DNA from: Candidatus Methanoperedens sp.
GTDB lineage: Archaea > Halobacteriota > Methanosarcinia > Methanosarcinales > Methanoperedenaceae
Length of the DNA stretch: 64,000 bases
Direction: 5' to 3'
Assembly (NCBI GenBank): GCA_012026835.1
Contig: VEPN01000001.1
Coordinates: forward strand, 62,001 to 126,000
How positions within the stretch are numbered: the first letter of the stretch is position 1; each line of letters starts with the position of its first letter. Below are positions 1 through 64,000 of the stretch, piece by piece. The position numbers and the translations under genes are program-made. The notes beneath the pieces were generated by a model. It was not told the DNA's origin, searched no databases, and saw only the letters and a program-made list of their open reading frames with translations.

Positions 1-138
1 TTCCCTTACTTTGTGCACATCCTCAGTATTTAATATAATACAATCTGCGCCTGACTCAAGACCTGTTGTTATCCGGGGCTTATTTTCCTCCCATGCTCCA
101 CTGTCGGCTTTTATCCATACGGTTTTTTCTTTTTTCAC
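1..138 (-). CDS. aroB': 3-dehydroquinate synthase II, N-terminal part (cut by window edge)
   Basis: Reading leftwards from a GTG at 138-136 gives 46 uninterrupted codons starting [12 protein letters not shown] and running off the window. The segment matches the N-terminus of the archaeal-type dehydroquinate synthase (MJ1249 family), which oxidatively deaminates 2-amino-3,7-dideoxyheptulosonate to 3-dehydroquinate and replaces the bacterial DAHP/AroB route. The GTG start overlaps the TGA stop of the upstream aldolase-type gene (GTGA), so the two are translationally coupled. The two consecutive pathway enzymes lying in order support the call. Only the first 46 residues are visible; the active-site region is outside the window. 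Confidence 0.85.
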
Positions 139-998
139 TGTTTCGCTTCCAATTTTTCTTCAATTTTCTTTATGACATCCCGAATCTCTTCCAGCGACCA
201 ATCAAAAGCTTCCATTGCCTTATCGACACTCTTATTATCATGCACTATAAGTGTCAAAGCGCAGGTCATAGCAGTGGGATTGTCATGCTGGAAAACATTG
301 CGGCCTATCGCCACACCACTACCTCCTGCCTCTACTGCATCGTAAACATTTTTAAGGAATTCCTCGTCTGTATTGGTCTTGGGTCCTCCGGCCATGACTA
401 CGGGAGCCGGGTTGCAGCCTTCCACGACAGTCCTAAATGATTCGACATCACCAGTGAAATTGGTTTTTATGATATCCGCACCAAGCTCGACACCAACGCG
501 TGCAACATGGCTGACAAGCTCCGGGTCGTTTGAGTTCTTTATGTCTTTTCCTCTGGGATACATCATTGCTATCAGGGGCATTCCCCAGTTATTGCACTGT
601 TCTGCCACAATACCCAGATTACTTAATTGAGCAGTTTCGGTCTCAGAACCTATATTAATATGGACGCTCACGGCATCAGCTCCCATTTTTATGGCTTCCT
701 CAACAGTGCAAACCAATACTTTATCATTGGGATCAGGAGCAAGGGAAGTAGCAGCGCTTAAATGTATTATAAGCCCGATATCGCGTCCATATCCCCTGTG
801 GGAATGTTGAGGCATTCCTTTTTGCAGAAGAACAGCATTTGCTCCCCCATCTGCCACCGTATTAACCATATCCCCAAGATTGACAAGACCCTTCACAGGT
901 CCTAAAGATACCCCGTGATCCATAGGGATTATAACGGTTTTTTTTGTATTTCGATTCATTATGCGCTCAAGTCGTATTCTCTTACCAAGTTCTGACAA
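135..998 (-). CDS. aroA': 2-amino-3,7-dideoxy-D-threo-hept-6-ulosonate synthase
   Basis: A 287-residue class I aldolase-fold enzyme that makes the first committed intermediate of archaeal aromatic amino acid synthesis (MJ0400 family). Visible landmarks are the PMDHGV stretch (Asp27), Tyr147 in MMYPRG and the predicted Schiff-base lysine Lys178 in ADIIKTN, plus the AGGP and GSGVAIGRN phosphate-binding loops near 203 and 227. These agree with the family's known catalytic residues. The start is TTG at 998-996, chosen because an AGGTGA ribosome-binding site lies 6-7 bases upstream and the next ATG would remove conserved sequence. It is the first gene of an operon with aroB'. A perfect palindrome lies 21 bases upstream of the start codon. 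Chorismate mutase and a trp operon occur elsewhere in the window. Confidence 0.92.
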
Positions 999-1018
999 TT
1001 AAATCACCTGTTTATATT

Positions 1019-1045
1019 CGTGTTAGTGTGTAACACACTAACACG
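1019..1045. promoter_or_regulatory. 27-bp perfect palindrome in the aroA' promoter
   Basis: Two 12-bp arms (CGTGTTAGTGTG and its reverse complement) flank a TAA spacer. On the minus strand an AT-rich TATA-like run lies at about 1053-1063, so transcription of aroA' would begin inside or next to the palindrome. This is the position expected of a repressor operator in Archaea. The binding protein is unknown. Confidence 0.6.
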
Positions 1046-1154
1046 GTAATTGTGATATATATATTTTTGCAAATGTTGGTGTTCCTTTGAATTAGTAACG
1101 TTTATAAGTATGGATATATTATAAAATAAATTTGTAAAATTTAATGAGTCGAAA

Positions 1155-1415
1155 ATGATTTGTCCGTACTGTAAAGAAGAAAAAGATGTAATAAGACGTG
1201 GAACTCGCAAGAATAAATTCGTCAAAAAGCAGCAATACTGGTGCAATAAATGTAAGAATTATTTTATAGAGCATGATGGTTTTGAGGGGATGACCTATCC
1301 GAAGGAGATCATAGCAAAGACCCTTCATTTGTATGTGGAAGGTTTATCTCTCAGTCAAATCAGAGATTACATAATTCAGCATGAGGGGTACTATCTTTAT
1401 GATGCCTCTTGGTAA
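1155..1415 (+). pseudogene. Truncated transposase N-terminus (zinc ribbon plus helix-turn-helix)
   Basis: The 86-residue frame carries a zinc ribbon (CPYC at 3-6, CNKC at about 30-33) followed by a helical stretch of the pattern IAKTLHLYVEGLSLSQIRDYI. It aligns by eye with the zinc-ribbon and HTH part of the SWIM-type transposase at 49983-51116 (CMFC...CNDC...AMQLYFSGESLRNTQ). The catalytic DDE domain is missing: the frame ends shortly after the HTH and no continuation with Asp/Glu motifs was found in the next 600 bases. It is best read as the remnant of a related insertion sequence. Base composition is distinctly AT-rich compared with the flanking core genes. Confidence 0.7.
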
Positions 1416-2039
1416 CAATAGGTTATTAAGTCTTATATCCCTGTCTAATTCTCTATTAGCATGGACGTATTCGACTACATATGTAGAGGATGCATTTAAA
1501 AATCCAATGTGTTACGGATTTTGAGGAATACCGCAAATACTTTCGTGTGTAACAAGCCAAAACTCCTTATTTATAAACAGAAAATCAATCTTGTCCATGA
1601 ACAATGGAAAAGTTTAATATGCTATATGCGACTATATATAATTGGGGCGTAAGTGAAAACATTATTGAAGCGATAAGATAATATAGTTTGATGACATAAG
1701 AAACATTTTGGTAATTTATATGATAATGATATGATAATTATCATAGAATGAAACGAAATGATCATAAGAGAAAAGATAGAGAGGTTGTTTTAGTATGATG
1801 AGGTGTGGAAAAAATCTTGGGTCTTTGAATCGGGAAACAAATAAAATATATTTAATGTACTCAGCAGAAGAAACTAAGTTTTCCAAGGAATTTCTAAAAA
1901 AAGCAAAAGATGGAAAATTCATCGAGGATTAGATTTCAAATAATTAATAATTATTTTTTCACGTTATATTCATTAAAATCTGCTAACCGTCTTTTTATAT
2001 AAAATTTAAAATAAATATATAATATATATGAAGATTATA
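1416..2039. other. AT-rich gap with no convincing gene
   Basis: This 624-base stretch is AT-rich and contains only short frames, such as 1795-1932 on the plus strand (45 codons, no recognisable motif). A perfect 14-bp palindrome, ATGATAATTATCAT, lies at 1731-1744, preceded by a partial copy at 1720-1730. It is probably decayed mobile-element DNA between the transposase fragment and the next gene. Confidence 0.5.
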
Positions 2040-3122
2040 TTACGGGGTCGTATTATTCAGTGTATAACTCAAACTATTAGTTAATTCTGTAGAGCTTAAA
2101 GAGTAAAACGCACAAATTAAAAAGACTATTATTGATATTGAAAATATTAAAATGTAATATCGTTTAAATGGAATATTATAACCATCTTTAATCAAAGAGT
2201 AATAGAAAAATGAAAAAGACATTAGTATAATAATAAAAGGCATGCTGTAGCTTGCAACTAGCGATGAGCTGTTAACCACTGTTGAGTTAATTATAGAAAA
2301 TTTTAATGTGATTAAAGCTGCAGAAGTTAACAGGAAAAAAAAGGGGAATATTGATATGAAAAATACCTTAAGGTCAATTTGTGATGTATAATATAAAGAA
2401 TAAGAAATATTTTCATTTTTTACATTTTTAAGAAATTGGTTTAATTCTTTGTAACATTCTTCCTTTATAGTATAACTGTATTTTCTTTTTCCATGTACTA
2501 AATTAATAAATGGCGTCTTAAAGATTATTTCTTTTTGAACTGATTCATTTTGATTATATGGAGCTAATTTAATTATATTTTCATTTTTTAAATCACTTTT
2601 TACCCTACATATCATTCCAACATGATAACCCTCTTTATTTTTTCCAAATCCAAGAGTTTGTTTTATAATCGAATTTCCATCCATTCTCCAACCTAAAGGT
2701 AGTGTTATGTAAACTTCGGGTTGGATTTGACCATTAATATCAGCATGGGATGTTCTTTTAAAAGGGTGGTTTGGAACTTTTTCGATTTTTGGTCTTGTGT
2801 AAATATATTCAAATTCGATTTTAATATGCCTCAGGTTGTTTTTTTTGGAATCTTTGACAGGCGCAAAAGGCAAAGATTCTAACAGGTTTAAATTTAAAAC
2901 AATTGTGTTTGCTCCTTCTATTTCTACAAAAGGGAGCTCTCTATTAGCTAAATTTCTCGCAATTACTCTCAAACCTACAAAATGATTATCGATCTCAATT
3001 GGAAATTCAGTTTCATTTGTAAATATGTCCATTACTTGGCGAATCTTTCTAGCATTGGATGGAAAATATATCTCTTCTATATGCCACCAAGTTTGTTTAA
3101 TAATAGCCACCAAATTAATCAT
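2040..3122 (-). CDS. Orphan membrane protein with cytoplasmic N-domain and three C-terminal TM segments
   Basis: A 360-residue protein I do not recognise. The first two thirds are soluble and mixed alpha/beta with no cofactor or nucleotide motif. Three strongly hydrophobic segments lie at roughly 253-275, 288-311 and 325-346, and the tail is Ser/Thr/Asn-rich. Codon use is AT-rich (many AAT, ATA, TTA) and clearly differs from the neighbouring core genes, and the gene sits between transposase remnants and a stress-protein fragment. This suggests horizontal acquisition. It stands alone with no close partner on its strand. The start at 3122 is an ATG with no strong ribosome-binding site. Confidence 0.6.
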   Translation of the reverse strand: MINLVAIIKQTWWHIEEIYFPSNARKIRQVMDIFTNETEFPIEIDNHFVGLRVIARNLANRELPFVEIEGANTIVLNLNLLESLPFAPVKDSKKNNLRHIKIEFEYIYTRPKIEKVPNHPFKRTSHADINGQIQPEVYITLPLGWRMDGNSIIKQTLGFGKNKEGYHVGMICRVKSDLKNENIIKLAPYNQNESVQKEIIFKTPFINLVHGKRKYSYTIKEECYKELNQFLKNVKNENISYSLYYTSQIDLKVFFISIFPFFFLLTSAALITLKFSIINSTVVNSSSLVASYSMPFIIILMSFSFFYYSLIKDGYNIPFKRYYILIFSISIIVFLICAFYSLSSTELTNSLSYTLNNTTP

Positions 3123-3321
3123 CTGCCCATTAACATAATAATAGCGTTAACTAACTCTTCATTCTCTTAAAATACTTTCGGTTTATTAGATATTTGTTTA
3201 TAAAAAGTATCACCCAATATGTGATATAACTAATTTATGGGCTGAAAGGTACAGAATACTCTTATTTCTCTTGTGCTCAATACTCTCTTGAATCATTCCC
3301 ACCCACCGATTGCTCCAAAGT

Positions 3322-3432
3322 TAAGATCAATCCATAGACTTGATCGTAATGGGTACGCTTGGCAGGAACGTGATTGAAAAATTCCTTCTCGGCAGCGTTG
3401 CGGATAAAGTGATAAGGAATTCTAGTATCCCG
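3322..3432 (+). pseudogene. C-terminal fragment of a universal stress protein (UspA family)
   Basis: In-frame residues DQSIDLIVMGTLGRN...FLLGSVADKVIRNSSIP reproduce the C-terminal ATP-binding signature of UspA proteins (G-2x-G-9x-G-S/T). An in-frame stop (TAA) lies immediately before this segment, and the usual final beta-strand after the conserved Pro is replaced by unrelated sequence. No N-terminal two thirds could be found upstream. It is therefore a decayed remnant, not a functional gene. Confidence 0.75.
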
Positions 3433-3502
3433 GGCTGGTTGCAAGAAAGTAACGAAATGATAATATCTTCAACCGGAAATAGTGAAGTCTCTCATATTCG
3501 TT

Positions 3503-3928
3503 TCATAGGTCAAGCACAACCCTGGCGCTCCACACGTCACCTGTTTTTTTGACTTCAAACATATGATACGTAACAGCCTTGACATCAGACCTGAGCCTGT
3601 GTTTATTCCTGTTGATATTCTCGCCCGTTGCCACTGCATTCAGTTCATATGAGCCATTTTTTTTGATCTTCACATCAAACCTTGAGAATACGACACCTTC
3701 GGCATCTTTTAAGTAAACAAGTTCTGAGAGCCAGTCAAAGAGAAGGCCATCAATATCCTCATTCACAAGATCGATAGTTTTTGTAACTCGCGGGCTGACA
3801 CTGCCGGTATCAACCATTATCTCAAACATTGCGACCGCCGCATCATTGAAGAGTTCTTCCAGTGTCCCGCCCTCAGCTTCAAAAGCTGCATCCGCTGTTG
3901 CAAGATCATCGCGATATCTGTAAGACAT
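3503..3928 (-). CDS. Archease (RtcB tRNA-ligase cofactor protein)
   Basis: A 141-residue protein of normal archease length. It shows the family's layout: an acidic N-terminus (TADAAFEAEGGTLEELF, 11-27), the AMFEIMVD helix (33-40), the hallmark DGLLFDWLSELVYLKD at 60-75, and a C-terminal strand ending VVLDL. Archease activates the RNA ligase RtcB, speeding guanylylation during tRNA splicing and RNA repair. The usual DHTADVGI motif near the start is degenerate here (DDLATADAAF), which is slightly unusual. No rtcB gene is in the window. The ATG start at 3928 gives a typical N-terminus; a USP remnant lies just past its 3' end. Confidence 0.88.
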   Translation of the reverse strand: MSYRYRDDLATADAAFEAEGGTLEELFNDAAVAMFEIMVDTGSVSPRVTKTIDLVNEDIDGLLFDWLSELVYLKDAEGVVFSRFDVKIKKNGSYELNAVATGENINRNKHRLRSDVKAVTYHMFEVKKTGDVWSARVVLDL

Positions 3929-4046
3929 GTCACTTCCAGTTGTAAAAACCTTATTATTTCGTATGTTCCTTGCTCCTTATTAAAATGGCGCCGTGGGAAT
4001 TATTAATCAACAGTTATTATTAATCGTTATCGATTAATTATTAACT

Positions 4047-4121
4047 ATGAAACTACAACAAGAAAACTGGGAAAGGATGCCCGCCGAGTCAATATGCTTA
4101 ATTATTATTACTTATTATTAA
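4047..4121 (+). pseudogene. Remnant of a CBS-domain gene
   Basis: Within AT-rich spacer DNA, a 24-codon frame contains QENWERMPAESI. This closely matches KENWENLPAESI in the adjacent CBS gene (DNA about 4376-4408). The surrounding sequence is simple TTATTA-type repeat with no other coding signal. It appears to be a short duplicated or residual piece of a second CBS-domain gene. Confidence 0.6.
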
Positions 4122-4180
4122 TCATTAGCAATTAATTATTTATTGGATGAAGCACAATATTATCCTGACAGGAGGAACCC

Positions 4181-4588
4181 ATGATGAGATTAAAAAATAA
4201 GTTATTAAGAGATATAATGACCCGGGACGTTGTAACTGTCCCAATGGACGCTACGGCCAAACAGATAGCTTCCCTTTTAAGCAGAAAAGGGCTTTCCGGC
4301 GCCGCTGTCATAGGACCCCAGGGTAAAGCAATGGGTATTATCTCAACTATGGATATACTTAAGGTAATTGAAAAGGAAAACTGGGAAAACCTGCCAGCCG
4401 AGTCTATAATGACCTCCCACCTCGTAGCAGTTAAACCGACAACCACACTTGGGGCTGCTGTAAAGATAATGAGGGAGAAACATATCCACAGGGTGCTTGT
4501 CTTCTCAGAAGGCGGTGTCGGGGCATCACAGAGGCCGATAGGGATATTGAGTGCAAGCGATATAATGAGGGAAGCCGCGAGAGATTAG
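4181..4588 (+). CDS. Two-CBS-domain protein
   Basis: The 135-residue protein consists almost entirely of a CBS pair (Bateman module). CBS1 is at about 9-62 (DIMTRDVVTVP...GIISTMDIL) and CBS2 at about 72-133 (SIMTSHLVAVKPTTTL...GILSASDIM). Such stand-alone modules bind adenine nucleotides or S-adenosyl compounds and regulate partner proteins; the ligand here is unknown. A GGAGGA ribosome-binding site precedes the ATG at 4181; a second ATG follows directly. The gene ends with TAG and converges on the SpoIIM-like gene. A decayed fragment of a paralogue lies upstream. Confidence 0.88.
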   Translation: MMRLKNKLLRDIMTRDVVTVPMDATAKQIASLLSRKGLSGAAVIGPQGKAMGIISTMDILKVIEKENWENLPAESIMTSHLVAVKPTTTLGAAVKIMREKHIHRVLVFSEGGVGASQRPIGILSASDIMREAARD

Positions 4589-4596
4589 ATCAGGGA

Positions 4597-5184
4597 TTAA
4601 CTGGTAATAAACATAGATGCTACCAATGGCGTGATAAAAGTCTCAACCATTGCCGCCACAAATAGCAGGGGTACTATTCGTATTATATAGAAAATCAAAC
4701 CCTGCTTTAGTTCTTGTTTTATATCTGTTCTCAAACCTCTTATGGACAGGTACATCACATACCCCAGCCTGAGACCTATACCTGCACTGATAAGTACTAT
4801 CGGGATTTCGATAATACCGTGGGGCAAAAGGGCTGCTGCAACAAAAAGAATCCCCTGCTTCTTTGAAACAACATCCACAACAATGCTGAGCACTACACCG
4901 TTCACGGCCACAAATAAAAGCGGTATTACACCAAGACCTACTCCCAGTAGAAGAGCTAACAAGCTTTTAATCGCATTGTTGAAAAATATCAGAAGCATTA
5001 TTAAAAATGGATTCAGTTCTTTGATCCATCCGTATGAATTTTGCAGCGTTTCAAAATAGTTTTCTGAGAACCCAAAATTTTTTTGAGATGCTACCAAGCC
5101 CGCTATCAACGACAGGATAAAAACCCCTGTAACCACAAGGATATACTTCCTTAAAGAATACAGGTAATCCAGGTCTTTTTGCAT
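4597..5184 (-). CDS. SpoIIM-family (DUF95) integral membrane protein
   Basis: A 195-residue protein with about five TM segments. It carries the family landmarks: FFNNAIKSLLALLLGVGLGVIPLLF (68-92 region), the short VNGVVLS motif, and LLPHGIIEIP, the conserved HG-x-x-E turn. SpoIIM-type proteins are widespread in prokaryotes; outside sporulating Firmicutes their role is unclear, though membrane-remodelling or transport functions have been suggested. The gene starts at 5184, one base after the stop of the DUF63 gene at 5186, so the two are co-transcribed and probably coupled. Confidence 0.85.
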   Translation of the reverse strand: MQKDLDYLYSLRKYILVVTGVFILSLIAGLVASQKNFGFSENYFETLQNSYGWIKELNPFLIMLLIFFNNAIKSLLALLLGVGLGVIPLLFVAVNGVVLSIVVDVVSKKQGILFVAAALLPHGIIEIPIVLISAGIGLRLGYVMYLSIRGLRTDIKQELKQGLIFYIIRIVPLLFVAAMVETFITPLVASMFITS

Positions 5185-5185
5185 T

Positions 5186-6046
5186 TCACACTCCCATTAG
5201 TATCCGAAGCGTATTCCGCGTTGCAGGCGAAAGGCCGAGTACAAGTATAGCAAGCTTCATGAGATTTATAAGTTTCCTTTCTTTCTCATTATTCAACTCG
5301 TTATCCAGCATGTAAAGTACAGGTATGAACACGAGCAATTTCAGGGGATACATCACTATCGAGGGATGATCCGTATAATTCGCTGCCAGGTCGATAAAAA
5401 AAGTAGGTGCGACATGCTTTTCATAATATCCGAGCCAGTCAATACCGATAAAGGTGGAGGATGCATCGAGCAGGTGGGCAAACAGGATGGATACATTGAG
5501 CTTGTCAGTAAGAAGAGTAAAATTCAGGCTGCGGGAAACGAGATAAACAATAGAGGTCGCCAGTATACCTAAAGTCACTATTGCCGCCGCAGGTACAGGA
5601 TTCGTGATCTCCCCCAGAATTAAGAGCGCCGCAATATTTATTATAGTCCATATCGCTCCGGCAAGACCAAAAAAGACGTGATAATCTTTTATTCTCCCTT
5701 TTTCCTGAAGTTTAACTGCAAGAGTAAGTATCGTTATAGTCACAGCAAAAATGACAAAGTAGATTATTGGAGTTATGAAGAGATATTTAAGCGGCGGAGT
5801 GAAGACATCCGAATCTTCAAGCACGCGCAGCGATGAACCTGCAAGAATATAAGGGGTTACTGCGGCAATAAACCGTGCATCTATTTTAATTCTGAGCCTT
5901 TCCAGTAACCTTAAGACCCCGAAAATACTTATACCCAGCAATATTGCATAAGTGACCGTATCCACAGGATTATATGATTCGTCATTGACGATTCCGCTTA
6001 TATAATACTTATATATATACTGCCAGAGCGTATCTATTATATCCAT
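5186..6046 (-). CDS. DUF63 family archaeal membrane protein
   Basis: A 286-residue multi-spanning protein (about 7-8 TM segments). It opens with the signature [10 protein letters not shown]...[16 protein letters not shown] that defines the archaeal DUF63 family; conserved polar residues DARFI and [12 protein letters not shown] follow. The function is not established. The ATG at 6046 gives the expected N-terminus. It heads a two-gene unit with the SpoIIM-like gene and is divergent from egsA. Only 11 bases separate the two annotated start codons, so its promoter must lie inside egsA. Confidence 0.85.
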
Positions 6047-6057
6047 ATCGAGACCCT

Positions 6058-7125
6058 ATGAAAGAGAGCATGGAAACCTATAAGAACAAATGGATGCAGC
6101 TTCCGAGAACCGTAGTTGTAGGTCATGGTGTTATCAACGACACTGGTAAGGTATGTAAAGACCTTAAGCTTAATGGGAACTCACTCATAGTTGCGGGAGA
6201 TTCCACGCTCAAAGCGGCAGGGAAGACCGCCGGGGTCTCTCTTGAGGATTGCGGTTTTAATGTTGATGTTGCGGTCGTGAAAAATCCTACACTTGATGAA
6301 GTGAAGAAAATTGAGAGATTTGCTGCTGAGGTGAAAGCATCATTTTTACTGGGCGTCGGAGGCGGAAAATCCATAGATATGGCCAAGCTTGCTTCAACGC
6401 ACCTTGATCTGCCGTTCATAAGCATCCCCACTGCCGCCTCCCATGATGGTATAGTTTCTTCGCGCGCTTCCATCAAAAGGGACGACAGGACAGTTTCAGA
6501 GGCTGCGCAGACCCCCATTGCAGTTGTGGCCGATACATCAGTGATCGCCGCTGCGCCATACCGCCTTCTTGCCGCAGGCTGCGGTGATATAATCTCCAAT
6601 TATACGGCTGTGCGGGACTGGGAACTTGCCCACAGGCTGCGTGATGAACCTTACAGCGAATATGCCTCCATAATCTCAAAGATGACAGCCAAGATACTTA
6701 TCGAGTCGGCAGGTGACATAAAGCCCGGCATCGAGGAATCGGCCTGGACAGTAATGAAAGCGCTCGTTGGAAGCGGCGTTGCTATGAGTATTGCGGGCTC
6801 ATCGCGCCCTGCAAGCGGATCTGAACATAAATTCAGCCACGCCCTGGATGAAATCGCACCATCACCTGCGCTGCATGGAGAGCAGTGCGGCGTCGGGACG
6901 ATAATGATGATGTACCTTCACGGAGGCAACTGGCAGGAGATCCACAATGCCCTGAAGATAATAGGAGCGCCGACCTGTGCACGCGAACTGGGAATAAAGG
7001 AAGAATATATTATCAAAGCGCTCCTTCACGCACATGAGATCCGTCCTGAGAGGTATACTATATTAGGTGCAGGATTAACACCCGAGGCCGCCGAGAAAGT
7101 TGCGAGGATCACAAAAGTGATTTGA
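6058..7125 (+). CDS. egsA: sn-Glycerol-1-phosphate dehydrogenase (NAD(P)+)
   Basis: A 355-residue enzyme that reduces dihydroxyacetone phosphate to sn-glycerol-1-phosphate, setting the stereochemistry of archaeal ether lipids. It shows the iron-alcohol-dehydrogenase/GldA-like fold. The dinucleotide loop [12 protein letters not shown] is near residue 100, [17 protein letters not shown] near 124-140, and the metal ligands sit in [18 protein letters not shown] and LHGEQCGVG. The start is uncertain: ATGs occur at 6058, 6070 and 6094, and homologues often begin close to the third (MQLPR). A TATA-like run (6003-6023) lies inside the divergent DUF63 coding region and would serve a start at 6058 or 6070. 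Confidence 0.93.
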
Positions 7126-7168
7126 TTATTTAATAATAATTTGATTAAAAATAAAACAGGTGAATTAT

Positions 7169-7618
7169 ATGGAAGAATCGGATACAATAATAACATTGAT
7201 AGGAACAAAACTTGCAAGAGTTGGGAATGAATTTATTTTCAAAGGTGGTTCAAAGGAATGTGAGCCATGCAAACTTAGTAAGACATGCTTATCCCTTAAC
7301 CCGGGAAGCAAATACAGGATAACTGCTATCAGGAACGGGGGAAAACTTGATTGTTTTATCCATGATTCCGGGGTGTGCGCTGTTGAAGTACTTGAAAAGC
7401 CGATTGTTATGGGCATAGATTCCCGCAAGGCCATAAAAGGTTCAAAAATAATATACGAACCCCCGGCATGCAGCGTTTCAAATTGCGTAAATTATGGAAT
7501 ATGCATCGCTTCCGGACTCAGGAAAGGTGATAAATTCACTATCATAAATGTAGTGGGCGATATATCAGAATCATGCGAAAAAGGCAGGTCATTAAAGATA
7601 GTTGAGGTAAAAAGATAA
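7169..7618 (+). CDS. UPF0179 family cysteine-rich protein
   Basis: The 149-residue protein belongs to the archaeal UPF0179 family, found mainly in Euryarchaeota and of unknown function. It contains regularly placed cysteines: CEPCKLSKTC near 30-40, CFIHDSGVC near 70, and CSVSNCVNYGIC near 111-122. These suggest a bound metal or Fe-S cluster. The ATG at 7169 is preferred over the in-frame GTG at 7160 because AGGTG (7158-7162) then serves as ribosome-binding site. It follows egsA by 43 bases and is immediately followed by a zinc-ribbon protein, so the three may form an operon. Confidence 0.82.
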   Translation: MEESDTIITLIGTKLARVGNEFIFKGGSKECEPCKLSKTCLSLNPGSKYRITAIRNGGKLDCFIHDSGVCAVEVLEKPIVMGIDSRKAIKGSKIIYEPPACSVSNCVNYGICIASGLRKGDKFTIINVVGDISESCEKGRSLKIVEVKR

Positions 7619-7891
7619 ATGAAAAAGAACGACGAGAACAAATGTACGGGGTGCGGTGTCGATCTGACCGGGAAGAAAAGATATCCCGTCTATTCATCGC
7701 GGCTTGCAGTGATCGGATACAGGTGCCCCGCCTGTCATGAGAAGGGAAAATCCCCGGAGGCGAAGAAACGAGAGGAGGAGATGGGCAAACTGATAATGAA
7801 CGTACCAAAACTTGAAAATGTGAGACCTGATCCTGGGAAAAATCCGGAAGACGCAGCCGGGGATACTAATTTCTTTCACCTGCAAGCGTGA
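7619..7891 (+). CDS. Small zinc-ribbon protein of unknown function
   Basis: A 90-residue hydrophilic protein with one four-cysteine ribbon (CTGCG at 9-13 and CPAC at about 37-40) and a Lys/Glu-rich, probably unstructured C-terminal half. It starts directly after the stop of the UPF0179 gene (TAA then ATG), so it is coupled to it. I recognise no family. Its last 26 bases overlap, on the opposite strand, the 3' end of the UAG-interrupted frame at 7866-8090. Confidence 0.6.
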   Translation: MKKNDENKCTGCGVDLTGKKRYPVYSSRLAVIGYRCPACHEKGKSPEAKKREEEMGKLIMNVPKLENVRPDPGKNPEDAAGDTNFFHLQA

Positions 7892-8090
7892 CATCAAAAG
7901 TTAAGTCATCTGCATAGCTCATTGAACTGTTCCCGCATGACGGGCAATGGAGATCTTCGATACCTTTTAGCTATGGCTCTCTTTTACCGGCGCGCCTTCT
8001 GGCGATTTCAATGGCTGTTTTCTCCATCATTTCCCGGGTTATGATCGGGATATTTTCCGGTATTTCAGTTTTTTCTTTTCTTGTTTTCAT
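7866..8090 (-). pseudogene. Small cysteine-pair protein interrupted by one in-frame UAG
   Basis: From the ATG at 8090 the frame encodes 39 residues (MKTRKEKTEIPENIPIITRE and onward), then an amber codon at 7973-7971. It continues in the same frame for 34 more residues containing HCPSCGNSSMSYADD before a second UAG at 7868-7866. Both halves have ordinary protein composition and the same phase. This fits either a recent nonsense mutation or UAG read-through (for example as pyrrolysine). UAG is used as a plain stop by at least eight genes in this window, which favours a pseudogene or two short products. A single CPSC pair hints at a half zinc ribbon; the family is not recognised. Confidence 0.45.
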
Positions 8091-8266
8091 TAATTTATCA
8101 CTCTCTATCGTATCTTTTTTAGCCTTTATTTAAAGAAGTAGTAACGATAAACATAGCTATAAATACAGGTACGTAATTATTATTAATTATGTTTAGTGGG
8201 AAGGGAAAATTCTCTCCAGGTAATTGTATCAAATAATAGTAAAATTGGACAAACGGGAGGTTAAAT

Positions 8267-8569
8267 ATGGTAGGACTTGAAAGTTCGATGGAAATGGCTG
8301 ATTCAGCCACAAAGGTAAAAGCACCAAAAGTTGACGATGCAGAAAAAGAAAGGCAAAGGGCATTTCTTGCGCAATTGAGGTCTCGCACCCCGGAAAAAGC
8401 CGCTGGTAAAAAAACAAAAGCTCCTTCCAGAGCTAAAAAAGGAAAAAAAATGAAAAAAGCTGCTAAAGGCGAAACATATTATTGCACGGTCTGCGGCTGC
8501 GAAGTTGTATGCACAACAGAAAGCGAAAGCCCCATCGTTTGCTGCGAGGAAGTAATGTATGTGATTTAA
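8267..8569 (+). CDS. Small protein with C-terminal desulforedoxin-like metal site
   Basis: The 100-residue protein has three parts. An N-terminal segment MVGLESSMEMADSATKV...EKERQ...QLRSR recurs in the next gene. A Lys/Ala-rich linker (about 44-66) follows, and a C-terminal module YYCTVCGCEVVCTTES...PIVCCEEVM carries the CxxC...CC pattern of desulforedoxin and desulfoferrodoxin N-domains, which bind rubredoxin-type iron. No catalytic superoxide-reductase domain is present. An unusually strong ribosome-binding site (GGGAGGT) precedes the ATG. The ligand pattern is seen directly; iron binding is inferred. Confidence 0.7.
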   Translation: MVGLESSMEMADSATKVKAPKVDDAEKERQRAFLAQLRSRTPEKAAGKKTKAPSRAKKGKKMKKAAKGETYYCTVCGCEVVCTTESESPIVCCEEVMYVI

Positions 8570-8649
8570 GCTTATTTAATAATAAACATCTGAAATGATC
8601 GCTAAAAATAAATCCCGATGAACTTCATAAATTAAGCGGAGGTGAAAAA

Positions 8650-8793
8650 ATGGTCGGACTGGAAAGCTCGATGGATCTGGCAGAATCGGCTAAAAAAGTC
8701 AAAAAACCCGAGGTTGCCGATGCCGAAAAGGAGAGGCAGAAAAAGTTCTATGAGCAATTGAGAAGTCGCTCAGCACCTGTACCTGAAGCATAA
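8650..8793 (+). CDS. 47-residue paralogue of the preceding N-terminal module
   Basis: ATG at 8650 with a GGAGGTG ribosome-binding site at 8637-8643. The protein begins MVGLESSMDLAESAKKVKKP and continues EVADAEKERQKKFYEQLRSR. It is thus a near copy of the first 40 residues of the 8267 gene but lacks the metal-binding tail. Amphipathic-helix character is evident. Duplication with loss or gain of the C-terminal module is the simplest explanation. Its role is unknown; it may be a free partner or docking module. Confidence 0.7.
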   Translation: MVGLESSMDLAESAKKVKKPEVADAEKERQKKFYEQLRSRSAPVPEA

Positions 8794-9000
8794 AGGCAGG
8801 CAAAAGTAATTAGCGAGAAACTGCGGGACATGGGGAAAGTGAGGTACCAAATTTTAACTATATTTCTTGATGTGTTTAGATGTATCTTCACTTAACCTGT
8901 GTCTAACGGCAATCTTTTAAATTCAATGCGTTAAAAAATAAAATGAACAGCAAAAACTTTAATATGATGGTAACTTAGATAAACGGAGGTAGAAAGATCG

Positions 9001-9180
9001 ATGATATTCATGTGCAGTACATATGTGCCTTTCTCTTTGACGCCTGAAGACCTCGAACGGATGGCAAGAGAAAGCGGGATGTTCTATTGCATGTCATGCA
9101 AAAAGACATTCATGATGAAAAATCCGGGCACCGACTGTCCGCATTGCGGTTCAAAGAAAATCAAGCCAAGAGCTAAATAA
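9001..9180 (+). CDS. 59-residue zinc-ribbon protein
   Basis: ATG at 9001 preceded by ACGGAGGTAG. The C-terminal half holds a classic four-cysteine ribbon: CMSC and CPHC separated by about 15 residues, followed by a Lys/Arg tail. The N-terminal half contains LTPEDLERMARESG, a short predicted helix. Such mini zinc ribbons are common in Euryarchaeota, often as RNA- or protein-binding modules; no specific function can be given. It converges on the radical SAM gene. It is the third small protein in a row, each with its own strong ribosome-binding site. Confidence 0.65.
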   Translation: MIFMCSTYVPFSLTPEDLERMARESGMFYCMSCKKTFMMKNPGTDCPHCGSKKIKPRAK

Positions 9181-9197
9181 TCCTGAAAAATAACCGG

Positions 9198-11375
9198 TTA
9201 TAAAATACCCGTCCTACTGCTGATGATGTTTTTATCAATCAATCCCTGCAATAAGTTCCTGGTCTTAATTTCAGCGTCAGAATGGTCCATTTGATGCTTT
9301 TCTCCTATTATATTGATTATTTCTGATAAACTCGACTTTCCATTGCAGTTGACAAGCAGGTCTTTTACAAAACCAGACACGGTTAATATCCTGTTATTGT
9401 TGGTATCAAACAACACATTTGTCTTTTCCATCTGCATTTTTCTTAAAGAGTTCCCTGTCATCATAGCCTGGTGCAACTGCGCCCAGTTAAAATTGAACAT
9501 TCCGATAAAAACACCTTCATTAAGAACCGGGTACAGCTCCATATTTGTCAGATCAACATTAGCCGGTTTTTCATCCGGTCTTTTCTTTAGTATCCTGTCG
9601 ATCTGCTCTGATAGGTCAGGGACTTCATTCAAATTTTTCTTGAAATGGGATATATACAGGAAAAGATGTTCCCTGTCAAGATTGCTCCATATGGGGAAAT
9701 CCCTGTACTTCAGTGAAAGTTCATCATAAAATTCCTGGATTATATCATCCGTCTCTCTCTTTGACATGCCGCGGGCCACATCATATTCATACCAGAGAGA
9801 CATGTCCATGTTATCATTCTTCAGGATGGCCCGGATATCAAATACTCGTGGGTTCTCATAGACCTTTGAATGCTTGGTCAACTGGAAACTGCCAAACGAC
9901 ATGGAACGGATGATTTTATTATTCTGCAAAATAAAATCCTTTGTTTCTCTTGCCTCTTCCCGCGTTTCTGTGGGAAATCCGAATATTAAAAAAAGATGAG
10001 TCCAGATTCCCGCATCTGCACAATATTTGCAGATTTTCAGGACATTTTCTTTTTTTATCCCCTTATCCATGCAACCCAGGATTCTTTCATTTGCGGATTC
10101 CAATCCAAAATATATCATCCTGCATCCGGCATTAGCAAGCTTACTACTCAGCTCCTTTGAAAATGCGGGCTCAAACCTTGAATCTGCAAGCCACGATATA
10201 TCAAGGTCATTCTCATTTATTTTATCAGACAGGGCGCTGATCAGTTTCGGGGAAATCCCTTCATCCTGGAATGTAAAAAACCCGGTTCCATATTTACTTT
10301 TCAAGGCCTTGAGGTCATTATATAACAGCTCAACATTCCGTGGCCTGTATTTTCCTGAATAGCCATAGCTGTGGTCGCAAAAAGTGCATCTTCCCCAGTA
10401 ACATCCCCTCGATGAGAGGATAGGCAGGATAAGTTCGGGAGATAAATACCTATCAAGCGGGAGACCATCAAAACAGGGAGTCGGCAGGGCGTTAATATCT
10501 TCTCCTTCAGGACTTATCCTGTTTACCTTAATATCATTCCCATCCTTATAAATCAGATTGGGAATATCCTCTATATCATCATACTCCCCAGCCAGGTATT
10601 TAATGAGGTAAAGCAGGGCGGTTTCGCCTTCATGCACTATCACGCTGTCAAAAATGGAGAAAAGTTCGTTATTCCCGCTTACCTCGCTGATAAGACGGGT
10701 GAAAACACTTCCCCCGATGTTTATATGGATATCCCCGTCAGCTTTTTTTATAAGGCTTGCAAGCGTCAGCCCTGGTATCAGCTGGCTGGTATTGATTATC
10801 GAAATGCCTATTAATCCCGGCTTATCGGCCAATAGTCCGGGGACAGTATTTTTTTCGAAATAGTCTATGAAAAGGTTCTCTTCCCTGTCATTTATAGCTG
10901 AGAGTATTTCTTTACTTGAACGGCACGAATATCGCATATCATAGGCATTGAAAGTCAGGTTCGAAGGATAGTATGCTGATGAGGCAAGCTTAAGTCCGAG
11001 CTTGAGTATCTTGAAGATGCCGAAATGTTCCTCAAACTCGTAAAAGTTTTCTTTGTTTCTCAGGCGTTTTTTTGCATTATCAATCTCTTCAAGGATATAT
11101 TCGCCATAAAGTATTGAACTTCCCAGTGCATGGTACTGTTTCTGGTGTTGCGGCGGTAACTCATTTTTGGAGTCGAGTTCCCGGAATCTCGAATAAGCCT
11201 TCTCATAGAACGGAAGAAGGCCTTTTTTACTTAATATCTCATCATAAAAAGATACATTGATATCCACCTGTTCAACATCACAGCCATTGGCCTTTAAAAA
11301 AGCTGTCAGGGAAGGAAGGCTGAGATATGGCTGGGTGGGAATCCATTGCGGAGGGAATAATAGTTTCGTGAGCAT
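9198..11375 (-). CDS. B12-binding-type radical SAM protein with C-terminal PqqD-like domain
   Basis: A 725-residue protein. The N-terminal part resembles a cobalamin-binding Rossmann domain without the DxHxxG histidine. The radical SAM core begins near residue 320 with RGCYWGRCTFCDH, a CX4CX2C spacing instead of CX3CX2C, and includes FQDEGIS, FGLESANERIL and IFGFPTETREEA. Residues about 655-720 (VKDLLVNCNGKSSLSEII...DAEIKTRNLLQGLIDKNII) look like a PqqD/RRE-type domain, which in known systems binds a peptide substrate. This suggests a peptide- or protein-modifying radical enzyme. ATG 11375 is chosen over an in-frame TTG at 11399 because the sequence MLTKLLFPPQW is typical of the family start. 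The substrate is unknown. Confidence 0.78.
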   Translation of the reverse strand: MLTKLLFPPQWIPTQPYLSLPSLTAFLKANGCDVEQVDINVSFYDEILSKKGLLPFYEKAYSRFRELDSKNELPPQHQKQYHALGSSILYGEYILEEIDNAKKRLRNKENFYEFEEHFGIFKILKLGLKLASSAYYPSNLTFNAYDMRYSCRSSKEILSAINDREENLFIDYFEKNTVPGLLADKPGLIGISIINTSQLIPGLTLASLIKKADGDIHINIGGSVFTRLISEVSGNNELFSIFDSVIVHEGETALLYLIKYLAGEYDDIEDIPNLIYKDGNDIKVNRISPEGEDINALPTPCFDGLPLDRYLSPELILPILSSRGCYWGRCTFCDHSYGYSGKYRPRNVELLYNDLKALKSKYGTGFFTFQDEGISPKLISALSDKINENDLDISWLADSRFEPAFSKELSSKLANAGCRMIYFGLESANERILGCMDKGIKKENVLKICKYCADAGIWTHLFLIFGFPTETREEARETKDFILQNNKIIRSMSFGSFQLTKHSKVYENPRVFDIRAILKNDNMDMSLWYEYDVARGMSKRETDDIIQEFYDELSLKYRDFPIWSNLDREHLFLYISHFKKNLNEVPDLSEQIDRILKKRPDEKPANVDLTNMELYPVLNEGVFIGMFNFNWAQLHQAMMTGNSLRKMQMEKTNVLFDTNNNRILTVSGFVKDLLVNCNGKSSLSEIINIIGEKHQMDHSDAEIKTRNLLQGLIDKNIISSRTGIL

Positions 11376-11419
11376 GGTCTGGTGATGAATTAAGTACAAT
11401 TACAATAAAACTTTTGGTA

Positions 11420-11707
11420 TCATTGTGCTTTATCATGTTCATTCATTTCACATTCAATAAAACAGGCGATCATTGTGCGATAGACCTTCTCAACTATATC
11501 CGGGTCAATTTCACGTCCAGTGGCAAGGGTTCTTACTTTTACGATAACTTCCTCAACACGTTTTGGGGCCCTGACATCATCCGTGTTTTTCTTGAACCTC
11601 GCAGCCTGTTTCACGTAGCGACTCCTTTCTGATATCAGTCTGACTATCTCCCTGTCTATTGAGTCGATATTTTCCCTTACTTCACCTATACTTGTGCATT
11701 CAGTCAT
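11420..11707 (-). CDS. Chorismate mutase (AroQ class)
   Basis: A 95-residue all-helical protein of AroQ length and pattern: VRENIDSIDREIVRLISERSRYV (10-32), AARFKK (36-41), and a long final helix ending AACFIECEM-like. Arg11, Arg28/30 and Lys39 correspond to the conserved substrate-binding positions. It rearranges chorismate to prephenate for Phe/Tyr synthesis. The start at 11707 is set by a ribosome-binding site AAAGGAAA just upstream; 11 further in-frame codons to 11740 have no initiation signal. A TATA-like sequence (about 11721-11729) precedes it. An isochorismate pyruvate lyase role cannot be excluded from sequence alone. Confidence 0.85.
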   Translation of the reverse strand: MTECTSIGEVRENIDSIDREIVRLISERSRYVKQAARFKKNTDDVRAPKRVEEVIVKVRTLATGREIDPDIVEKVYRTMIACFIECEMNEHDKAQ

Positions 11708-11785
11708 GATAATTTCCTTTTCGTGCAAATATAAACACATATGAACCCTTCTGAATATTCCACCCTGTCAATATAATCCTGCCTT

Positions 11786-11860
11786 CTAAAGCATACCCTC
11801 CATTATCCAGCCGGGTGTCGAATACTTCTCGCGGATTCCTGTTTCAACAATCATTTTCAT
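11786..11860 (-). other. Possible 24-codon small reading frame
   Basis: An ATG at 11860, inside the last codons of the HAD gene but in another frame, opens a frame MKMIVETGIREKYSTPGWI that stops at 11786. The composition is protein-like. There is no clear ribosome-binding site and no recognised homology. It could also mark the original C-terminus of the HAD gene in a frameshifted ancestor. Confidence 0.2.
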
Positions 11861-12509
11861 TGTCCTGCGCCTCTATCTCATGTATATATTTCCCAAGCTC
11901 CCTGTGACTTTCCACAATCACATCCGCCTCCTTTAGCTTCTCTTTTTCAAGGTACGTAGGTATCGCTATGCATCGCAGCCCGGCATTCTTGGCTGCACGT
12001 ATCCCCAGAGGTGCATTCTCAATAACAAGGCATTGTTCCCCTGATGTTCCAAGCCTCTCCATCGCTTTAAGGTAAGGTTCTGGTGAGGGCTTGCTCTCTT
12101 TGATATCATCTCCACTGATTATTACCTGGAAAGTATTGGGAAAGAAGGAGTCTATGATTTGATGCACAGTCCTATTGTTAGAACCCGAGACGACCGCAAG
12201 TTTGTATTTTGGAGCAAGCGAGCCGAGCAGTTCTTTTATACCATCGAAGGGTTTGACATGCTGTATCCTGCTGAATATTTCGGCTTTCTTACCGCTGAGT
12301 TCACGTACATCTTCTTCTTTTGGATTGCGGCCAAACCGCCTGAATATTATATCAATTAACTGCCTGTTATTTGAGCCTTCGAGTTCATAGATATCGTTCC
12401 TGGTTATAGTAATGCCTGCTGTTGCAAACGCCTGTTTCCATGCCTCGGCATGATCAGGCATCGAGTCCACAAGCACCCCGTCCATATCAAAGATTACCGC
12501 TTTCATCAC
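11844..12509 (-). CDS. HAD-superfamily hydrolase (beta-phosphoglucomutase/phosphatase-like)
   Basis: The 221-residue protein carries all four HAD motifs. Motif I is FDMDGVLVDS with nucleophile Asp8 and acid/base Asp10 (7-16). Motif II is VVSGSNN, motif III is the Lys of KESKPSPEPY, and motif IV is VIENAPLGIRAAKNAG, in which the usual Asp is replaced by Asn. A helical C1 cap with SNNRQLIDIIFRRFG lies at about 46-60. The cap and PSPEPY motif place it among beta-phosphoglucomutase-like phosphatases acting on sugar phosphates or small phosphoesters; the substrate is unknown. It stands alone on its strand, divergent from the small membrane operon. Confidence 0.85.
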   Translation of the reverse strand: MMKAVIFDMDGVLVDSMPDHAEAWKQAFATAGITITRNDIYELEGSNNRQLIDIIFRRFGRNPKEEDVRELSGKKAEIFSRIQHVKPFDGIKELLGSLAPKYKLAVVSGSNNRTVHQIIDSFFPNTFQVIISGDDIKESKPSPEPYLKAMERLGTSGEQCLVIENAPLGIRAAKNAGLRCIAIPTYLEKEKLKEADVIVESHRELGKYIHEIEAQDNENDC

Positions 12510-12628
12510 TCTTATCTCTTCTTTTATTCCAGATAAGCGATGTGGGTATATTCACAATTATTTTTATAATAATGTGAAAGCCAATTTAAGCAGTATTTTT
12601 TATATAAAATATAATGTGAGGCGATAAT

Positions 12629-12865
12629 TTGGAAAAAGAACAGTATCTGAAAATTGCTCTTGAGAAGCTTTCGACAGTATTTTCGGAAACCGGTGCAAAA
12701 GCTACCATTGATGTAATGGCTAAATTAAAACTTACATCGATAGCAGATGTCGATAAAAACCTGATAAATGAACTAAACTCAATTTTGTATAATAGAGTGA
12801 AAGTATTAAAAGGTGAAAACATGGCAGCGCAGTTCATTAAATCAATAAATGCTGCATGCGGGTGA
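12629..12865 (+). CDS. Small helical protein, first gene of a three-gene unit
   Basis: A 78-residue protein beginning at TTG 12629, with GTGAGGCG about 7 bases upstream as ribosome-binding site. It is soluble, predicted almost fully helical and ends with QFIKSINAACG. No family is recognised. The next gene starts only five bases past its stop, with the ribosome-binding site overlapping the stop codon, so it is coupled to two small membrane proteins downstream. It may be a cytoplasmic partner of those proteins. Confidence 0.55.
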   Translation: MEKEQYLKIALEKLSTVFSETGAKATIDVMAKLKLTSIADVDKNLINELNSILYNRVKVLKGENMAAQFIKSINAACG

Positions 12866-12870
12866 TAAAA

Positions 12871-13197
12871 ATGAGCGAAATAATAAAATTTCTGATAGAA
12901 CCGGCGACACAGGCAGTATTCTGGTTGATATGCGTTGTGTTCGCGTTCTTATTTGCAATTTATGTCAAAAAACTTAGTTTCGGTGATGATACAGGTGGAA
13001 AAGCATGGTTGATTATTGCAATAGGATTATTCCTGATAGGATTGAGGGTAAGCTTCAAACTAATATTCCCGAACTTTTCAGCAAGCTATGACCTGCAGGT
13101 AGCCAGGTATCTCCTGGGAATTGCAGGTTCAATAATCCTGCTGTATGGGTTCTTCAATTATTACAACGCTGTAAATAACATGTACAGGGGTGCATAG
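12871..13197 (+). CDS. Small membrane protein (three TM), second gene of the unit
   Basis: Starting at ATG 12871 (MSEIIKF), with GGGTGA at 12860-12865 overlapping the previous stop, the 108-residue protein has TM segments at about 11-32, 46-63 and 82-102. A GDDTGGKAW loop joins the first two. No catalytic motif is visible. It ends with TAG two bases before the next start. The family is unrecognised; the layout resembles the small membrane proteins often found in pairs in methanogens. Confidence 0.55.
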   Translation: MSEIIKFLIEPATQAVFWLICVVFAFLFAIYVKKLSFGDDTGGKAWLIIAIGLFLIGLRVSFKLIFPNFSASYDLQVARYLLGIAGSIILLYGFFNYYNAVNNMYRGA

Positions 13198-13199
13198 GT

Positions 13200-13559
13200 A
13201 TGGCATGCAATCTTGGTCCAGACTTCCTTTGCAGCAGCATATCCAGCCTGCGCGTTGCTGAGGATGCAGTTGCGGCATTGATAATAGCAGTAATAATTTA
13301 TCTCTTAATAAGCCTCGGATACCATACAATAAAACAGGGGCCCCTGATGAAAAGACTGCTGGTTTTCGCTCTGGGGTTCATACCCTTCTTCCTCTGGAAA
13401 TTCTTCGGTGCATTCAGACGGGTCTTTCTTGATTCGACAAACCCGTTGAACGGAACGCTGAACGAGTTCGGAGAGGTCATGGAAGCGGTATCTGCATTGA
13501 TTATCCTCGCAGCGCTGGTGTATATGTATACATTACTGAAACCTAAGAAGGTGACCTGA
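13200..13559 (+). CDS. Small membrane protein (three TM), third gene of the unit
   Basis: The 119-residue protein starts two bases after the preceding stop. Hydrophobic segments lie at about 18-42, 50-70 and 90-113. Residues CNLGPDFLCSS near the N-terminus provide two cysteines that could face the outside. A central FFLWKFFGAFRRVF stretch is amphipathic and basic. Size and topology parallel the previous protein, suggesting a heteromeric membrane complex. No family is recognised. The operon ends here, followed by the convergent FKBP gene. Confidence 0.55.
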   Translation: MACNLGPDFLCSSISSLRVAEDAVAALIIAVIIYLLISLGYHTIKQGPLMKRLLVFALGFIPFFLWKFFGAFRRVFLDSTNPLNGTLNEFGEVMEAVSALIILAALVYMYTLLKPKKVT

Positions 13560-13591
13560 TAGGCCCTTCTTTTATATTTTAACGAATTTAA

Positions 13592-14278
13592 TTATTCAGA
13601 TGCAGTTTTCGGTGCCAGTATATCCTCTGTGTATCTCTCAAGATAATCCACTTCCTTGATCTCAGTGTTATTGATTATCTCTTTTGCTATCTGCCTCTTT
13701 GACATCAACCATCTCTGGTTATATGTCAGCTCAGGCCCTATTTCAACTGTGACCGTCCCATCATTCACCTTGATCGAGAAGGCTCTGCCGATATACAGGC
13801 CAAGAAGGCCCTGTACCTTGGCTTCCGTATCATCGATCTTTTCTTTTATCTCATAATCGTATGTGACCGTTTGCCCGGCAAGGAACCTGTTAAAATCCAC
13901 CTGCGCCATCCTGCCGATCACCCTTATTACAATTCCCGGCCTGCCATCGAGATCTACAGGCATACCAACCTGCGGTCTGTCCTTGAACCTTGTAATCGGT
14001 ATGCTCTCGATAAGCTCCGGGTTCCTGTGACCAAAGGCTTTTTCAGGCGGGATAGTAACGCTGCCTTTGTATCCAACCTCTTTGCCTGCAAAATCTTCGT
14101 CCAGCCCGGCCACTGTATGGCCCGAGCCCACTATGATTACGTCTCCGCCATATTTCCCTTTTTCGTTATAGATATTGTTGGCTTTTGCGGTCTCTTCATC
14201 AGTAGTATCAAAAACACGGCCTTCATCGGTTTTTCCGGTGTATGAGACTTTAATAAAATCTCCTTTTGCGATGCTCAT
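13592..14278 (-). CDS. FKBP-type peptidyl-prolyl cis-trans isomerase, long archaeal form
   Basis: A 228-residue protein of the long archaeal FKBP type. The catalytic FKBP domain is split by an inserted flap (IF) domain, and a C-terminal extension follows. Landmarks are DFIKVSYTGKTDEGRVFDTT (8-27), GSGHTVAGLDEDFAGKEVG, PPEKAFGHRNPELIESIP and GMPVDLDGRPG...VDFNRFLAGQTV. It acts as a folding catalyst and chaperone. The ATG at 14278 is preferred over an in-frame TTG at 14287. It lies 5 bases from the stop of the unknown 14284 gene, so the three minus-strand genes 15681 to 13592 probably form one transcript. Confidence 0.9.
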   Translation of the reverse strand: MSIAKGDFIKVSYTGKTDEGRVFDTTDEETAKANNIYNEKGKYGGDVIIVGSGHTVAGLDEDFAGKEVGYKGSVTIPPEKAFGHRNPELIESIPITRFKDRPQVGMPVDLDGRPGIVIRVIGRMAQVDFNRFLAGQTVTYDYEIKEKIDDTEAKVQGLLGLYIGRAFSIKVNDGTVTVEIGPELTYNQRWLMSKRQIAKEIINNTEIKEVDYLERYTEDILAPKTASE

Positions 14279-14283
14279 TATAG

Positions 14284-15417
14284 TCAATCCTTTTCGGCTC
14301 TCTCATGTATCAATGGTATAAAATACTTACTTAGAACAGGAGTAAGAATACCGCTTGGAACATCATACTTTTTGGGCTTATTCAGTCCGAGGATATTTAA
14401 AGCGATATCATAGTTGCTCTGGATTATCCTGCCCTTCTGGTTGAAAGGCTTCATTTTATCCAGCAGTGTGCTTAGGTCAATATCCCCGACTTTGATATCG
14501 AGTTGATGTAAAGTTTTATCATTTTTCAGGGCATCATAAATGAACGAATAATGCATAGGTGTACAGAATATCATAACAACCGCGTACTCCGACTGGGCGG
14601 TAAGAACCTTTAATCCTTCAAGGATGTTTGAGAACTTTATTTCATCCTCCCGGATCTTATAATCCAGGAATTTCTCGTATGCGGATATGAATTCCAGTGC
14701 CTTTTTCCTTAAATTTTTAACTATATAATTTCTGAGGTTGAATTTTAGCAATCCCTTGATGCGGATTATGAGTTCATTATAGAATTTTTCAGTTTCTTCA
14801 TAGGAAACGGCCATATGCCTTGCCTGCATGGAGCTGTACCATAGCTGTTTTGGCAATTCGCGGAATGATGTAATCTCATTGATAACCTCTGACATATTTA
14901 ATAAGAACTCGCCATCTTTATCAAGGATATTTTCATAGACAGGAATAAGCTCCTCCTTTGATTTAATATCCAGGCCATAAAAGATAACATTCAAAGGCAG
15001 GTGCTCTTTGCTCTCTATAAGTCTTATCTCTTTATCAATAATTCCTTTAATATAAATACAATAAATAGGATGAGAACTTTCCAGACCGGCTGATATTTGA
15101 TAATAATCCGACCAGAACTCAAGAGGTGAAATCAATCTTTTGTTGTATTTGTTCTCAAGCTGCGTAAAATCAACCGGCATGTCCAGGAAAACCGCTCCGG
15201 GATCGATAGCATCAAGCAAACGCATGATCTCGCTGTGCACCTCATCCACACTGGCAAGGGCGTGTTTTGAATTCTCAGGAAAGAACCTCTCAAGCTTGAA
15301 AGGGTACTCAAGATGGTTATGAAGGGCTGGTTCATCAAGCCTGTTGAGCCAGTCCCTGATAGCGACATCATGGACATCAAATAAACTTATAATGGGCATC
15401 AGGAATAGCTCTGGCAT
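14284..15417 (-). CDS. Unknown 377-residue cytoplasmic protein
   Basis: No recognised domain. The sequence is mixed alpha/beta: an N-terminal MPELFLMPIISLFDVHD resembles the strand-helix start of a TIM-barrel or Ppx-like fold, and VIFYGLDIKSKEELIPVYENILDKDG, VVMIFCTPMHYSF and a helical centre follow. No membrane segment or signal peptide is present. The ATG at 15417 is chosen; an in-frame TTG at 15438 immediately follows the stop of the upstream 80-residue gene, so coupling is possible. It is linked to an FKBP chaperone and a small unknown protein. No function can be assigned. Confidence 0.55.
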   Translation of the reverse strand: MPELFLMPIISLFDVHDVAIRDWLNRLDEPALHNHLEYPFKLERFFPENSKHALASVDEVHSEIMRLLDAIDPGAVFLDMPVDFTQLENKYNKRLISPLEFWSDYYQISAGLESSHPIYCIYIKGIIDKEIRLIESKEHLPLNVIFYGLDIKSKEELIPVYENILDKDGEFLLNMSEVINEITSFRELPKQLWYSSMQARHMAVSYEETEKFYNELIIRIKGLLKFNLRNYIVKNLRKKALEFISAYEKFLDYKIREDEIKFSNILEGLKVLTAQSEYAVVMIFCTPMHYSFIYDALKNDKTLHQLDIKVGDIDLSTLLDKMKPFNQKGRIIQSNYDIALNILGLNKPKKYDVPSGILTPVLSKYFIPLIHERAEKD

Positions 15418-15438
15418 CAATAAAAGATTGTCTTGCAA

Positions 15439-15681
15439 TTATAAGTCAGTGATGGTCATGCCTTTGTTGTCAAGAGCTTTTTGCAGGGCGGTTTTCAGCT
15501 CTTTCCTTATATCGACCTGGGCAGACTCGTCAAGATAAAGAAGACCTTCCTTTATTTTTGTCTTATCAGGAGAGGGTTTCTGGAGTTCGGATATGGCGTT
15601 GATCAAAACGCTGGTGTCCAGTTTCTGTGATGCGCCTGTTATCATTACAAAGGAATCGCCCTGTTTTTCCATTCTGACCAT
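15439..15681 (-). CDS. 80-residue protein of unknown function
   Basis: Small soluble protein starting at ATG 15681, with AAGGTGA 8 bases upstream. It has an N-terminal strand region (GDSFVMITGASQK) and a helical remainder rich in Lys/Leu, ending MTITDL. It is the first gene of a minus-strand unit with the 14284 gene and the FKBP isomerase. No family is recognised. Confidence 0.55.
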   Translation of the reverse strand: MVRMEKQGDSFVMITGASQKLDTSVLINAISELQKPSPDKTKIKEGLLYLDESAQVDIRKELKTALQKALDNKGMTITDL

Positions 15682-15797
15682 ATTTTCACCTTCACAGCTC
15701 TATGAGTCAATGCTACCGCATGGCTTATGTAATTTTTGTTAGCAAAAAAGAATTCGGGAAAGGGGAATCCCTCCCCGAACAACAATCCTTTACAGAT

Positions 15798-18700
15798 TTA
15801 TGGTGCGTTCAGCGGCCCGAAAACCGTCCACGCCGAATTACCCACAAGGTTGGTCGCCCTGACTCGATAATAATACGTTCTGGGACGTGCTGCATTCTGG
15901 CTGAAAGTTACTGTGCTTGGAGCCGGGACAATATTGGCGCCAACAGTAAACGAGGTCGCTCCATTGAAGTTGGGTTTAGTTGCTCTCTGTATCTGGAAAT
16001 TATTTTCGTTGTTAGCGTTGTCTGTCCATGTCAGAGTGATACTATCCTGCGCATTATTGCCAGGTATCCTGGCAGCAGTACCTGTCAAACCTGACGGGGC
16101 CGCCGGCGCCGCGAACAAAACTGTAGCCGTATTCGAGGGAAGCGACGAACCCAGGGTATTACTTACTGCTGTAACGTAGTAGTCGTATGTATTACCCGCC
16201 ACCAGTGCTGCTATCGCGTTGGTATTAGCAAAGGTCACTGTACCTCCAGTTGCTGTCCTTTGTGCTGCTGTTCTTGTAACCGTACCAATCTGGCTGAATG
16301 CCCCTCCATTGGTGGAGCGCCAGACTGCGAAGCGATTCTCATTGTTAGAACTGTCTGTCCATGTCAGCACGATCCTCAAAGGACCTCCGTTGATAGTCGC
16401 CTGCAGGTTAGTCGGAGCAACAACAGCCACGGGTGGTGTTGTTACTGTTGCCATGTCTGAAGGCGCTGAATCCGCGGACATTGTGGGGAAACCTGCTGTA
16501 TTAGTGTCCCCGACAACATTGGTGGCAAGTACCCTGTAATTGTAAGTTGTGTTAGATACAACTGTGTTATCGACATAGGTCATCAGGGCACCAGTCCCCG
16601 GTCCTGTTGTGGAGAGTACTGTCGCTAATGTAATCCAGGCACTTGCGCTGATATTTCTCTGGACGATGAAACCGGTTTCACTTATGGAGTTGTCCGTCCA
16701 GTTCACAGTCACCTGATTAACATTCAGCGTGGCACTCTGGATAATAGGTGCATCAGGCGCTACCGCCAATGAAACATCATGCATCATGTCCATTTCTTCA
16801 TGGCCCAGAAGGTGGCAATGATACACATACTCCCAGCCAAAGTTGACCACATTGTTCAGGACGGTGGCAGGATTTCCGCTAGCGTCCTTCCATCCCAAAG
16901 GTGGTGGTTTCAGAGGGAAATCCACAGGCATCGTCGGGTCAATAGGTCGAATGCTGTTGGGAACCTTGAAAGGCTGCGTTGGAGCGACCGGTCTTAATGC
17001 AATTATGGTATTCTGGAGAGGATTCACTCTGATTGTCTCTTTCCATCCAACTTCATTGAGATCGGCCTCCCTGATAGCATTGTCCCAGGCTACACGGTTG
17101 ATCAATTGAGCGTTGAACAGATGGACGTGAATTGTATGGGTGTCAACACCGTTGTGGGTGATCATCCATATCTGAGTCCCATCCCCCAGCGATCCAAGGG
17201 GAGTCCCGTAAACTGAGTCCTTGATTATCTCAACTGGCGGGGATAGGTACGGGAATGGTATGAAACCCGGTATCCCGGGTTGAGTAAGTCCCAGCATGGC
17301 GCTCATCCTTCCATCATCTACTGAATAAGTTTCGCTTGCCTCATCCTGAATGGCCTTTGCATTGAACTGGATTGTCATGGGTGTACCCAGAGCGGTCAGG
17401 AAGGTCTTTGATACATCATTGATTCCAACGAATTTATCGTTCGGATAAACCTTATCGTACGCTGTTTCATAAGCCTTTTGCTGTACTATGATCTCATCCT
17501 GGGATACTTCAAAGACACCTCTTTTTCCTGCAGTCTTGGCAAATACTGCCTGAAGCGCGCCCAGATCGTATGAAGCGGCTGGAGTAGTATCGTTTACCTT
17601 TATCTGCATGACGGTGCGGGTGTTTGGCCCGTAGCCTGCAAGTGTTGAAGGTGCGCCCCCAGTGTCCCTCAGGTCAGGATTTCCTGTATAGTAATCATAG
17701 CGTGGATCGATTGCCGGGAAAGGCGCAGGAGCATCATTATAGAGAATGATTGTCTTTCCGGCAAATGCCGAGAAGTCAACGATCACGTCTGCTCGTTCTG
17801 CTGTTCCCAGGATGAGCGTGCCCTTGTTCACAACTCCCATATCGAAGTTTGTCTGGTCCATATTCCAGTCCACTGGCTGATTGGGCAGCACTACTGGCTC
17901 AGGCAGGAATCCGCCTTCGGTTCCTATCTGGATGAACGATGGGCCTGCTGTGGCTGGATCAGGCACACCGCCTTCCCTTCCATCTGTTGGCCAGTCTGCC
18001 GGGAGGCCTGCGGTTGCAACAGCCGGGACCATCTTTACTTCGGTCAGGGTTCTACCGTCCTGTGTGGTGACTGCAGAATCAGCCACATACATCTGGAGGT
18101 TCAGGAACCGGTCATTACCTGCATTTAAGATGCGGAACCTGTAAGCCTTAGGCTCAACCGTGAGGTTGGGATAAGCTGCACCATTGACGATGGGTGTATC
18201 CATGAAAGCTTCCATAGCAAAAGATGGATTAGGCACATCCGGGATAACAGTGTGCTCCGTGGGCCATAAGCTTGCGCTGCAATTTTCACCCGGTGTTGGC
18301 AGGCAGTAGGGGTTCGGTATTGGACCATTGATAATATCGGTGGGGGCAGGGTAGAACCACGGACTATAAAACCAGCGGCCGAAAGCGTTCATTCCACTCG
18401 GATCACTTGGATTCTCGTTTGGCATGTAGACATGTGGAAGCCATAGATCTCCGGTATTTACGCCTGTAATTTTCCCGGTTATTGGGTCTCGTGGTCCGGT
18501 TCCCCAGTTCCAGGTAGGATCCTGCTGGGCGATCGTGTTAGCGTCCACGAATGTCTTATCCTGGATGATAAGGGGAATTCCGACATCCGGAAGTACCTTT
18601 GCACCTGTGGGATTGACACCTGAGATATTTGTGCCAGCGATCATATCTTGTTCTACCTGGTCTGTCAGCAGGTAACCTGCTGCCTCACCTGCATAGACAT

Positions 18701-20399
18701 TGAGACGTGTGATCCCAAATGAGTGATCGTGGTAAAACTGTAATCTCGCGCTTTGCTGGTTATTATAATAGAAGGTCAGCGATCCATTTCCAGGATTGTT
18801 CGTGGCCCCAGGAGTTCCAGCTGCCACAGGATTCCCGTTCGCATCATAGAACATATCTGGGACGTACTGGACGCTGACACCCTTCGGATAATCGGTTGTT
18901 TCCCCTGCAGGGGTGATCCACTGGTGGGGCGTGCCGTCGCTTATCCACGGGACAAAACCGCCGTGGAGATGCAGGGTGGCGCGGTTCTGAGTAAAATTGC
19001 CACTGATCGTGTTTCCAGGATTCGCAGGATCATCTATCATGAATGGTCCTGCTCCCATGATTGTCGTGTCCACGGGCAGGAAAAGGTCGCCGCCTGTACC
19101 AGTTGGAAGTTTATTTGTGAACTTAATGCGCACTGGTGTATCGCGCTTTGCGATGATCAGAGGACCAAGGTAATGGAACTTGCTTACATTCGGATCCACA
19201 GTATTGGTCTGCCTGTAACCGCGCAATGTGGTTGGCGGCAGGTCTGAATGCATTTGCTCGGTATATTGTCCAAGTTCAATCTCGTAGTAATCCGAGCCAG
19301 GATACGTTGTTGTATCTGGAATAGCTATGGGAATGTATTGTCCCAGATTGTTTGCCTGACCGGCATCCAAACCAGGAAGCGAATCAACGAATTTTCGTAT
19401 GCCGCCAGTCAATACCGTGGTGCTGACATTGACAGTAGCTGCTATTGCATAATTGCGGTCTTGTGAATATATTGGGAATCCTGGATTAACGCCAAGAGTA
19501 ATCGTGCTGCCATCGGCAGGCGGCGCTGGGGCGGGGTAGCTCAGGATGTCAGTTCCTGTACCCACATCAAGAGGAATACCCTGGCCGTAGAATCCGATCA
19601 CGTCACCTGCCAGGACATTAAATGGTCCGACAGGGAAAGTCGCAATTTCCGATATGCCAGGTGTAGATGGAGTTGTTACAGTAAGCAGACTGCTGTTAAA
19701 GACTATTTGATACTGGTTTGGAGTACCTGTGGGGCGCAACACATATGCATAGAATATATTTCCCGCAGATGGGAATGGACTTGATCCGGCCGTTGCCTGA
19801 TTCCATATCTGGAAATTCACAAGTGTGCCCTCTGGTAGAACTGCATTGGGAACTACTACTAATACAGGAGCAAGTTCACCTACTCCTACTGGATAGTCAC
19901 TTGCATACGCCCGGTCATTCAACTGGTTCCCGACTGTAGTTGAAGTTGTGACAGTTGTGAAAGTCGGCATCGGGCTGTTAGCGTAATTCGGGAAAGGGCC
20001 ATAATAATGTGGTAATCCCCCAGGGTCCATACCGGCGGGCAGGGCAGATATCCCTGCGGCTACAGATGCGCCAGCCTTTTTATAACGTTCTGCTGCAGCT
20101 TTTCTCTTAGCCGGGAGATCTCGTTTCTCTTTGAGACGCTCTGTTGCCTTTTTCTGATTATCTGCAACTGCTATTTTTTTCTGAGTATCAGGTGCATTTG
20201 CATTCGGATCCTTGCTGTCGACTACGCCGCTGTATGATGCATCGCTGACAGCACTTGCAGTACTGCCAACACTACTGTTCAACAACATTAATGAAAACAA
20301 TATTCCGGCAGTTAGCAATATTCCAATAAATCCAAGTCTGGTATGGATTGTTCTCCTTGCTTTGTATTCACCTTTAGCTGATTTATATCTTGACTTCAT
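15798..20399 (-). CDS. Giant exported multicopper oxidase with three fibronectin type III domains
   Basis: A 1533-residue secreted protein. Residues 24-44 form a signal/TM segment, and cupredoxin domains span roughly 370-1210. All copper-ligand motifs are present: HLHGG near 475, YHDHSFG near 555, THTIHVH near 1088 and HCHLLGHEEMDMM near 1198 (type 1 Cys, flanking His and axial Met). Three Fn3 repeats (each with VNWTDN/LTWTDS/LTWTDN) fill 1210-1533. It resembles CotA/bilirubin-oxidase-type enzymes that oxidise metals or phenolics and reduce O2. The region 50-370 is not recognised. ATG 20399 has ribosome-binding site GAAGGGA. No C-terminal anchor is visible. Confidence 0.85.
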   Translation of the reverse strand: MKSRYKSAKGEYKARRTIHTRLGFIGILLTAGILFSLMLLNSSVGSTASAVSDASYSGVVDSKDPNANAPDTQKKIAVADNQKKATERLKEKRDLPAKRKAAAERYKKAGASVAAGISALPAGMDPGGLPHYYGPFPNYANSPMPTFTTVTTSTTVGNQLNDRAYASDYPVGVGELAPVLVVVPNAVLPEGTLVNFQIWNQATAGSSPFPSAGNIFYAYVLRPTGTPNQYQIVFNSSLLTVTTPSTPGISEIATFPVGPFNVLAGDVIGFYGQGIPLDVGTGTDILSYPAPAPPADGSTITLGVNPGFPIYSQDRNYAIAATVNVSTTVLTGGIRKFVDSLPGLDAGQANNLGQYIPIAIPDTTTYPGSDYYEIELGQYTEQMHSDLPPTTLRGYRQTNTVDPNVSKFHYLGPLIIAKRDTPVRIKFTNKLPTGTGGDLFLPVDTTIMGAGPFMIDDPANPGNTISGNFTQNRATLHLHGGFVPWISDGTPHQWITPAGETTDYPKGVSVQYVPDMFYDANGNPVAAGTPGATNNPGNGSLTFYYNNQQSARLQFYHDHSFGITRLNVYAGEAAGYLLTDQVEQDMIAGTNISGVNPTGAKVLPDVGIPLIIQDKTFVDANTIAQQDPTWNWGTGPRDPITGKITGVNTGDLWLPHVYMPNENPSDPSGMNAFGRWFYSPWFYPAPTDIINGPIPNPYCLPTPGENCSASLWPTEHTVIPDVPNPSFAMEAFMDTPIVNGAAYPNLTVEPKAYRFRILNAGNDRFLNLQMYVADSAVTTQDGRTLTEVKMVPAVATAGLPADWPTDGREGGVPDPATAGPSFIQIGTEGGFLPEPVVLPNQPVDWNMDQTNFDMGVVNKGTLILGTAERADVIVDFSAFAGKTIILYNDAPAPFPAIDPRYDYYTGNPDLRDTGGAPSTLAGYGPNTRTVMQIKVNDTTPAASYDLGALQAVFAKTAGKRGVFEVSQDEIIVQQKAYETAYDKVYPNDKFVGINDVSKTFLTALGTPMTIQFNAKAIQDEASETYSVDDGRMSAMLGLTQPGIPGFIPFPYLSPPVEIIKDSVYGTPLGSLGDGTQIWMITHNGVDTHTIHVHLFNAQLINRVAWDNAIREADLNEVGWKETIRVNPLQNTIIALRPVAPTQPFKVPNSIRPIDPTMPVDFPLKPPPLGWKDASGNPATVLNNVVNFGWEYVYHCHLLGHEEMDMMHDVSLAVAPDAPIIQSATLNVNQVTVNWTDNSISETGFIVQRNISASAWITLATVLSTTGPGTGALMTYVDNTVVSNTTYNYRVLATNVVGDTNTAGFPTMSADSAPSDMATVTTPPVAVVAPTNLQATINGGPLRIVLTWTDSSNNENRFAVWRSTNGGAFSQIGTVTRTAAQRTATGGTVTFANTNAIAALVAGNTYDYYVTAVSNTLGSSLPSNTATVLFAAPAAPSGLTGTAARIPGNNAQDSITLTWTDNANNENNFQIQRATKPNFNGATSFTVGANIVPAPSTVTFSQNAARPRTYYYRVRATNLVGNSAWTVFGPLNAP

Positions 20400-20429
20400 A
20401 TCATATATCCCTTCTTTTTTCCTAATCAC

Positions 20430-20725
20430 ATCGTGATGATTTTATCGAAATAGAAAACCAACCCTATCCCAATACAATCATCCTATCCCTATCAATCCAT
20501 TACTATGAGGAAATCATAATAGTGAATGAATATCTCACATCTCTTCTTTCGTGGTTCAAGCTTTTATGGTCACTCCTGTTTTTGATCCAAAGATCCTAAC
20601 TCCACATCACATCAGCAAAGTACTATTTTTCCTCTTCATATAAATAGATAACTGTTAATAATGATATTTACCAATGCATCAAGATTGCTGTAGAGCCAAA
20701 TATTGAACTTATGAAAAAAACAAAT
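20430..20725. promoter_or_regulatory. Intergenic region upstream of the multicopper oxidase
   Basis: About 300 bases without a gene. An imperfect palindrome ATCACATCGTGATGAT lies at about 20426-20441, next to the oxidase start. A TATA-like TTTATATG on the minus strand near 20638-20646 could be the oxidase promoter, giving a leader of about 215 bases. Nothing else is apparent. Confidence 0.35.
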
Positions 20726-22009
20726 TCATAATCCGAACTCCCCCAGCCCCTCCCTTGCCTGTTCCCTTTTTTCCTGATGCTCTTTCAGGAACTCCCTCAT
20801 AAGTTCGGCAGCATATTTCTTGCAGTTGCCGCACACCCGCGTTCCCCCAACGCAATCCTTATAGACCTCCATGAGCTTGTTATCATCCTCGACAAGGTGG
20901 AAAAGCAATAATTCGTACACTGAACATTTATCGGGTTCGCCTCCGAGTTTGCTCTGCTCCTCAAGTGTCACCCTCCCGCCCGTCTTTGCGCGCATCACTT
21001 TCTTTGCGCCCTCTTCAGGCTTGTCCGTAAGCGCGATATAGCTTTCAGGAATACTGCTTGACATCTTGCCGCCCTGCAAACCGGTCATGAACTTGTGGTA
21101 TGTAGAAGCAGGGGGAATGAAGGCATAGCCACCGTATTTTAATTCCGTTTCCCGAACAATGGATTCTACTTCATCAAAGCTTTGCTTGAAAACATCTACA
21201 TGTTCTTCGTAGAGCTTGCCCCCTGTTCGCTTTGCTATTTCAGAAAGCGCTTCTTTCGGGGCTGCTTTTCCGCGCACGCTTATGAATGCTTTTCCTGCGC
21301 TTTCCCGCTTCTCCACAATGAACATATTCACCTTGTAGGCAAGCCCCCTTGTAAGCCTGATATGCGGGTCCTGGTCTGCGCCCACTGGAATCACAACCGG
21401 CTTCGGGCCCCCAAATTCTTCAAGCTGGGGCTGTAGTATATCCGCGCTCTGCGTCAGCGCACTTACCATATGTGCAATATTTGTCTCGCCATTGAAACCG
21501 TATATGGCGCTGAGTTCTGAAAAATTGGCTTTGGTGCCAAGTTCGAAAGCAAGGTCTTTCACATTCCCCGACTTTGACTGGAAATAAATATGCGCCCCGG
21601 GCTTAAGACCGAGGGCTATGGCGCTCAGGATATATTCGTTTATCCCGAACTCCCTGCATTCCTTCCAGCTCTTGCCCCTTACTGCATGCGCCTCCATATC
21701 GGCGATTGCAAGGAACGCATCCCCGCCCTGCTGCTGGTGCCAGATTATCTCCTCCATCACCATCTTGTGGCCAAGGTGGGCCCGGCCTGAGGGCATGAAA
21801 CCGCTCATAGCAGCGAAGGGTTTGCCTGAAAGCATGGCAGAAAGCACGGATTCGTAGCTCCTGTGCCCGAAAATGACATGCCTTCGCATGTACCTGTGCG
21901 GATTTTTTATCTTCCCGAGAAGTTCATCGAACCTTGATATCCCGAATTCATCGAACAGCTTTGAGTAGTTATCTATTTTGACTGCGCCCCATGGGTCAAG
22001 TGTAGTCAT
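20726..22009 (-). CDS. trpS: Tryptophanyl-tRNA synthetase
   Basis: A 427-residue class Ic synthetase of the archaeal/eukaryotic type. The HIGH-like motif is SGRAHLGH (about 76-83) and the KMSKS loop is [11 protein letters not shown] (about 316-326); [12 protein letters not shown] and the adenine-binding region are also typical. It charges tRNA-Trp in the cytoplasm. The ATG at 22009 gives a standard N-terminal extension. It is a single gene followed by the multicopper oxidase promoter region, with a divergent F430 operon upstream. Confidence 0.95.
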
Positions 22010-22120
22010 CTGGTACTTAGAACTCTTGAAGATATGTAAAGATTATGTTTAAACAAAAGGGTTATAAGAGCCAATCACTATAAACCCCAATTCAATTATC
22101 ATAATTAAACGAGGATTTTT

Positions 22121-22525
22121 ATGAGCGAGAAAATCGGAATACTTGCACTCGGACATGGAAGCAAGCACCCGCATAATAAGGACGTGGTAACAGGGGTTGC
22201 TGACCTGATTGCGAAAAAATACAAGAACATGGTCGTAAGGACCGGTTTTATGAATATGAACACTCCCACTATGAAGGAAGGGCTTGATGCCTTCAAAGGT
22301 ACGGGCGTCTCAACAATAGTTGCAGTACCTATTTTCTTGGCGCACGGCGTTCATACGATGGAAGACATCCCCCAGATACTCGGTATAAGCAGGAATTCAC
22401 GGAAAACCACGATAAAGCTTGACGGAAAGGATGTAACGCTATTATATTCTGAGCCCCTCGGAGCCGATGAACTGGTTGCCGAACTGGCTTTCAAGAGGGC
22501 AAAAGAAGCCCTTTCGTCCAATTGA
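22121..22525 (+). CDS. cfbA: Sirohydrochlorin nickelochelatase (CbiX-short type)
   Basis: The 134-residue chelatase has the N-terminal metal-binding LALGHGSK (His13) and the second conserved histidine in PIFLAHGVHTMEDIP (78-92). Short CbiX proteins of methanogens insert Ni into sirohydrochlorin, the first step of coenzyme F430 synthesis, and can also insert Co. The adjacent downstream gene cfbE acts later in the same pathway, which favours the F430 role. The stop TGA overlaps the cfbE start (TGATG). Confidence 0.92.
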   Translation: MSEKIGILALGHGSKHPHNKDVVTGVADLIAKKYKNMVVRTGFMNMNTPTMKEGLDAFKGTGVSTIVAVPIFLAHGVHTMEDIPQILGISRNSRKTTIKLDGKDVTLLYSEPLGADELVAELAFKRAKEALSSN

Positions 22526-23889
22526 TGCTGATAAAAAGCTCATCCAGGGTCGCAGTACTTGATCTTACCCACGGCGGCGCAATAATAGCCTGCAAACTGG
22601 CAAAGCTTGCAGAATCGGCAGCAGGCGTCGATGTGTACGGGACTCTTGGCCCCGAAGAACTGGCTGCCCTTGAAAACGATGGAATAAAAGTCTCCCGCGA
22701 CCCCCTGAAAGCTTCGGATTTTGATATCATAGTCGCTCCTGTGCATCTTGATCCCGGTTATCCCACGCTCAAAGAGGCAATAGATAATAAATTACCTGTT
22801 TTATCACATCATGCGGCAGTCGGGCAGATACTATCCGTGTATGACCTGAAAGGCAAAACCATAATCGAAATAACAGGCACAAAAGCGAAAACAAGCACTG
22901 CCACTCTTTTAGCGGATATCCTTTCAAGGCAAAAAAGAGTGGTTTCGCATACAAGCCGCGGTGTGGAGGATTGGGGTACAGGAAAAACGATAAAAAAAGG
23001 TTTGAGCATAACACCTGCAAGCATCCTGCCTGCGCTGGATGCTGTCATAGAGGCGCGGATCGAGCCTGATATCCTGGTTTTTGAGATATCGCTTGGCGGA
23101 ACAGGTCACGCTGATATCGGTGTCATAACTACGATCGCCAATGACTACAAAATCGCAAACAACACAAAGATGGCAAGCGAGGCAAAGCGCCAGATGATAC
23201 TCGATGCGAAACCCACAAGTTCCCTTGTGATAAACAACGACGCTTTAAGATACTTCGGCGCATGCAGGAGGGATATCAAGCTCATTTCATTTACCGATTC
23301 TGTTAACGCCTCATGCAATGTCTATTATGAGGACATCAGCAGTGAAGGGGGAACGATTGCTTATTATCTTGGCAGGAAAAAGGGCAGGATTATCATCAGG
23401 GAAAACCCGGATTACGACATAACCTCTTATAAAACAGCGTTCGTGTGCGCAACTGCGATTGCCCTGGCGATGGATATTGATGGTGAAACCATAGAGCGTG
23501 CAATCGGAGGTTTCAGGGGGGCCCAAGGGCGCATGAGAAAAATATCGTTTGAAGGAAGAACGCTAATAGACAATTCAAACTCAGGGCTGGATATAAGGAC
23601 TGCGGAAAAGGCGCTTGAATTTTCAAAGAGGCAGGGCGAACGGATAGTCATGGTGCTCGGGGAAGAGGCAAAAGAGGTATGTGAAGGGCTTCCGCCGGCC
23701 GAGGTAAAAAGGTTCATCGAAAAACACAGGGATGAACTTTCGGCCCTGGTGCTTGTGGGTGAAAGGATGCGGCCGCTTGTTTCGGATGATATTTATTATG
23801 CAGGGGATTTACAGAAAGGGCTTGAGCTTGCAAAAGAATTAACACGTAAAAACGACATTATCCTGTCCTGTGTGAAGTGTTTTAGATGA
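22525..23889 (+). CDS. cfbE: Coenzyme F430 synthetase (Mur-ligase-like)
   Basis: A 454-residue Mur-ligase-family protein that closes the final lactam/carbocyclic ring (15,17(3)-seco-F430-17(3)-acid to F430) using ATP. It shows the P-loop variant EITGTKAKTSTATLLADIL (about 112-130), the Mur central motif FEISLGGTGHADIGVITTIANDY, and the C-terminal DNSNSGLDIRTAEKAL. The start ATG 22525 is preferred over TTG 22522 and overlaps the cfbA stop. Its own stop overlaps the dys start (ATGA), giving a tightly coupled cfbA-cfbE-dys unit. The other cfb genes (B, C, D) are not in the window. Confidence 0.92.
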   Translation: MLIKSSSRVAVLDLTHGGAIIACKLAKLAESAAGVDVYGTLGPEELAALENDGIKVSRDPLKASDFDIIVAPVHLDPGYPTLKEAIDNKLPVLSHHAAVGQILSVYDLKGKTIIEITGTKAKTSTATLLADILSRQKRVVSHTSRGVEDWGTGKTIKKGLSITPASILPALDAVIEARIEPDILVFEISLGGTGHADIGVITTIANDYKIANNTKMASEAKRQMILDAKPTSSLVINNDALRYFGACRRDIKLISFTDSVNASCNVYYEDISSEGGTIAYYLGRKKGRIIIRENPDYDITSYKTAFVCATAIALAMDIDGETIERAIGGFRGAQGRMRKISFEGRTLIDNSNSGLDIRTAEKALEFSKRQGERIVMVLGEEAKEVCEGLPPAEVKRFIEKHRDELSALVLVGERMRPLVSDDIYYAGDLQKGLELAKELTRKNDIILSCVKCFR

Positions 23890-24824
23890 ACAGTGAACTT
23901 CAAAGACCCATAAGACCGGCAAAAATTACAGACGGCATGACAGTGAGCCAGCTTACGGACTCATTAAAGGACTGCGCCTTCGGGGCAGGCAGGCTCTGGG
24001 AGGCCGTGGACATATACAGGGAAATGGTAAGCGACAGGGAATGCACAAAGTTCTTCGGGCTTGCGGGAGCCATGGTGCCAGCAGGTATGAGACAGATAGT
24101 GAGCGACCTTATAAGGGATAGGGAAATAGATATCCTCGTCACAACGGGAGCAAATCTCGTTCACGATATCATCGAATCCCTGGGGCTCCACCATTACAAA
24201 GGTACTGATGCTACCGATGATGTGGAATTAAAACATAATTCCATAAACCGCATCTATGATGTATTCCTGCCTGAGGAGCATTTTTCAAGGCTTGAGGAAA
24301 CGCTCCAGCCCATGTTCAGGGAGCTTCCGCAGAAGCTTTCGATCAGCGGGTTTCTCGCACATATCGGAGGAAAACTTGAAGATGAGAACTCCATTCTCAG
24401 GAGCGCATACGATATGGGCGTGCCGGTATATTGCCCTGCTATCCAGGATTCGATAATAGGTCTCCAGGCATGGTTATACAAACAGGCAAAGCCGCTGGAA
24501 GTGGATGTCTTTTCTGATATGAAGGGGCTGATCGACCGCTGTTACGAAGCAAAAAGAGCAGGCGTACTGATAGTAGGCGGAGGCGTGCCAAAGAACTTCA
24601 TCCTGCAATCCATGCTCGTTACCCCGAAATCCTTTGATTATGCGATACAGCTCACGCTGGACAGGCCTGAGACCGGGGGTCTGTCAGGAGCCACGCTTGA
24701 CGAGGCGCGGTCGTGGGGAAAAGTCGGAGAGAACGCAAGGTCGGTCACGGTGTACTCGGATGCAACAATAACGCTGCCGATAATTATTGCTGCGGCAAAA
24801 AGTGGCCAGACTAAATCCTTTTAA
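23886..24824 (+). CDS. dys: Deoxyhypusine synthase
   Basis: The 312-residue enzyme transfers the aminobutyl group of spermidine to a lysine of aIF5A, the first step of hypusine formation. Conserved blocks are FGLAGAMVPAGMR, TTGANLVHD, PVYCPAIQDS, VGGGVPKNF, and SGATLDEARSWGKV, which carries the catalytic lysine near residue 279. The length is typical for Archaea. The ATG overlaps the cfbE stop by four bases, so hypusine and F430 synthesis are translationally linked here. Its last 14 bases overlap the convergent cofC gene. Confidence 0.93.
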   Translation: MNSELQRPIRPAKITDGMTVSQLTDSLKDCAFGAGRLWEAVDIYREMVSDRECTKFFGLAGAMVPAGMRQIVSDLIRDREIDILVTTGANLVHDIIESLGLHHYKGTDATDDVELKHNSINRIYDVFLPEEHFSRLEETLQPMFRELPQKLSISGFLAHIGGKLEDENSILRSAYDMGVPVYCPAIQDSIIGLQAWLYKQAKPLEVDVFSDMKGLIDRCYEAKRAGVLIVGGGVPKNFILQSMLVTPKSFDYAIQLTLDRPETGGLSGATLDEARSWGKVGENARSVTVYSDATITLPIIIAAAKSGQTKSF

Positions 24825-25449
24825 TCCCCACCCTTCCATTATTCCAGGCAAATCCAAGACCGAGATTTTCAAGATAGCGTGATGCATGACCTTTCCCATG
24901 AAGCAATACCTCTGAAAGGTCAGATACCTCGTCGATATCCGTACTGAGATTAAAAGAGTCAAAGGTTTCTATATCAAGGCCGTTCTTTAATGCGATATCC
25001 CTGTGTTTTAAGAAGCTTGAGCCATAATAGTCCACGTGGAATCTTGAAGGGTCGCGGATGAACAGGGCATTCGTTCCGCCCATCCTTCCCGGCGCTATAA
25101 CAATATCAGCAGAGGAGGAGGTGATATCCCTGATGTTGCCTGCTGAGACAAGCGGGATGTCTGCCATAATTATCAAAACAGGTTCATTTATTGAATGAGA
25201 GGTCATTTTCTTAAGATACTCGTTCAGGGCTTCGTTCAACCCTTTATCTGTCAAAACGATATTAGCACCACCGGTTTCAATAATAGAAGTGGACAGGATA
25301 TCAATCACTTTAAAACAGCCTGAACCCAGCAATGCCTCTGTAACGTCATTGAGCATTGCCATCGCAAGCTCTTCACGCTCTTTCTCGGATAGAAGCGGGG
25401 ATAGTCTGGATTTTGCATTGGTCTTTTTAAATGGGATAACCGCCCTCAT
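24811..25449 (-). CDS. cofC: 2-phospho-L-lactate guanylyltransferase
   Basis: A 212-residue nucleotidyltransferase that activates 2-phospholactate with GTP in coenzyme F420 synthesis. It shows the N-terminal AVIPFKKTNAKSRLSPLLS (GTP-binding KxxxxKSRL), VLIIMADIPLVS (metal-binding Asp) and APGRMGGTNALFI, then the SFNLSTDIDEVSDL C-terminal block. These agree with the CofC family. It converges on dys with a small 3' overlap and is divergent from the Lrp regulator gene. Confidence 0.93.
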   Translation of the reverse strand: MRAVIPFKKTNAKSRLSPLLSEKEREELAMAMLNDVTEALLGSGCFKVIDILSTSIIETGGANIVLTDKGLNEALNEYLKKMTSHSINEPVLIIMADIPLVSAGNIRDITSSSADIVIAPGRMGGTNALFIRDPSRFHVDYYGSSFLKHRDIALKNGLDIETFDSFNLSTDIDEVSDLSEVLLHGKGHASRYLENLGLGFAWNNGRVGIKRI

Positions 25450-25534
25450 AGGCCTTAAAAACAGGGTTCACCAATAAAAAGCTTTGGAAAATAATAAAGC
25501 CTATTAACTCCTACGACATTAGCGAGGCATTACA

Positions 25535-26014
25535 ATGAAAGAAATACTCGAGATACTGGAGAACAACCCTAAAATCAAACCTGAAGAAATCTCAACTATG
25601 ACCGGAATGACACAAGCCGCTGTAGCCTCAAAGATTAAAGAGATGGAAAAAAAAGGGATAATCAGGAAATACAAGACAGTGATCGACTGGGAAAAAGCAG
25701 GTGAGGAGTATGTATATGCTATTATCGAGGTCAAGGTTGCGCTGCGGGACAGGAAAGGTTATGATTCTATCGCCGAGCGGGTCGCAAAGTTTCCCGAGGT
25801 TAGATCAGTACGCCTTATTTCAGGTGACCATGACCTGTCGCTTACTGTGCGTGGAACATCAATGAAAGAGGTTGCTTTTTTTGTGGCCGAAAAAATTGCC
25901 CCCCTTGAACAGGTACAGGGGACAGTAACGCATTTTGTGCTGCGCACATATAAAGAAGACGGAGAGATATTATTTGAAAAAGAACGTTCAGAACGCCTTG
26001 CTGTATCGCCGTGA
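25535..26014 (+). CDS. Lrp/AsnC-family transcriptional regulator
   Basis: A 159-residue protein with an N-terminal winged HTH (EILENNPKIKPEEISTMTGMTQAAVASKIKEMEKKGII, about 5-42) and a C-terminal RAM/ACT-like ligand-binding domain (VYAIIEVKVALRDRKGYDSIAERVAKFPEV...SGDHDLSLTVRG). Such proteins form octamers or dimers that respond to amino acids. Its stop lies four bases before the start of an aminotransferase gene, so it probably controls that gene and senses its substrate or product. ATG 25535 fits the family length. Confidence 0.88.
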   Translation: MKEILEILENNPKIKPEEISTMTGMTQAAVASKIKEMEKKGIIRKYKTVIDWEKAGEEYVYAIIEVKVALRDRKGYDSIAERVAKFPEVRSVRLISGDHDLSLTVRGTSMKEVAFFVAEKIAPLEQVQGTVTHFVLRTYKEDGEILFEKERSERLAVSP

Positions 26015-26018
26015 AGGT

Positions 26019-27179
26019 ATGGCGGGGAAGTTCGTAGCTGAAAAAGTCAGGAACATCCCCCCTTCAGGGATAAGGAAGTTCTTTGATCTTGTGCTTGAAA
26101 TGGACGGCGTTATCTCCCTCGGTGTAGGGGAACCTGATTTTATCACTCCCTGGCACATAAGGGAGGCATGCATATACTCGCTTGAGAAAGGATTTACTTC
26201 ATATACCTCAAACCTGGGCCTGCTGGAACTGAGGGAACTGATATCAAAGTGTTTCAGGAAAGATTATTGTGTGGAATATAATCCCAAAAACGAGGTACTT
26301 ATTACTACAGGCGTAAGCGAAGCGGCAGACCTCGCTTTCAGGGCTATAATAAATCCGGGTGACGAAGTGATTGTCCCTGAGCCTTCCTATGTTTCATATA
26401 AGCCGAGCGTTTCCCTGGCAGGGGGAGAACCGGTCCCGCTTGCCACCACTCTTGAGAATGAATTCAGGGTGACGGCGGATGATATTGAAAAGAGCATCAC
26501 TGATAAGACAAAAGCGCTGGTGCTAAGCTACCCTAATAATCCCACCGGTGCGGTAATGGGGAAAAATAATCTTGAGGAGATTGCAGACGTTGTCAATGAA
26601 TACGACCTCGCGGTAATATCTGACGAGGTATACTGCAAATTAACGTATAACGGGAACCACACCTGTTTTTCATCGATATCAGGTATGAGAGAGAGAACCA
26701 TCGTATTGAACGGTTTTTCCAAATCACACGCAATGACAGGACTGCGCATTGGTTATGCAGCCGGAAGTGAGGAAATAATAGGTGCGATGACGAAAGTCCA
26801 CCAGTACGCCATGCTCTGCGCTCCGATTACGGCCCAGATGGGGGCGATAGAGGCCATGAAGAACGGGGATGGGGAAATGAAAAAGATGGTAAGGGAGTAC
26901 GACCGGAGGCGCCGTCTTATTGTGGACGGCCTGAACAGGCTTGGGCTTGATTGCTTTGAGCCAAAAGGGGCTTTCTATGCATTCCCGAGCGTCAAATCAA
27001 CGGGCATGACCTCAGAAGAGTTTGCAGGCAGGCTTTTGAAAGAGCAAAAAGTGGCAGCCGTCCCGGGCGATGTGTTCGGGGATTGCGGCGCAGGGCATCT
27101 GCGGTGTTCTTATGCGACCTCGCGCGAAGAACTGGTTGAAGCTCTGGGGCGCATCGAAGCGTTCCTTGATACTCTTTAA
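26019..27179 (+). CDS. PLP-dependent aminotransferase, class I/II
   Basis: The 386-residue enzyme has fold-type I features: LGVGEPDFITP (near 33), YTSNLGLLELR, the NNPTG motif in SYPNNPTGAVMG, SDEVY with the PLP-contacting Asp/Tyr, and the PLP-lysine in NGFSKSHAMTGLRIGYAAG (near 233). It transfers amino groups between amino acids and 2-oxo acids; the exact specificity (aspartate, aromatic or branched) cannot be read. ATG 26019 follows the Lrp stop with GAAGG as ribosome-binding site; the longer in-frame extension overlaps the Lrp gene and is rejected. Its end overlaps the next convergent gene by four bases. Confidence 0.9.
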   Translation: MAGKFVAEKVRNIPPSGIRKFFDLVLEMDGVISLGVGEPDFITPWHIREACIYSLEKGFTSYTSNLGLLELRELISKCFRKDYCVEYNPKNEVLITTGVSEAADLAFRAIINPGDEVIVPEPSYVSYKPSVSLAGGEPVPLATTLENEFRVTADDIEKSITDKTKALVLSYPNNPTGAVMGKNNLEEIADVVNEYDLAVISDEVYCKLTYNGNHTCFSSISGMRERTIVLNGFSKSHAMTGLRIGYAAGSEEIIGAMTKVHQYAMLCAPITAQMGAIEAMKNGDGEMKKMVREYDRRRRLIVDGLNRLGLDCFEPKGAFYAFPSVKSTGMTSEEFAGRLLKEQKVAAVPGDVFGDCGAGHLRCSYATSREELVEALGRIEAFLDTL

Positions 27180-28096
27180 GGCTTCCCAAGGTCGTTGGGG
27201 TGAGCCAGCAGGTCGTTAATATAGATATTTTTGCCTGTCCTTGTCATATACAGGCGAACCCACCACACTGTCACAAGAGGTTGTAAAACAAAAAGATTGA
27301 TGAACAGGCTTACGAAAGGCCATATTATGTTTATGATGGGAATAAATCCCATGAACATGTCAATAAACCATAAAACCATGACAATGGCAATTACTATCAG
27401 GAAAAGGAGGATTACGTCAACCCAGTTCTTTTTGAAAAATCCATAGCCGGCAGCTATGCTTTCGATAGGACCAAGCTTATCCACAACGAGAGCGAACCTG
27501 ACAGGGGACAGTATGATACTCAGGATTAATAAATATACCATCCATACTATGAACCCGCCTAACAGCAAAAAAAGAGCCCCGGTATTTTGAGGGGAAAAGT
27601 TTTCAGGGGAAAAAATACGGCTGAAATCTACCTGCATTGCCCCGGGAACCAGGAACACAAGGCCCGCAAGGGAAAGCAATCCAAGAAGGATCTCGGCAAG
27701 GAACAGGTTCACAACATTATCTTTTCCTGCTTCCATCAGAGCTGAGATACTGGTTTTCCCGGTTTCCGTAGCCTGTTTTGCCATCCCGATAGCTCCTGCC
27801 ATGAAGAACGTGCCGACGAACAGGGTTATCAGAATAATTATTAATACCATAAAACCGATTTCCAGTATATGCTGGGTTATAAACGGGATTATTGTGGCGA
27901 AAAAATCTTCAGGTCTTGTGTTTTTTGAGAGGGAGCCAAGAGATGAACCGAGGATGAGGAAAAAGCCGAATGCAACCATTATAACAAACATAAGGCCGGT
28001 AACGAACAGATTTAGAATAAAAGGAATGCTGAGGTTAAGGTTCTTTGTATAGGTTCCAATGCCATTGCTAATGATTTTTCCGATATCTTCCACCAT
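27176..28096 (-). CDS. Multi-TM membrane protein of an archaeal DUF family
   Basis: A 306-residue integral membrane protein with about six TM segments and long loops. A regularly spaced glycine/proline pattern (VPGAMQVDFSRIF, ILSPVRFALVVDKLGPIESIAAGYGFFKKNW) resembles the membrane domain seen in archaeal DUF7847-like and glycerophosphodiester phosphodiesterase membrane-domain proteins. No catalytic residues are evident. ATG 28096 is used because AGGGTGA lies 7 bases upstream; the GTG at 28105 would use that site itself. It is divergent from the multihaem cytochrome. Confidence 0.65.
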   Translation of the reverse strand: MVEDIGKIISNGIGTYTKNLNLSIPFILNLFVTGLMFVIMVAFGFFLILGSSLGSLSKNTRPEDFFATIIPFITQHILEIGFMVLIIILITLFVGTFFMAGAIGMAKQATETGKTSISALMEAGKDNVVNLFLAEILLGLLSLAGLVFLVPGAMQVDFSRIFSPENFSPQNTGALFLLLGGFIVWMVYLLILSIILSPVRFALVVDKLGPIESIAAGYGFFKKNWVDVILLFLIVIAIVMVLWFIDMFMGFIPIINIIWPFVSLFINLFVLQPLVTVWWVRLYMTRTGKNIYINDLLAHPNDLGKP

Positions 28097-28249
28097 GTTG
28101 ATCACCCTGTTTCGATTATCTTATTTACCTGATTATATTTTAATTTAATCCCTCACTTGCTCAAAAATATAAGATTCAACCGACAGGTTTAATATTCATG
28201 GCAAACTAAAATTTGGTTAAGTGGGTAAATCTGGGTTTGTTCACATTGG

Positions 28250-28272
28250 GGCTTTATGTTTTCCATAAAGCC
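28250..28272. promoter_or_regulatory. Perfect 9-bp hairpin upstream of the multihaem cytochrome
   Basis: GGCTTTATG and CATAAAGCC are separated by five bases (TTTTC). The hairpin is not followed by a T-run on either strand, so it does not look like a terminator. It lies 76 bases before the cytochrome start and about 25 bases before a tandem repeat, suggesting an operator or leader structure. Confidence 0.45.
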
Positions 28273-28297
28273 AAAAAGATTTATCGATAATAATTAG

Positions 28298-28331
28298 ATC
28301 GGGTAGATTTAAAAATCGGGTAGGTTTAAAA
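28298..28331 (+). promoter_or_regulatory. Tandem 17-bp repeat in the cytochrome promoter
   Basis: ATCGGGTAGATTTAAAA is followed directly by ATCGGGTAGGTTTAAAA, differing at one base. The second copy ends 17 bases before the ATG of the 16-haem cytochrome; each copy carries a TTTAAA box. The arrangement resembles a duplicated operator/TATA element or two overlapping promoters. Confidence 0.55.
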
Positions 28332-28348
28332 AATTAAAGGGGGCAATT

Positions 28349-31318
28349 ATGAAAAGAGAAGCTATAGCTGTCGGAATAGGAATATTTGTAATACTGCTGG
28401 CGCTGGCAGTAACCGGAAGCGCGCAGCCCGGATATGGGGGCACCTGTTCATTCTGTCATTCGGGATTTCCATCCCCGCTTACAGAAACAGGCGCTTATTT
28501 TAAGGAGATTCATAAGTTTAATGGCACTGCAGTACCGGCTACAACCGCAAGCTGCACTACATGCCATGTAAATCCGCCAACTACAAATCTGAATTTAACT
28601 TCTGTTGGTCAAAATTACAGCAACTCTCACAGGTACAATGAAACCATGCTTGCATCTGCTGGGCTTGCACAGCCTGCATGTTACAACTGCCATGTGGATG
28701 TTAATGAAAGTAATTTCGCCTTTCTAACAGGCACTCCAACTTATCTTAAATCTGGTTTCTGTGCGAACTGCCATAAAGAGAAGTATGATAACTGGACCGG
28801 CACAATGCACCGGGTTATGCTAACGGACAATACCACCGCCAAATTGATGGATCTTCCAACCCCTCCGGGTTTTAACTGGGAGAATATGACTTATGTAATA
28901 GTGGGCAAGCCGGAACTGAGATACTTGAACGGGTCAGGATATTTGTTCAAGAGCTACCTCGCAGAGAACCAGACATTTGCAGATCTTACGCCCAGACAGT
29001 ACACCTGTGGAGGCTGCCATACTACAGGTTACAACGCAAGTGGTAACCAGAGCGGATTACCAGGCATAGTAGGAACATGGAGCGAGCCGGGGATCGCCTG
29101 TGAAAGATGCCACGGGCCCGCAGGCAACGGGCACCAGGTAAAAGTTGATGTCTCAGAACAGCTATGCCTCCAGTGCCATAATGGATCAACAAGGCAGGGG
29201 ACCTGGATTTCAAGTGCGCATTCGCCTCCTCTTAAGGCACCAGCGAGTTGCCTGAGATGCCATTCGCCTTTCGATTATGCCAAGAACAGGACTGTAACAG
29301 GTGCGACAGCACTCAATGTGGTGTGTGCAAGCTGTCACGATTCTCACAATACATCTGATAACCAGTACAGGATGTTATTCTCTCCAGGCGGTTTCAACGC
29401 TTCTGCAATGGCGGAAGTAAAAGATGCAAAGAACAGCCTGTTTAATTCAAGTGCCAGCAGGGCGGCAGGTAAAGATATCTATGATACGCTTACTACGCCT
29501 GCGCTGATATACGACAGGGACGAAAGCTATCCCGGGCCAATCAATGTGACAGGTCCCATTTCGGAAGTGCTATGCTCTAAATGTCACTATGAACATGGGT
29601 TGGCCCACGTAGGTGGGGTCAATCTTACCCATGCCAGGCTTGTGTATCCATCATTGGGTCTGCCGCCAGCTACATGCACAGACTGCCACATGGCGGGTGT
29701 TCAGAAGAATCATTCCTTCAATGTAATGGATGAGAGAAATTTCCCATCCAGGACATGCTCCCGAGGCAATCAGTGCCACGTCACGAGCGACCAGAACCTG
29801 AATGAAAGTGCTCATTCAGTAGTACCTCAGGTAAGGGAATGGAAAGAGAGCGGCCATAATAATTCCGCATTTGGAATAGACCATAACAGGAGTTCCTGCG
29901 CAAGATGCCATTCTCCGATTAACTGGAATCCACTGAACTCGACAGAAATCATCGCACCTGAAGACTATAAAGGTGTTACCTGCGCCATATGCCATAATAT
30001 CCATGACATGGGCGACTGGCTGAAAAAGACAGGTAAGCCTTATGCATGGTACAACCGGGATGCATATAACCGGACAACCCATTTCAGGGCGAACTATACA
30101 ATGATGGCGACTACAACTGAACTATGCACCAATTGTCACCAGAACAGGCCAGAGTATTCAGTACCAGGCTGGGGATCTCGCGGGCCGCACGGTGCTGTAG
30201 TACCTCATGTCTCTACCCAGAAAGAGATGTTCAATGGATCGTTTAAGGATAGTTCCATGAAGTTCGAATGTGCTAACTGCCATATGTATAACAAGACAAC
30301 CGATCCGGCAAATACGACAGAGCCCGTACTGCCCGACAGCCAGAAAGTGACAGGGCATACATTCAGGATGAATGTATCCGGGCTCCAGGGCGAGACTGCA
30401 TGTTCAGGCTGCCATACAGGTGAAATGAACCTGAGCGGACTGATCGATAAAATCCAGGCGGAAACTAAGACAAAGTGGAACGCCACAAACGCGACGGTTG
30501 AAAATGCGTGGGCAACTTACAATGCCTTTACAGGCGAAAAGAACTCCAGTGGAAATATGCTTGCAGAAGCATACTTTAAACTCTATGAGGTCTCAAACGA
30601 CGGAAGCTGGGGCATACATAATCCGGCAAAGGCAAGGGAATTGCTCAATGACTCGTCACGGCTTGCAAATGAAGCAGTTTTAGCTCTCGGGCCGGCAGGA
30701 GCGGCAAGACCGAATATAACAAGCTTTGACCCGTCTTCCCTGACAGTGACTGACAATATCGGAGCCTCACGAACATTCAGCATTACAGCCAACCAGACAG
30801 TGAATGTAACATGGTATATCAATGGTACGATAGTACAGGACACCGATAAGAGCGTGACAGAAGCAAGTTATACGAACACAAGTGCAGCCCCTGGCACATG
30901 GAACGTAACTGCTGTTGCTCAGAATGCTAACGGCAGCGACATGCATAAATGGGACTGGATTGTGAAGAAGGAGGTTACAGCTGCCAGCATATCAGGATTC
31001 AAGGTTAAAGACTCCAACAGGAACGGAAAATGGGATGAAGGTGAGGTCGGTCTGCCAGGCTGGACAATAGAGATCAGGGGCATTGATGCAATGACCAGGC
31101 GCTTCAGCGAAGAAACCACCACTGATGATTCGGGCTTCTATGAGTTCAATGAACTTCCTGAAGGCAGGTATCTTGTTCAGGAAAAGAACATGCAAGGCTA
31201 CGTACCTTCCAGTTCGCCGGTCAGGATTGTAAACCTGAAAAAAGGTGAAAAATCAATGGACAATAACTTCACCAACTGGCTGGTGAAGGATTTAATAGAC
31301 GAACTATTGAGGAGATGA
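28349..31318 (+). CDS. Extracellular multihaem cytochrome c (16 CXXCH plus one CX5CH) with Ig-like and SdrD-B-like domains
   Basis: The 989-residue protein begins with a signal peptide (TM about 5-26). Sixteen CXXCH haem sites lie between residues 32 and 688, plus one irregular CSRGNQCH. An Ig/PKD-like segment follows (about 790-870; WYINGTIVQD), then an SdrD B-like domain (about 880-975; SGFKVKDSNRNGKWDEGE..GLPGW...DDSGFYEFNELPEGRYLV). N-glycosylation sequons (NXS/T) are abundant. Such proteins carry electrons across the cell wall in ANME-2d archaea to extracellular acceptors or partners. No C-terminal TM or sorting signal is seen, so it is probably released or S-layer-associated. The ribosome-binding site is AAAGGGGG. 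A terminator follows. Confidence 0.9.
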   Translation: MKREAIAVGIGIFVILLALAVTGSAQPGYGGTCSFCHSGFPSPLTETGAYFKEIHKFNGTAVPATTASCTTCHVNPPTTNLNLTSVGQNYSNSHRYNETMLASAGLAQPACYNCHVDVNESNFAFLTGTPTYLKSGFCANCHKEKYDNWTGTMHRVMLTDNTTAKLMDLPTPPGFNWENMTYVIVGKPELRYLNGSGYLFKSYLAENQTFADLTPRQYTCGGCHTTGYNASGNQSGLPGIVGTWSEPGIACERCHGPAGNGHQVKVDVSEQLCLQCHNGSTRQGTWISSAHSPPLKAPASCLRCHSPFDYAKNRTVTGATALNVVCASCHDSHNTSDNQYRMLFSPGGFNASAMAEVKDAKNSLFNSSASRAAGKDIYDTLTTPALIYDRDESYPGPINVTGPISEVLCSKCHYEHGLAHVGGVNLTHARLVYPSLGLPPATCTDCHMAGVQKNHSFNVMDERNFPSRTCSRGNQCHVTSDQNLNESAHSVVPQVREWKESGHNNSAFGIDHNRSSCARCHSPINWNPLNSTEIIAPEDYKGVTCAICHNIHDMGDWLKKTGKPYAWYNRDAYNRTTHFRANYTMMATTTELCTNCHQNRPEYSVPGWGSRGPHGAVVPHVSTQKEMFNGSFKDSSMKFECANCHMYNKTTDPANTTEPVLPDSQKVTGHTFRMNVSGLQGETACSGCHTGEMNLSGLIDKIQAETKTKWNATNATVENAWATYNAFTGEKNSSGNMLAEAYFKLYEVSNDGSWGIHNPAKARELLNDSSRLANEAVLALGPAGAARPNITSFDPSSLTVTDNIGASRTFSITANQTVNVTWYINGTIVQDTDKSVTEASYTNTSAAPGTWNVTAVAQNANGSDMHKWDWIVKKEVTAASISGFKVKDSNRNGKWDEGEVGLPGWTIEIRGIDAMTRRFSEETTTDDSGFYEFNELPEGRYLVQEKNMQGYVPSSSPVRIVNLKKGEKSMDNNFTNWLVKDLIDELLRR

Positions 31319-31373
31319 GCAAAAAAAGGAGCGTGACCCGTCAAAAAATTATGGTAGAGTGCCCTGGAGAGAG

Positions 31374-31410
31374 CAGGGACAAAACAATTTGTCCCTGTTT
31401 ATTTTTTTAT
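31374..31410 (+). terminator. Stem-loop with T-run after the multihaem cytochrome
   Basis: CAGGGACAAA and TTTGTCCCTG form a perfect 10-bp stem around ACAA, followed by TTTATTTTTTTAT. It lies 56 bases past the cytochrome stop. Intrinsic-type hairpins are less usual in Archaea than bare T-runs, but the position fits termination. Confidence 0.65.
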
Positions 31411-31444
31411 CCATAGGAATATACAATCGGGATCACATACCCTA

Positions 31445-31948
31445 TCAATACACTGTAACGCTTTTTACGCCTTCTATCCTTGTGAGCGTATTCACAAGTT
31501 CGCCACTCATCCTGCCTTCTGTTATTATAGTAAGTTTTGGATTTTCAGTGAGGTAGGGGTCATCTGAAACCGCCTGCCTGATAGTGATACCATGTTCTGC
31601 TACGGTCGTTGCAACAGCTCCCAGGAGCCCCTTGCGGGCTGCATCATCGGGTGTTATGATGATGACCCCGAGGCCAAGATATGATGCCACATCCCTGAGG
31701 AATGGTATGGTACGGACGTTCCTGAATATCTGCATAAGCTTTGAATCCTTCAGGATGGTCTCACATGTGGCATCGACCACTCTCCTGTCCACGCCTATTT
31801 CATTTGCTATCTGGGTATGCGCGATTTCGATCTTGCCCGAAACTACCCTGCCCTCGTCGTTTATCTGGAATCCTCTTTCTAAGAGCAGCCTGATCACTTT
31901 TTCCTGCGCCGGATGGTTCCTGAATTTTTCCTGGATTACACTCCACAT
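31445..31948 (-). CDS. ACT-domain regulatory protein (COG2150 type)
   Basis: The 167-residue archaeal protein has an N-terminal winged-helix-like half (VIRLLLERGFQINDEGRVVSGKIEIAHTQIANEIGVDRRVVDAT, about 18-62) and a C-terminal ACT domain (GVIIITPDDAARKGLLGAVATTVAEHGITIRQAVSDD..). It is annotated across methanogens as a predicted regulator of amino acid metabolism. Here it is the last gene behind the NrfD subunit, 21 bases downstream, on the same strand. It may be co-transcribed with the respiratory operon or be an unrelated neighbour. Confidence 0.8.
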   Translation of the reverse strand: MWSVIQEKFRNHPAQEKVIRLLLERGFQINDEGRVVSGKIEIAHTQIANEIGVDRRVVDATCETILKDSKLMQIFRNVRTIPFLRDVASYLGLGVIIITPDDAARKGLLGAVATTVAEHGITIRQAVSDDPYLTENPKLTIITEGRMSGELVNTLTRIEGVKSVTVY

Positions 31949-31969
31949 TAATTCGTATTATTGTTGCAT

Positions 31970-33178
31970 TTAATACAAATGTTTTATTGTACTTTTCGGC
32001 TTGCTCTCAGGAACTTCCTCTTCCATATCCTTCCATGGCGGAAGGATACGGGTTACAACTACCAGGATCACAAACGGGATCGCCAGTATTATAATTGCAG
32101 GCAGGACGCCTTCCTGGCTGAAGAAAACAGGCTCATATGTGAGGGTGCCGCTTAAGCTCTTGGATATTTCCTGCCCTCCGATTACCACATTCCAGCGCAT
32201 GGCGAACACGCCTATGACCACAAAAATGGAAGATACCGAGATCATGATCATTTTGAGGGTTTCACGGTTTTTCATGATACCAACCAGCAGGAGTAGTATG
32301 AACGGGATCAAGATACCCAGCGTCAGCTGCACGCCATAAAAAGTAAATGCGATTTTATCTGAGAGCAGCCTGTTAATTATCTCTATATCCTCAAGAGATT
32401 CATATTTCATGCTGACTATCTCAAGAAGTTCAAGTGCTACGTCCAGAATAAGGAAAATCCACAGATAGTGGGCCAGTGAATGGAGACATTTGTGATCGAT
32501 AGCACGTTTCCGGAGTTTCATCGATGCGATATACAACAGGATCAAAAGCGCTATGCCTGATACAATGGCAGACATCAGGAATATGAGGGGCATAAGAGGT
32601 GTGGACCACCAGGGATTGGCCTTGATCCCACCGAATATGAAGCCAACATAACCGTGCAGGAAAGCCGCTGACGGGATACCTATGATTGCAAGTTTTTTTG
32701 CAAGTTTCTCATCCTCATGAAGAGCTTTTTCTGAAATATCGTATGAAAAGAGGGCCAGCCCTGAATATAAGAGCTTTTTCCATCCCTGGGAGTTAAGGGC
32801 TGTTTTCACGATGTCCTCTCTGAATGACAACCATATCTCAAGCACTACTACGATCAGGTAGAATGAATAGATATAGCCGAATCCCGACATTGCAGATGTA
32901 AGATGCGGCGTGAACATGATCTCAATGCCCCTCTCAGGATGACCAAGATGCGTGAGCAGCGGCATCGTAGCAACAAGCAGGAAAGATAAAGCTGTAAGAA
33001 GAGCGAATCTTGCGACAGGTTTGATCTCCTTTTTGCCGAAAACATGATACAAAGATGATGCAATGAAAGCCCCTGCAACAAGCCCCGTAATATACGGATA
33101 TAAAACTATCAGGACACTCCACTGTATTTCGGCTTCGTTGGGATACACATATCCCCAGATTAAATTCTCTACCATCAT
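31970..33178 (-). CDS. NrfD/PsrC-type quinone-interacting membrane subunit
   Basis: A 402-residue polytopic protein with about ten TM segments and NrfD-family features: a long first loop, ASSLYHVFGKKE, LGHPERGIEIMFTPHLTSAMSGFGYIYSF, and the WWSTPLMPLIFLMSAIVSG block. NrfD proteins bind (mena)quinone or methanophenazine-type carriers and pass electrons to a partnered ferredoxin-like subunit. Its start overlaps the stop of the Fe-S subunit by four bases (ATGA). Together with the two cytochromes it makes a membrane electron-transfer complex, probably linking the quinone pool to haem proteins outside. Confidence 0.85.
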   Translation of the reverse strand: MMVENLIWGYVYPNEAEIQWSVLIVLYPYITGLVAGAFIASSLYHVFGKKEIKPVARFALLTALSFLLVATMPLLTHLGHPERGIEIMFTPHLTSAMSGFGYIYSFYLIVVVLEIWLSFREDIVKTALNSQGWKKLLYSGLALFSYDISEKALHEDEKLAKKLAIIGIPSAAFLHGYVGFIFGGIKANPWWSTPLMPLIFLMSAIVSGIALLILLYIASMKLRKRAIDHKCLHSLAHYLWIFLILDVALELLEIVSMKYESLEDIEIINRLLSDKIAFTFYGVQLTLGILIPFILLLLVGIMKNRETLKMIMISVSSIFVVIGVFAMRWNVVIGGQEISKSLSGTLTYEPVFFSQEGVLPAIIILAIPFVILVVVTRILPPWKDMEEEVPESKPKSTIKHLY

Positions 33179-33945
33179 CTCACTTCCCTGTCCAGACCTA
33201 CATAATATACCTTGGGTTTTGTTCCCAGGTCAGGCTTGAGTACATTGATTCTTTCTTTATCCAGAAGTTTATTGACATCACTGGCAGGGTCTTTCAGGTC
33301 CCCGAATACCCTTGCTCCAACCGGGCATGCCTGGACGCACGCAGGCAAAAGGCCTTTTGTTATCCTGTGGTAACACCAGGTACATTTATCTGCTGTCCCC
33401 TTTTCTTTATTGAAGTACCGAGCGCCATAAGGGCAGCCCTGGATGCAATATCTGCAACCGATACAGTAATCATAATCCACAAGAACTACGCCATCGTTTG
33501 TGGCATATGTGGCCCCTACGGGGCAGACCTGAACGCATGGGGGATTGTCACAATGATTGCATATTTTAGGTACATAAAATGCTTTCTTGAGTTCTTCTGC
33601 CGGGATGTCATCAGTAAAACCATCGATACTTCCATTGGGTGAATCTATTTTCACTTCTCCTTCTTTCAATACCCTGTACCTCTCGACCCATGTCCTGTAA
33701 ACAGGCTCATCAAAAGGAACATCATTCTCAAGTTTGCAGGCATTCGCGCACCTGCCACATCCGATACATTTGCGGGTATCAATGACGTATCCCCAGTAAT
33801 GTTCGTTCCAGTCATAATCTCCTGTGGAGGAAGGCTCTGCTGCAATACTGTTTGAAATAATGGATTCAACAATAGTAGCACCTGCCGCAGCCCCGATAAC
33901 GATTCTGCATCCGATTTTAGTGAATTCTCGCCTTGATATGTTCAT
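33175..33945 (-). CDS. Tat-exported ferredoxin-type subunit (NrfC/HybA-like, four [4Fe-4S])
   Basis: The 256-residue protein starts with a twin-arginine signal, SRREFTKIG at 4-12, followed by a hydrophobic stretch to about 35. Four cysteine groups follow: CIGCGRCANAC, CNHCDNPPCVQVCP, CIGCRYCIQGCP and CTWCYHRITKGLLPACVQACP. This matches the electron-transfer subunit paired with NrfD in Nrf, Psr and Qrc-type complexes. The Tat signal places it outside the cytoplasmic membrane. It sits between the 4-haem cytochrome and NrfD genes in one operon. Confidence 0.9.
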   Translation of the reverse strand: MNISRREFTKIGCRIVIGAAAGATIVESIISNSIAAEPSSTGDYDWNEHYWGYVIDTRKCIGCGRCANACKLENDVPFDEPVYRTWVERYRVLKEGEVKIDSPNGSIDGFTDDIPAEELKKAFYVPKICNHCDNPPCVQVCPVGATYATNDGVVLVDYDYCIGCRYCIQGCPYGARYFNKEKGTADKCTWCYHRITKGLLPACVQACPVGARVFGDLKDPASDVNKLLDKERINVLKPDLGTKPKVYYVGLDREVR

Positions 33946-33957
33946 TTTTCCTCCGGT

Positions 33958-34407
33958 CTATACAAACCACGGCTTATGCGGGTTATGGCAGTATGCGCAT
34001 TTCAGGTTTTCACCATGGGATTCCGGGTCTATCTGCGGAAAACTTGAAGGCCTGGCTACCATTTTATAGTGGCATTTGCCGCAGAATTCTCTTGAATCGT
34101 TTGCCGGTGACGGCATTATCCTTACGTTGCTGACATGTTTTTCAGACGGGCCATGGCAGGTCTCACAATTTACTGTTTTATGTCTTGAGTCAGCCCATAT
34201 CGAATAAAGTGTCTTATGACAATTTTCATCCCCGCAACTCTGTGAACCCGCGTATTCAACAGTAAAATTCCGGTTTTCATATACTGAATCCCCCCTGTAC
34301 GCACCATATTGCCCGTAAGAGTCGGGTACGACCAGGGATCTTATAAAAATAAAACCAACTATTACGACTCCTAATAAAAATATCGCTCTTTTCAAATGCG
34401 GCTGCAT
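33958..34407 (-). CDS. Membrane-anchored four-haem cytochrome c
   Basis: A 149-residue protein with an uncleaved-looking N-terminal TM helix (about 8-27) and four haem sites: CGDENCH (irregular CX4CH), CETCH, CGKCH and CAYCH. Nearby single histidines (ADSRHKT, SEKHVSN, DPESHGEN, NPHKPW) could act as distal ligands. The size resembles NapC/NrfH-like or NrfB-like electron shuttles. It starts 18 bases after the 6-haem cytochrome stop and precedes the Fe-S subunit by 13 bases. It probably relays electrons between the FeS/NrfD pair and the 6-haem protein. Confidence 0.85.
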   Translation of the reverse strand: MQPHLKRAIFLLGVVIVGFIFIRSLVVPDSYGQYGAYRGDSVYENRNFTVEYAGSQSCGDENCHKTLYSIWADSRHKTVNCETCHGPSEKHVSNVRIMPSPANDSREFCGKCHYKMVARPSSFPQIDPESHGENLKCAYCHNPHKPWFV

Positions 34408-34424
34408 GATTTTCTCACGTTATC

Positions 34425-35387
34425 CTATTTCTTTCTCACTACATACAATGCTGCATACGATGCTGCCAGCAATGATATTATCCCTGCTATGGCGATAAAT
34501 CCGGGTGTTGTCGGAACCTGTGTTTTAGTTGGAGGAGGGGTTGGTCCTACGATATCTTCCGCTTTTTTCACTTCCCTGTTGGCGCTGTCCAGTTCATCTT
34601 CGAAATGTGTAAGATTGAATTCATGCCACAGGACTGCCAGGTTGCCTACTGTTTTTAGTGCATTATCCGTGTGCTCCTGCGCCTGTGTTACATCAGTTCC
34701 GTTCTTTTTTGCCCAGAAGATATCCTGCCTTGTATTGTCAATATCAAATTTCAATTTATTAACTTTTCCAAGAAGATACTCGGCCTGGAGCGGTATATCG
34801 TATGGTGCAACCTTTTTATAGACTGAATGGCATGTACTGCAGAAATTCCTGAACTCTTCGGGATTAAGTACTGAGAAAATGTGAGGGGCATGGCAGGTGG
34901 TGCATGTCGGGGCAAGTTTCGATGCTTCAAGCTTCTTGTAATGTTTGCTGTTTTCAAAACTTGTAAGCTCATTCGGATGGCATGTACCGCATGTTTTCGG
35001 CACATTAGTATAATAAACAGGACTTGAAGGGTCGTTATTATTTATTATGCTTGCATGGGCTTTTTCCTTGGTTGCCTGGTTCGGGTCACCGCCATGACAT
35101 TTATCACATGTTATTCCTTTGATCCCATGGCCTGATTCAGACCACTGCTGGTAATTCGATGTTGCAAGCTGTCTTACCCTGTCTTCATGGCATTCAAGTG
35201 AGCAGCTTACATTTTTTTCAAGATGCCTCATTCTTATCTGGTTGAACTGCTTCTGGACCTCAAGAAAAGGAGATAATGTTTTATGACAATCGATACATGA
35301 GTTTTCAGCTACTGCCTGCGGGATAAAAAATAAGATAAACCCAATTAAAGCAAAAAATATAATACTACTAAACGTCTTCAATTTCAT
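34425..35387 (-). CDS. Six-haem cytochrome c with PGF-type C-terminal sorting signal
   Basis: The 320-residue protein has a signal peptide (about 7-27, ending QAVAEN) and five CXXCH sites (CIDCH, CDKCH, CGTCH, CTTCH, CSTCH) plus one CX3CH (CSLECH), all before residue 190. A helical, haem-free region follows (about 200-280). The end is a proline/threonine linker, then TPGF, a hydrophobic helix and RKK. That tripartite end matches PGF-CTERM signals processed by archaeosortase and lipid-anchored at the cell surface. It is the first gene of the cytochrome/FeS/NrfD operon. The haem count is read directly; anchoring is inferred. Confidence 0.85.
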   Translation of the reverse strand: MKLKTFSSIIFFALIGFILFFIPQAVAENSCIDCHKTLSPFLEVQKQFNQIRMRHLEKNVSCSLECHEDRVRQLATSNYQQWSESGHGIKGITCDKCHGGDPNQATKEKAHASIINNNDPSSPVYYTNVPKTCGTCHPNELTSFENSKHYKKLEASKLAPTCTTCHAPHIFSVLNPEEFRNFCSTCHSVYKKVAPYDIPLQAEYLLGKVNKLKFDIDNTRQDIFWAKKNGTDVTQAQEHTDNALKTVGNLAVLWHEFNLTHFEDELDSANREVKKAEDIVGPTPPPTKTQVPTTPGFIAIAGIISLLAASYAALYVVRKK

Positions 35388-35449
35388 TTTTATTATCCTT
35401 CCGTTTTTAATATGAGTCGTATATCATTATACGTTTTTAAAGTTATCCG

Positions 35450-35537
35450 TTTTTTGATTCTCACAATCTATTTTTTATATATATATCTTTCCTTTTGGTT
35501 TTTCCTATAGATTGTAAGGATAATAAGAATCAAAAAA
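35450..35537. promoter_or_regulatory. Promoter of the cytochrome operon inside a large inverted repeat
   Basis: The left arm TTTTTTGATTCT...ACAATCTAT (35450-35471) is matched by ATAGATTGT (35506-35514) and AGAATCAAAAAA (35526-35537). The 34-base loop holds an alternating TATATATA run (35475-35485) suitable as the TATA box for the minus-strand operon starting at 35387. An operator pair flanking the core promoter is the simplest reading. Confidence 0.5.
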
Positions 35538-35606
35538 ATCAAAAGACGTAAAAATCAAGAGAACTTATTATATTATGGATTTATAAAATGGCATTCAAGG
35601 GAAGAC

Positions 35607-36350
35607 CTAATGTGAGATCTCTCCCTTTTTTTCAATTGGATTTCCCTGGGTTGGTTCAGCTTTTACATCAGGCACTTGCTGTACCGGCACCATAGTTTCC
35701 TTAATCTCCATTTTTGCGGCAGGCACTTCCTGCACTGGCATTATGGCCCCCGTAGCATCTAATTTCACGGTTGCTGCCTCAATCAGTTCTTTTGTAGCCT
35801 CGTCTGGTGAAATCACAGGTTCTTTTTTAACCGCCTTCTTCTTTCTCCTGGTTTTTTTCTCAGGCGTTATTTCACTCAGTTCTTTTATAACCCCCTGCGC
35901 CACAATTTCGGGTTCAACTTTAGCTGCCTTCTTTTTTCTGCTGGTTTTTTTCACAGGCAGAGCTTCGGTCAGTTCTTTCATGACCCCTTCAGGAGCAATC
36001 TCAGGAACTTTTTTTGCAATTTTCTTCTTTTTGCCTGTTTTATTCACTGGTACAACTCTTCTGATTTCCTGGATATCATCTTCTAATTTAATATCCTGTG
36101 CTTCTATTTTTGGTACTGCGCCAAGACCGGATGTCCTTGCAGGCACGGCATCACGGGGCTTCAAATCAAACCTTTCAGGTTTGAACTCTTCGGGTTTGAG
36201 GTCAGCAATCCCTTTAAGGTCAGAATGTTCCACTTTTTTCGGTTCACTTGTCTTCCCGGCTTTTCTTAACTCCAAGAATAAATAAACTGCAATTATAATC
36301 AAAATAAAGTTGGCAATTAAAAGTAATAATTCTCTTGGTGTCAGTTCCAT
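35607..36350 (-). CDS. Membrane-anchored lysine/proline-rich repeat protein
   Basis: The 247-residue protein has one N-terminal TM helix (about 7-26). A low-complexity tail follows with three repeats of about 31 residues near 103-190, each of the form KKT..KKK...EP.I...(G/E)..KEL.E. The last 50 residues are rich in PVQ(E/Q)VP motifs. This is a histone-tail-like, highly basic then acidic disordered region. No enzyme domain is present. A cytoplasmic tethering or nucleic-acid/ribosome-binding role is possible but not shown. It stands alone upstream of the cytochrome operon promoter. Confidence 0.6.
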   Translation of the reverse strand: MELTPRELLLLIANFILIIIAVYLFLELRKAGKTSEPKKVEHSDLKGIADLKPEEFKPERFDLKPRDAVPARTSGLGAVPKIEAQDIKLEDDIQEIRRVVPVNKTGKKKKIAKKVPEIAPEGVMKELTEALPVKKTSRKKKAAKVEPEIVAQGVIKELSEITPEKKTRRKKKAVKKEPVISPDEATKELIEAATVKLDATGAIMPVQEVPAAKMEIKETMVPVQQVPDVKAEPTQGNPIEKKGEISH

Positions 36351-36460
36351 AAAATCTCCTTCTTTAACCGCGTGATTATCATAATGATGTTATAATACTT
36401 AATGTTTTTGATGTAATCGAATTAAAGCAGGTAAAAAAATCCCGGACTTATCAAAATTAT

Positions 36461-37207
36461 TTATAATTTTACCTGTCGGCCGCACTCATCTCTTCGATAA
36501 ACCCCAAAATCGCTCATCTTTAATATATCGCCTGAAAACACCGGGCCGTCTTTGCATACGCGCAGGCCATCGATACAACATGCTCCGCATACTCCCAGGC
36601 CGCATTTGATATAGCGGTGGAGGCTGAACTGGGCATTTGCAGGGACAACCATATCCAGGACTCTTTTCATCATAATCTCAGGTCCGCAGCAGTATATCTG
36701 GCTGTAATTTTTTATCCCGGCGAGAAGTTGTGTCACGTATCCATGTTTTCCTTCTGTGCCGTCGTCCGTGGCGACCAATAATTTCCCTGCGGCTTCAAAC
36801 CTCTCGCTGAAAAGCAATTCTCCCTTTGTTTTTGCACCCAGCAACGTCGTGACCGCGATATCCGAAAGACTGGCTTTTTCTGCAAATGGTGCCAGGGGAG
36901 CAGCGCCGACCCCGCCTGCAACCAGCAAAATATGCTCACTCCTCAATTCAAATCCATTCCCAAAAGGCCCCCTGATGCCAAACGAGTCACATTCCTCGAG
37001 TTCAAATAATGCCGTGGTAGCGGGCCCGACTTTCTGTACCGTGATAGCATTCTCATATGAAAGAGCCATCGGGATCTCATCCACTCCGCGTACCCATACC
37101 ATAACGAACTGGCCGGGGATAGACTCAAAAGAAGTGTCAAAAAAGAAAGTCCTGGTAGTAGGGGTCTCATCCACGATTTTTGTTATCACTGCATTAACAG
37201 GTTTCAT
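36461..37207 (-). CDS. pyrK: Dihydroorotate dehydrogenase electron-transfer subunit
   Basis: A 248-residue iron-sulfur flavoprotein with an FAD-binding beta barrel (PGQFVMVWV...PMALSY), an NAD-binding half (LLVAGGVGAAPLAPFAEKA, about 91-109) and the [2Fe-2S] site CGLGVCGACCIDGLRVCKDGP near 202-222. It passes electrons from PyrD to NAD+ in pyrimidine synthesis. The start overlaps the pyrD stop (ATGA at 37204-37207). These two form the usual pyrD-pyrK pair. Confidence 0.93.
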   Translation of the reverse strand: MKPVNAVITKIVDETPTTRTFFFDTSFESIPGQFVMVWVRGVDEIPMALSYENAITVQKVGPATTALFELEECDSFGIRGPFGNGFELRSEHILLVAGGVGAAPLAPFAEKASLSDIAVTTLLGAKTKGELLFSERFEAAGKLLVATDDGTEGKHGYVTQLLAGIKNYSQIYCCGPEIMMKRVLDMVVPANAQFSLHRYIKCGLGVCGACCIDGLRVCKDGPVFSGDILKMSDFGVYRRDECGRQVKL

Positions 37208-38094
37208 ACTTCGTGCGCCATCCCGTATATCTCATCAAGCGTCCATTCTTTCTCTTCCAGGAAGGCTTCCATACATGAGGAAATTTCACTGAAAATATTA
37301 ATGTTGTTCCCGACCGCAGAACCTATTTCCACCGCCCTTGCGCCTGCCATAATAAATTCGATTGCGTCCTTCCAGTCCGAAATGCCGCCCACGCCGATCA
37401 CAGGTATGTCCAGCACATCATACAGGTCATATACGCATTTTATAGCAACAGGTTTTATGGCCCGCCCTGAGAGGCCACCGAATTTATTGCCAAGTATGGG
37501 ATAGCCGCTTTCGATGTCAATAGCCATACCCCGTATTGTGTTGATCGCAACGACGGCATCCGCACCTCCGCGCTGGGCCGCAAGGCCTATGCTCTTTATA
37601 TCCGTGACATTGGGTGTGAGTTTCACCCAGACCGGAACTTTTGTGGAACTTTTCACAGCTCTGGTAACATCTTCCACAATATCGGGGTCTGTTCCGATCT
37701 CTGCGCCATATCCGTGGGCATGGGGACAGCTCACGTTCAGCTCAAAAGCATCAGCCTGAAGTGCGCCTGCGATTTCTGAAAAATCAAGGGAACAGCCGCC
37801 GAAGATGCTTGCGATGACTGGCACGCCCCCCTTTTTTGCCTCGTCGATCTCATCCTGGAAATTTTTATATGACGGGTTGGGGAGACCCATGGCATTCAGG
37901 TAGCCGCAGTCCACTTCTATCATGCTTGGGTTGCTGTGGCCCGCTTTTGGCTCAATACCGACGGATTTTGTAACAACAGCACCTGCCCCGCTTTCTGCAA
38001 TCCTCTTAAGGGACTCCCCCGTTGTGCCCATTATACCTGCTGCAAGCATGATAGGGTTTCTTAGTTCCAGTCCTGCCAGGGTTAGTGAAAGCAT
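37204..38094 (-). CDS. pyrD: Dihydroorotate dehydrogenase (class 1B catalytic subunit)
   Basis: The 296-residue FMN barrel has LRNPIMLAAGIMGTTGE at the N-terminus and VTKSVG and HSNPSMIEV substrate loops. ELNVSCPHAHGYG carries the catalytic-loop Cys of class 1B enzymes, followed by WVKLTPN, AINTIRGM and GVGGISDWKDAIEFIMAGA. It oxidises dihydroorotate to orotate with electrons leaving through PyrK, encoded directly downstream with a four-base overlap. Confidence 0.94.
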   Translation of the reverse strand: MLSLTLAGLELRNPIMLAAGIMGTTGESLKRIAESGAGAVVTKSVGIEPKAGHSNPSMIEVDCGYLNAMGLPNPSYKNFQDEIDEAKKGGVPVIASIFGGCSLDFSEIAGALQADAFELNVSCPHAHGYGAEIGTDPDIVEDVTRAVKSSTKVPVWVKLTPNVTDIKSIGLAAQRGGADAVVAINTIRGMAIDIESGYPILGNKFGGLSGRAIKPVAIKCVYDLYDVLDIPVIGVGGISDWKDAIEFIMAGARAVEIGSAVGNNINIFSEISSCMEAFLEEKEWTLDEIYGMAHEV

Positions 38095-38136
38095 TATAGA
38101 TTCATCATGTATGGTTAATACTTAGTTTTTTTGTTT

Positions 38137-38172
38137 AAAAAAAGGAGAATATGTGATGTGAGTCCACATCAC
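38137..38172 (-). terminator. Stem-loop with T-run after ftsZ
   Basis: GTGATGTG and CACATCAC (38153-38172) form a perfect 8-bp stem with a four-base loop. On the minus strand it is followed by ATATTCTCCTTTTTTT. It begins 8 bases past the ftsZ stop codon, consistent with a terminator between ftsZ and pyrD. Confidence 0.65.
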
Positions 38173-38179
38173 GCCAGAT

Positions 38180-39160
38180 TTACTGGCCTTCCATGAACGG
38201 GCTCTTGACACCTGTCAGGACCGCCATTACACGTACCCTGCCTGTGAGCTGGTCATCAACTTTTGCGCCCCAGATAACTCTCTTTGTATTCGGGACCTTA
38301 TCCATGATCAACTCGCCTGTTACAGCTACTTCTTCAAGTGTCAGGTCTTCGCCGCCCACAATGTGGATGAGCACGCCGTATGAAGCCGACATGTCTGAGA
38401 TATCAAGCAACGGAACTGCAAGCGCCTGTGAAACCGCTTTTGTTACCCTGTCCTCTCCGTCGCCTTCGCCAATGCCTATTGACGAAATGCCTCCTCTTTC
38501 CATGACCGCACGAAGATCTGCGTAGTCAAGGTTGATAAGGCTTGGCTGGGTGATTGTTTCGGTTATGTTCTTTACGAAAGCGCCTATCAATGCGTTCGCT
38601 ACTGCAAGGGCTTCTTTCAATGGGAGGTTGCCTGCAACTTCCCTTAATTTTGAGTTATCGATTACGATAGTCGAGTCGCAACTCTCTGTAAGGGCCTTTA
38701 TGGCTTCTCTTGCTTTTTCTCTCCTGAACTGTTCGATCTTGAAAGGAATCGTCACACATGCAATCGTAAGTGCTCCGACTTCTCTTGTAACTTCTGCGAC
38801 AACAGGTATTGCTCCTGTGCCTGTTCCTCCGCCCAATCCTGCTACAAGGAACACCAGGTTCGTACCTTCTAAATCAGCTTTAATTTCTGCAAGATTCTCC
38901 TTGGTTGCCTGGGCACCCATTTCAGGGTATCCTCCGCATCCATGTCCTTTGCATATTTTCTCACCGAGCAGTATCAGCTTATCAGCTTTGCTCATTGTAC
39001 TCAAGTGATTTACATCAGTATTAGCTGCGATGATCTTACCACCGACCATCCCTTTTTCTGCTATCCAAGTCGTTATGTTGCATCCAGCACCACCAAGCCC
39101 GACTACGGCCACAGATGGTTTTGACGTCTTTACAAGCTCTGCTAATTTTTCATTAACCAT
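38180..39160 (-). CDS. ftsZ: Cell-division protein FtsZ family GTPase
   Basis: A 326-residue tubulin-like GTPase. Visible motifs are VVGLGGAGCN (about 19-28), AANTDVNHL, the tubulin signature GLGGGTGTGAIPVV near 108-121, and the T7-loop NLDYADLRAVM, whose acidic residues complete GTP hydrolysis. The C-terminal domain ends with SPFMEGQ, without a long tail. It polymerises into the division ring. Euryarchaea usually carry two FtsZ paralogues; I cannot tell which one this is. It lies downstream of cdhE but is separated by about 100 bases with its own likely promoter. Confidence 0.92.
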   Translation of the reverse strand: MVNEKLAELVKTSKPSVAVVGLGGAGCNITTWIAEKGMVGGKIIAANTDVNHLSTMSKADKLILLGEKICKGHGCGGYPEMGAQATKENLAEIKADLEGTNLVFLVAGLGGGTGTGAIPVVAEVTREVGALTIACVTIPFKIEQFRREKAREAIKALTESCDSTIVIDNSKLREVAGNLPLKEALAVANALIGAFVKNITETITQPSLINLDYADLRAVMERGGISSIGIGEGDGEDRVTKAVSQALAVPLLDISDMSASYGVLIHIVGGEDLTLEEVAVTGELIMDKVPNTKRVIWGAKVDDQLTGRVRVMAVLTGVKSPFMEGQ

Positions 39161-39257
39161 ATTATAGCCTCCTTCAATTGTGGCTTACTATATTTACACC
39201 TTTTAAGTATATAGATTTGATTGATGAAAACGTGTGAACTCGATGGTATACCTGTAA

Positions 39258-40667
39258 TTATTTCGGCTTAGGCGGCCAATTTTTTTCCATCCATCCGGGA
39301 ATACGCCCTGAGTCAGGCGGGCCGATCATTACCCGAAGACCAGTCGCATCTTCCACATCTCCCTGCAGTCTTGCTGCAAGCCCCGGCAAAACAATCGTAT
39401 TATGAGATGTCTTCTCCTTGAAGTCAAAACCTGCCTTCTGGAAATTATCCTTTATCTTTGCTGCCGTCAACTGTCCGCCCGCCACGGACGCTTCAACACC
39501 AATGCCATCTGTATCCACTGCTGCAAGATAACAATTTATCTTGTTGGATGATAGGTCGCTTTCCACGGTATAGTACGTGAGAGCAAAGTTGGTCGTGACT
39601 ATCACAGGAGAATCTTTTGTCGGCGTTCCGACTTCATTTACGCCAGGTGCAACTTTGACAGGCGTCCTTGGATCAGTATATATCGTATCGCGAAGGTGCA
39701 CTTCGGGAAGCATTGCATACGGCTCAAGGCTGTGAAGTATCATTATGTCCCCATACCTTACAGTGAATACCGAAGCAAGCACGGTCTCCCAGTAGGAAGC
39801 AGTGACCGCATCCTTATAGACCGCCCATGCGTTCAGCGGGACAGCCATGATAGGATAAGCGATGTCCTTCTGTGCTTCTTTTATCCCTGCCCTGCGAAGT
39901 TTTATAAATTTCTCAAAAGTTTCTTTAAGTTGCTTTCCCTGGGGATACGTCCCGGGATCAAGTACAAGGTCTTTGATACCCATTTCCCTGAAAGTCAACG
40001 CGAGGGATTTGAGTTTATCCAGGTCCTGCGAGAACAATACCACAGGGACTTTATAATTCAGTGCAAGCTCGGATACTTCTCCCCAGTTCTTCTCAGTAGC
40101 TGCATATATCAGCGGATTTTTATCCTTTACAACTTCAAGACCGGATTTTAGTACGGCAGGATCAAGGGAACACAGTATCAGCGGAAGTTTCGTGATTTCG
40201 CTGACTTTCTTTACGGCACCTGCAAACTTTGCGGCATCACCTGAAACACATCTTACGGCCACCATATCAACTGTCAGAAATTTTCCTACATAGAATTTCC
40301 TGAAGTTTGAGATCTTATTTACCCTTTCAACAAGTTCATTCTCAGGCATCGTATCCCATACATCATAGGCAAACGCTGTGGGGTCAAAAAACGTTAACTG
40401 GTGACGATAGAGTACATCATCTCCCCCGATTTTTCTGGCACGTTCTCCCTTTCCTATTATGATTTCACGGATCTCAGGTGCAAGAAGAGTCTGGAGTTCC
40501 AGGTATTTTTTCTTGTATTCGTCCTTGAGTATGGGAGGACAATCCTCAAGTTTTTTTGACCTGTCGATAAGATGTGCGGCAAAAGCCATGCAAGTCGCAT
40601 CCCCGCATTCTGCGCAGTTTATCTGGGGCAGGAATTTGTAAACCTGGAGCGGACTGTTTAGTTTCAT
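39258..40667 (-). CDS. cdhE: Acetyl-CoA decarbonylase/synthase gamma subunit (large corrinoid/Fe-S subunit)
   Basis: The 469-residue protein begins with the 4Fe-4S motif NCAECGDATCMAFAAHL (about 17-33) and a further Cys near 43, as in CdhE. A TIM-barrel corrinoid domain and a C-terminal segment follow. It carries the methyl group between tetrahydrosarcinapterin and the acetyl-CoA synthase centre, working with CdhD. Its start overlaps the cdhD stop by one base. Subunits alpha, beta and epsilon (cdhA, B, C) are not in the window, so the delta/gamma pair is transcribed separately here. Confidence 0.95.
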   Translation of the reverse strand: MKLNSPLQVYKFLPQINCAECGDATCMAFAAHLIDRSKKLEDCPPILKDEYKKKYLELQTLLAPEIREIIIGKGERARKIGGDDVLYRHQLTFFDPTAFAYDVWDTMPENELVERVNKISNFRKFYVGKFLTVDMVAVRCVSGDAAKFAGAVKKVSEITKLPLILCSLDPAVLKSGLEVVKDKNPLIYAATEKNWGEVSELALNYKVPVVLFSQDLDKLKSLALTFREMGIKDLVLDPGTYPQGKQLKETFEKFIKLRRAGIKEAQKDIAYPIMAVPLNAWAVYKDAVTASYWETVLASVFTVRYGDIMILHSLEPYAMLPEVHLRDTIYTDPRTPVKVAPGVNEVGTPTKDSPVIVTTNFALTYYTVESDLSSNKINCYLAAVDTDGIGVEASVAGGQLTAAKIKDNFQKAGFDFKEKTSHNTIVLPGLAARLQGDVEDATGLRVMIGPPDSGRIPGWMEKNWPPKPK

Positions 40668-41953
40668 TATATCACCGCTGAAACCCAGTTATCTATGTTT
40701 ACAGGTTCTGTTTCCTTCAAGCCGTACAAAGTCTGGGTAATTTCTTTCAACACATGGACAGCGCCGGGGTGCATCATCATAAACAAATCATTTCCTGCAA
40801 GCGATAATGTCAGTCCTGTAATAATTTCCCATATCGGGCCCCTGTACTCGCGCGGCCCCCAGTCGGAGTCTTCCTTCAAAGGTGAGGATACCATCCATGC
40901 TTCGCGCGCCCCCCATGCGTTGGTAGTGCCGCTTGACATCGGGAAATTAAGTTCCGTATCTCCTGTAAGCCCCGCCAGTCTTATTCTTTCCATATTCGTA
41001 TAAGCATAATCCAGCCCGTATCCCAGGGCAGCAGTCGTGGGGTCCATAAGGATATTCTCCCGCGCCACGCCGCACTGTTTCATCAGTTTCCGGTTCAGTT
41101 CTTTTTGCGCGTTAATCTCAAGCTGTGTCCACGAGAGAACGACGTGATTGTATTTCTTTGCCGCTTCTGCTATCCGTGCATAATCAAGGTTCAGGCTCGC
41201 GGATGCAAGCAGGCACCTCTCGCCTTCTGCGACCTCAGCAGCTTTTTCAAGCACCGCAGGGTCTTTCTCAGGATTGCCGGAACCGCCGATAACTATTGGA
41301 ACATCAACGGCCTGGAGAACCTCTTCCACGGTTTTTGCCGCATCAGCCGGCGATGTGTCCTTGATATTCGGGTCAGTGCTGATGAGATGGATAGTGACCA
41401 TGTCTGCCCCAAAATCGCGCACGACTTTTTTTGCCCACTCTGCAGGGCTGTTGATGACATCCTCGTAATTGGATTTGACGGCCTTTGCCATGTTGATGGG
41501 CATGTCAAAAACGTCCATTGTTATGTGGTTGCGGTGAGGCATGGGGCTATCGAAGTAATAAGGCAGCGAACCTTCTCCTCCCAGTGTCACCGTGCTTTTC
41601 CGTGAACCCCCGTCCGATGAAGTCGCACCAAGCACAACCTCCTGTATTGGAGTTTTCCACTCTTCTATCTTTCCAACGCTAAACTTTGATTCAATCAACT
41701 TTGAGAGCTTTTTGGGCTGGGGTGCGGCTGCACCGCCTATCTGGTCCACAGGATAGCCCAGTATCCTGGAAATATTCATCAAATGGAACGCCATCTGGGC
41801 GGTCTCATGACCCAGTGCATATGCCATCTGCGGGTTTAATCCCAACTGCCCCAGGTCGATCTCCACATCTCCTTCGATCTTTACCCCCTCAAGGGCTTCA
41901 ATATCGCCCCCGAAAAGGCTTCCGAGTTCTGAGAGTTTAATCTTTTTTGTCAT
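40667..41953 (-). CDS. cdhD: Acetyl-CoA decarbonylase/synthase delta subunit (small corrinoid subunit)
   Basis: A 428-residue TIM-barrel corrinoid protein: [22 protein letters not shown] near 50-70, [29 protein letters not shown], and [20 protein letters not shown], followed by the conserved [15 protein letters not shown] near 340. It forms the heterodimer with CdhE that accepts the methyl group from tetrahydrosarcinapterin. It is the first gene of a cdhD-cdhE operon and is followed immediately by cdhE. ATG 41953 fits the family N-terminus ([11 protein letters not shown]). Confidence 0.95.
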
Positions 41954-42083
41954 GTTTACATCCTGATTTGCACTATTAATCGTTCAAGATAGAGCCTACT
42001 ACATATATATTTTGGTCTGTGATATAATTTATGTATGAGGGAAAGCTATTTGCAATACTAAATCTATCAGTCCAAAAACAACT

Positions 42084-42272
42084 ATGAGTGAAAAAAGTCC
42101 TTTTTTTACTGCTTCTGTGGCATCGCTGGTATATTTTGTTACTTTTATAGCGCTAAAATTTTTTCTTCAGGGCAAAACCGCGGATTTGTCAGGAGCACTG
42201 GCAGGCGCGGTCATATTCTGGATAGTGATTTTCCTGGTTCATAAAATCCTTGAAAGAAGAAAAATTGAATAA
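42084..42272 (+). CDS. 62-residue small membrane protein
   Basis: Two hydrophobic helices (about 9-29 and 37-55) separated by a short GKTADLSG loop, with basic ends (LERRKIE). This hairpin topology is common among archaeal small membrane proteins. It lies between cdhD and DUF2117, converging with another small membrane protein whose stop is six bases away. No family is recognised. Confidence 0.5.
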   Translation: MSEKSPFFTASVASLVYFVTFIALKFFLQGKTADLSGALAGAVIFWIVIFLVHKILERRKIE

Positions 42273-42277
42273 CATTT

Positions 42278-42433
42278 TCACAGCAGCTTTTTTAAAATCA
42301 GGTAGATGATATATGCAAATAATAATATCATCGTCAGCCTTATGAACTGGAAGATAATGAACCATAAGAAATTGATAAGAATGTAGGCAAGAACCAAAGC
42401 AATTATTGCAATAACAATATCCCTCAGCTTCAT
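42278..42433 (-). CDS. 51-residue small membrane protein
   Basis: Reading from ATG 42433 gives MKLRDIVIAIIALVLAYILI and onward, with two hydrophobic helices (about 5-29 and 33-48) and a LKKLL end. It is uninterrupted and converges on the 42084 gene. Two such tiny hydrophobic proteins facing each other in 350 bases is a notable arrangement. Function unknown. Confidence 0.5.
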   Translation of the reverse strand: MKLRDIVIAIIALVLAYILINFLWFIIFQFIRLTMILLFAYIIYLILKKLL

Positions 42434-42488
42434 ATGTGCCACATTCTTTTTGGTACTTAAATCCTTATCGTGTTAAAGGTGCATTTAC

Positions 42489-43604
42489 ATGAGAGTAGGA
42501 ATCATACTCCACGGGCCGGAAATCATTGATGAAGGTTCAGCAGAGCGAATCATCAGGATATTCAAGATGAGGCATGAGGTTATTGCCAGGCTCGGCGGTA
42601 CGATGGGACGGACAGCCGTTCTTGATTCAGGGCTTGAAAATGTGATAGATATATCGCAGGGTCTCACGCCAAGTGAAACAATAATAGCACTCGGGGATAG
42701 TATTGGCCTTGCGATACTGCTCAATAATGGAAAAACCCTGGAAACAGGACGCTATTTCGGACGAATCGTGGCATCAAAATTGGAATCTCACTCCAGACCA
42801 CCTTTTGTCCATATCGAGAGCCCTGATAACAGCGGGAGGATAATCTATTACTGGCCGGAAACCAGACGATGTGCCGTGTATGTTAAAAAAATACTTGCGA
42901 AACATTATAAGGATTACGACCTTCCCATAGAACGTGGCATTCCGCTGCCGCCGCATGTCAGAATCGAAGGCGACCTGCTTATCCGCCGTATCTGTGGCGC
43001 TTCACCAGGAGAGAACATCCGTCTTGACGGGATAGTTATAGGGACAGTGATAAATCCTGAGCCTGAAATCGTATGCAAAGATGGAAGAGTCGTGGATGTC
43101 CGGGGAATCAATATAAAACATCACGGCCTGGAAAAACTCGCAAATAGAAAAATCGATCTCTCAAATGCAAAGATCAAGACCGGAAACATCAGAAGGACGC
43201 TGCACAAACCGCTTATGAAGAAAGCAGAGGGAGGAATATCCTCAGAAACGGTTGCCATCATCGATCACTGTGCAGAATCTACATTCGAACTGGTAAAAGA
43301 TGCGGGACTTGTTATTACTGTGGGCGATGACACTACGGCAATAGCCGCAGATATCCTGGTGCGTTTTGGCATCCCTGTTATCGGGATCACGGACGGGGAT
43401 ATTGATAATGTTCTTGAGAATTCGGCCATGCCTGCCGGCTCTGTGATTATCCGGGTAAGGGCCGGATTTGATGATATTGTTGGAAAGGAAGTATTTGAAA
43501 AAATTCTGGGAGGTAAGCAGAAAATCCACATGCCTGGAAATGATATACTTTTACGCATACTTACGCTGGCCAAAGAAAATTTAATTGGAGCAAAATATTA
43601 TTGA
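42489..43604 (+). CDS. DUF2117-like conserved methanogen protein
   Basis: The 371-residue protein has an N-terminal glycine-rich half (GIILHGPEIIDEGSAERII at 4-22; LGGTMGRTAVLDSGL), a middle with PLPPHVRIEGDLLIRRICGASPGENIRLDGIVIG, and a C-terminal Toprim-like or Rossmann-like half (VAIIDHCAESTF, VITVGDDTTAIAADIL, IPVIGITDGDID). This matches a conserved protein found in methanogens and related archaea, annotated as DUF2117. The DGDID/GDDTTA acidic motifs suggest metal or nucleotide binding; the function is not known. Single gene. Confidence 0.65.
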   Translation: MRVGIILHGPEIIDEGSAERIIRIFKMRHEVIARLGGTMGRTAVLDSGLENVIDISQGLTPSETIIALGDSIGLAILLNNGKTLETGRYFGRIVASKLESHSRPPFVHIESPDNSGRIIYYWPETRRCAVYVKKILAKHYKDYDLPIERGIPLPPHVRIEGDLLIRRICGASPGENIRLDGIVIGTVINPEPEIVCKDGRVVDVRGINIKHHGLEKLANRKIDLSNAKIKTGNIRRTLHKPLMKKAEGGISSETVAIIDHCAESTFELVKDAGLVITVGDDTTAIAADILVRFGIPVIGITDGDIDNVLENSAMPAGSVIIRVRAGFDDIVGKEVFEKILGGKQKIHMPGNDILLRILTLAKENLIGAKYY

Positions 43605-43633
43605 TAAAAATAAATGAAAAAAGGGTAAATGAT

Positions 43634-44140
43634 TTAGAATAATGCGGCCGTTATACCCTGCACGCCTGACTGGATAATGATCGCGGTTGTTATTATTACT
43701 CCCGCCATCTCAAGCGCCACAGCTACATTTCCCTTTTTGAGTTCCTCGAATTCTTCTATTCCCTTTGTGAGTTTGTCAAGAATATTCAACGCAAGATAGA
43801 TTGCAACGATAGCAAGCCCTATTCCGAGTAATAGCTGAACAATGCTCAATACGATTGCAATTATTCCTTCAGGGGAAAGGAAGCCAACATTCCATGCAAT
43901 CGACAGGCCTCTTGAAACACCCGCAACTCCTGACTGTACAACTATTGCTATCGCAAAGAATACTGATGCGACAAGGATACCCACGGCAGTGTTGCCCCTG
44001 GCGATTTCTTTTTCTTCATCAATTCCTTTAGTTATTTTTCCTAGTACAGAAAAACCGATATACAGCGCTGCCACTGCAAGTACAATGGAAATAACTAATT
44101 GAATAATGCCTATTAATGCATTTTCTATACTTACTACCAT
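43634..44140 (-). CDS. DUF350 family membrane protein
   Basis: A 168-residue protein with four TM segments arranged as two similar halves: IIQLVISIVLAVAALYIGFSVLGKITKGIDEEKEIARGNTAVGI, then IVQLLLGIGLAIVAIYLALNILDKLTKGIEEFEELKKGNVAVAL. Each half ends with a glycine-rich helix, IVVQSGV/IIIQSGV. This two-repeat structure defines DUF350, a family often linked to membrane-stress functions. Start ATG 44140 is preceded by an AGGTGAAAAT ribosome-binding site. Confidence 0.85.
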   Translation of the reverse strand: MVVSIENALIGIIQLVISIVLAVAALYIGFSVLGKITKGIDEEKEIARGNTAVGILVASVFFAIAIVVQSGVAGVSRGLSIAWNVGFLSPEGIIAIVLSIVQLLLGIGLAIVAIYLALNILDKLTKGIEEFEELKKGNVAVALEMAGVIITTAIIIQSGVQGITAALF

Positions 44141-44326
44141 ATTTTCACCTCACGCTTAAAGCGTACTCCTGTATAATGGTAGTAAGGTATTATAAAATTA
44201 TTGTGATACATTACCCAGTTTATTTATATTATTTTATAAATTAAAAAAGGTTCAGTAACAAAATGGTCGTATTGATTCTGTACTTTGAAAGCACCATATA
44301 AATAGTTCCAGATACAAGGAGGAAAC

Positions 44327-46213
44327 ATGACCCACTACCTCGGTGAATTACTGTTATACTGGTGCACTTCCTGCAATCTTCCTGTTCTCGGGAAAACCTG
44401 TAATTGCGGGGCAAATACAAAAAAAATAGAAATAACTCCGCCGGGTGATGTCAGGCCTGCCTTCCAATACGATATCGATCTTATTAACAGGACTACTGAA
44501 AGACAATTCGGCAAAAAACTCGTTCCAGATGGCAGGCTTGTGGTGCTGAACAAAGCGCCTTACGAGGACAGGATGGATGAAGTAATATTCGATGGTGCAG
44601 TAATGGGGTCGCTGCGTTTTGAACTTGAACAGATGGAATGGGTGTTCATCCCCAGGCTTGAAGGGGCAAGAAGGCTCGCAGGGGGACGCAACTGGATTAT
44701 CGTGGATAAAGGGGCGGTTGATTTCATAATAAAAGGAGCTTCCGTGCTTGCACCTGGAGTGAATGATGCAGATGCCGGTGTAAAGGAGAATGATGAGGTC
44801 ATTGTGCTGACGCAGGATATGGAAGTTATAGCCACAGGCAGGGCAAGGATGAGCGCACAGAGGATGCTCTCACACGAAAAAGGCATGGCTGTGAAGACGC
44901 GCTGGAACGGCAGGCTTGACCCTCTGGGGCTGTTTAATGAGCAAAAAAGAACATGGAAAGACGCCGTGCAGGCAAATATGCATATACTGGAAAAATTTGA
45001 AAAAAGAGCTCATGCTTTCATAAAAAATGTTGTGGAGACCACAAAAAGGCCGGTAAGCGTTTCATACTCAGGTGGAAAAGACAGCCTTGCAACCCTGCTC
45101 CTTGCCAGGGACGCCGTGCCGGAATTCGATATACTTTTCGCTGATACGGGTCTTGAGTTCTCAGAGACAATGGAGAACGTAAAAGAGACAGCACAGGAGC
45201 TTTCTTTGCCATTAAAGATCCAGTCCTCAAATGATGCCTTCTGGCAGTCCATTGGACATTTCGGCCCTCCGACAGTTGAAGCCAGGTGGTGCTGCAAGGT
45301 ATGCAAGCTCGGAGCCATCACGCAGCTTATCGAGAAAAACTACGAGAACGGCTGCCTTACATTTATAGGCCAGAGAAAATATGAAAGCGAGGTAAGGGCG
45401 AACAGTGATAGCATCTGGAAGAATCCCTGGGTCGGAAACCAGATAGGAGCTACCCCTATCCAGAACTGGACGGCCCTGCACGTGTGGTTATATCTTTTCT
45501 GGAAGAAGGCGAAATATAATCCATTATACGAGGAGGGTTTTGACAGGATAGGGTGCTGGCTGTGCCCTTCGGCAAGCATGGCGGATTTCTCAAGATTGAG
45601 GGAAATACACCCTGAACTGTATGGGAAACTTGAAACATATCTTCTGGATTATGCTGAAAAGAACGGACTGCCGGAAGAATGGGTAACATACGGTCTCTGG
45701 CGCTGGCAGGTGCTTCCAAAATCAATAAAGATGCTTGCTGAGAAAAAAGGAATTAACATTGTTCCGAAAAATGGAAAAAAACCTGTCAATTTTTCCATGA
45801 CCGCAGGATACAGGCCATGCAAGAACGGGGGGATGACAGCAGAAGGAAGCTTTGGTGCGCCGTTGAATCTTTCCCTGATAACAGAAACATCCCTTATGAG
45901 GATAATCGGGGATACAAATTCCACCGATGGTGTGGTTCTTGCCTTGCGCGGGGATGAAACTGTGCATGTTTATGCAAGCGGCACGGTCGTGGCAAGGGGC
46001 AGGGATGAAGAAAGTGCAAGGGAATTGATCAGCCTTGCTGAAAAGACGATACGGCGCGCCCTGTCGTGTACAGCATGCGGTGTGTGTGTAGGCCAGTGCA
46101 AGGAGCATGCAATCAGCGTTAACGGCACTGCACGGGTCAGTCAGAAATGCACCCATTGCGGGAAATGTACCCGGGCATGTCCGGTTGTAAAGTTCGGTTC
46201 ATCTCCCAAATAG
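44327..46213 (+). CDS. PAPS-reductase-like enzyme fused to zinc ribbon, PUA and ferredoxin domains
   Basis: The 628-residue protein is modular. An N-terminal zinc ribbon (CTSCNLPVLGKTCNCG, 14-29) is followed by a PUA-like domain (about 125-200). A PP-loop ATPase/PAPS-reductase core follows, with SYSGGKDSLATLLL near 246 and CWLCPSASMADF near 411. The C-terminus is a 2[4Fe-4S] ferredoxin (CTACGVCVGQCKEH and CTHCGKCTRACPVV). This layout is known in methanogens, annotated as phosphoadenosine phosphosulfate reductase family. The PUA domain suggests an RNA substrate and sulfur or thiolation chemistry, unlike assimilatory sulfate reduction. The ribosome-binding site AAGGAGG is strong. Confidence 0.85.
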   Translation: MTHYLGELLLYWCTSCNLPVLGKTCNCGANTKKIEITPPGDVRPAFQYDIDLINRTTERQFGKKLVPDGRLVVLNKAPYEDRMDEVIFDGAVMGSLRFELEQMEWVFIPRLEGARRLAGGRNWIIVDKGAVDFIIKGASVLAPGVNDADAGVKENDEVIVLTQDMEVIATGRARMSAQRMLSHEKGMAVKTRWNGRLDPLGLFNEQKRTWKDAVQANMHILEKFEKRAHAFIKNVVETTKRPVSVSYSGGKDSLATLLLARDAVPEFDILFADTGLEFSETMENVKETAQELSLPLKIQSSNDAFWQSIGHFGPPTVEARWCCKVCKLGAITQLIEKNYENGCLTFIGQRKYESEVRANSDSIWKNPWVGNQIGATPIQNWTALHVWLYLFWKKAKYNPLYEEGFDRIGCWLCPSASMADFSRLREIHPELYGKLETYLLDYAEKNGLPEEWVTYGLWRWQVLPKSIKMLAEKKGINIVPKNGKKPVNFSMTAGYRPCKNGGMTAEGSFGAPLNLSLITETSLMRIIGDTNSTDGVVLALRGDETVHVYASGTVVARGRDEESARELISLAEKTIRRALSCTACGVCVGQCKEHAISVNGTARVSQKCTHCGKCTRACPVVKFGSSPK

Positions 46214-46717
46214 CCTTTCAACCAGCCCCCGCCTGAACTTGACGCCGTTTATGGAAATATCAGCCCCCTGGGTTTTTGAGATTTTATCCACTTTTTTTGT
46301 GATGATCCGTCCACCTATGGTATTGCCAATGCTTTTTATTTCTTCTGCGATTATTTCCCCTCCCGACATCCCACTTCCGGTTTCTTCCCCTGCCGTTTTC
46401 ACGATGATTTTCCCGCCCTTCATGCACGTTCCAAGATTTTTCCCTGCTGCTTGAGTCTCGATATTGCCTTTTTCAAGCTCAAACCCTATATAATCAAGAT
46501 TGCCCCTTTCAAGATAAAAGGTCTCAGGATACATATATTCAGCACAAAGTGAGGTGAGAAAACCAACCACCATTTTTTCATACAGGTCTATAGGATCTGA
46601 CTTTATAATGATTTCTTTAATCTCTTTGCAGTCTTGGGGTGCTACCCTTTTTACTTCTCCTTTGCTGACATTTCCAATCTGTTTGATGATATCTTTAAGT
46701 TCCATAGTCGAAAACAT
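46199..46717 (-). CDS. FwdC/GXGXG-like beta-helix protein
   Basis: The 172-residue protein has a helical N-terminal half. The C-terminal half has repeated glycine turns: GKNLGTCMKGGKIIVKTAGEETGSGMSGGEIIAEEIKSIGNTIGGRIITKKV. This pattern resembles the right-handed beta-helix of formylmethanofuran dehydrogenase subunit C and glutamate synthase GXGXG domains. It is much shorter than FwdC and lacks its other half. It overlaps the 3' end of the convergent PAPS-reductase-like gene by 15 bases. It may be a structural protein of unknown function. Confidence 0.55.
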   Translation of the reverse strand: MFSTMELKDIIKQIGNVSKGEVKRVAPQDCKEIKEIIIKSDPIDLYEKMVVGFLTSLCAEYMYPETFYLERGNLDYIGFELEKGNIETQAAGKNLGTCMKGGKIIVKTAGEETGSGMSGGEIIAEEIKSIGNTIGGRIITKKVDKISKTQGADISINGVKFRRGLVERLFGR

Positions 46718-46816
46718 TCTTCCTGATATATGGCACGGTCCAGTACTAAAGACCTCTCTTAAGATATCATATTTTTATCGCTACCTTTTTCACGAAAAAA
46801 AATAATTTAAGAATCA

Positions 46817-47305
46817 ATGATTTTCCTTGAAGGCGCGTTATTCATAGAGAATGTGGAAGATTTCCTGCATAAGCTAAAACAAAAAAGCAAAGAGAAAAAC
46901 CTGACAATCCAGGCGCTTGATGCCGATAAACTGGCAGGTGAAGAGCATCTGAGGTTTGCGGTAGAAAAAGCAATGAACTCATTCAGGAAAGGAACCAACA
47001 TTGCAAGTGACCTTGCACATGAGATAATTCTTTACGCGGCGGGCACGCGGCAGATAAGCAGGGCGATTAAGCTCGGAATACACACTGGTCATAATAATAT
47101 AGTGCTGGTGGCAGTGGGAGATGACGCCGATATTTCTGACCTGGTTGAAATAACCCCCAAGCCTGTGATTCAATATGACCAGTCCAAGAAAGAAGCCATA
47201 ATGGAAATATTTGGCATAACAAAGGAGGAAATAGAGGCAGCGGGTGAGGAGAAAATCCCGGAGCTTGTGCTGGAAAGGGTTGCGCTTGTGGATGTGCTGA
47301 AGTGA
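46817..47305 (+). CDS. cgi121: KEOPS complex subunit Cgi121
   Basis: The 162-residue protein matches Cgi121 (TPRKB): an N-terminal beta region, NIASDLAHEIILYAAGTRQISRAIKLGIHTGHNNIVLVAVG (about 61-100), and a C-terminal helix with EEIEAAGEEKIPELVLERVALVDV. It belongs to the KEOPS complex making the t6A modification in tRNA, where it binds Bud32 and the tRNA CCA end. The IS200/IS605 element begins within two bases of its stop codon, so the last residues and the TGA may be altered by that insertion. Confidence 0.9.
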   Translation: MIFLEGALFIENVEDFLHKLKQKSKEKNLTIQALDADKLAGEEHLRFAVEKAMNSFRKGTNIASDLAHEIILYAAGTRQISRAIKLGIHTGHNNIVLVAVGDDADISDLVEITPKPVIQYDQSKKEAIMEIFGITKEEIEAAGEEKIPELVLERVALVDVLK

Positions 47306-47306
47306 A

Positions 47307-48482
47307 CTACTCACTCTGAAGCGTGTGAGCTTCCCGCTTCATGGTGTCTATGTTTAGACTACTCAGTCGGGCTTGAATTCCCGTAGTTCCTACGGTACTT
47401 CTGCTTTCTATTACTATTGCTGATACGTGGTCTCTGCCCAATACCAAACCGCAACCAGGGCAGTTATGTATCCTCATTGAGAGTTTTTTTGGTACTGGAC
47501 AGCCGCATATACAGACTTGAGACGTTCCTTTTGGATTAACCAGTTCAACTACTTTTCCAGCGTATTCTGCTTTGGATTTTGTCAAACTGATCAACTGGTA
47601 CCATCCAGCATCCATGATACTCTTTGCAAGATGATGGTTTTGTACCATGTTCTGTATCTGCAAATTTTCAAACGCTATATGGTCATATGTATTGACCAGT
47701 GTTCGACTGGTCTTATGTGCAAAATCTTTTCTTTGGTTCCTGATTTTCCTATGAACTCTGGCAACAGTTGTTACCTGTTTCTTTCGGTTATTGCTTCGTT
47801 TCTGTTTCCTTGAAAGCCGTATCTGCTTTCTTGTTAATCTCTTTTCTGAGGCTCTCAGGAATTTTGGGGGTTTTATCTGTTCTCCGCTGCTCAAGGTGAG
47901 CAATGAGTTCAATCCCACATCAATGCCTGTCTTTGACACCACAGGCACTTTTCTAATCTCCCTGTCTATTTCAGTTGAAAGTATGACATACCATTGATCA
48001 ACATCCTTCTTGATGGTGCAGGTTTTGATTTTTCCTTCGATATCTCGATGCTGGACAATTTTGATATTTCCGATTTTGGAAAGATTGAGCTTTCCATTCT
48101 CAAGTTCAAAACCGCTTTGCGGATATGTGAATGAGTTATATCTGTTCCTGCCCTGGAATCTTGGATATCCAAAACCATTATAGAAATTCTTAAAACTCCG
48201 ATCTAATCTTTTAAGTGTGTTTTGTAATACCTGTGAATATACTTCTTTTTGCTCTGGTGTCTTGTTTTTGGCTAGTGAATTGGCTTGATCTTCATATGTT
48301 AGCCATTCAGGTTTACCCCAAGAAAAAACATCAAAATTTCTGCACAGATTGTTAAGCTCTGCTCGCCTTCTTCTTTCTGTTAATGAATTATTATAGAGAT
48401 ACCTGCAAGTGTTAAGTGTTCTGTTTAACTTAACCTCTTGATTCTTGTTAGGATATATCCTGAACGAAAAGGCTTTCTTCAT
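47307..48482 (-). CDS. tnpB: TnpB / IS605 OrfB RNA-guided nuclease
   Basis: A 391-residue TnpB. It has an N-terminal helix-turn-helix region (RIYPNKNQEVKLNRTLNTCRYLYN), the RuvC-I Asp in TGIDVGLNSLLTL (near 188), the RuvC-II Glu in IAFENLQIQNM, a zinc ribbon CICGC...CPGCG near 327-348, and the final Asp in LGRDHVSAIVI (usual DRDLNAA). TnpB proteins are transposon-encoded nucleases guided by an RNA from the element's 3' end. All catalytic acids are present, so activity is possible. It overlaps tnpA by four bases. Confidence 0.88.
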   Translation of the reverse strand: MKKAFSFRIYPNKNQEVKLNRTLNTCRYLYNNSLTERRRRAELNNLCRNFDVFSWGKPEWLTYEDQANSLAKNKTPEQKEVYSQVLQNTLKRLDRSFKNFYNGFGYPRFQGRNRYNSFTYPQSGFELENGKLNLSKIGNIKIVQHRDIEGKIKTCTIKKDVDQWYVILSTEIDREIRKVPVVSKTGIDVGLNSLLTLSSGEQIKPPKFLRASEKRLTRKQIRLSRKQKRSNNRKKQVTTVARVHRKIRNQRKDFAHKTSRTLVNTYDHIAFENLQIQNMVQNHHLAKSIMDAGWYQLISLTKSKAEYAGKVVELVNPKGTSQVCICGCPVPKKLSMRIHNCPGCGLVLGRDHVSAIVIESRSTVGTTGIQARLSSLNIDTMKREAHTLQSE

Positions 48483-48877
48483 ACTCCCTTTTGCTCCTCA
48501 ATATATTTTTTCACAACTTCGAGTGTTACAGCACCAACCGAAGATATGAACTTTGAATGTGTCCACAAAGTAGGCAATCTCTTTGTCAATGTAGGAAATT
48601 CTTTTCTTAATTCGTGAGAGGTATATCCTTTGATATGATTAACTACTGTAAACACTCCGATTTTAGGGTTAACATCCAACAAAAGGTGAACATTATCTGG
48701 CATTATCTCCATGTCCAAAACTTCATACTGATACTCTTTTTGTTTACTAAGTATTAGTTCCTTTAATCGGGTGTCTATCCCATCAACCAAGATAGACCTT
48801 CTATATTTAGGGCAGAATATTACGTGGTACTGACAACTATAGACTATATGATTATTAGTTTTATAGGTTCTGTCAAG
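48479..48877 (-). pseudogene. tnpA: IS200-type Y1 transposase, probably defective
   Basis: From TTG 48790 to 48479 the frame encodes most of a Y1 transposase, ending KKYIEEQK with the catalytic tyrosine. The conserved N-terminal strand (SCQYHVIFCPKYRRSIL) lies upstream in the same frame, reaching back to LDRTYKTNNHIVY near 48877. There is no ATG, GTG or TTG there, and a stop soon follows upstream. The HUH motif reads DNVHLL, with Asn where the family has His (DHVHLL). Both features suggest an inactive transposase, with tnpB still intact. An unusual start codon cannot be excluded. Confidence 0.6.
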
Positions 48878-49290
48878 TCTGTGTCTGATGAATCTTCTTG
48901 TAAAAATTCGTCAGATACTAAACTTTGATACAACTTATCCCCTTCATAAAGTAAATAATATAGTTCGAGAGGTAATTGAATATCGTTTTTTTGCGAATAA
49001 TCCATCAACGTATTTAACAATTCCTTCATTGTTTCAAGAAAAAGTAAATTTGACTTAGTGAAGTTTTTATACTCATACCAATTACCTGTCTGGTTTGGAT
49101 AGTTACTCTTTTTGATAGTCTGAGTTAAGCGATTTGATTCAGATATGAGGTAAGAACTATTTTGTGGCAAAGGAATATTATTTTTATTTGACAATTCCAC
49201 TAATAAAATCATTAACTTTTTATATCCATCGATGAATTTCACATTCAAATCAAGTAGAACATTTAACCTTTGAGAATCTATTCGATTCAT
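48844..49290 (-). CDS. Third gene of the RHH operon, unknown
   Basis: The 148-residue protein is predicted helical. It has two similar halves: YKKLMILLVELSNKNNIPLPQNSSYLISESNRL and LLNTLMDYSQKNDIQLPLELYYLLYEGDKL. No known domain. Its ATG overlaps the stop of the coiled-coil gene (ATGA). Its last dozen codons run into the left-end region of the IS element, so the natural C-terminus may have been replaced by the insertion. AT-rich composition matches the island and not the core genes. Confidence 0.55.
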   Translation of the reverse strand: MNRIDSQRLNVLLDLNVKFIDGYKKLMILLVELSNKNNIPLPQNSSYLISESNRLTQTIKKSNYPNQTGNWYEYKNFTKSNLLFLETMKELLNTLMDYSQKNDIQLPLELYYLLYEGDKLYQSLVSDEFLQEDSSDTDLTEPIKLIII

Positions 49291-49688
49291 TCATACATCC
49301 CCTCAGGTGGTTTTGTTTCTTTAGACGCTGATTTATTTGCAACAGTTTCAAGTATATGTTTCTGAAATTGCTCAAGTTCTTCTAATTTTTTCATCATAGC
49401 TGATATTTGTTTTTGTGAAGTTGGCACATCAGAACTTTGATTAACATTTAGTTCTGCCAATTGGCTTTGCATAACTACCATTTTTTGATAGTCCGTAACA
49501 ATATCCCATAAGGTGAAAAGATTACTATACAACAATAAAAATTCATCATACATCTGTCCAGGTTTAAAGTCCTTGGATGCTGTTTTTAAATTTAAAAAGT
49601 GCTCTTCAATTCTTTTACGCTCGGTTTGTATGACTCTTTTTTGTTCATCGAATTTATCAAGCAATTGTTGTAGGACATCTGGACTCAT
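49287..49688 (-). CDS. Second gene of the RHH operon, coiled-coil protein
   Basis: Starting at ATG 49688 with an AAAGGAGAA ribosome-binding site, the 133-residue protein is largely helical. Heptad-like segments lie at about 5-40 (LDKFDEQKRVIQTERKRIEEHF) and 95-125 (SAMMKKLEELEQFQKHILETV). It overlaps the RHH gene upstream and the 148-residue gene downstream by ATGA junctions, so all three are co-translated. No family is recognised. Stoichiometric complex formation is likely from the layout. Confidence 0.55.
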   Translation of the reverse strand: MSPDVLQQLLDKFDEQKRVIQTERKRIEEHFLNLKTASKDFKPGQMYDEFLLLYSNLFTLWDIVTDYQKMVVMQSQLAELNVNQSSDVPTSQKQISAMMKKLEELEQFQKHILETVANKSASKETKPPEGMYE

Positions 49689-49855
49689 GTTTGTTTCTCC
49701 TTTTTGTTTATCCACTCCCTGATAGCCTCTTCAACAAGTTCTGATACTGTCATATCAAATTTAATAGCCTCCATTTTAGCATTTTTCCATAAATTTGGGT
49801 CTATCTTTATAGAAGTAGCGTCCCGCTTTATATCTTCGGTTGTGGGTGTTTTCAT
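49685..49855 (-). CDS. Ribbon-helix-helix DNA-binding protein (antitoxin/CopG-like)
   Basis: A 56-residue protein with RHH layout: an N-terminal strand RDATSIKIDPNLWKNAK (about 11-27), then two helices, AKMEAIKFDMTVSELVEEAIREWINKK. ATG 49855 is chosen over 49873 because a GGTGA ribosome-binding site lies between them. Such proteins autoregulate plasmid, phage or toxin-antitoxin operons by binding inverted repeats. Several short repeats lie directly upstream (49901-49961). It starts an operon of three overlapping genes. Confidence 0.75.
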   Translation of the reverse strand: MKTPTTEDIKRDATSIKIDPNLWKNAKMEAIKFDMTVSELVEEAIREWINKKEKQT

Positions 49856-49900
49856 ATTTATCACCAGATTCATATTAGTTATTTACCTTTATAAAACTTG

Positions 49901-49961
49901 TGGTATATACCAAAAGTATTAAGTAGTATCTAATACAATACTACTTATTGTAAAGTAGTAT
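49901..49961. promoter_or_regulatory. Palindrome and triple repeat between the RHH gene and the transposase
   Basis: A perfect 12-bp palindrome TGGTATATACCA lies at 49901-49912, just behind the TATA-like GTTTTATAAAGG of the RHH gene (minus strand, about 49887-49898). AAGTAGTAT then occurs at 49921-49929, inverted at 49938-49946, and again at 49953-49961. This layout is typical of an RHH autorepression operator. It also lies within 25 bases of the divergent transposase start. Confidence 0.6.
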
Positions 49962-49982
49962 AATAACAAGAAGTTAATCAAA

Positions 49983-51116
49983 ATGTCAAACGATATAAAC
50001 TATCCAGAAGTTATCGGCACAAGAGAAGACAGAGGCAAAGCAATAGCTGAAAAGAATGGACAAATAATACGAATAAACGATAATTTGTATAAAGTAAAAT
50101 CTCAGTCGAGTGATACTCTTTATGATGTGAAATACACAGAAATAGGCTGGAAATGCACATGTCCAGACCATACAACAAGGGGCGTCCAGTGCAAACACAT
50201 CTATGCGGTCGAGATTTCATTTGCGATACGAAAAGAAGTCGAGGTTAGAAAGATTAGCCCGATTACGATTTCTGATTGTATGTTTTGCGGTTCAGCCAAT
50301 ATTGTAAAAGATGGATTGAGACATAATAAGCACGGGGATATTCAAAAATTCTATTGTAATGATTGCAACCAATATTTCTCTTTCAATATTGGCTTTGAGA
50401 AGATGAAACACAATCCGCAAGCGGTAACAACAGCTATGCAGTTGTATTTTAGTGGGGAATCACTCAGAAATACGCAGAAATCACTTGAATTCATAGGCGT
50501 TAAGGTTTCACATCAAACTATCAGTAATTGGATTGAAAAATATTCACTTCTTATGAAAAAGTATGTTGACAAGCTGAAACCACAAGTTGGTGACACATAG
50601 AGAGCCGATGAAGTATTCGTTAAATTCAGTGGTAATATGAAATATCTTTTTGCCTTGATGGATGATGAAACACGCTATTGGATTGCTCAGGAAGTCGCTG
50701 ATACAAAGTTTAAACACGATGCACAAAGCCTATTCCACGAAGGCAAGGAAATTGCAGGAAGAAGACCTAACGTCCTGATAACCGATGGACTAAGAGCCTA
50801 TCACGATGCTTTTAATCGGAAATTTTATCAAAATTCAAGCCCCCGCTCAAAGCATATCAACGCAATAAAATTTGATGGCGACATGAACAATAACAAAATG
50901 GAGAGAATTAATGGAGAGATTAGAGATAGGGAAAAAGTAATGCGTGGACTGAAAAAGAAAGATACACCGATATTGAAAGGCTATCAGATATTCCACAATT
51001 TCATAAGAACCCATGAAGGTCTTGAAGGCAAGACGCCTGCGGAAGCTTGTGGTATCAAAGTAGAGGGAGAAAATAAGTGGATAACGCTGATTCAGAATGC
51101 AAGTCAGAATAAGTAA
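49983..51116 (+). pseudogene. SWIM-domain DDE transposase interrupted by an in-frame UAG
   Basis: One 377-codon frame interrupted by a single TAG at 50598-50600. The first part holds a SWIM zinc finger (CTCPDHTTRGVQCKH near 58-72), a zinc ribbon (CMFC..CNDC) and an HTH. The second part is a DDE catalytic domain: RADEVFVK, ITDGLRAYHDAF and NNKMERINGEIRDREKVMRG. The amber stands exactly where homologues have Trp in GDTWRADEVF, so one TGG to TAG change explains it. No frame change occurs on either side. It is therefore a recent pseudogene, or is read through if UAG can be decoded. Clear terminal inverted repeats were not found. Confidence 0.75.
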
Positions 51117-51170
51117 AAATATTTATACATCATTTTTCTATATTGGCATATAGATAAATACGAATATTAG

Positions 51171-51608
51171 GTGATTTATATTAACAAATTATCAAAGGCT
51201 GAGCGAGAAGTTTTTGAAGATAGAAGAAATAAATATGAATATTTAAGGGCAAGTCAGGTGGATTATCATCAGGCTATATTCGTTAGTTTACTTGTTTCTT
51301 CTATTTTATATGCATTAACAGAGGCAGTACCTGAATTAGCTGAATTCGTAATTCTAAAGTCATCTGTAATTCTGGGGTCATTAATAATAAAGTCAATGAT
51401 TTTACTCGTATTGATGATATTGACATCAGTCGCTCTGAAACCGTACCGTAAAGCTATCGTTCAGACCCAAAAACCCGTGGTTATGTCGCCTAACACAGTA
51501 GGTACTTTAGAGGGATATAGAATTATTAAAGGAACTGATGGTACAGAATACGTAGTCGCTAATGTTACTGATATAATCGAAGATAATCCTATTGAAGTAC
51601 AAAAATAG
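51171..51608 (+). CDS. Orphan two-TM membrane protein of the island
   Basis: The 145-residue protein has a charged N-terminal helix (KLSKAEREVFEDRRNKYEYLRASQ), two TM segments (about 33-55 and 63-88) and a C-terminal soluble tail ending NPIEVQK. Start GTG 51171 is weakly supported; AGGTGA here might instead be a ribosome-binding site for a non-standard start just downstream. It lies directly behind the transposase and shares the AT-rich composition of the island. No family is recognised. Confidence 0.5.
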   Translation: MIYINKLSKAEREVFEDRRNKYEYLRASQVDYHQAIFVSLLVSSILYALTEAVPELAEFVILKSSVILGSLIIKSMILLVLMILTSVALKPYRKAIVQTQKPVVMSPNTVGTLEGYRIIKGTDGTEYVVANVTDIIEDNPIEVQK

Positions 51609-51874
51609 AATAATTTGCATCTAACACCTAAAGTAGCAGACGAATTTTGACAACAAAGTTAATCAGCCATAGACTTGACAGAACCGTTTTATATCCTTTA
51701 GTTCTGTTCTGTATTTCCACAAGACGTTATGTAATTCGAAACTATATATCTTTCTTGGTATTCCTATAGCTGCTATTCCAAGGGGTACGATTCATCTCAG
51801 CCCTAAGGGTCTGAGTTTTCTCTACCTCTTGACCCCACCGTTATAAAGTGAACCGGATCAGAAGCTGATAGGCC
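51609..51874. repeat. Orphan IS605-type end hairpin in intergenic DNA
   Basis: The 266-base gap holds a strong stem-loop CTCAGCCCTAAGGGTCTGAG at 51796-51815 in the context GATTCAT...TTTTCTC, like the subterminal hairpins of IS200/IS605 right ends. AGACTTGACAGAACC at 51671-51685 also occurs inverted near the left end of the IS605 element (48866-48880). No transposase frame survives here. It is probably the remnant of a related element or a non-autonomous copy. Confidence 0.45.
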
Positions 51875-52783
51875 TCACAATCCCTCGATATATCTCTCAG
51901 CCGACACCGCGGCTATGGCCCCGTCACCTACTGCCGTGGTTATCTGGCGCAGTGGCGTGACACGGCAATCCCCTGCCACAAAGATTCCTTTTACAGAAGT
52001 TGCCTGGCCGGGGTATGGAACAATAAACCCGCCCTCATCTTTCTCGACATCAGCAAAACCTGTGTTTGGTATCAGGCCGACATATATGAACACCCCGTCA
52101 GTTTTTATTTCTGAAAGTTCTTTTGTCTTTACGTTCCTGATAATAGCTTTCTCCACGACCTGCTTTCCTACGATTTCCTCAATAACCGAATCCCACACAA
52201 AGCTGATCTTCGGATTTGCAAAAGCATGCTCCTGGTTGATTTTTTCAGCGCGAAGCTTGTCCCGCCTGTGGACAATATAAACTTTCTTTGCCATCTTTGT
52301 TAAATAAATGGCTTCAGTAATCGCCGAATCCCCTCCGCCCACTACTACCACAGTCTTGTCCCTGAAAAAGAACCCGTCGCATGTGGCGCAGTAAGACACT
52401 CCTTTGCCTGTGAACTGGAGTTCTCCTTTTGCACCCAGTTTCTTGGGAGTCGTGCCGGATGCGATAATAACTGTTTTTGTCTCGATATCGCCGTCTGTTG
52501 TTTTCACGATTTTTGTTTTCCCTTTGTCCTCAATTCCGGTGACATCAACCATGTTCTTTGTTTCAAGCCCGAATTTCAGGGCATGCTGTTCGAACTTTGC
52601 CGCCAGGTCTGCGCCTGATATCTCAGGGAACCCGGGGAAATTTTCAACAAGGTCGGTAACGATTATCTGCCCGCCAATTCCCATTCTCTCAAGAAGGAGC
52701 GTTTGCAGCATCGCCCGCCTTGCATAAATGCCTGCTGTGAGACCTGCCGGCCCCCCTCCTATTATAACTACATCATATACCAT
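51875..52783 (-). CDS. trxB: Thioredoxin-disulfide reductase
   Basis: A 302-residue flavoenzyme with the FAD motif GGGPAGLTAGIYARRA (about 9-24), the redox pair CATCDG near 133-138, the NAD(P)H motif VVVGGGDSAITEAIYL, and the C-terminal FAD block GIFVAGDCRVTPLRQITTAVGDGAIAA. It reduces thioredoxin or glutaredoxin-like proteins with NAD(P)H (or F420H2 in some methanogens). The glutaredoxin-like oxidoreductase at 54248 is a plausible partner. ATG 52783 gives the normal start. Confidence 0.94.
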   Translation of the reverse strand: MVYDVVIIGGGPAGLTAGIYARRAMLQTLLLERMGIGGQIIVTDLVENFPGFPEISGADLAAKFEQHALKFGLETKNMVDVTGIEDKGKTKIVKTTDGDIETKTVIIASGTTPKKLGAKGELQFTGKGVSYCATCDGFFFRDKTVVVVGGGDSAITEAIYLTKMAKKVYIVHRRDKLRAEKINQEHAFANPKISFVWDSVIEEIVGKQVVEKAIIRNVKTKELSEIKTDGVFIYVGLIPNTGFADVEKDEGGFIVPYPGQATSVKGIFVAGDCRVTPLRQITTAVGDGAIAAVSAERYIEGL

Positions 52784-52887
52784 AATGTTCCTCTGTTTGT
52801 CTGTTTTCTGTCACCTAAGATGCAGAATGGGCTTAATAGCTTTTTTCCAATCGAAATCTTTATACCATAGTAATATAAAGTATAGTA

Positions 52888-52904
52888 TGTAAGAAAAACT
52901 TACA
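52888..52904. promoter_or_regulatory. Inverted repeat TGTAAG-N5-CTTACA upstream of the Met-rich protein
   Basis: TGTAAGAAAAACTTACA is a perfect 6-bp inverted repeat that starts 48 bases before the ATG at 52936, just downstream of an AATATAAAG TATA-like box (52872-52880). It is a candidate operator, possibly for the ArsR-type regulator encoded next. Confidence 0.5.
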
Positions 52905-52935
52905 CATGAAATAAACAATAAAAAGGTGAAAAAAT

Positions 52936-53679
52936 ATGAATCTAAAGATAATCGTGGCAATCGCAGCGGTCCTTGCTGTGCTCGGAGCCGGCTATGCCGT
53001 GGCAGTACCTGCTAACGCGGGTTTCTTGAATGGCATGATGGGCGGCTTTAGTAATATGATGGGAAACGGCGGAATGATGGGAAATTATGGAACCGGAAAC
53101 GGCTATGGGAGTATGATGGGTAACGGAAACAGTATGATGGGCGGCAGCGGTGGCTGCGGCGGTTATGGGGCTGATGCCGCCGGTTATGATGGAAATGCCA
53201 CTCCTGTAACTATTGAAAAGGCAAAGGAATCAGTGGAGAAATACCTTAACTCAACAGGGAATGCTGATCTTGAGCTTACAGAGGTCATGGAATTCAGCAA
53301 CCACTTCTATGCAGAGGTTAAAGAGAAAAGTACAGGTGTACATGCCTTCGAACTGCTGGTCAACAAATATACGGGAGCTATAGCTCCGGAGATGGGGCCG
53401 AATATGATGTGGAACACAAAATACGGACCTATGAGTTCGGGAACAGAGGCTGCGGCTTCAGTAACCAAAGAGCAGGCTCTAAAAAATGCACAAGTATATC
53501 TTGACAAGGAACTTCCAGGAACAAACGCGGAAGATGCAGAAGCTTTCTATGGATATTATACCATCCATGTGCTCCGGGATGGCAAGGTCAGTGGAATGCT
53601 CAGTGTCAGCGGTTACACAGGCGCAGTATGGTATCACGGCTGGCACGGGGAATTCATAAAAATACTGGATGTGGGATGA
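52936..53679 (+). CDS. Exported methionine/glycine-rich protein with PepSY-like domains
   Basis: The 247-residue protein has a signal peptide (about 1-22). A low-complexity region at 28-78 is very rich in MMG, GNG and GGY units, including about 14 methionines and one Cys. Two PepSY-like alpha/beta repeats follow, about 93-155 (TIEKAKESVEKYLNSTG...AFELLVNKYTGAIAPEMG) and about 175-245 (TKEQALKNAQVYLDKELPG...MLSVSGYTGAVWYHGWHG). Methionine clusters like this bind Cu(I) or Ag in known copper-handling proteins. It is followed by an ArsR-type regulator. A stem-loop with T-run overlaps its end. Confidence 0.65.
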   Translation: MNLKIIVAIAAVLAVLGAGYAVAVPANAGFLNGMMGGFSNMMGNGGMMGNYGTGNGYGSMMGNGNSMMGGSGGCGGYGADAAGYDGNATPVTIEKAKESVEKYLNSTGNADLELTEVMEFSNHFYAEVKEKSTGVHAFELLVNKYTGAIAPEMGPNMMWNTKYGPMSSGTEAAASVTKEQALKNAQVYLDKELPGTNAEDAEAFYGYYTIHVLRDGKVSGMLSVSGYTGAVWYHGWHGEFIKILDVG

Positions 53680-53698
53680 AAACATCCGGTATTTTTTT
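53662..53698 (+). terminator. Stem-loop terminator after the Met-rich protein
   Basis: ATACTGGATG and CATCCGGTAT form a 10-bp stem with one G-T pair, followed directly by a T-run (53692-53698). The left arm overlaps the last codons and the right arm follows the stop at 53679. Confidence 0.6.
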
Positions 53699-53762
53699 AA
53701 AAAAGCCCAAACCAAAATAATATTTTATATATGTTCAACTTCTTTTAGTAACCGGTGAAAAG

Positions 53763-54050
53763 GTGGATAAACGAAGGCTTGCGGAAATCCTCGATGCACT
53801 TGGAAATGAGCATAGCCTTGGTATTATGTCCGTCCTTGCTGAAGGTGAGTGCTATGTTTCAGAGCTTGCCAAATATGTCGGGATATCCAGACCCTTACTT
53901 TACCTGCATCTTAAAAAACTTGAAAATGCAGGTCTTGTTGAGAGCGAGATAAGACATTTCGAGGAACCGCCTTATACCAAGAAATTTTACAAAGCAAAGA
54001 ATTTTGAATTAATACTGTCATTGGATAGGATAAAGGAACTTAATAAATAG
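53763..54050 (+). CDS. ArsR-type winged-helix regulator
   Basis: A 95-residue protein that is essentially one winged HTH: LAEILDALGNEHSLGIMSVLAEGECYVSELAKYVGISRPLLYLHLKKLENAGLVES. Its single Cys lies in GECYVSEL, the position used for metal sensing in several ArsR family members (usually ELCV motifs). Start GTG 53763 has GGTGAAAA upstream. It is followed at 13 bases by a small membrane protein and then a glutaredoxin-like gene, suggesting one transcript. Confidence 0.8.
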   Translation: MDKRRLAEILDALGNEHSLGIMSVLAEGECYVSELAKYVGISRPLLYLHLKKLENAGLVESEIRHFEEPPYTKKFYKAKNFELILSLDRIKELNK

Positions 54051-54062
54051 GAGAAAAAGATT

Positions 54063-54242
54063 ATGGCAATGATGGATGGTGTGTTTGGTTCGACTTCAGA
54101 ATGGGCGATATATACTCTTATAATAGTGGTAATCATTTTCGGCCTGATATCCGTTTATTTGAATTACATGATGCTTACTGAACTCAGGGATTCCAAAAAA
54201 TCCCTTGAAAGAATGGAAAAACTTCTTAAGTCGGTTGAGTGA
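54063..54242 (+). CDS. 59-residue single-TM protein
   Basis: ATG 54063 follows the ArsR-type gene with AGGAGA as ribosome-binding site. The protein has one TM helix (about 14-37), followed by a cytoplasmic helix of heptad character (LRDSKKSLERMEKLLKSVE). Its stop lies five bases before the next start. It resembles small anchoring proteins that tether a soluble partner. No family is recognised. Confidence 0.6.
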   Translation: MAMMDGVFGSTSEWAIYTLIIVVIIFGLISVYLNYMMLTELRDSKKSLERMEKLLKSVE

Positions 54243-54247
54243 GAGGT

Positions 54248-54910
54248 ATGGTTCTTTCGGATGCTCAAAAAACGCTCCTGAAAAAACAATTTGAAAAGCT
54301 GACAGGCGAAGTGGAACTCATCGTATTTACCCAGGAAAATGAATGCCAGTTCTGCAAAGATACTAAGGAAGTAATTCTTGAGGTTGCATCATTATCCCCG
54401 AAGATCAAGACGAAGGTCTATGATTTCGTCATAAATGGCGATGAGGATATCAAATACAACATCAAAAAAATCCCGGCAGTCGCAATTGTTGGAAAAATGG
54501 ATTACGGCATAAGGTATTATGGTATCCCGTCGGGTTATGAATTTGCTGCATTCATTGAGGATATTATAGATGTTTCCAGGGGGACGACTTCTTTACCCGA
54601 CAATATCAAGGCAAAATTGGCGGAAATAAAAAAGCCAGTCCATATACAGGTGTTCGTTTCACCTACATGCCCGTATTGTCCGAAAGCGGCACGGATAGCA
54701 CACCAGTTCGCAATTGAAAGTGAGTCGATAAGGTCTGATGTCATCGAAATGACAGAATTTCCCTATCTTGTCCAGAGGTACGCCATAATGAGCACTCCTC
54801 ATATAGTGATCAATGAAGATACGTCATTCCTCGGTGCCCAGCCGCCTGAGGTATTCATAGAGCAGATAGTAATGGCATTGCGGCAGGGCTATAACCCCAT
54901 GTACTCTTAG
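54248..54910 (+). CDS. Protein disulfide oxidoreductase (tandem glutaredoxin-like)
   Basis: The 220-residue protein has two thioredoxin folds. The first has CQFC near residue 32 and the second CPYC near 142; each has the cis-Pro in KIPAVAI and MSTPHIV. This matches archaeal/thermophile PDO proteins that catalyse disulfide exchange. It likely receives electrons from the TrxB encoded at 51875-52783. ATG 54248 is preferred to GTG 54239 because GAGAGGT sits in front of it. The ending overlaps the convergent methyltransferase by four bases. Confidence 0.88.
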   Translation: MVLSDAQKTLLKKQFEKLTGEVELIVFTQENECQFCKDTKEVILEVASLSPKIKTKVYDFVINGDEDIKYNIKKIPAVAIVGKMDYGIRYYGIPSGYEFAAFIEDIIDVSRGTTSLPDNIKAKLAEIKKPVHIQVFVSPTCPYCPKAARIAHQFAIESESIRSDVIEMTEFPYLVQRYAIMSTPHIVINEDTSFLGAQPPEVFIEQIVMALRQGYNPMYS

Positions 54911-55548
54911 TCCCTCGCTGCCTGAATGATGAACTCATCCGCAAACAGGTTTTTCCAGAGGAATGCAAGCCTGTACCACATGAAATTCAATTTCTCCTTG
55001 TAAAGATAGATGCTTGGCGTAACATCCAGCCCGATGATCCTGTATCCGGAATCTGTCGCAAGTTTTCTTGCAGAGTTAAGGTTGTAAAAATGCAGGTGGG
55101 TCTTATCGAAAACTCCGCTTTCCGCATATTCGAATTTCCCTGAAAAAATGGTCAGCCTGGAATGCCAGTTGACAATATTTGGTACGGAATATATCAAAAA
55201 ACCATCTTTGGAAAGGTAATTCTTAAGGTAGGGCAAGATCTTTGAAGGTTCCTTCATATGTTCAAGGACATTTCCGAGAATAATGCTTCCAAAGGTCCCA
55301 TGTTCGTAAGGCAGCGCCGTGTTTTCGACATCAATATTGAGCATCTCTGCACATTTGTTCTTTCCGATGGCTGCCAGCGCCGAATCTTTCTCAACACAGT
55401 ACACCCTGCATTTTTTCCTGATTGTCAGCAGATTCGCAAGCCTGCCTGAGCCGCACCCGATTTCCAGCACTTTTGAACCGAAGGGTATTTGCCTGAAGAT
55501 CATGCAGCGCGATGTATAGGTATCGATGTACATGGTTAATAAGTTCAA
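54907..55548 (-). CDS. SAM-dependent methyltransferase (class I)
   Basis: A 213-residue protein with the class I motif I VLEIGCGSGRLANLL (about 28-42), an acidic motif II (VYCVEKDSALA), and the post-motif strand TALPYEHGTFGSIILGNVLEHMKEPSKILPYLKNYLSKDGFLIYSVPN. The DVLEH/NVLEH pattern matches bioC/ubiE-like and glycosyl-linked methyltransferases that act on small molecules or cell-surface polymers. No neighbour points to a substrate. ATG 55548 is used. Confidence 0.82.
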   Translation of the reverse strand: MNLLTMYIDTYTSRCMIFRQIPFGSKVLEIGCGSGRLANLLTIRKKCRVYCVEKDSALAAIGKNKCAEMLNIDVENTALPYEHGTFGSIILGNVLEHMKEPSKILPYLKNYLSKDGFLIYSVPNIVNWHSRLTIFSGKFEYAESGVFDKTHLHFYNLNSARKLATDSGYRIIGLDVTPSIYLYKEKLNFMWYRLAFLWKNLFADEFIIQAARD

Positions 55549-55668
55549 TAAATATAATAATTTTATCTTTTGTGATTAAGACTCTGCAATCTCTGTCAAT
55601 ATTATGATTTTCATGTTATATCAGTATATGGATAAATTTGTTTGTTCCATTAAAATCCTGTTTCGGAA

Positions 55669-57438
55669 CTATTTCCCCCAGAATGGATTGCCCCTGCGCT
55701 TTATCTCCATATAAGCCATAAGTGCCTCCTTATCCTCGATCTTCATGGCTTCAAAAAGTTCCTGTTCCACGATTTTCGCATGTTTCTCAGGCACGTCTAT
55801 GTAAAGGATTTCCCCTTCCTTTATCTGCCGCCCCACAATTGGCCCGTCTATTGCAACAGCAACTTCTTTTCCTGCTGCGGCTTCATTCAGGTTCTCGCTG
55901 TGTTCCTGGATACCTTTAATTATCCCTACAACCGAACCATCTTCCTTGATCAATTCAAGGTTGGTCTTGATGACTCCCCCCATTACCCGTACACCAACAA
56001 CGGCGGGCTTGCTCTGCCTGAACGTGCAGTCAGGCAATATCATGAACCTTCCAGGCTTTATGATGGTTTCATAGCGCTTTTTCTGGATAATCTGCTTTTG
56101 CTCTGTCACCCATTTCTTATAATCCTCAATGAGCTTGTATATCACATTATTTATGAACAACTTGATATCCGAGCCTGTAAGTTCTTCTTTCGCGTCAGGC
56201 AGCAAATCCACATCAAAGCCGACTATCACAGAGAAAAGCGGGTCTTTAATGGTCTTGACCTCAGCAACATCCCTTTTTGATATATCTCCTATGTCGGCCC
56301 TGTGAATCGGTATATTCTCTTTTTTCAACTCATTTACAAGCGCTTCAAGCGAGCCGATGGTATCGGCTTTTATAAATATGCCGTTTGATTCGGTCTCGAT
56401 CCGCACGGCATCTATTTCCGATTTTATCTGCGCCGAAACTTCGCTGACATTATCGCTCACAACACGTATCTGCGAACCTGCAAGTGATTTTTCAAGCCCT
56501 GGCGCCGCAATCTTGACACCCGATGCCGCAACCACTTTCTTTACCTGCTTAAATTTTTCTTCGGCGCGCATCTCAGAAAGAGGACGCGGTTTCAGGAGAG
56601 CCCTGATCTTCGTCACAATCGGGATACCCATGCTCCCCACGACTACAGTGTCACCGACATTCAATTCCCCATCGTATAGTATAACATCAAGGGTGGTGCC
56701 AAGCCCCACCTCTTCTTTTACTTCAAGGACAGTCCCGGTTCCTGGCCCTACGGCCCTGTATTCCAGGTCTTTTTCAAGGAATCTTTGCGCAAGGCCCATC
56801 AGTACCATAAGAAGATCCGCTATCCCTTCCCCGGTCTTTGCGCTTAAGGGTATCACGCCAATATTTCTCTGGAAATCGCGTACCCTGTCGTACCTGTCTG
56901 AACTAAAACCCATTTCATAGAGCTTTCCGATGAGAACATATATCTTTTCATCAAGCGCAGCTTTTACATGCTCCGCCTGCTTGGGGTAGGAAAGTATGAA
57001 TGGCTGTCCTGGATGCGAGTTCCAGCCCGGTATCCTGTCCATTTTATTTGCAGCGACAATGAACGGGGTCTTGAACCTTTTCAGGATTTCTATCGCTTCT
57101 ATGGTCTGCGGCTGGAATCCCTCATTGATATCTACAACAAGCACTGCAAGATCCGCAAGCGCACCTCCCCTGGCCCGCAGTGTCGTAAAAGCCCGGTGCC
57201 CCGGAGTATCTATGAAAAGTAACCCCGGTACTTTTGTATCGCCTTTAAAAACAGGCCCGCATACACGTTTTATTATATCAAGCGGTACTTCGGTCGCGCC
57301 GATATGCTGGGTTATCAGGCCAGCTTCACGCTCCGCTATCGTTGTTCCCCTGATCCTGTCAAGAAGCGAGGTCTTACCGTGGTCTACATGCCCCATAACG
57401 CACACGATGGGAGTGCGCAGGTTTTGTGCCATAGTCAT
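55669..57438 (-). CDS. infB: Translation initiation factor aIF2/5B
   Basis: The 589-residue GTPase has G1 GHVDHGKTSLLDRI (about 16-29), the switch region GLITQHIGATEVP, DTPGHRAF, and NKMD in AANKMDRIPGW. EF-Tu-like domain 2 and the C-terminal aIF5B domains follow. It promotes subunit joining with initiator tRNA. It closes an operon-like run of rpl7ae, rps28e, rpl24e and ndk, an arrangement conserved in Euryarchaeota. No intein is seen. Confidence 0.95.
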   Translation of the reverse strand: MTMAQNLRTPIVCVMGHVDHGKTSLLDRIRGTTIAEREAGLITQHIGATEVPLDIIKRVCGPVFKGDTKVPGLLFIDTPGHRAFTTLRARGGALADLAVLVVDINEGFQPQTIEAIEILKRFKTPFIVAANKMDRIPGWNSHPGQPFILSYPKQAEHVKAALDEKIYVLIGKLYEMGFSSDRYDRVRDFQRNIGVIPLSAKTGEGIADLLMVLMGLAQRFLEKDLEYRAVGPGTGTVLEVKEEVGLGTTLDVILYDGELNVGDTVVVGSMGIPIVTKIRALLKPRPLSEMRAEEKFKQVKKVVAASGVKIAAPGLEKSLAGSQIRVVSDNVSEVSAQIKSEIDAVRIETESNGIFIKADTIGSLEALVNELKKENIPIHRADIGDISKRDVAEVKTIKDPLFSVIVGFDVDLLPDAKEELTGSDIKLFINNVIYKLIEDYKKWVTEQKQIIQKKRYETIIKPGRFMILPDCTFRQSKPAVVGVRVMGGVIKTNLELIKEDGSVVGIIKGIQEHSENLNEAAAGKEVAVAIDGPIVGRQIKEGEILYIDVPEKHAKIVEQELFEAMKIEDKEALMAYMEIKRRGNPFWGK

Positions 57439-57535
57439 TAGATTATACTAAAAGTATTTAAGTTCAAAGAAACTTTTTTTAAAATCAACCGAAGTTTTTT
57501 TTAGTTAAACAGAACTCCACAGCCCAAACCTTTAT

Positions 57536-57988
57536 TCAGGTCTCGTAGACCCAGGTCTCATCTATCCGCGAATATCCCGCTATTTCGGATTCCTTGAAAT
57601 GGATTTCAATCTCCCTTTTTGCTGATTCAGGTGAATCACTGGCATGGACAATATTTCTTCCGGTATCAAGAGCAAAGTCCCCGCGTATGCTTCCTGTTGC
57701 TGCGTTGGCGGGATTGGTGGCGCCGTTTATTGCACGCATGACAGCCACAGCGTTCTTGCCTTCCACCACCATCGAAACCGACGGCGCTGATGTTATGAAA
57801 TCAACCAGTGATTTGAAAAAAGGTTTCTGGGAGTGTTCAGCATAATGCTTTAAAGCTGATTCACGGGAGATGATGTTCATTCGCAGTGCAACTATTTTAA
57901 GCCCGCGCTTCTCAATGCGATTTATCACCTCTCCGACCAGCCCGCGCTGCACGCCGTCGGGCTTAACCATAACATAGGTGCGCTCCAA
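57536..57988 (-). CDS. ndk: Nucleoside diphosphate kinase
   Basis: A 150-residue protein with the classic N-terminus [21 protein letters not shown]. The catalytic His lies in [17 protein letters not shown] (near 115), and Arg residues sit in [18 protein letters not shown]. It equilibrates nucleoside triphosphates. It lies between rpl24e and infB, as in many archaea. Confidence 0.96.
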
Positions 57989-57997
57989 GATTTCACC

Positions 57998-58192
57998 CTA
58001 TTTCGCTGTTTTGCTTCTGGCTTTGCGCCCGGCTTCGGTCCATCTGACCTTGCGGGGTATCCTGCCAAGACTTGAGTTGCCCTGGCACTTCGATGAACAA
58101 AAATATAGCACAGTCCCGTCTTTCCTGGCATATAACTTGCCTGTGCCCAGTTCTATGGCGCTGCCGCAAAAGGAACATTTCTTTTTTTCCAT
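57998..58192 (-). CDS. rpl24e: Ribosomal protein L24e
   Basis: The 64-residue protein contains the four-Cys zinc ribbon [13 protein letters not shown]...[11 protein letters not shown] and the [11 protein letters not shown] tail typical of archaeal L24e, a large-subunit protein. It lies between rps28e (4 bases upstream) and ndk (9 bases downstream). Confidence 0.95.
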
Positions 58193-58196
58193 GACT

Positions 58197-58412
58197 TCAC
58201 CTTGACATCAGTTTCTTTGCTTCACGTGAGGTTTCAAGCAGTATCAGGATATCGCCATTCTTTATTGGCCCGATCACATTCCTTGTGATAATCCTGCCCT
58301 TGTCCCTCCCGTCAAGTATCCTGCACTGCACCTGCATGGCCTCACCATGCATTCCTGTCTTGCCGATAACTTCAATCACTTCGGCAGGATATCCGGTTTC
58401 TTCGTCTGCCAT
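58197..58412 (-). CDS. rps28e: Ribosomal protein S28e
   Basis: A 71-residue small-subunit protein: [60 protein letters not shown]. The RNVIGP and DGRDKGR motifs are diagnostic. It starts 4 bases after the rpl7ae stop. Confidence 0.96.
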
Positions 58413-58416
58413 TATC

Positions 58417-58788
58417 TCACTTCTTCAGGGCCTGGACCTTCTGTGCAACTTCGTCGATTAATTCCTTACCCTTTCCTGGTTCAATTATTGCCGCTGCCCC
58501 GCTGCCCACACTTAATCCTGCCGCTGCTCCAAGTTCTACCTGTTTCTTGACAAATATATATGGAGTGTTCTTTTCATCACACAGTGAAGGCATATGAGCG
58601 ACGATCTCGGGTGGGTTAACATCTTCGCCTATTATAACAAGTTTAGCGACTCCCCGTTCGATTGCTTTAGTGGTCTCGTTGGTTCCTTTCTTTATCTTTC
58701 CAGTATCCCGTGCCATCTCAAGAGCTTCTAATGCTTTGTTGGCTAATTCAGCGGGAACTTCAAATTTGATATACATTGGTTGTGCCAT
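58417..58788 (-). CDS. rpl7ae: Ribosomal protein L7Ae
   Basis: A 123-residue kink-turn-binding protein. It carries [58 protein letters not shown], which contains the NE and RG RNA-contact residues. L7Ae is both a ribosomal protein and a core of box C/D and H/ACA RNPs and RNase P. It is first in the rpl7ae-rps28e-rpl24e-ndk-infB run. Confidence 0.96.
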
Positions 58789-58880
58789 ATTGATTAACTC
58801 CTTCAGGATTATTTTCCTTCATTATTCATTTGTTAAAAGTATCGGCTCTTCTACAGCATGGTGTGCTATATATTTTGCGC

Positions 58881-59759
58881 TTAAGAAATTTCTTCTGTTA
58901 ATAATTTTAACAGGTCAGGCGTAACTACCCGGACTATGGTGTAGTTTTCGTTCTTCGTAATGTTATATTGTGCAAAACCGTTTTGCGAACCGTTGGTTTT
59001 TAACTGGTCGAGCTTTTTCATGGTGCTTGAATTCAAATTCAGATAAGCGGTTGTCCGTTCGTAGCTTCCATTGATCTCTCTTATACCCATGTAAAACTGT
59101 TTTGCATAACTTACATTTGAATTTATCATCTGGAACGGAGCGGGGTCTATTTTATCGAGCAGTCCTGCAAAGCGGTCATAGGAAGTATTGGTCTTGTTCA
59201 TGCTTGCGGCAGCGTTAATAATATCTACCACGCCATTGGCCATCCTATCATCAGGTGCATAAATAACAGGAGTGCCCAGGATATTAATAGCATTTGTATC
59301 CATCCTTCTGAGAATACCTGTATTCGGATATACAATATATTGAAAATCATTCTTTTCAGGGTACATTGTGCTCAGAAGGAGGAACGATTCGTTACTATTC
59401 TCCCGGATCCTCGAGTAATATATTCTTGTGGTATTCGAATTATAAAGCGAATCCACCTCAGCTACAGGCAACTCAGTTTTGGTCCACTGTACCATCTGTG
59501 GTGACATTCTTTCAAGGTCCGCATAACTGGCAGCCTCTGCACCGACTGGTGTTAAATTCAGAGCATCATTAATTGAATCGAAGGGATAATCCTGGTGAAC
59601 ATTCCACAAAGCAGGATCATATTTCTCCTGCGGTGTTTCCGGGTTCTCCTCCTGCGTGGTATCATTAAGGGGACCGCTGAACATATAGGCAAATATTGAA
59701 AAAACCATTGTAAAGATCAAAAATATGGCAAGTATTTTATATGCATCCTGCTGTTTCAT
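58881..59759 (-). CDS. Exported/anchored protein of unknown function
   Basis: The 292-residue protein has one N-terminal TM helix (about 9-30) and then a soluble domain outside the cell. The linker is proline/glutamate-rich (NPETPQEKYDPALWNVHQDYPF), and NXS/T sequons are frequent in the domain (about a dozen). There are no cysteines. The domain mixes beta and alpha segments with an IVYPNTGILRRM turn; no family is recognised. Its promoter region is shared with the divergent trp operon; the start codons are about 100 bases apart. Confidence 0.6.
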   Translation of the reverse strand: MKQQDAYKILAIFLIFTMVFSIFAYMFSGPLNDTTQEENPETPQEKYDPALWNVHQDYPFDSINDALNLTPVGAEAASYADLERMSPQMVQWTKTELPVAEVDSLYNSNTTRIYYSRIRENSNESFLLLSTMYPEKNDFQYIVYPNTGILRRMDTNAINILGTPVIYAPDDRMANGVVDIINAAASMNKTNTSYDRFAGLLDKIDPAPFQMINSNVSYAKQFYMGIREINGSYERTTAYLNLNSSTMKKLDQLKTNGSQNGFAQYNITKNENYTIVRVVTPDLLKLLTEEIS

Positions 59760-59800
59760 GCACCCTCTTATGTGTTTCTCATATTAAAACATCACGTAAC

Positions 59801-59848
59801 TTTTATATACAATGTACTCGTTTATACATTAATGTACAAAAATGTACA
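59801..59848 (+). promoter_or_regulatory. trp promoter with TRP boxes in 10-bp register
   Basis: A TATA-like TTTTATATA lies at about 59801-59809. Downstream, TGTACT is at 59813-59818, TATACA at 59823-59828 and TGTACA at 59833-59838 and 59843-59848. The four cores are spaced at exactly 10 bp. TGTACA is the established TRP box bound by the archaeal repressor TrpY. The boxes cover the expected transcription start and reach up to the trpD start codon, so bound repressor would block the promoter. Confidence 0.75.
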
Positions 59849-59857
59849 ATGATAATT

Positions 59858-60886
59858 ATGAAAGAATATATCCAAAAACTAACCTTGAACCAGCACCTGA
59901 CAGCGGATGAAGCTGAAAATGCGATATCCAGGATATTTACAGATGCATCAGATTCACAGATAGCCGCTTTTTTAACATTGATGAAGATGAAAGGCGAGAC
60001 TCCTCCTGAAATCGCCGGACTTGCGCGCGGTATGAAAAAAGCAGCCAACATTATCAATCCTGAGGTGCAGGGAGTCCTTGTTGATACCTGCGGCACAGGC
60101 GGGGATTCAACAGGCACCATAAACGTGAGCACTGCATCCGCAATTATTACAGCATCATGCGGTATCCCTGTTGCAAAGCACGGCAATTATTCCATCACAT
60201 CAAAATCAGGAAGTGCAGATGTGCTAAGGGAACTCGGAGTAAAGATAGACCTCCCTCCGCAGGACGTGGAAAAGACAATCGAAAAAGTCGGAATCGGGTT
60301 CATGCTCGCCCCTGTATTTCATCCTTCCATGAAACGCGTCGCACAGATAAGGCGCGACCTGGGTTTCAGGACAGTGTTCAATATCCTCGGCCCCCTCACG
60401 AACCCGGCCAACGCAAAAGCGCAGGTAATCGGGGTTTTTGATAATTCCCTGTGCGAACCTATAGCAAATGTTCTCAGCATCCTCGGGACAAAAAGGGCAC
60501 TTGTAGTGCATGGCAGCGGCATGGATGAGATATCCACCTCAGGGGAAACGCAAATAGTCGAATTGAACAACGGCAAGATATCACGATACACTGTCACACC
60601 TGAGAAACTTGGCATCAAACGCTCATTTATCACTGATATAGCAGGCGGCACCCCCGAAGAGAACGCACGGGATATTGTGGATATATTAAAAGGGAAAAAT
60701 GGGGCAAAACGGGACATAATAATCGTTAATGCGGGTGCAGCGTTACTTGTAAGCGGCAAAGTGGAAAACCTGGGTTCAGGGATAAAAATGGCCAACCAAT
60801 CCATAGATAGCGGCGCAGCCCTGGATAAGTTGAAGAATTTCGTGAGAGTAGCAGGCGACCCTGAAAAGCTTGAGAAGTTCTTGTAG
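59858..60886 (+). CDS. trpD: Anthranilate phosphoribosyltransferase
   Basis: A 342-residue enzyme transferring phosphoribose from PRPP to anthranilate. Motifs are LVDTCGTGGDSTGTINVSTASA (about 72-93, PRPP loop), KHGNYSITSKSGSADVLRELG, and RRDLGFRTVFNILGPLTNPA. The start is placed at ATG 59858 (MKEYIQKL), matching homologues; ATG 59849 is possible. The leader is very short and has no clear ribosome-binding site. It is the first gene of the trp operon and is followed by a GTAC repeat array and a methyltransferase gene. Confidence 0.93.
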   Translation: MKEYIQKLTLNQHLTADEAENAISRIFTDASDSQIAAFLTLMKMKGETPPEIAGLARGMKKAANIINPEVQGVLVDTCGTGGDSTGTINVSTASAIITASCGIPVAKHGNYSITSKSGSADVLRELGVKIDLPPQDVEKTIEKVGIGFMLAPVFHPSMKRVAQIRRDLGFRTVFNILGPLTNPANAKAQVIGVFDNSLCEPIANVLSILGTKRALVVHGSGMDEISTSGETQIVELNNGKISRYTVTPEKLGIKRSFITDIAGGTPEENARDIVDILKGKNGAKRDIIIVNAGAALLVSGKVENLGSGIKMANQSIDSGAALDKLKNFVRVAGDPEKLEKFL

Positions 60887-60896
60887 TTTATTCGCA

Positions 60897-60940
60897 GTAC
60901 ATGGAAGTACGTGGAAGTACATGGAAGTACGTGGAAGTAC
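60897..60940 (+). repeat. Five GTAC units at 10-bp spacing inside the trp operon
   Basis: GTAC occurs at 60897, 60907, 60917, 60927 and 60937, with alternating decamers GTACATGGAA and GTACGTGGAA. The array fills almost all of the 54 bases between trpD and the next gene, and the last unit abuts that gene's ATG. It has the same core and spacing as the TRP boxes at 59813-59848, although the flanks differ (AGTACR, not TGTACA). Possible roles are a second repressor site, an internal promoter block or an RNA element. Confidence 0.7.
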
Positions 60941-61639
60941 ATGGACAGACAATTGAACCTTAAAAATATTGTTCTGATAGGACGGACATTTGAAGAATAT
61001 CATAAAATGTTCGACCTGGGTAGTTCGTCTGCAAATGAATATATCCTCGATGTCGCATCAGGAGTAAGTTCTTTCTGCGCTGAAGCCAGTGCAAAAGGAT
61101 ACAACGTGACAGCATCAGATCAAATATACACTTCAAGCCCACCGGAGATAGAAAAGAAATGCAGGGATGATCTTGGTATTGTGATAAAACAGCTTCCGGC
61201 TCTTGCTGATTTATATGTGTGGAATTTTTTCAGGGATGTACACGCCCTAAAAACTCACAGGGAAAAGGCATATAAATCATTCATCAAAGATTTTAAAAAA
61301 TACGGAACAAAAAGATACATACCCGCTATATACCCTTCAACAGATTTCAAAGAGGAACAATTTACTATTTCCCTGGTCTCACACTTTTTGTTCCTGTACG
61401 AAGACCATATAAGTTACGATTTTCACAGGAAGGTCATCCGGGAACTTCTAAGAATTACATCAAAAGAAATCCGTATTTTTCCGATCGTGAACTTAAAAGG
61501 GAAAAAATCGCTACATATAGACCGTTTAATGCATGATAAGGAATTTAACCACCTGCAAATATCCATAAAAAAAGTGGGTTATGAGTTCATGAAGGACGGA
61601 AATGAAATGATGCTGATAGCTAAATCCGGTTGTAATTAG
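60941..61639 (+). CDS. Methyltransferase-like protein inserted in the trp operon
   Basis: The 232-residue protein has a SAM motif I-like YILDVASGVSSFCAEASAKGYNVTASD (about 34-60). YVWNFFRDVHALKTHREKAYKSFIKDFKKYGTKRYIPAIYPSTDF follows, then a Rossmann second half with HDKEFNHLQISIKKVGYEFM. Class I methyltransferases of this kind are often of unassigned substrate. ATG 60941 directly follows the GTAC array and GGAAG may serve as ribosome-binding site; an upstream in-frame GTG at 60911 would translate the repeats. Not a known tryptophan enzyme. Confidence 0.7.
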   Translation: MDRQLNLKNIVLIGRTFEEYHKMFDLGSSSANEYILDVASGVSSFCAEASAKGYNVTASDQIYTSSPPEIEKKCRDDLGIVIKQLPALADLYVWNFFRDVHALKTHREKAYKSFIKDFKKYGTKRYIPAIYPSTDFKEEQFTISLVSHFLFLYEDHISYDFHRKVIRELLRITSKEIRIFPIVNLKGKKSLHIDRLMHDKEFNHLQISIKKVGYEFMKDGNEMMLIAKSGCN

Positions 61640-61649
61640 GAAGGCAGAA

Positions 61650-62300
61650 ATGAAAGTAAAAATATGCGGTATCAAGACTGAACACGACCTGGGTATTGCA
61701 TTAAAGGCTGGCGCTGATGCCGTGGGTTTCATTACTGATGTGCCTGTGGAAACCCCGAGGAAAATAACTCTTGGGGCGGCAGCAGGATTGATTTCGAAAG
61801 TGCCCCTCTTTGTAACATCCGTGCTCGTTATAATGCCTGAAAATGCTGACCATGCTGTCCGTATGATTGATGCGACAAATCCCGGTGCAGTCCAAGTGCA
61901 TAATTCCCTTCCGGTTTCAGAATTGAAGAAAATCAAGAATACCGGAGTGAAACTCATTAAGACCATTCTTGTCCCTGCGAATGCGAATGTAATGATGCTG
62001 GTAAAACAAATAAAAGAACTCCAAAATATAGCGGATGCAGTTCTCCTGGATACCGCCACGAGAGGAAAAACCGGCGGGACCGGGGTTACCCACAACTGGG
62101 AAATAAGCAAAGAGGTCGTCATGCATGCAGTTATGCCCGTGATACTGGCAGGGGGTTTGAATCCTGATAACATCAGGGATGCCGCAAGAACTGTGCGCCC
62201 ATATGCGGTAGATACCGCATCAGGCGTTGAGACAGATGGTAAAAAAGATGAAAAGAAGGTAATTGATTTTATCAATAATGCGAGGAAGAATGAAATTTGA
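61650..62300 (+). CDS. trpF: Phosphoribosylanthranilate isomerase
   Basis: A 216-residue TIM-barrel enzyme for the third tryptophan step. The catalytic Cys lies in KVKICGIKTEHDL (2-14). AGADAVGFITD, AVQVHNSL, AVLLDTATRGKTGGTGVTHNW and ILAGGLNPDNI also match, and VDTASGVETDGKKD provides the C-terminal phosphate loop. The ribosome-binding site is AGGAAGG. Its last 11 bases overlap the trpE start. Confidence 0.94.
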   Translation: MKVKICGIKTEHDLGIALKAGADAVGFITDVPVETPRKITLGAAAGLISKVPLFVTSVLVIMPENADHAVRMIDATNPGAVQVHNSLPVSELKKIKNTGVKLIKTILVPANANVMMLVKQIKELQNIADAVLLDTATRGKTGGTGVTHNWEISKEVVMHAVMPVILAGGLNPDNIRDAARTVRPYAVDTASGVETDGKKDEKKVIDFINNARKNEI

Positions 62301-63810
62301 TATTGGTGAATCGGAATTTATTAATCTTGCTAGGGAAAAGCCGGTAATAATCCAGTTGATGGCAAAGGTAAAAACAGCATGCTCGCCTCTTGACCTGTAC
62401 GCCTCGTTAAATAAAAGATGCGCATACCTTCTTGAATCTGTGGAGAAGGAAAAAAAACATGCGCGCTTCTCATTCGTCGGGGCTGAACCAGATGTGATTA
62501 TCACTATCAAGGACCGCATATTAACGCTTGACTACAAGCAAAAGACAGGATTAACAGGATTTATCGAATCATCACTTTCAAAGGTATGCGATTTTGCTGG
62601 AAAAGCGGGTAAAATCAAGGACGGCTTTGATACTATGGATGCTCTCAGGTCGGCTTTTGCAGCTTCGGGATTGAAATTCATAGGTACGGGTTTTGACAGG
62701 CAGACATTTCTTGGCGGGGCAATCGGCTTTTGCGCTTATGATATGGTTTATGACTGCTGGCTTGACATCCCGGTAAAAAAAAGCAATATTCCTGATGCAC
62801 AGTTCGCGCTTACCACAAAAACCGTGGTGTTTGACCACCTGACAGATGGTAAATATATAGTCATGACGCCTTTTGTGCTGAACGGAGACGATGCGGGTAA
62901 AATATACGCAACTGCACAGGCAGATGCCGATAAACTTGCATCATTGATAAAATCCGCAAAGCCTGCATCTCCCCATAAAAACAAACCCTCTGGAATAATA
63001 TGCAACATGGAAAAAAAGGAATATGAAGATGCTGTGAGAAAGGCAAAAAAGCACATAATCGACGGCGACATTTTCCAGGTTGTGCTTTCGCGAAGATATG
63101 AGGTAACTACAAACCAGTCGCCTCTTGAACTTTATACAGCACTCCGGAATGTCAATCCGAGCCCTTACATGTACCTTTTTGAATTTGATGGAACAAGCAT
63201 TATAGGCGCAAGCCCTGAGACCCTGCTTTCAGTCCATAAGAGGAAAGTAATAATCAACCCGATTGCCGGGACATGCCAGCGCGGAAAGACCGAAAAAGAA
63301 GATGAGGAGTTCGCAAAAGAGATGCTTGGGAGCGAAAAAGAGCGGGCAGAGCATGTGATGCTGGTCGATCTTGGGCGCAACGATGTGCGTATGGTCTCAA
63401 AAGGGGGTACTGTAAAAGTGGATGATTTCATGTCAGTACTGAAGTATTCCCATGTACAGCATATCGAGAGCACCGTATCCGGAATTCTGCGGGATGAATG
63501 CGACCAGTTCGATGCCACACGCGCCATCTTTCCGGCAGGAACGTTATCCGGCGCCCCCAAAATACGCGCCATGGAGATAATACACGATCTTGAGGCCGAT
63601 GCACGGGGCATATACGGCGGGGGCGTGGGTTACTATTCATGGAACGGGGATGCGGACTTTGCTATCGTGATACGGACAATAATCAAGAACGGAAGGTCTG
63701 CAATGGTGCAGGCGGGGGCAGGGATAGTGGCGGATTCCGACCCAGAATATGAATATAACGAGACCGAGCGCAAAATGGCGGCCATGATAAAGGCTATAGG
63801 AGGAACGTGA
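62290..63810 (+). CDS. trpE: Anthranilate synthase component I
   Basis: The 506-residue protein carries the chorismate-binding domain with HIIDGDIFQVVLSRRYEV, IGASPETLL, NPIAGTCQRGKTEKEDEEF, HVMLVDLGRNDVRMV, PAGTLSGAPKIRAMEII and GIYGGGVGYYSWNGDADFAI. The N-terminal region has a LLESVEKEKKHARFSFVG-like stretch (about 46-63), near the LLES tryptophan-binding position of feedback-sensitive enzymes. ATG 62290 has GAGGAAG as ribosome-binding site. The stop overlaps the trpG GTG (GTGA). Confidence 0.95.
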   Translation: MKFDIGESEFINLAREKPVIIQLMAKVKTACSPLDLYASLNKRCAYLLESVEKEKKHARFSFVGAEPDVIITIKDRILTLDYKQKTGLTGFIESSLSKVCDFAGKAGKIKDGFDTMDALRSAFAASGLKFIGTGFDRQTFLGGAIGFCAYDMVYDCWLDIPVKKSNIPDAQFALTTKTVVFDHLTDGKYIVMTPFVLNGDDAGKIYATAQADADKLASLIKSAKPASPHKNKPSGIICNMEKKEYEDAVRKAKKHIIDGDIFQVVLSRRYEVTTNQSPLELYTALRNVNPSPYMYLFEFDGTSIIGASPETLLSVHKRKVIINPIAGTCQRGKTEKEDEEFAKEMLGSEKERAEHVMLVDLGRNDVRMVSKGGTVKVDDFMSVLKYSHVQHIESTVSGILRDECDQFDATRAIFPAGTLSGAPKIRAMEIIHDLEADARGIYGGGVGYYSWNGDADFAIVIRTIIKNGRSAMVQAGAGIVADSDPEYEYNETERKMAAMIKAIGGT

Positions 63811-64000
63811 AAGTTCTATTCGTGAATAACAAGGACTCTTTTGTGTGGAACCTTGTGGACTATGTTTCCATATTCGAGCCCGATACTACTGTTGTGCCAA
63901 ACACTATCTCTCTTAAAGAAGTAAAGGAGCTTGAACCTGACGCTATAATCATATCACCTGGTCCGGGACATCCCGCCAACCCGAAGGATATCGGAAGCTG
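63807..64000 (+). CDS. trpG: Anthranilate synthase component II (cut by window edge)
   Basis: Starts with GTG at 63807 overlapping the trpE stop. The visible 64 residues match class I glutamine amidotransferases: VKVLFVNNKDSFVWNLVDYV (1-20) and DAIIISPGPGHPANPKDIG (about 46-64), with the oxyanion-loop PGPG. The catalytic Cys/His lie outside the window. It supplies ammonia to TrpE. Confidence 0.9.
   Translation, partial: MKVLFVNNKDSFVWNLVDYVSIFEPDTTVVPNTISLKEVKELEPDAIIISPGPGHPANPKDIGS

Follow-up and report, generated by a model that had tools for sequence, protein, structure and literature searches.

A giant multicopper oxidase of Candidatus Methanoperedens with a complete copper site, member of a widespread family

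In this study, we analyzed a 64,000-nucleotide stretch of a Candidatus Methanoperedens genome (hereafter the window) and found that it carries a giant multicopper oxidase (MCO) gene. Two results are worth keeping: the copper site is complete and invariant across the family, and the enzyme seems to have been swapped in place at its locus. An MCO in an anaerobe is already known, and the window protein belongs to a family of giant MCOs. What appears to be new from the sequence comparisons is that the copies in Methanoperedens fall into more than one clade, and that two close species combine enzyme bodies of different clades with the same leader and flanks, the site being empty in two others. Our preferred reading, to which we give about even confidence, is that the protein is an exported cell-surface four-copper oxidase, predicted to oxidize metals or organics with traces of O2.

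Gene structure and genomic context

The original prediction placed a very large open reading frame (ORF) at 15798-20399, and we confirmed one intact frame of 1533 codons on the minus strand (table 1). Both the ORF list and a stop-free match in its own genome indicate that the frame is uninterrupted between the start (ATG at 20399 or GTG at 20429) and the stop at 15798. The protein is as large as had been proposed; however, the wording "1.5-kb-residue" should be corrected to 1,533 residues. The gene starts about 300 bases past a synthetase-like upstream gene. At its other end lies the longest stem among the terminator-like sites listed (6 found vs. 4.2 expected in shuffles). Given this stem-loop with a T-rich tail, the giant MCO gene is most probably transcribed on its own. 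No copper or redox operon was recognized around the gene, the conserved flanks having no Pfam copper or redox match, and no copper chaperone or redox partner was recognized adjoining it.

The window is part of a 140.6-kb contig in a 3.32-Mb genome rated 99.8% complete, which belongs to the same genus as Ca. Methanoperedens sp. BLZ2 (genome G017). G017 and the BLZ2 record (G085, locus L061, copy at 7950-12932) agree in their best-match coordinates (C42:81324-83996). A plasmid origin of the giant MCO was rejected, since the 48 plasmid records that matched it did so at less than 60% identity and none covered more than 80% of the query.

Some other ORFs of the window were noted by eye. Those near the giant MCO resemble F430-cofactor genes in our reading. 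On the plus strand, a 989-codon ORF (28349-31318) is rich in CXXCH haem motifs and has a C-terminal domain like that of surface proteins; this large multihaem cytochrome lies about 8 kb from the MCO, outside its transcription unit. A minus-strand cluster (31970-35387) resembles an NrfD-type membrane protein, a ferredoxin-type iron-sulfur subunit and two small multihaem cytochromes, and is a possible quinol-cytochrome redox module. In addition, an ORF at 47307-48482 resembles an IS605-type TnpB/OrfB transposon gene and adjoins a low-GC stretch.

Table 1. Features of the giant MCO locus (positions in the window; residues numbered from the ATG)
Feature	Position	Strand	Remark
Giant multicopper oxidase gene	15798..20399	minus	1533 codons from ATG; GTG at 20429 possible (1543 codons)
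Hydrophobic export leader or membrane anchor, residues about 22-45	20265..20336	minus	Hydropathy maximum
N-terminal beta-sandwich (jelly-roll-like) insert, residues 144-331, about 190 residues	19407..19970	minus	AlphaFold pLDDT 93.7 (predicted alone)
CotA-type MCO core, residues 332-1215	16755..19406	minus	About 380 extra loop residues vs. CotA
Copper motif 1, HLH (H477, H479)	18963..18971	minus	
Copper motif 2, HDH (H557, H559)	18723..18731	minus	
Copper motif 3, HTIHVH (H1088, H1091, H1093)	17121..17138	minus	
Copper motif 4, HCHLLGHEEMDM (H1194, C1195, H1196, H1200, axial M1205; E1201 = CotA E498)	16785..16820	minus	
Three Fn3-like repeats, residues 1216-1533	15801..16754	minus	Pfam and self-comparison
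Stem-loop, 12 pairs, T-rich tail	15752..15780	minus	Directly 3' of MCO stop; probable terminator
Upstream neighbour, conserved	20726..22009	minus	Tryptophanyl-tRNA synthetase in our reading; marks insertion site
Downstream pair, conserved, 80 and 384 codons	14284..15681	minus	No Pfam match; adjoins upstream neighbour where site is empty

Copper sites and relationship to known oxidases

The claim that all copper ligands are intact was borne out, with 11/11 His and Cys ligands and the axial Met present in the window protein. After alignment of 114 family members (the window protein and 113 relatives), the ten His and one Cys ligands were identical in 114/114, and thus no ligand was missing in any member. 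D488 (equivalent to CotA D116) and E1201 were unchanged in all 114 as well; according to PDB titles, D116 and E498 adjoin the trinuclear site of CotA. The axial residue was Met in 108 members, Phe in 4, Ala in 1 and Leu in 1, and it should be noted that 82 loci entered the alignment from short-motif scans, one motif of which spans E1201 and the axial Met, so that the conservation of these two positions is partly due to selection. The other ligands and D488 lie outside the genome-scan motifs, the viral-scan motifs (two rows) touch D488 and the HDH motif, and the Geobacteraceae rows entered without a motif filter. Two further Methanoperedens copies miss the strict pattern and stand outside the 114; they keep HCH...H and have a residue other than Met at the axial position. 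The conservation of the trinuclear site and of the acidic residues beside it speaks for a working four-copper chemistry.

A phylogeny against CotA and bilirubin oxidase had been suggested for this protein. We made the comparison by fold and sequence, and CotA was the nearest. The PDB sequence search matched CotA (1gsk) with E 1.4e-31, and a model of residues 121-1308 (mean pLDDT 75.5, pTM 0.74, 35 sequences) aligned with 472/502 residues of 1gsk (Z 26.0, 2.8 A), which indicates the three-cupredoxin fold. This fold, all copper ligands, the axial Met and the D116/E498 equivalents are common to the window protein and CotA laccase/bacterial bilirubin oxidase (Bacillus; 1gsk, 7z5p). However, the window protein has about 380 more core residues, present as insertions of which many are of low confidence in the model, together with the N-terminal jelly-roll insert and three Fn3 repeats. 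Furthermore, it is predicted to be exported by a leader in an anaerobe, whereas CotA is a spore-coat protein.

The best curated NCBIfam model was that of PhsA (phenoxazinone synthase/o-aminophenol oxidase; E 6.1e-32, fold Z 22.7), but identity with PhsA (NF045554) was ruled out by a score of 110.9 bits against a cut-off of 950. Identity with CueO (NF008205) was ruled out likewise (46.4 bits vs. 525). The same genome encodes two MCOs of about 650 aa (G000:C30 and G000:C75), which carry MCO copper motifs and are 41-49% identical to the window protein in the most conserved blocks. However, they have a twin-arginine-like RRTF leader (by eye), are under half its size and form a separate group.

Domain organization

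In the Pfam search, the matches of the window protein to Cu-oxidase_2 (E 2.4e-7) and to fn3 (E 2.2e-5) reached or exceeded the curated cut-off. The leader contains one hydrophobic segment at about residues 22-43, which is the strongest of the protein and supports the predicted export, and this leader is similar in Methanoperedens copies from other core clades. The linker behind it closes with a conserved PHYYGPFPNYANSP-type block. The N-terminal region, described before as unassigned, can now be divided into the leader, this conserved linker and a confidently predicted beta-sandwich insert. Bacterial family members also carry this insert. The insert of the window copy had no Pfam match, and no Foldseek match at E <= 0.001. 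In VIA-align, it reached a best Z of 10.1 with a phage capsid protein and 8.5-9.7 with lectin-like, polymer- or sugar-esterase-associated domains; naming the insert after these matches was rejected because they are too weak.

Three Fn3 domains had been proposed. Pfam counts two stretches, and the three C-terminal segments match each other (E 1e-6 to 1e-7), which supports the proposal. The surface modules and the leader together would place the giant MCO outside the cell.

In many relatives (L041-L045, L047 and L227), arrays of short G-S-G-Y beta-repeats are inserted before and inside the oxidase core. At the corresponding places, the window protein carries either its jelly-roll insert or no insert at all.

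Could the protein act chiefly in the surface layer or in adhesion, its enzyme core being vestigial? Its Fn3 and jelly-roll modules, its very large size and the variable beta-repeat insertions of the relatives would suit this idea. However, a vestigial core is expected to lose ligands, and 0/11 were lost across the aligned family; even the two Methanoperedens copies off the strict pattern retain HCH...H, only the axial position differing. Thus, we consider this explanation unlikely.

Distribution of the giant MCO family

To find relatives, one genome per species was scanned in 84,980 species, and 536 encoding stretches were confirmed, the best 80 loci of which were used. Among these best 80 of 536, the titles include Chloroflexi/Anaerolineae, Desulfobacteraceae, Desulfobulbus, Syntrophobacteraceae, Geomonas, Aminicenantes and Coriobacteria, and the archaeal titles include Methanomicrobiales, Methanoregula, Methanomassiliicoccales and Bathyarchaeota. 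Paenibacillus, Bacillus, Neobacillus, Ornithinimicrobium and Pseudosporangium were also among them; Paenibacillus, Neobacillus and Ornithinimicrobium are aerobic or facultative lineages. The family spans Chloroflexota, Desulfobacterota, Geobacteraceae, Bacillota, Actinomycetota, methanogens and Bathyarchaeota, although many relatives are metagenome bins and single taxon assignments may be wrong. One methanogen genome (G315) is presumably that of Methanosphaerula palustris.

Over the aligned positions, the core identity of the family to the window protein ranges from 52 to 78%. Two loci from IMG/VR (L139 and L140, listed as viral) encode distant relatives of 1737 and 1646 codons and are the most distant rows of the set (51.5 and 51.9%). 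Close to home, a match of at least 400 bits was found in 10/30 other genomes of the genus, and no such match in the sampled genomes of the same family (0/3) and the same order (0/46). In a broader phylum sample, 6/392 genomes (own included) matched at E <= 1e-60. The giant MCO is thus patchy in its occurrence and not inherited throughout the lineage. In the Geomonas family, an MCO match at E <= 0.001 was present in 31/48 genomes.

The neighbours within 6 kb were compared at 82 relative loci. The recurrent groups were sensor/regulator (29), ABC-transporter parts (9 and 8), di-haem CCP/MauG (7) and FKBP (4); the names come from Pfam on one example each, and the ABC parts were named by eye. Near several methanogen and actinobacterial copies (e.g., L229 635-4296) there is an ABC transporter with a small membrane protein, and copper or lipoprotein handling is a possible role of the transporter. 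In G017 (L039 6806-16082) and G021 (L040 5918-15227), a second large MCO follows the giant MCO; it has 1271 and 1276 codons, respectively, and is of another type, with a C-terminal end closely like that of the first.

The original OmpB abstract reportedly presented its multicopper oxidase-like protein as the first in an anaerobe. The window MCO had been regarded as exceptional for an anaerobe, and this view did not hold: the giant family is common in anaerobic lineages, and OmpB is a published precedent (excerpts of PMC5566968 and PMC3495685). Since the family is common in anaerobes, an MCO in this organism is less surprising. In our literature search, we found no description of a giant MCO in Methanoperedens. 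A review mentions multicopper oxidase domains in ANME-2d (PMC5244752, in excerpt). At the level of term matches, a multicopper enzyme is unmentioned in the Methanoperedens papers PMC7082337 and PMC9039326, and PMC7327174 contains only arsenite oxidase and sample-site copper.

Replacement of the enzyme at the locus

In the phylogenetic tree (90 rows, 817 columns, quick method), a starred set of 10 rows unites the window gene and those of G017 and G021 with Chloroflexota, Aminicenantota and one Methanomicrobiales row. The other Methanoperedens copies (G007; G019, G002, G011, G023 and G018b) fell into a separate 15-row set with support of 100. A single Methanoperedens clade was rejected (p-AU 1.6e-37), a result that paralogues with hidden losses could also yield. 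The affinities of the modules differ as well: the N-terminal insert is 67% identical to that of an Anaerolineae locus (L070) and is absent from the nearest orthologs, G017 and G021, and the C-terminal repeats are closest to those of a deltaproteobacterial copy (L059, 57% identity).

The DNA around the gene was compared with that of a close species, G011. Over 22046-20260, a segment that spans the upstream gene, the intergenic region and the leader (first ~46 codons), the two are 83% identical; over 15779-13001, the identity is 90.6%. Between these conserved flanks, the enzyme bodies match only in patches of 65-70%, and the tree assigns them to different clades. In G012 and G007, the site is empty: the upstream gene is followed by about 60 unmatched bases and then the downstream pair, with no MCO. 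In total, 20 genomes were fetched for this site. The downstream pair was found in 4, two of which (G016 and G030) have larger gaps, and the other 16 had no pair in the stretch taken. In addition, the leaders of the other Methanoperedens copies are, by eye, more similar to each other than to the leaders of their bacterial relatives.

The simplest reading of these comparisons is that the gene was inserted or lost at this site, and that the mature enzyme was replaced behind a resident promoter and leader. It seems that this Methanoperedens-type lineage acquired and swapped giant MCO genes more than once. The patchy distribution and the swapping in place suggest that the function is useful but optional, serving a niche at oxic-anoxic edges.

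Possible function

O2 is the natural acceptor for a trinuclear copper site. If the giant MCO is such an O2-dependent oxidase at the cell surface, its type 1 copper would take single electrons from a small surface reductant, namely Fe(II), Mn(II), Cu(I), or phenolic or humic matter. The electrons would pass to the trinuclear site, where O2 traces would be reduced to water; O2 would thereby be removed and/or oxides formed beside the cell. The Fn3 and jelly-roll modules, which are of a surface-binding sort, may anchor it within the surface layer or to a mineral.

The O2-dependent reading is favored by the invariant ligands and D116/E498 equivalents with a mostly conserved axial Met, the CotA-like fold of the model, the self-contained unit with its own terminator-like stem, and the presence of the family in aerobic and facultative lineages, where O2 chemistry is plain. 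In addition, a catalase of the large type (G000:C1:41539-42696, 745-codon frame) is encoded on the window contig about 19 kb outside the window, and in a soil metatranscriptome, multicopper genes of Fe(III) reducers differ between slow and fast O2 pulses (PMC6199725, in excerpt). However, catalase is not associated with the giant MCO in the genus (5/11 carriers vs. 6/20 non-carriers). Cytochrome bd is absent from 31/31 genus genomes, and a general O2 lifestyle is therefore not indicated; no co-occurrence of the giant MCO with O2 or nitrate genes was seen among these 31. Furthermore, the nearest named analogue, OmpB, has a genetic role in anaerobic Fe(III)-oxide reduction (excerpts of PMC5566968 and PMC3495685).

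OmpB leads to a second explanation, in which the giant MCO is a surface multicopper protein for anaerobic electron transfer to insoluble Fe(III) or Mn(IV) oxides through copper or mineral binding. The excerpts of PMC5566968 and PMC3495685 describe OmpB as needed for Fe(III)-oxide reduction in Geobacter sulfurreducens, and those of PMC6013743 and PMC10989804 report that ompB homologs rise on ferrihydrite or an electrode and in some cocultures. Geobacter OmpB and OmpC and Leptothrix MofA are surface multicopper proteins, OmpB has an Fn3 domain, and an FKBP-type isomerase, MofB, adjoins MofA (PMC5566968, in excerpt). Close relatives of giant size are encoded by Geobacteraceae, and where they match the window protein, the identity is mostly 45-68%. 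Moreover, an acceptor other than nitrate is plausible, since the window genome has no narG-model match at E 1e-100.

The likeness to OmpB and MofA is, however, partial. OmpB and MofA were sought in the Geomonas family (48 genomes) and in the class to which a Beggiatoa record belongs (369 genomes, of which 4 had E <= 1e-60); no locus could be named as either, and both were compared by description. By description, the Fn3 domain is common to OmpB and the window protein. The Geobacteraceae MCOs fall into two size classes, both seen beside an FKBP-like gene, and Pfam fn3 was absent from 4/4 shorter MCOs and from 3/4 scanned giants. Some bacterial relatives (L193, L197 and L065) have an FKBP_N and FKBP_C neighbour, like MofB beside MofA, whereas no FKBP_N-type isomerase, cytochrome or SCO1 neighbour was recognized for the archaeal window MCO. 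An FKBP26-type protein encoded downstream, three genes away from the window MCO, was rejected as a MofB because it has no FKBP_N domain. The EXXE Fe(III)-binding motif occurs once in the window protein, against a shuffle mean of 0.9 (59% of shuffles reach as many), and only 3/82 relative loci have a neighbour with at least three haem motifs within 6 kb. The giant family is also found in methanogens and aerobes, and an oxidase-type copper site would be an odd choice for a reductive path. Electron transfer of the OmpB kind is possible but clearly less probable than O2-dependent surface oxidation; we rank the latter ahead, at about even odds, and keep both.

In vivo, the oxidant at the trinuclear site may also be a different one, for example nitrous oxide, which McoP of Pyrobaculum aerophilum is reported to use. 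According to its title (cited in the excerpt of PMC11111587), the McoP paper describes an archaeal MCO with nitrous oxide reductase activity, and related archaea of the genus are described as respiring nitrate. However, narG-model matches (one model, E 1e-100, which divergent forms could escape) were found in only 2/31 genus genomes, the window genome not among them, and no denitrification gene was recognized in the ORF list beside the window MCO. Thus, this explanation is very improbable.

Finally, there could be a widespread family of giant surface MCOs whose ligands are kept by anaerobes for a purpose other than O2, and which was passed among archaea as a body swapped behind a resident promoter and leader. 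Such a purpose could be, for instance, extracellular Mn or Fe oxidation or cycling under anoxia, or a copper conduit to minerals. We hold this combined view to be rather doubtful.

The exchange of the enzyme body at this locus, with the leader in front of it unchanged, clearly illustrates that uncultured archaea exchange genes in a modular way. If traces of O2 are used, as we favor, the giant MCO would be a surface defence or metal-oxidizing tool common to methane-oxidizing archaea, methanogens and metal reducers. If O2 is not used, complete trinuclear copper sites would be kept for an unknown anaerobic reaction. Direct testing is feasible, because Geomonas isolates, and probably also Methanosphaerula palustris, carry the same kind of gene.
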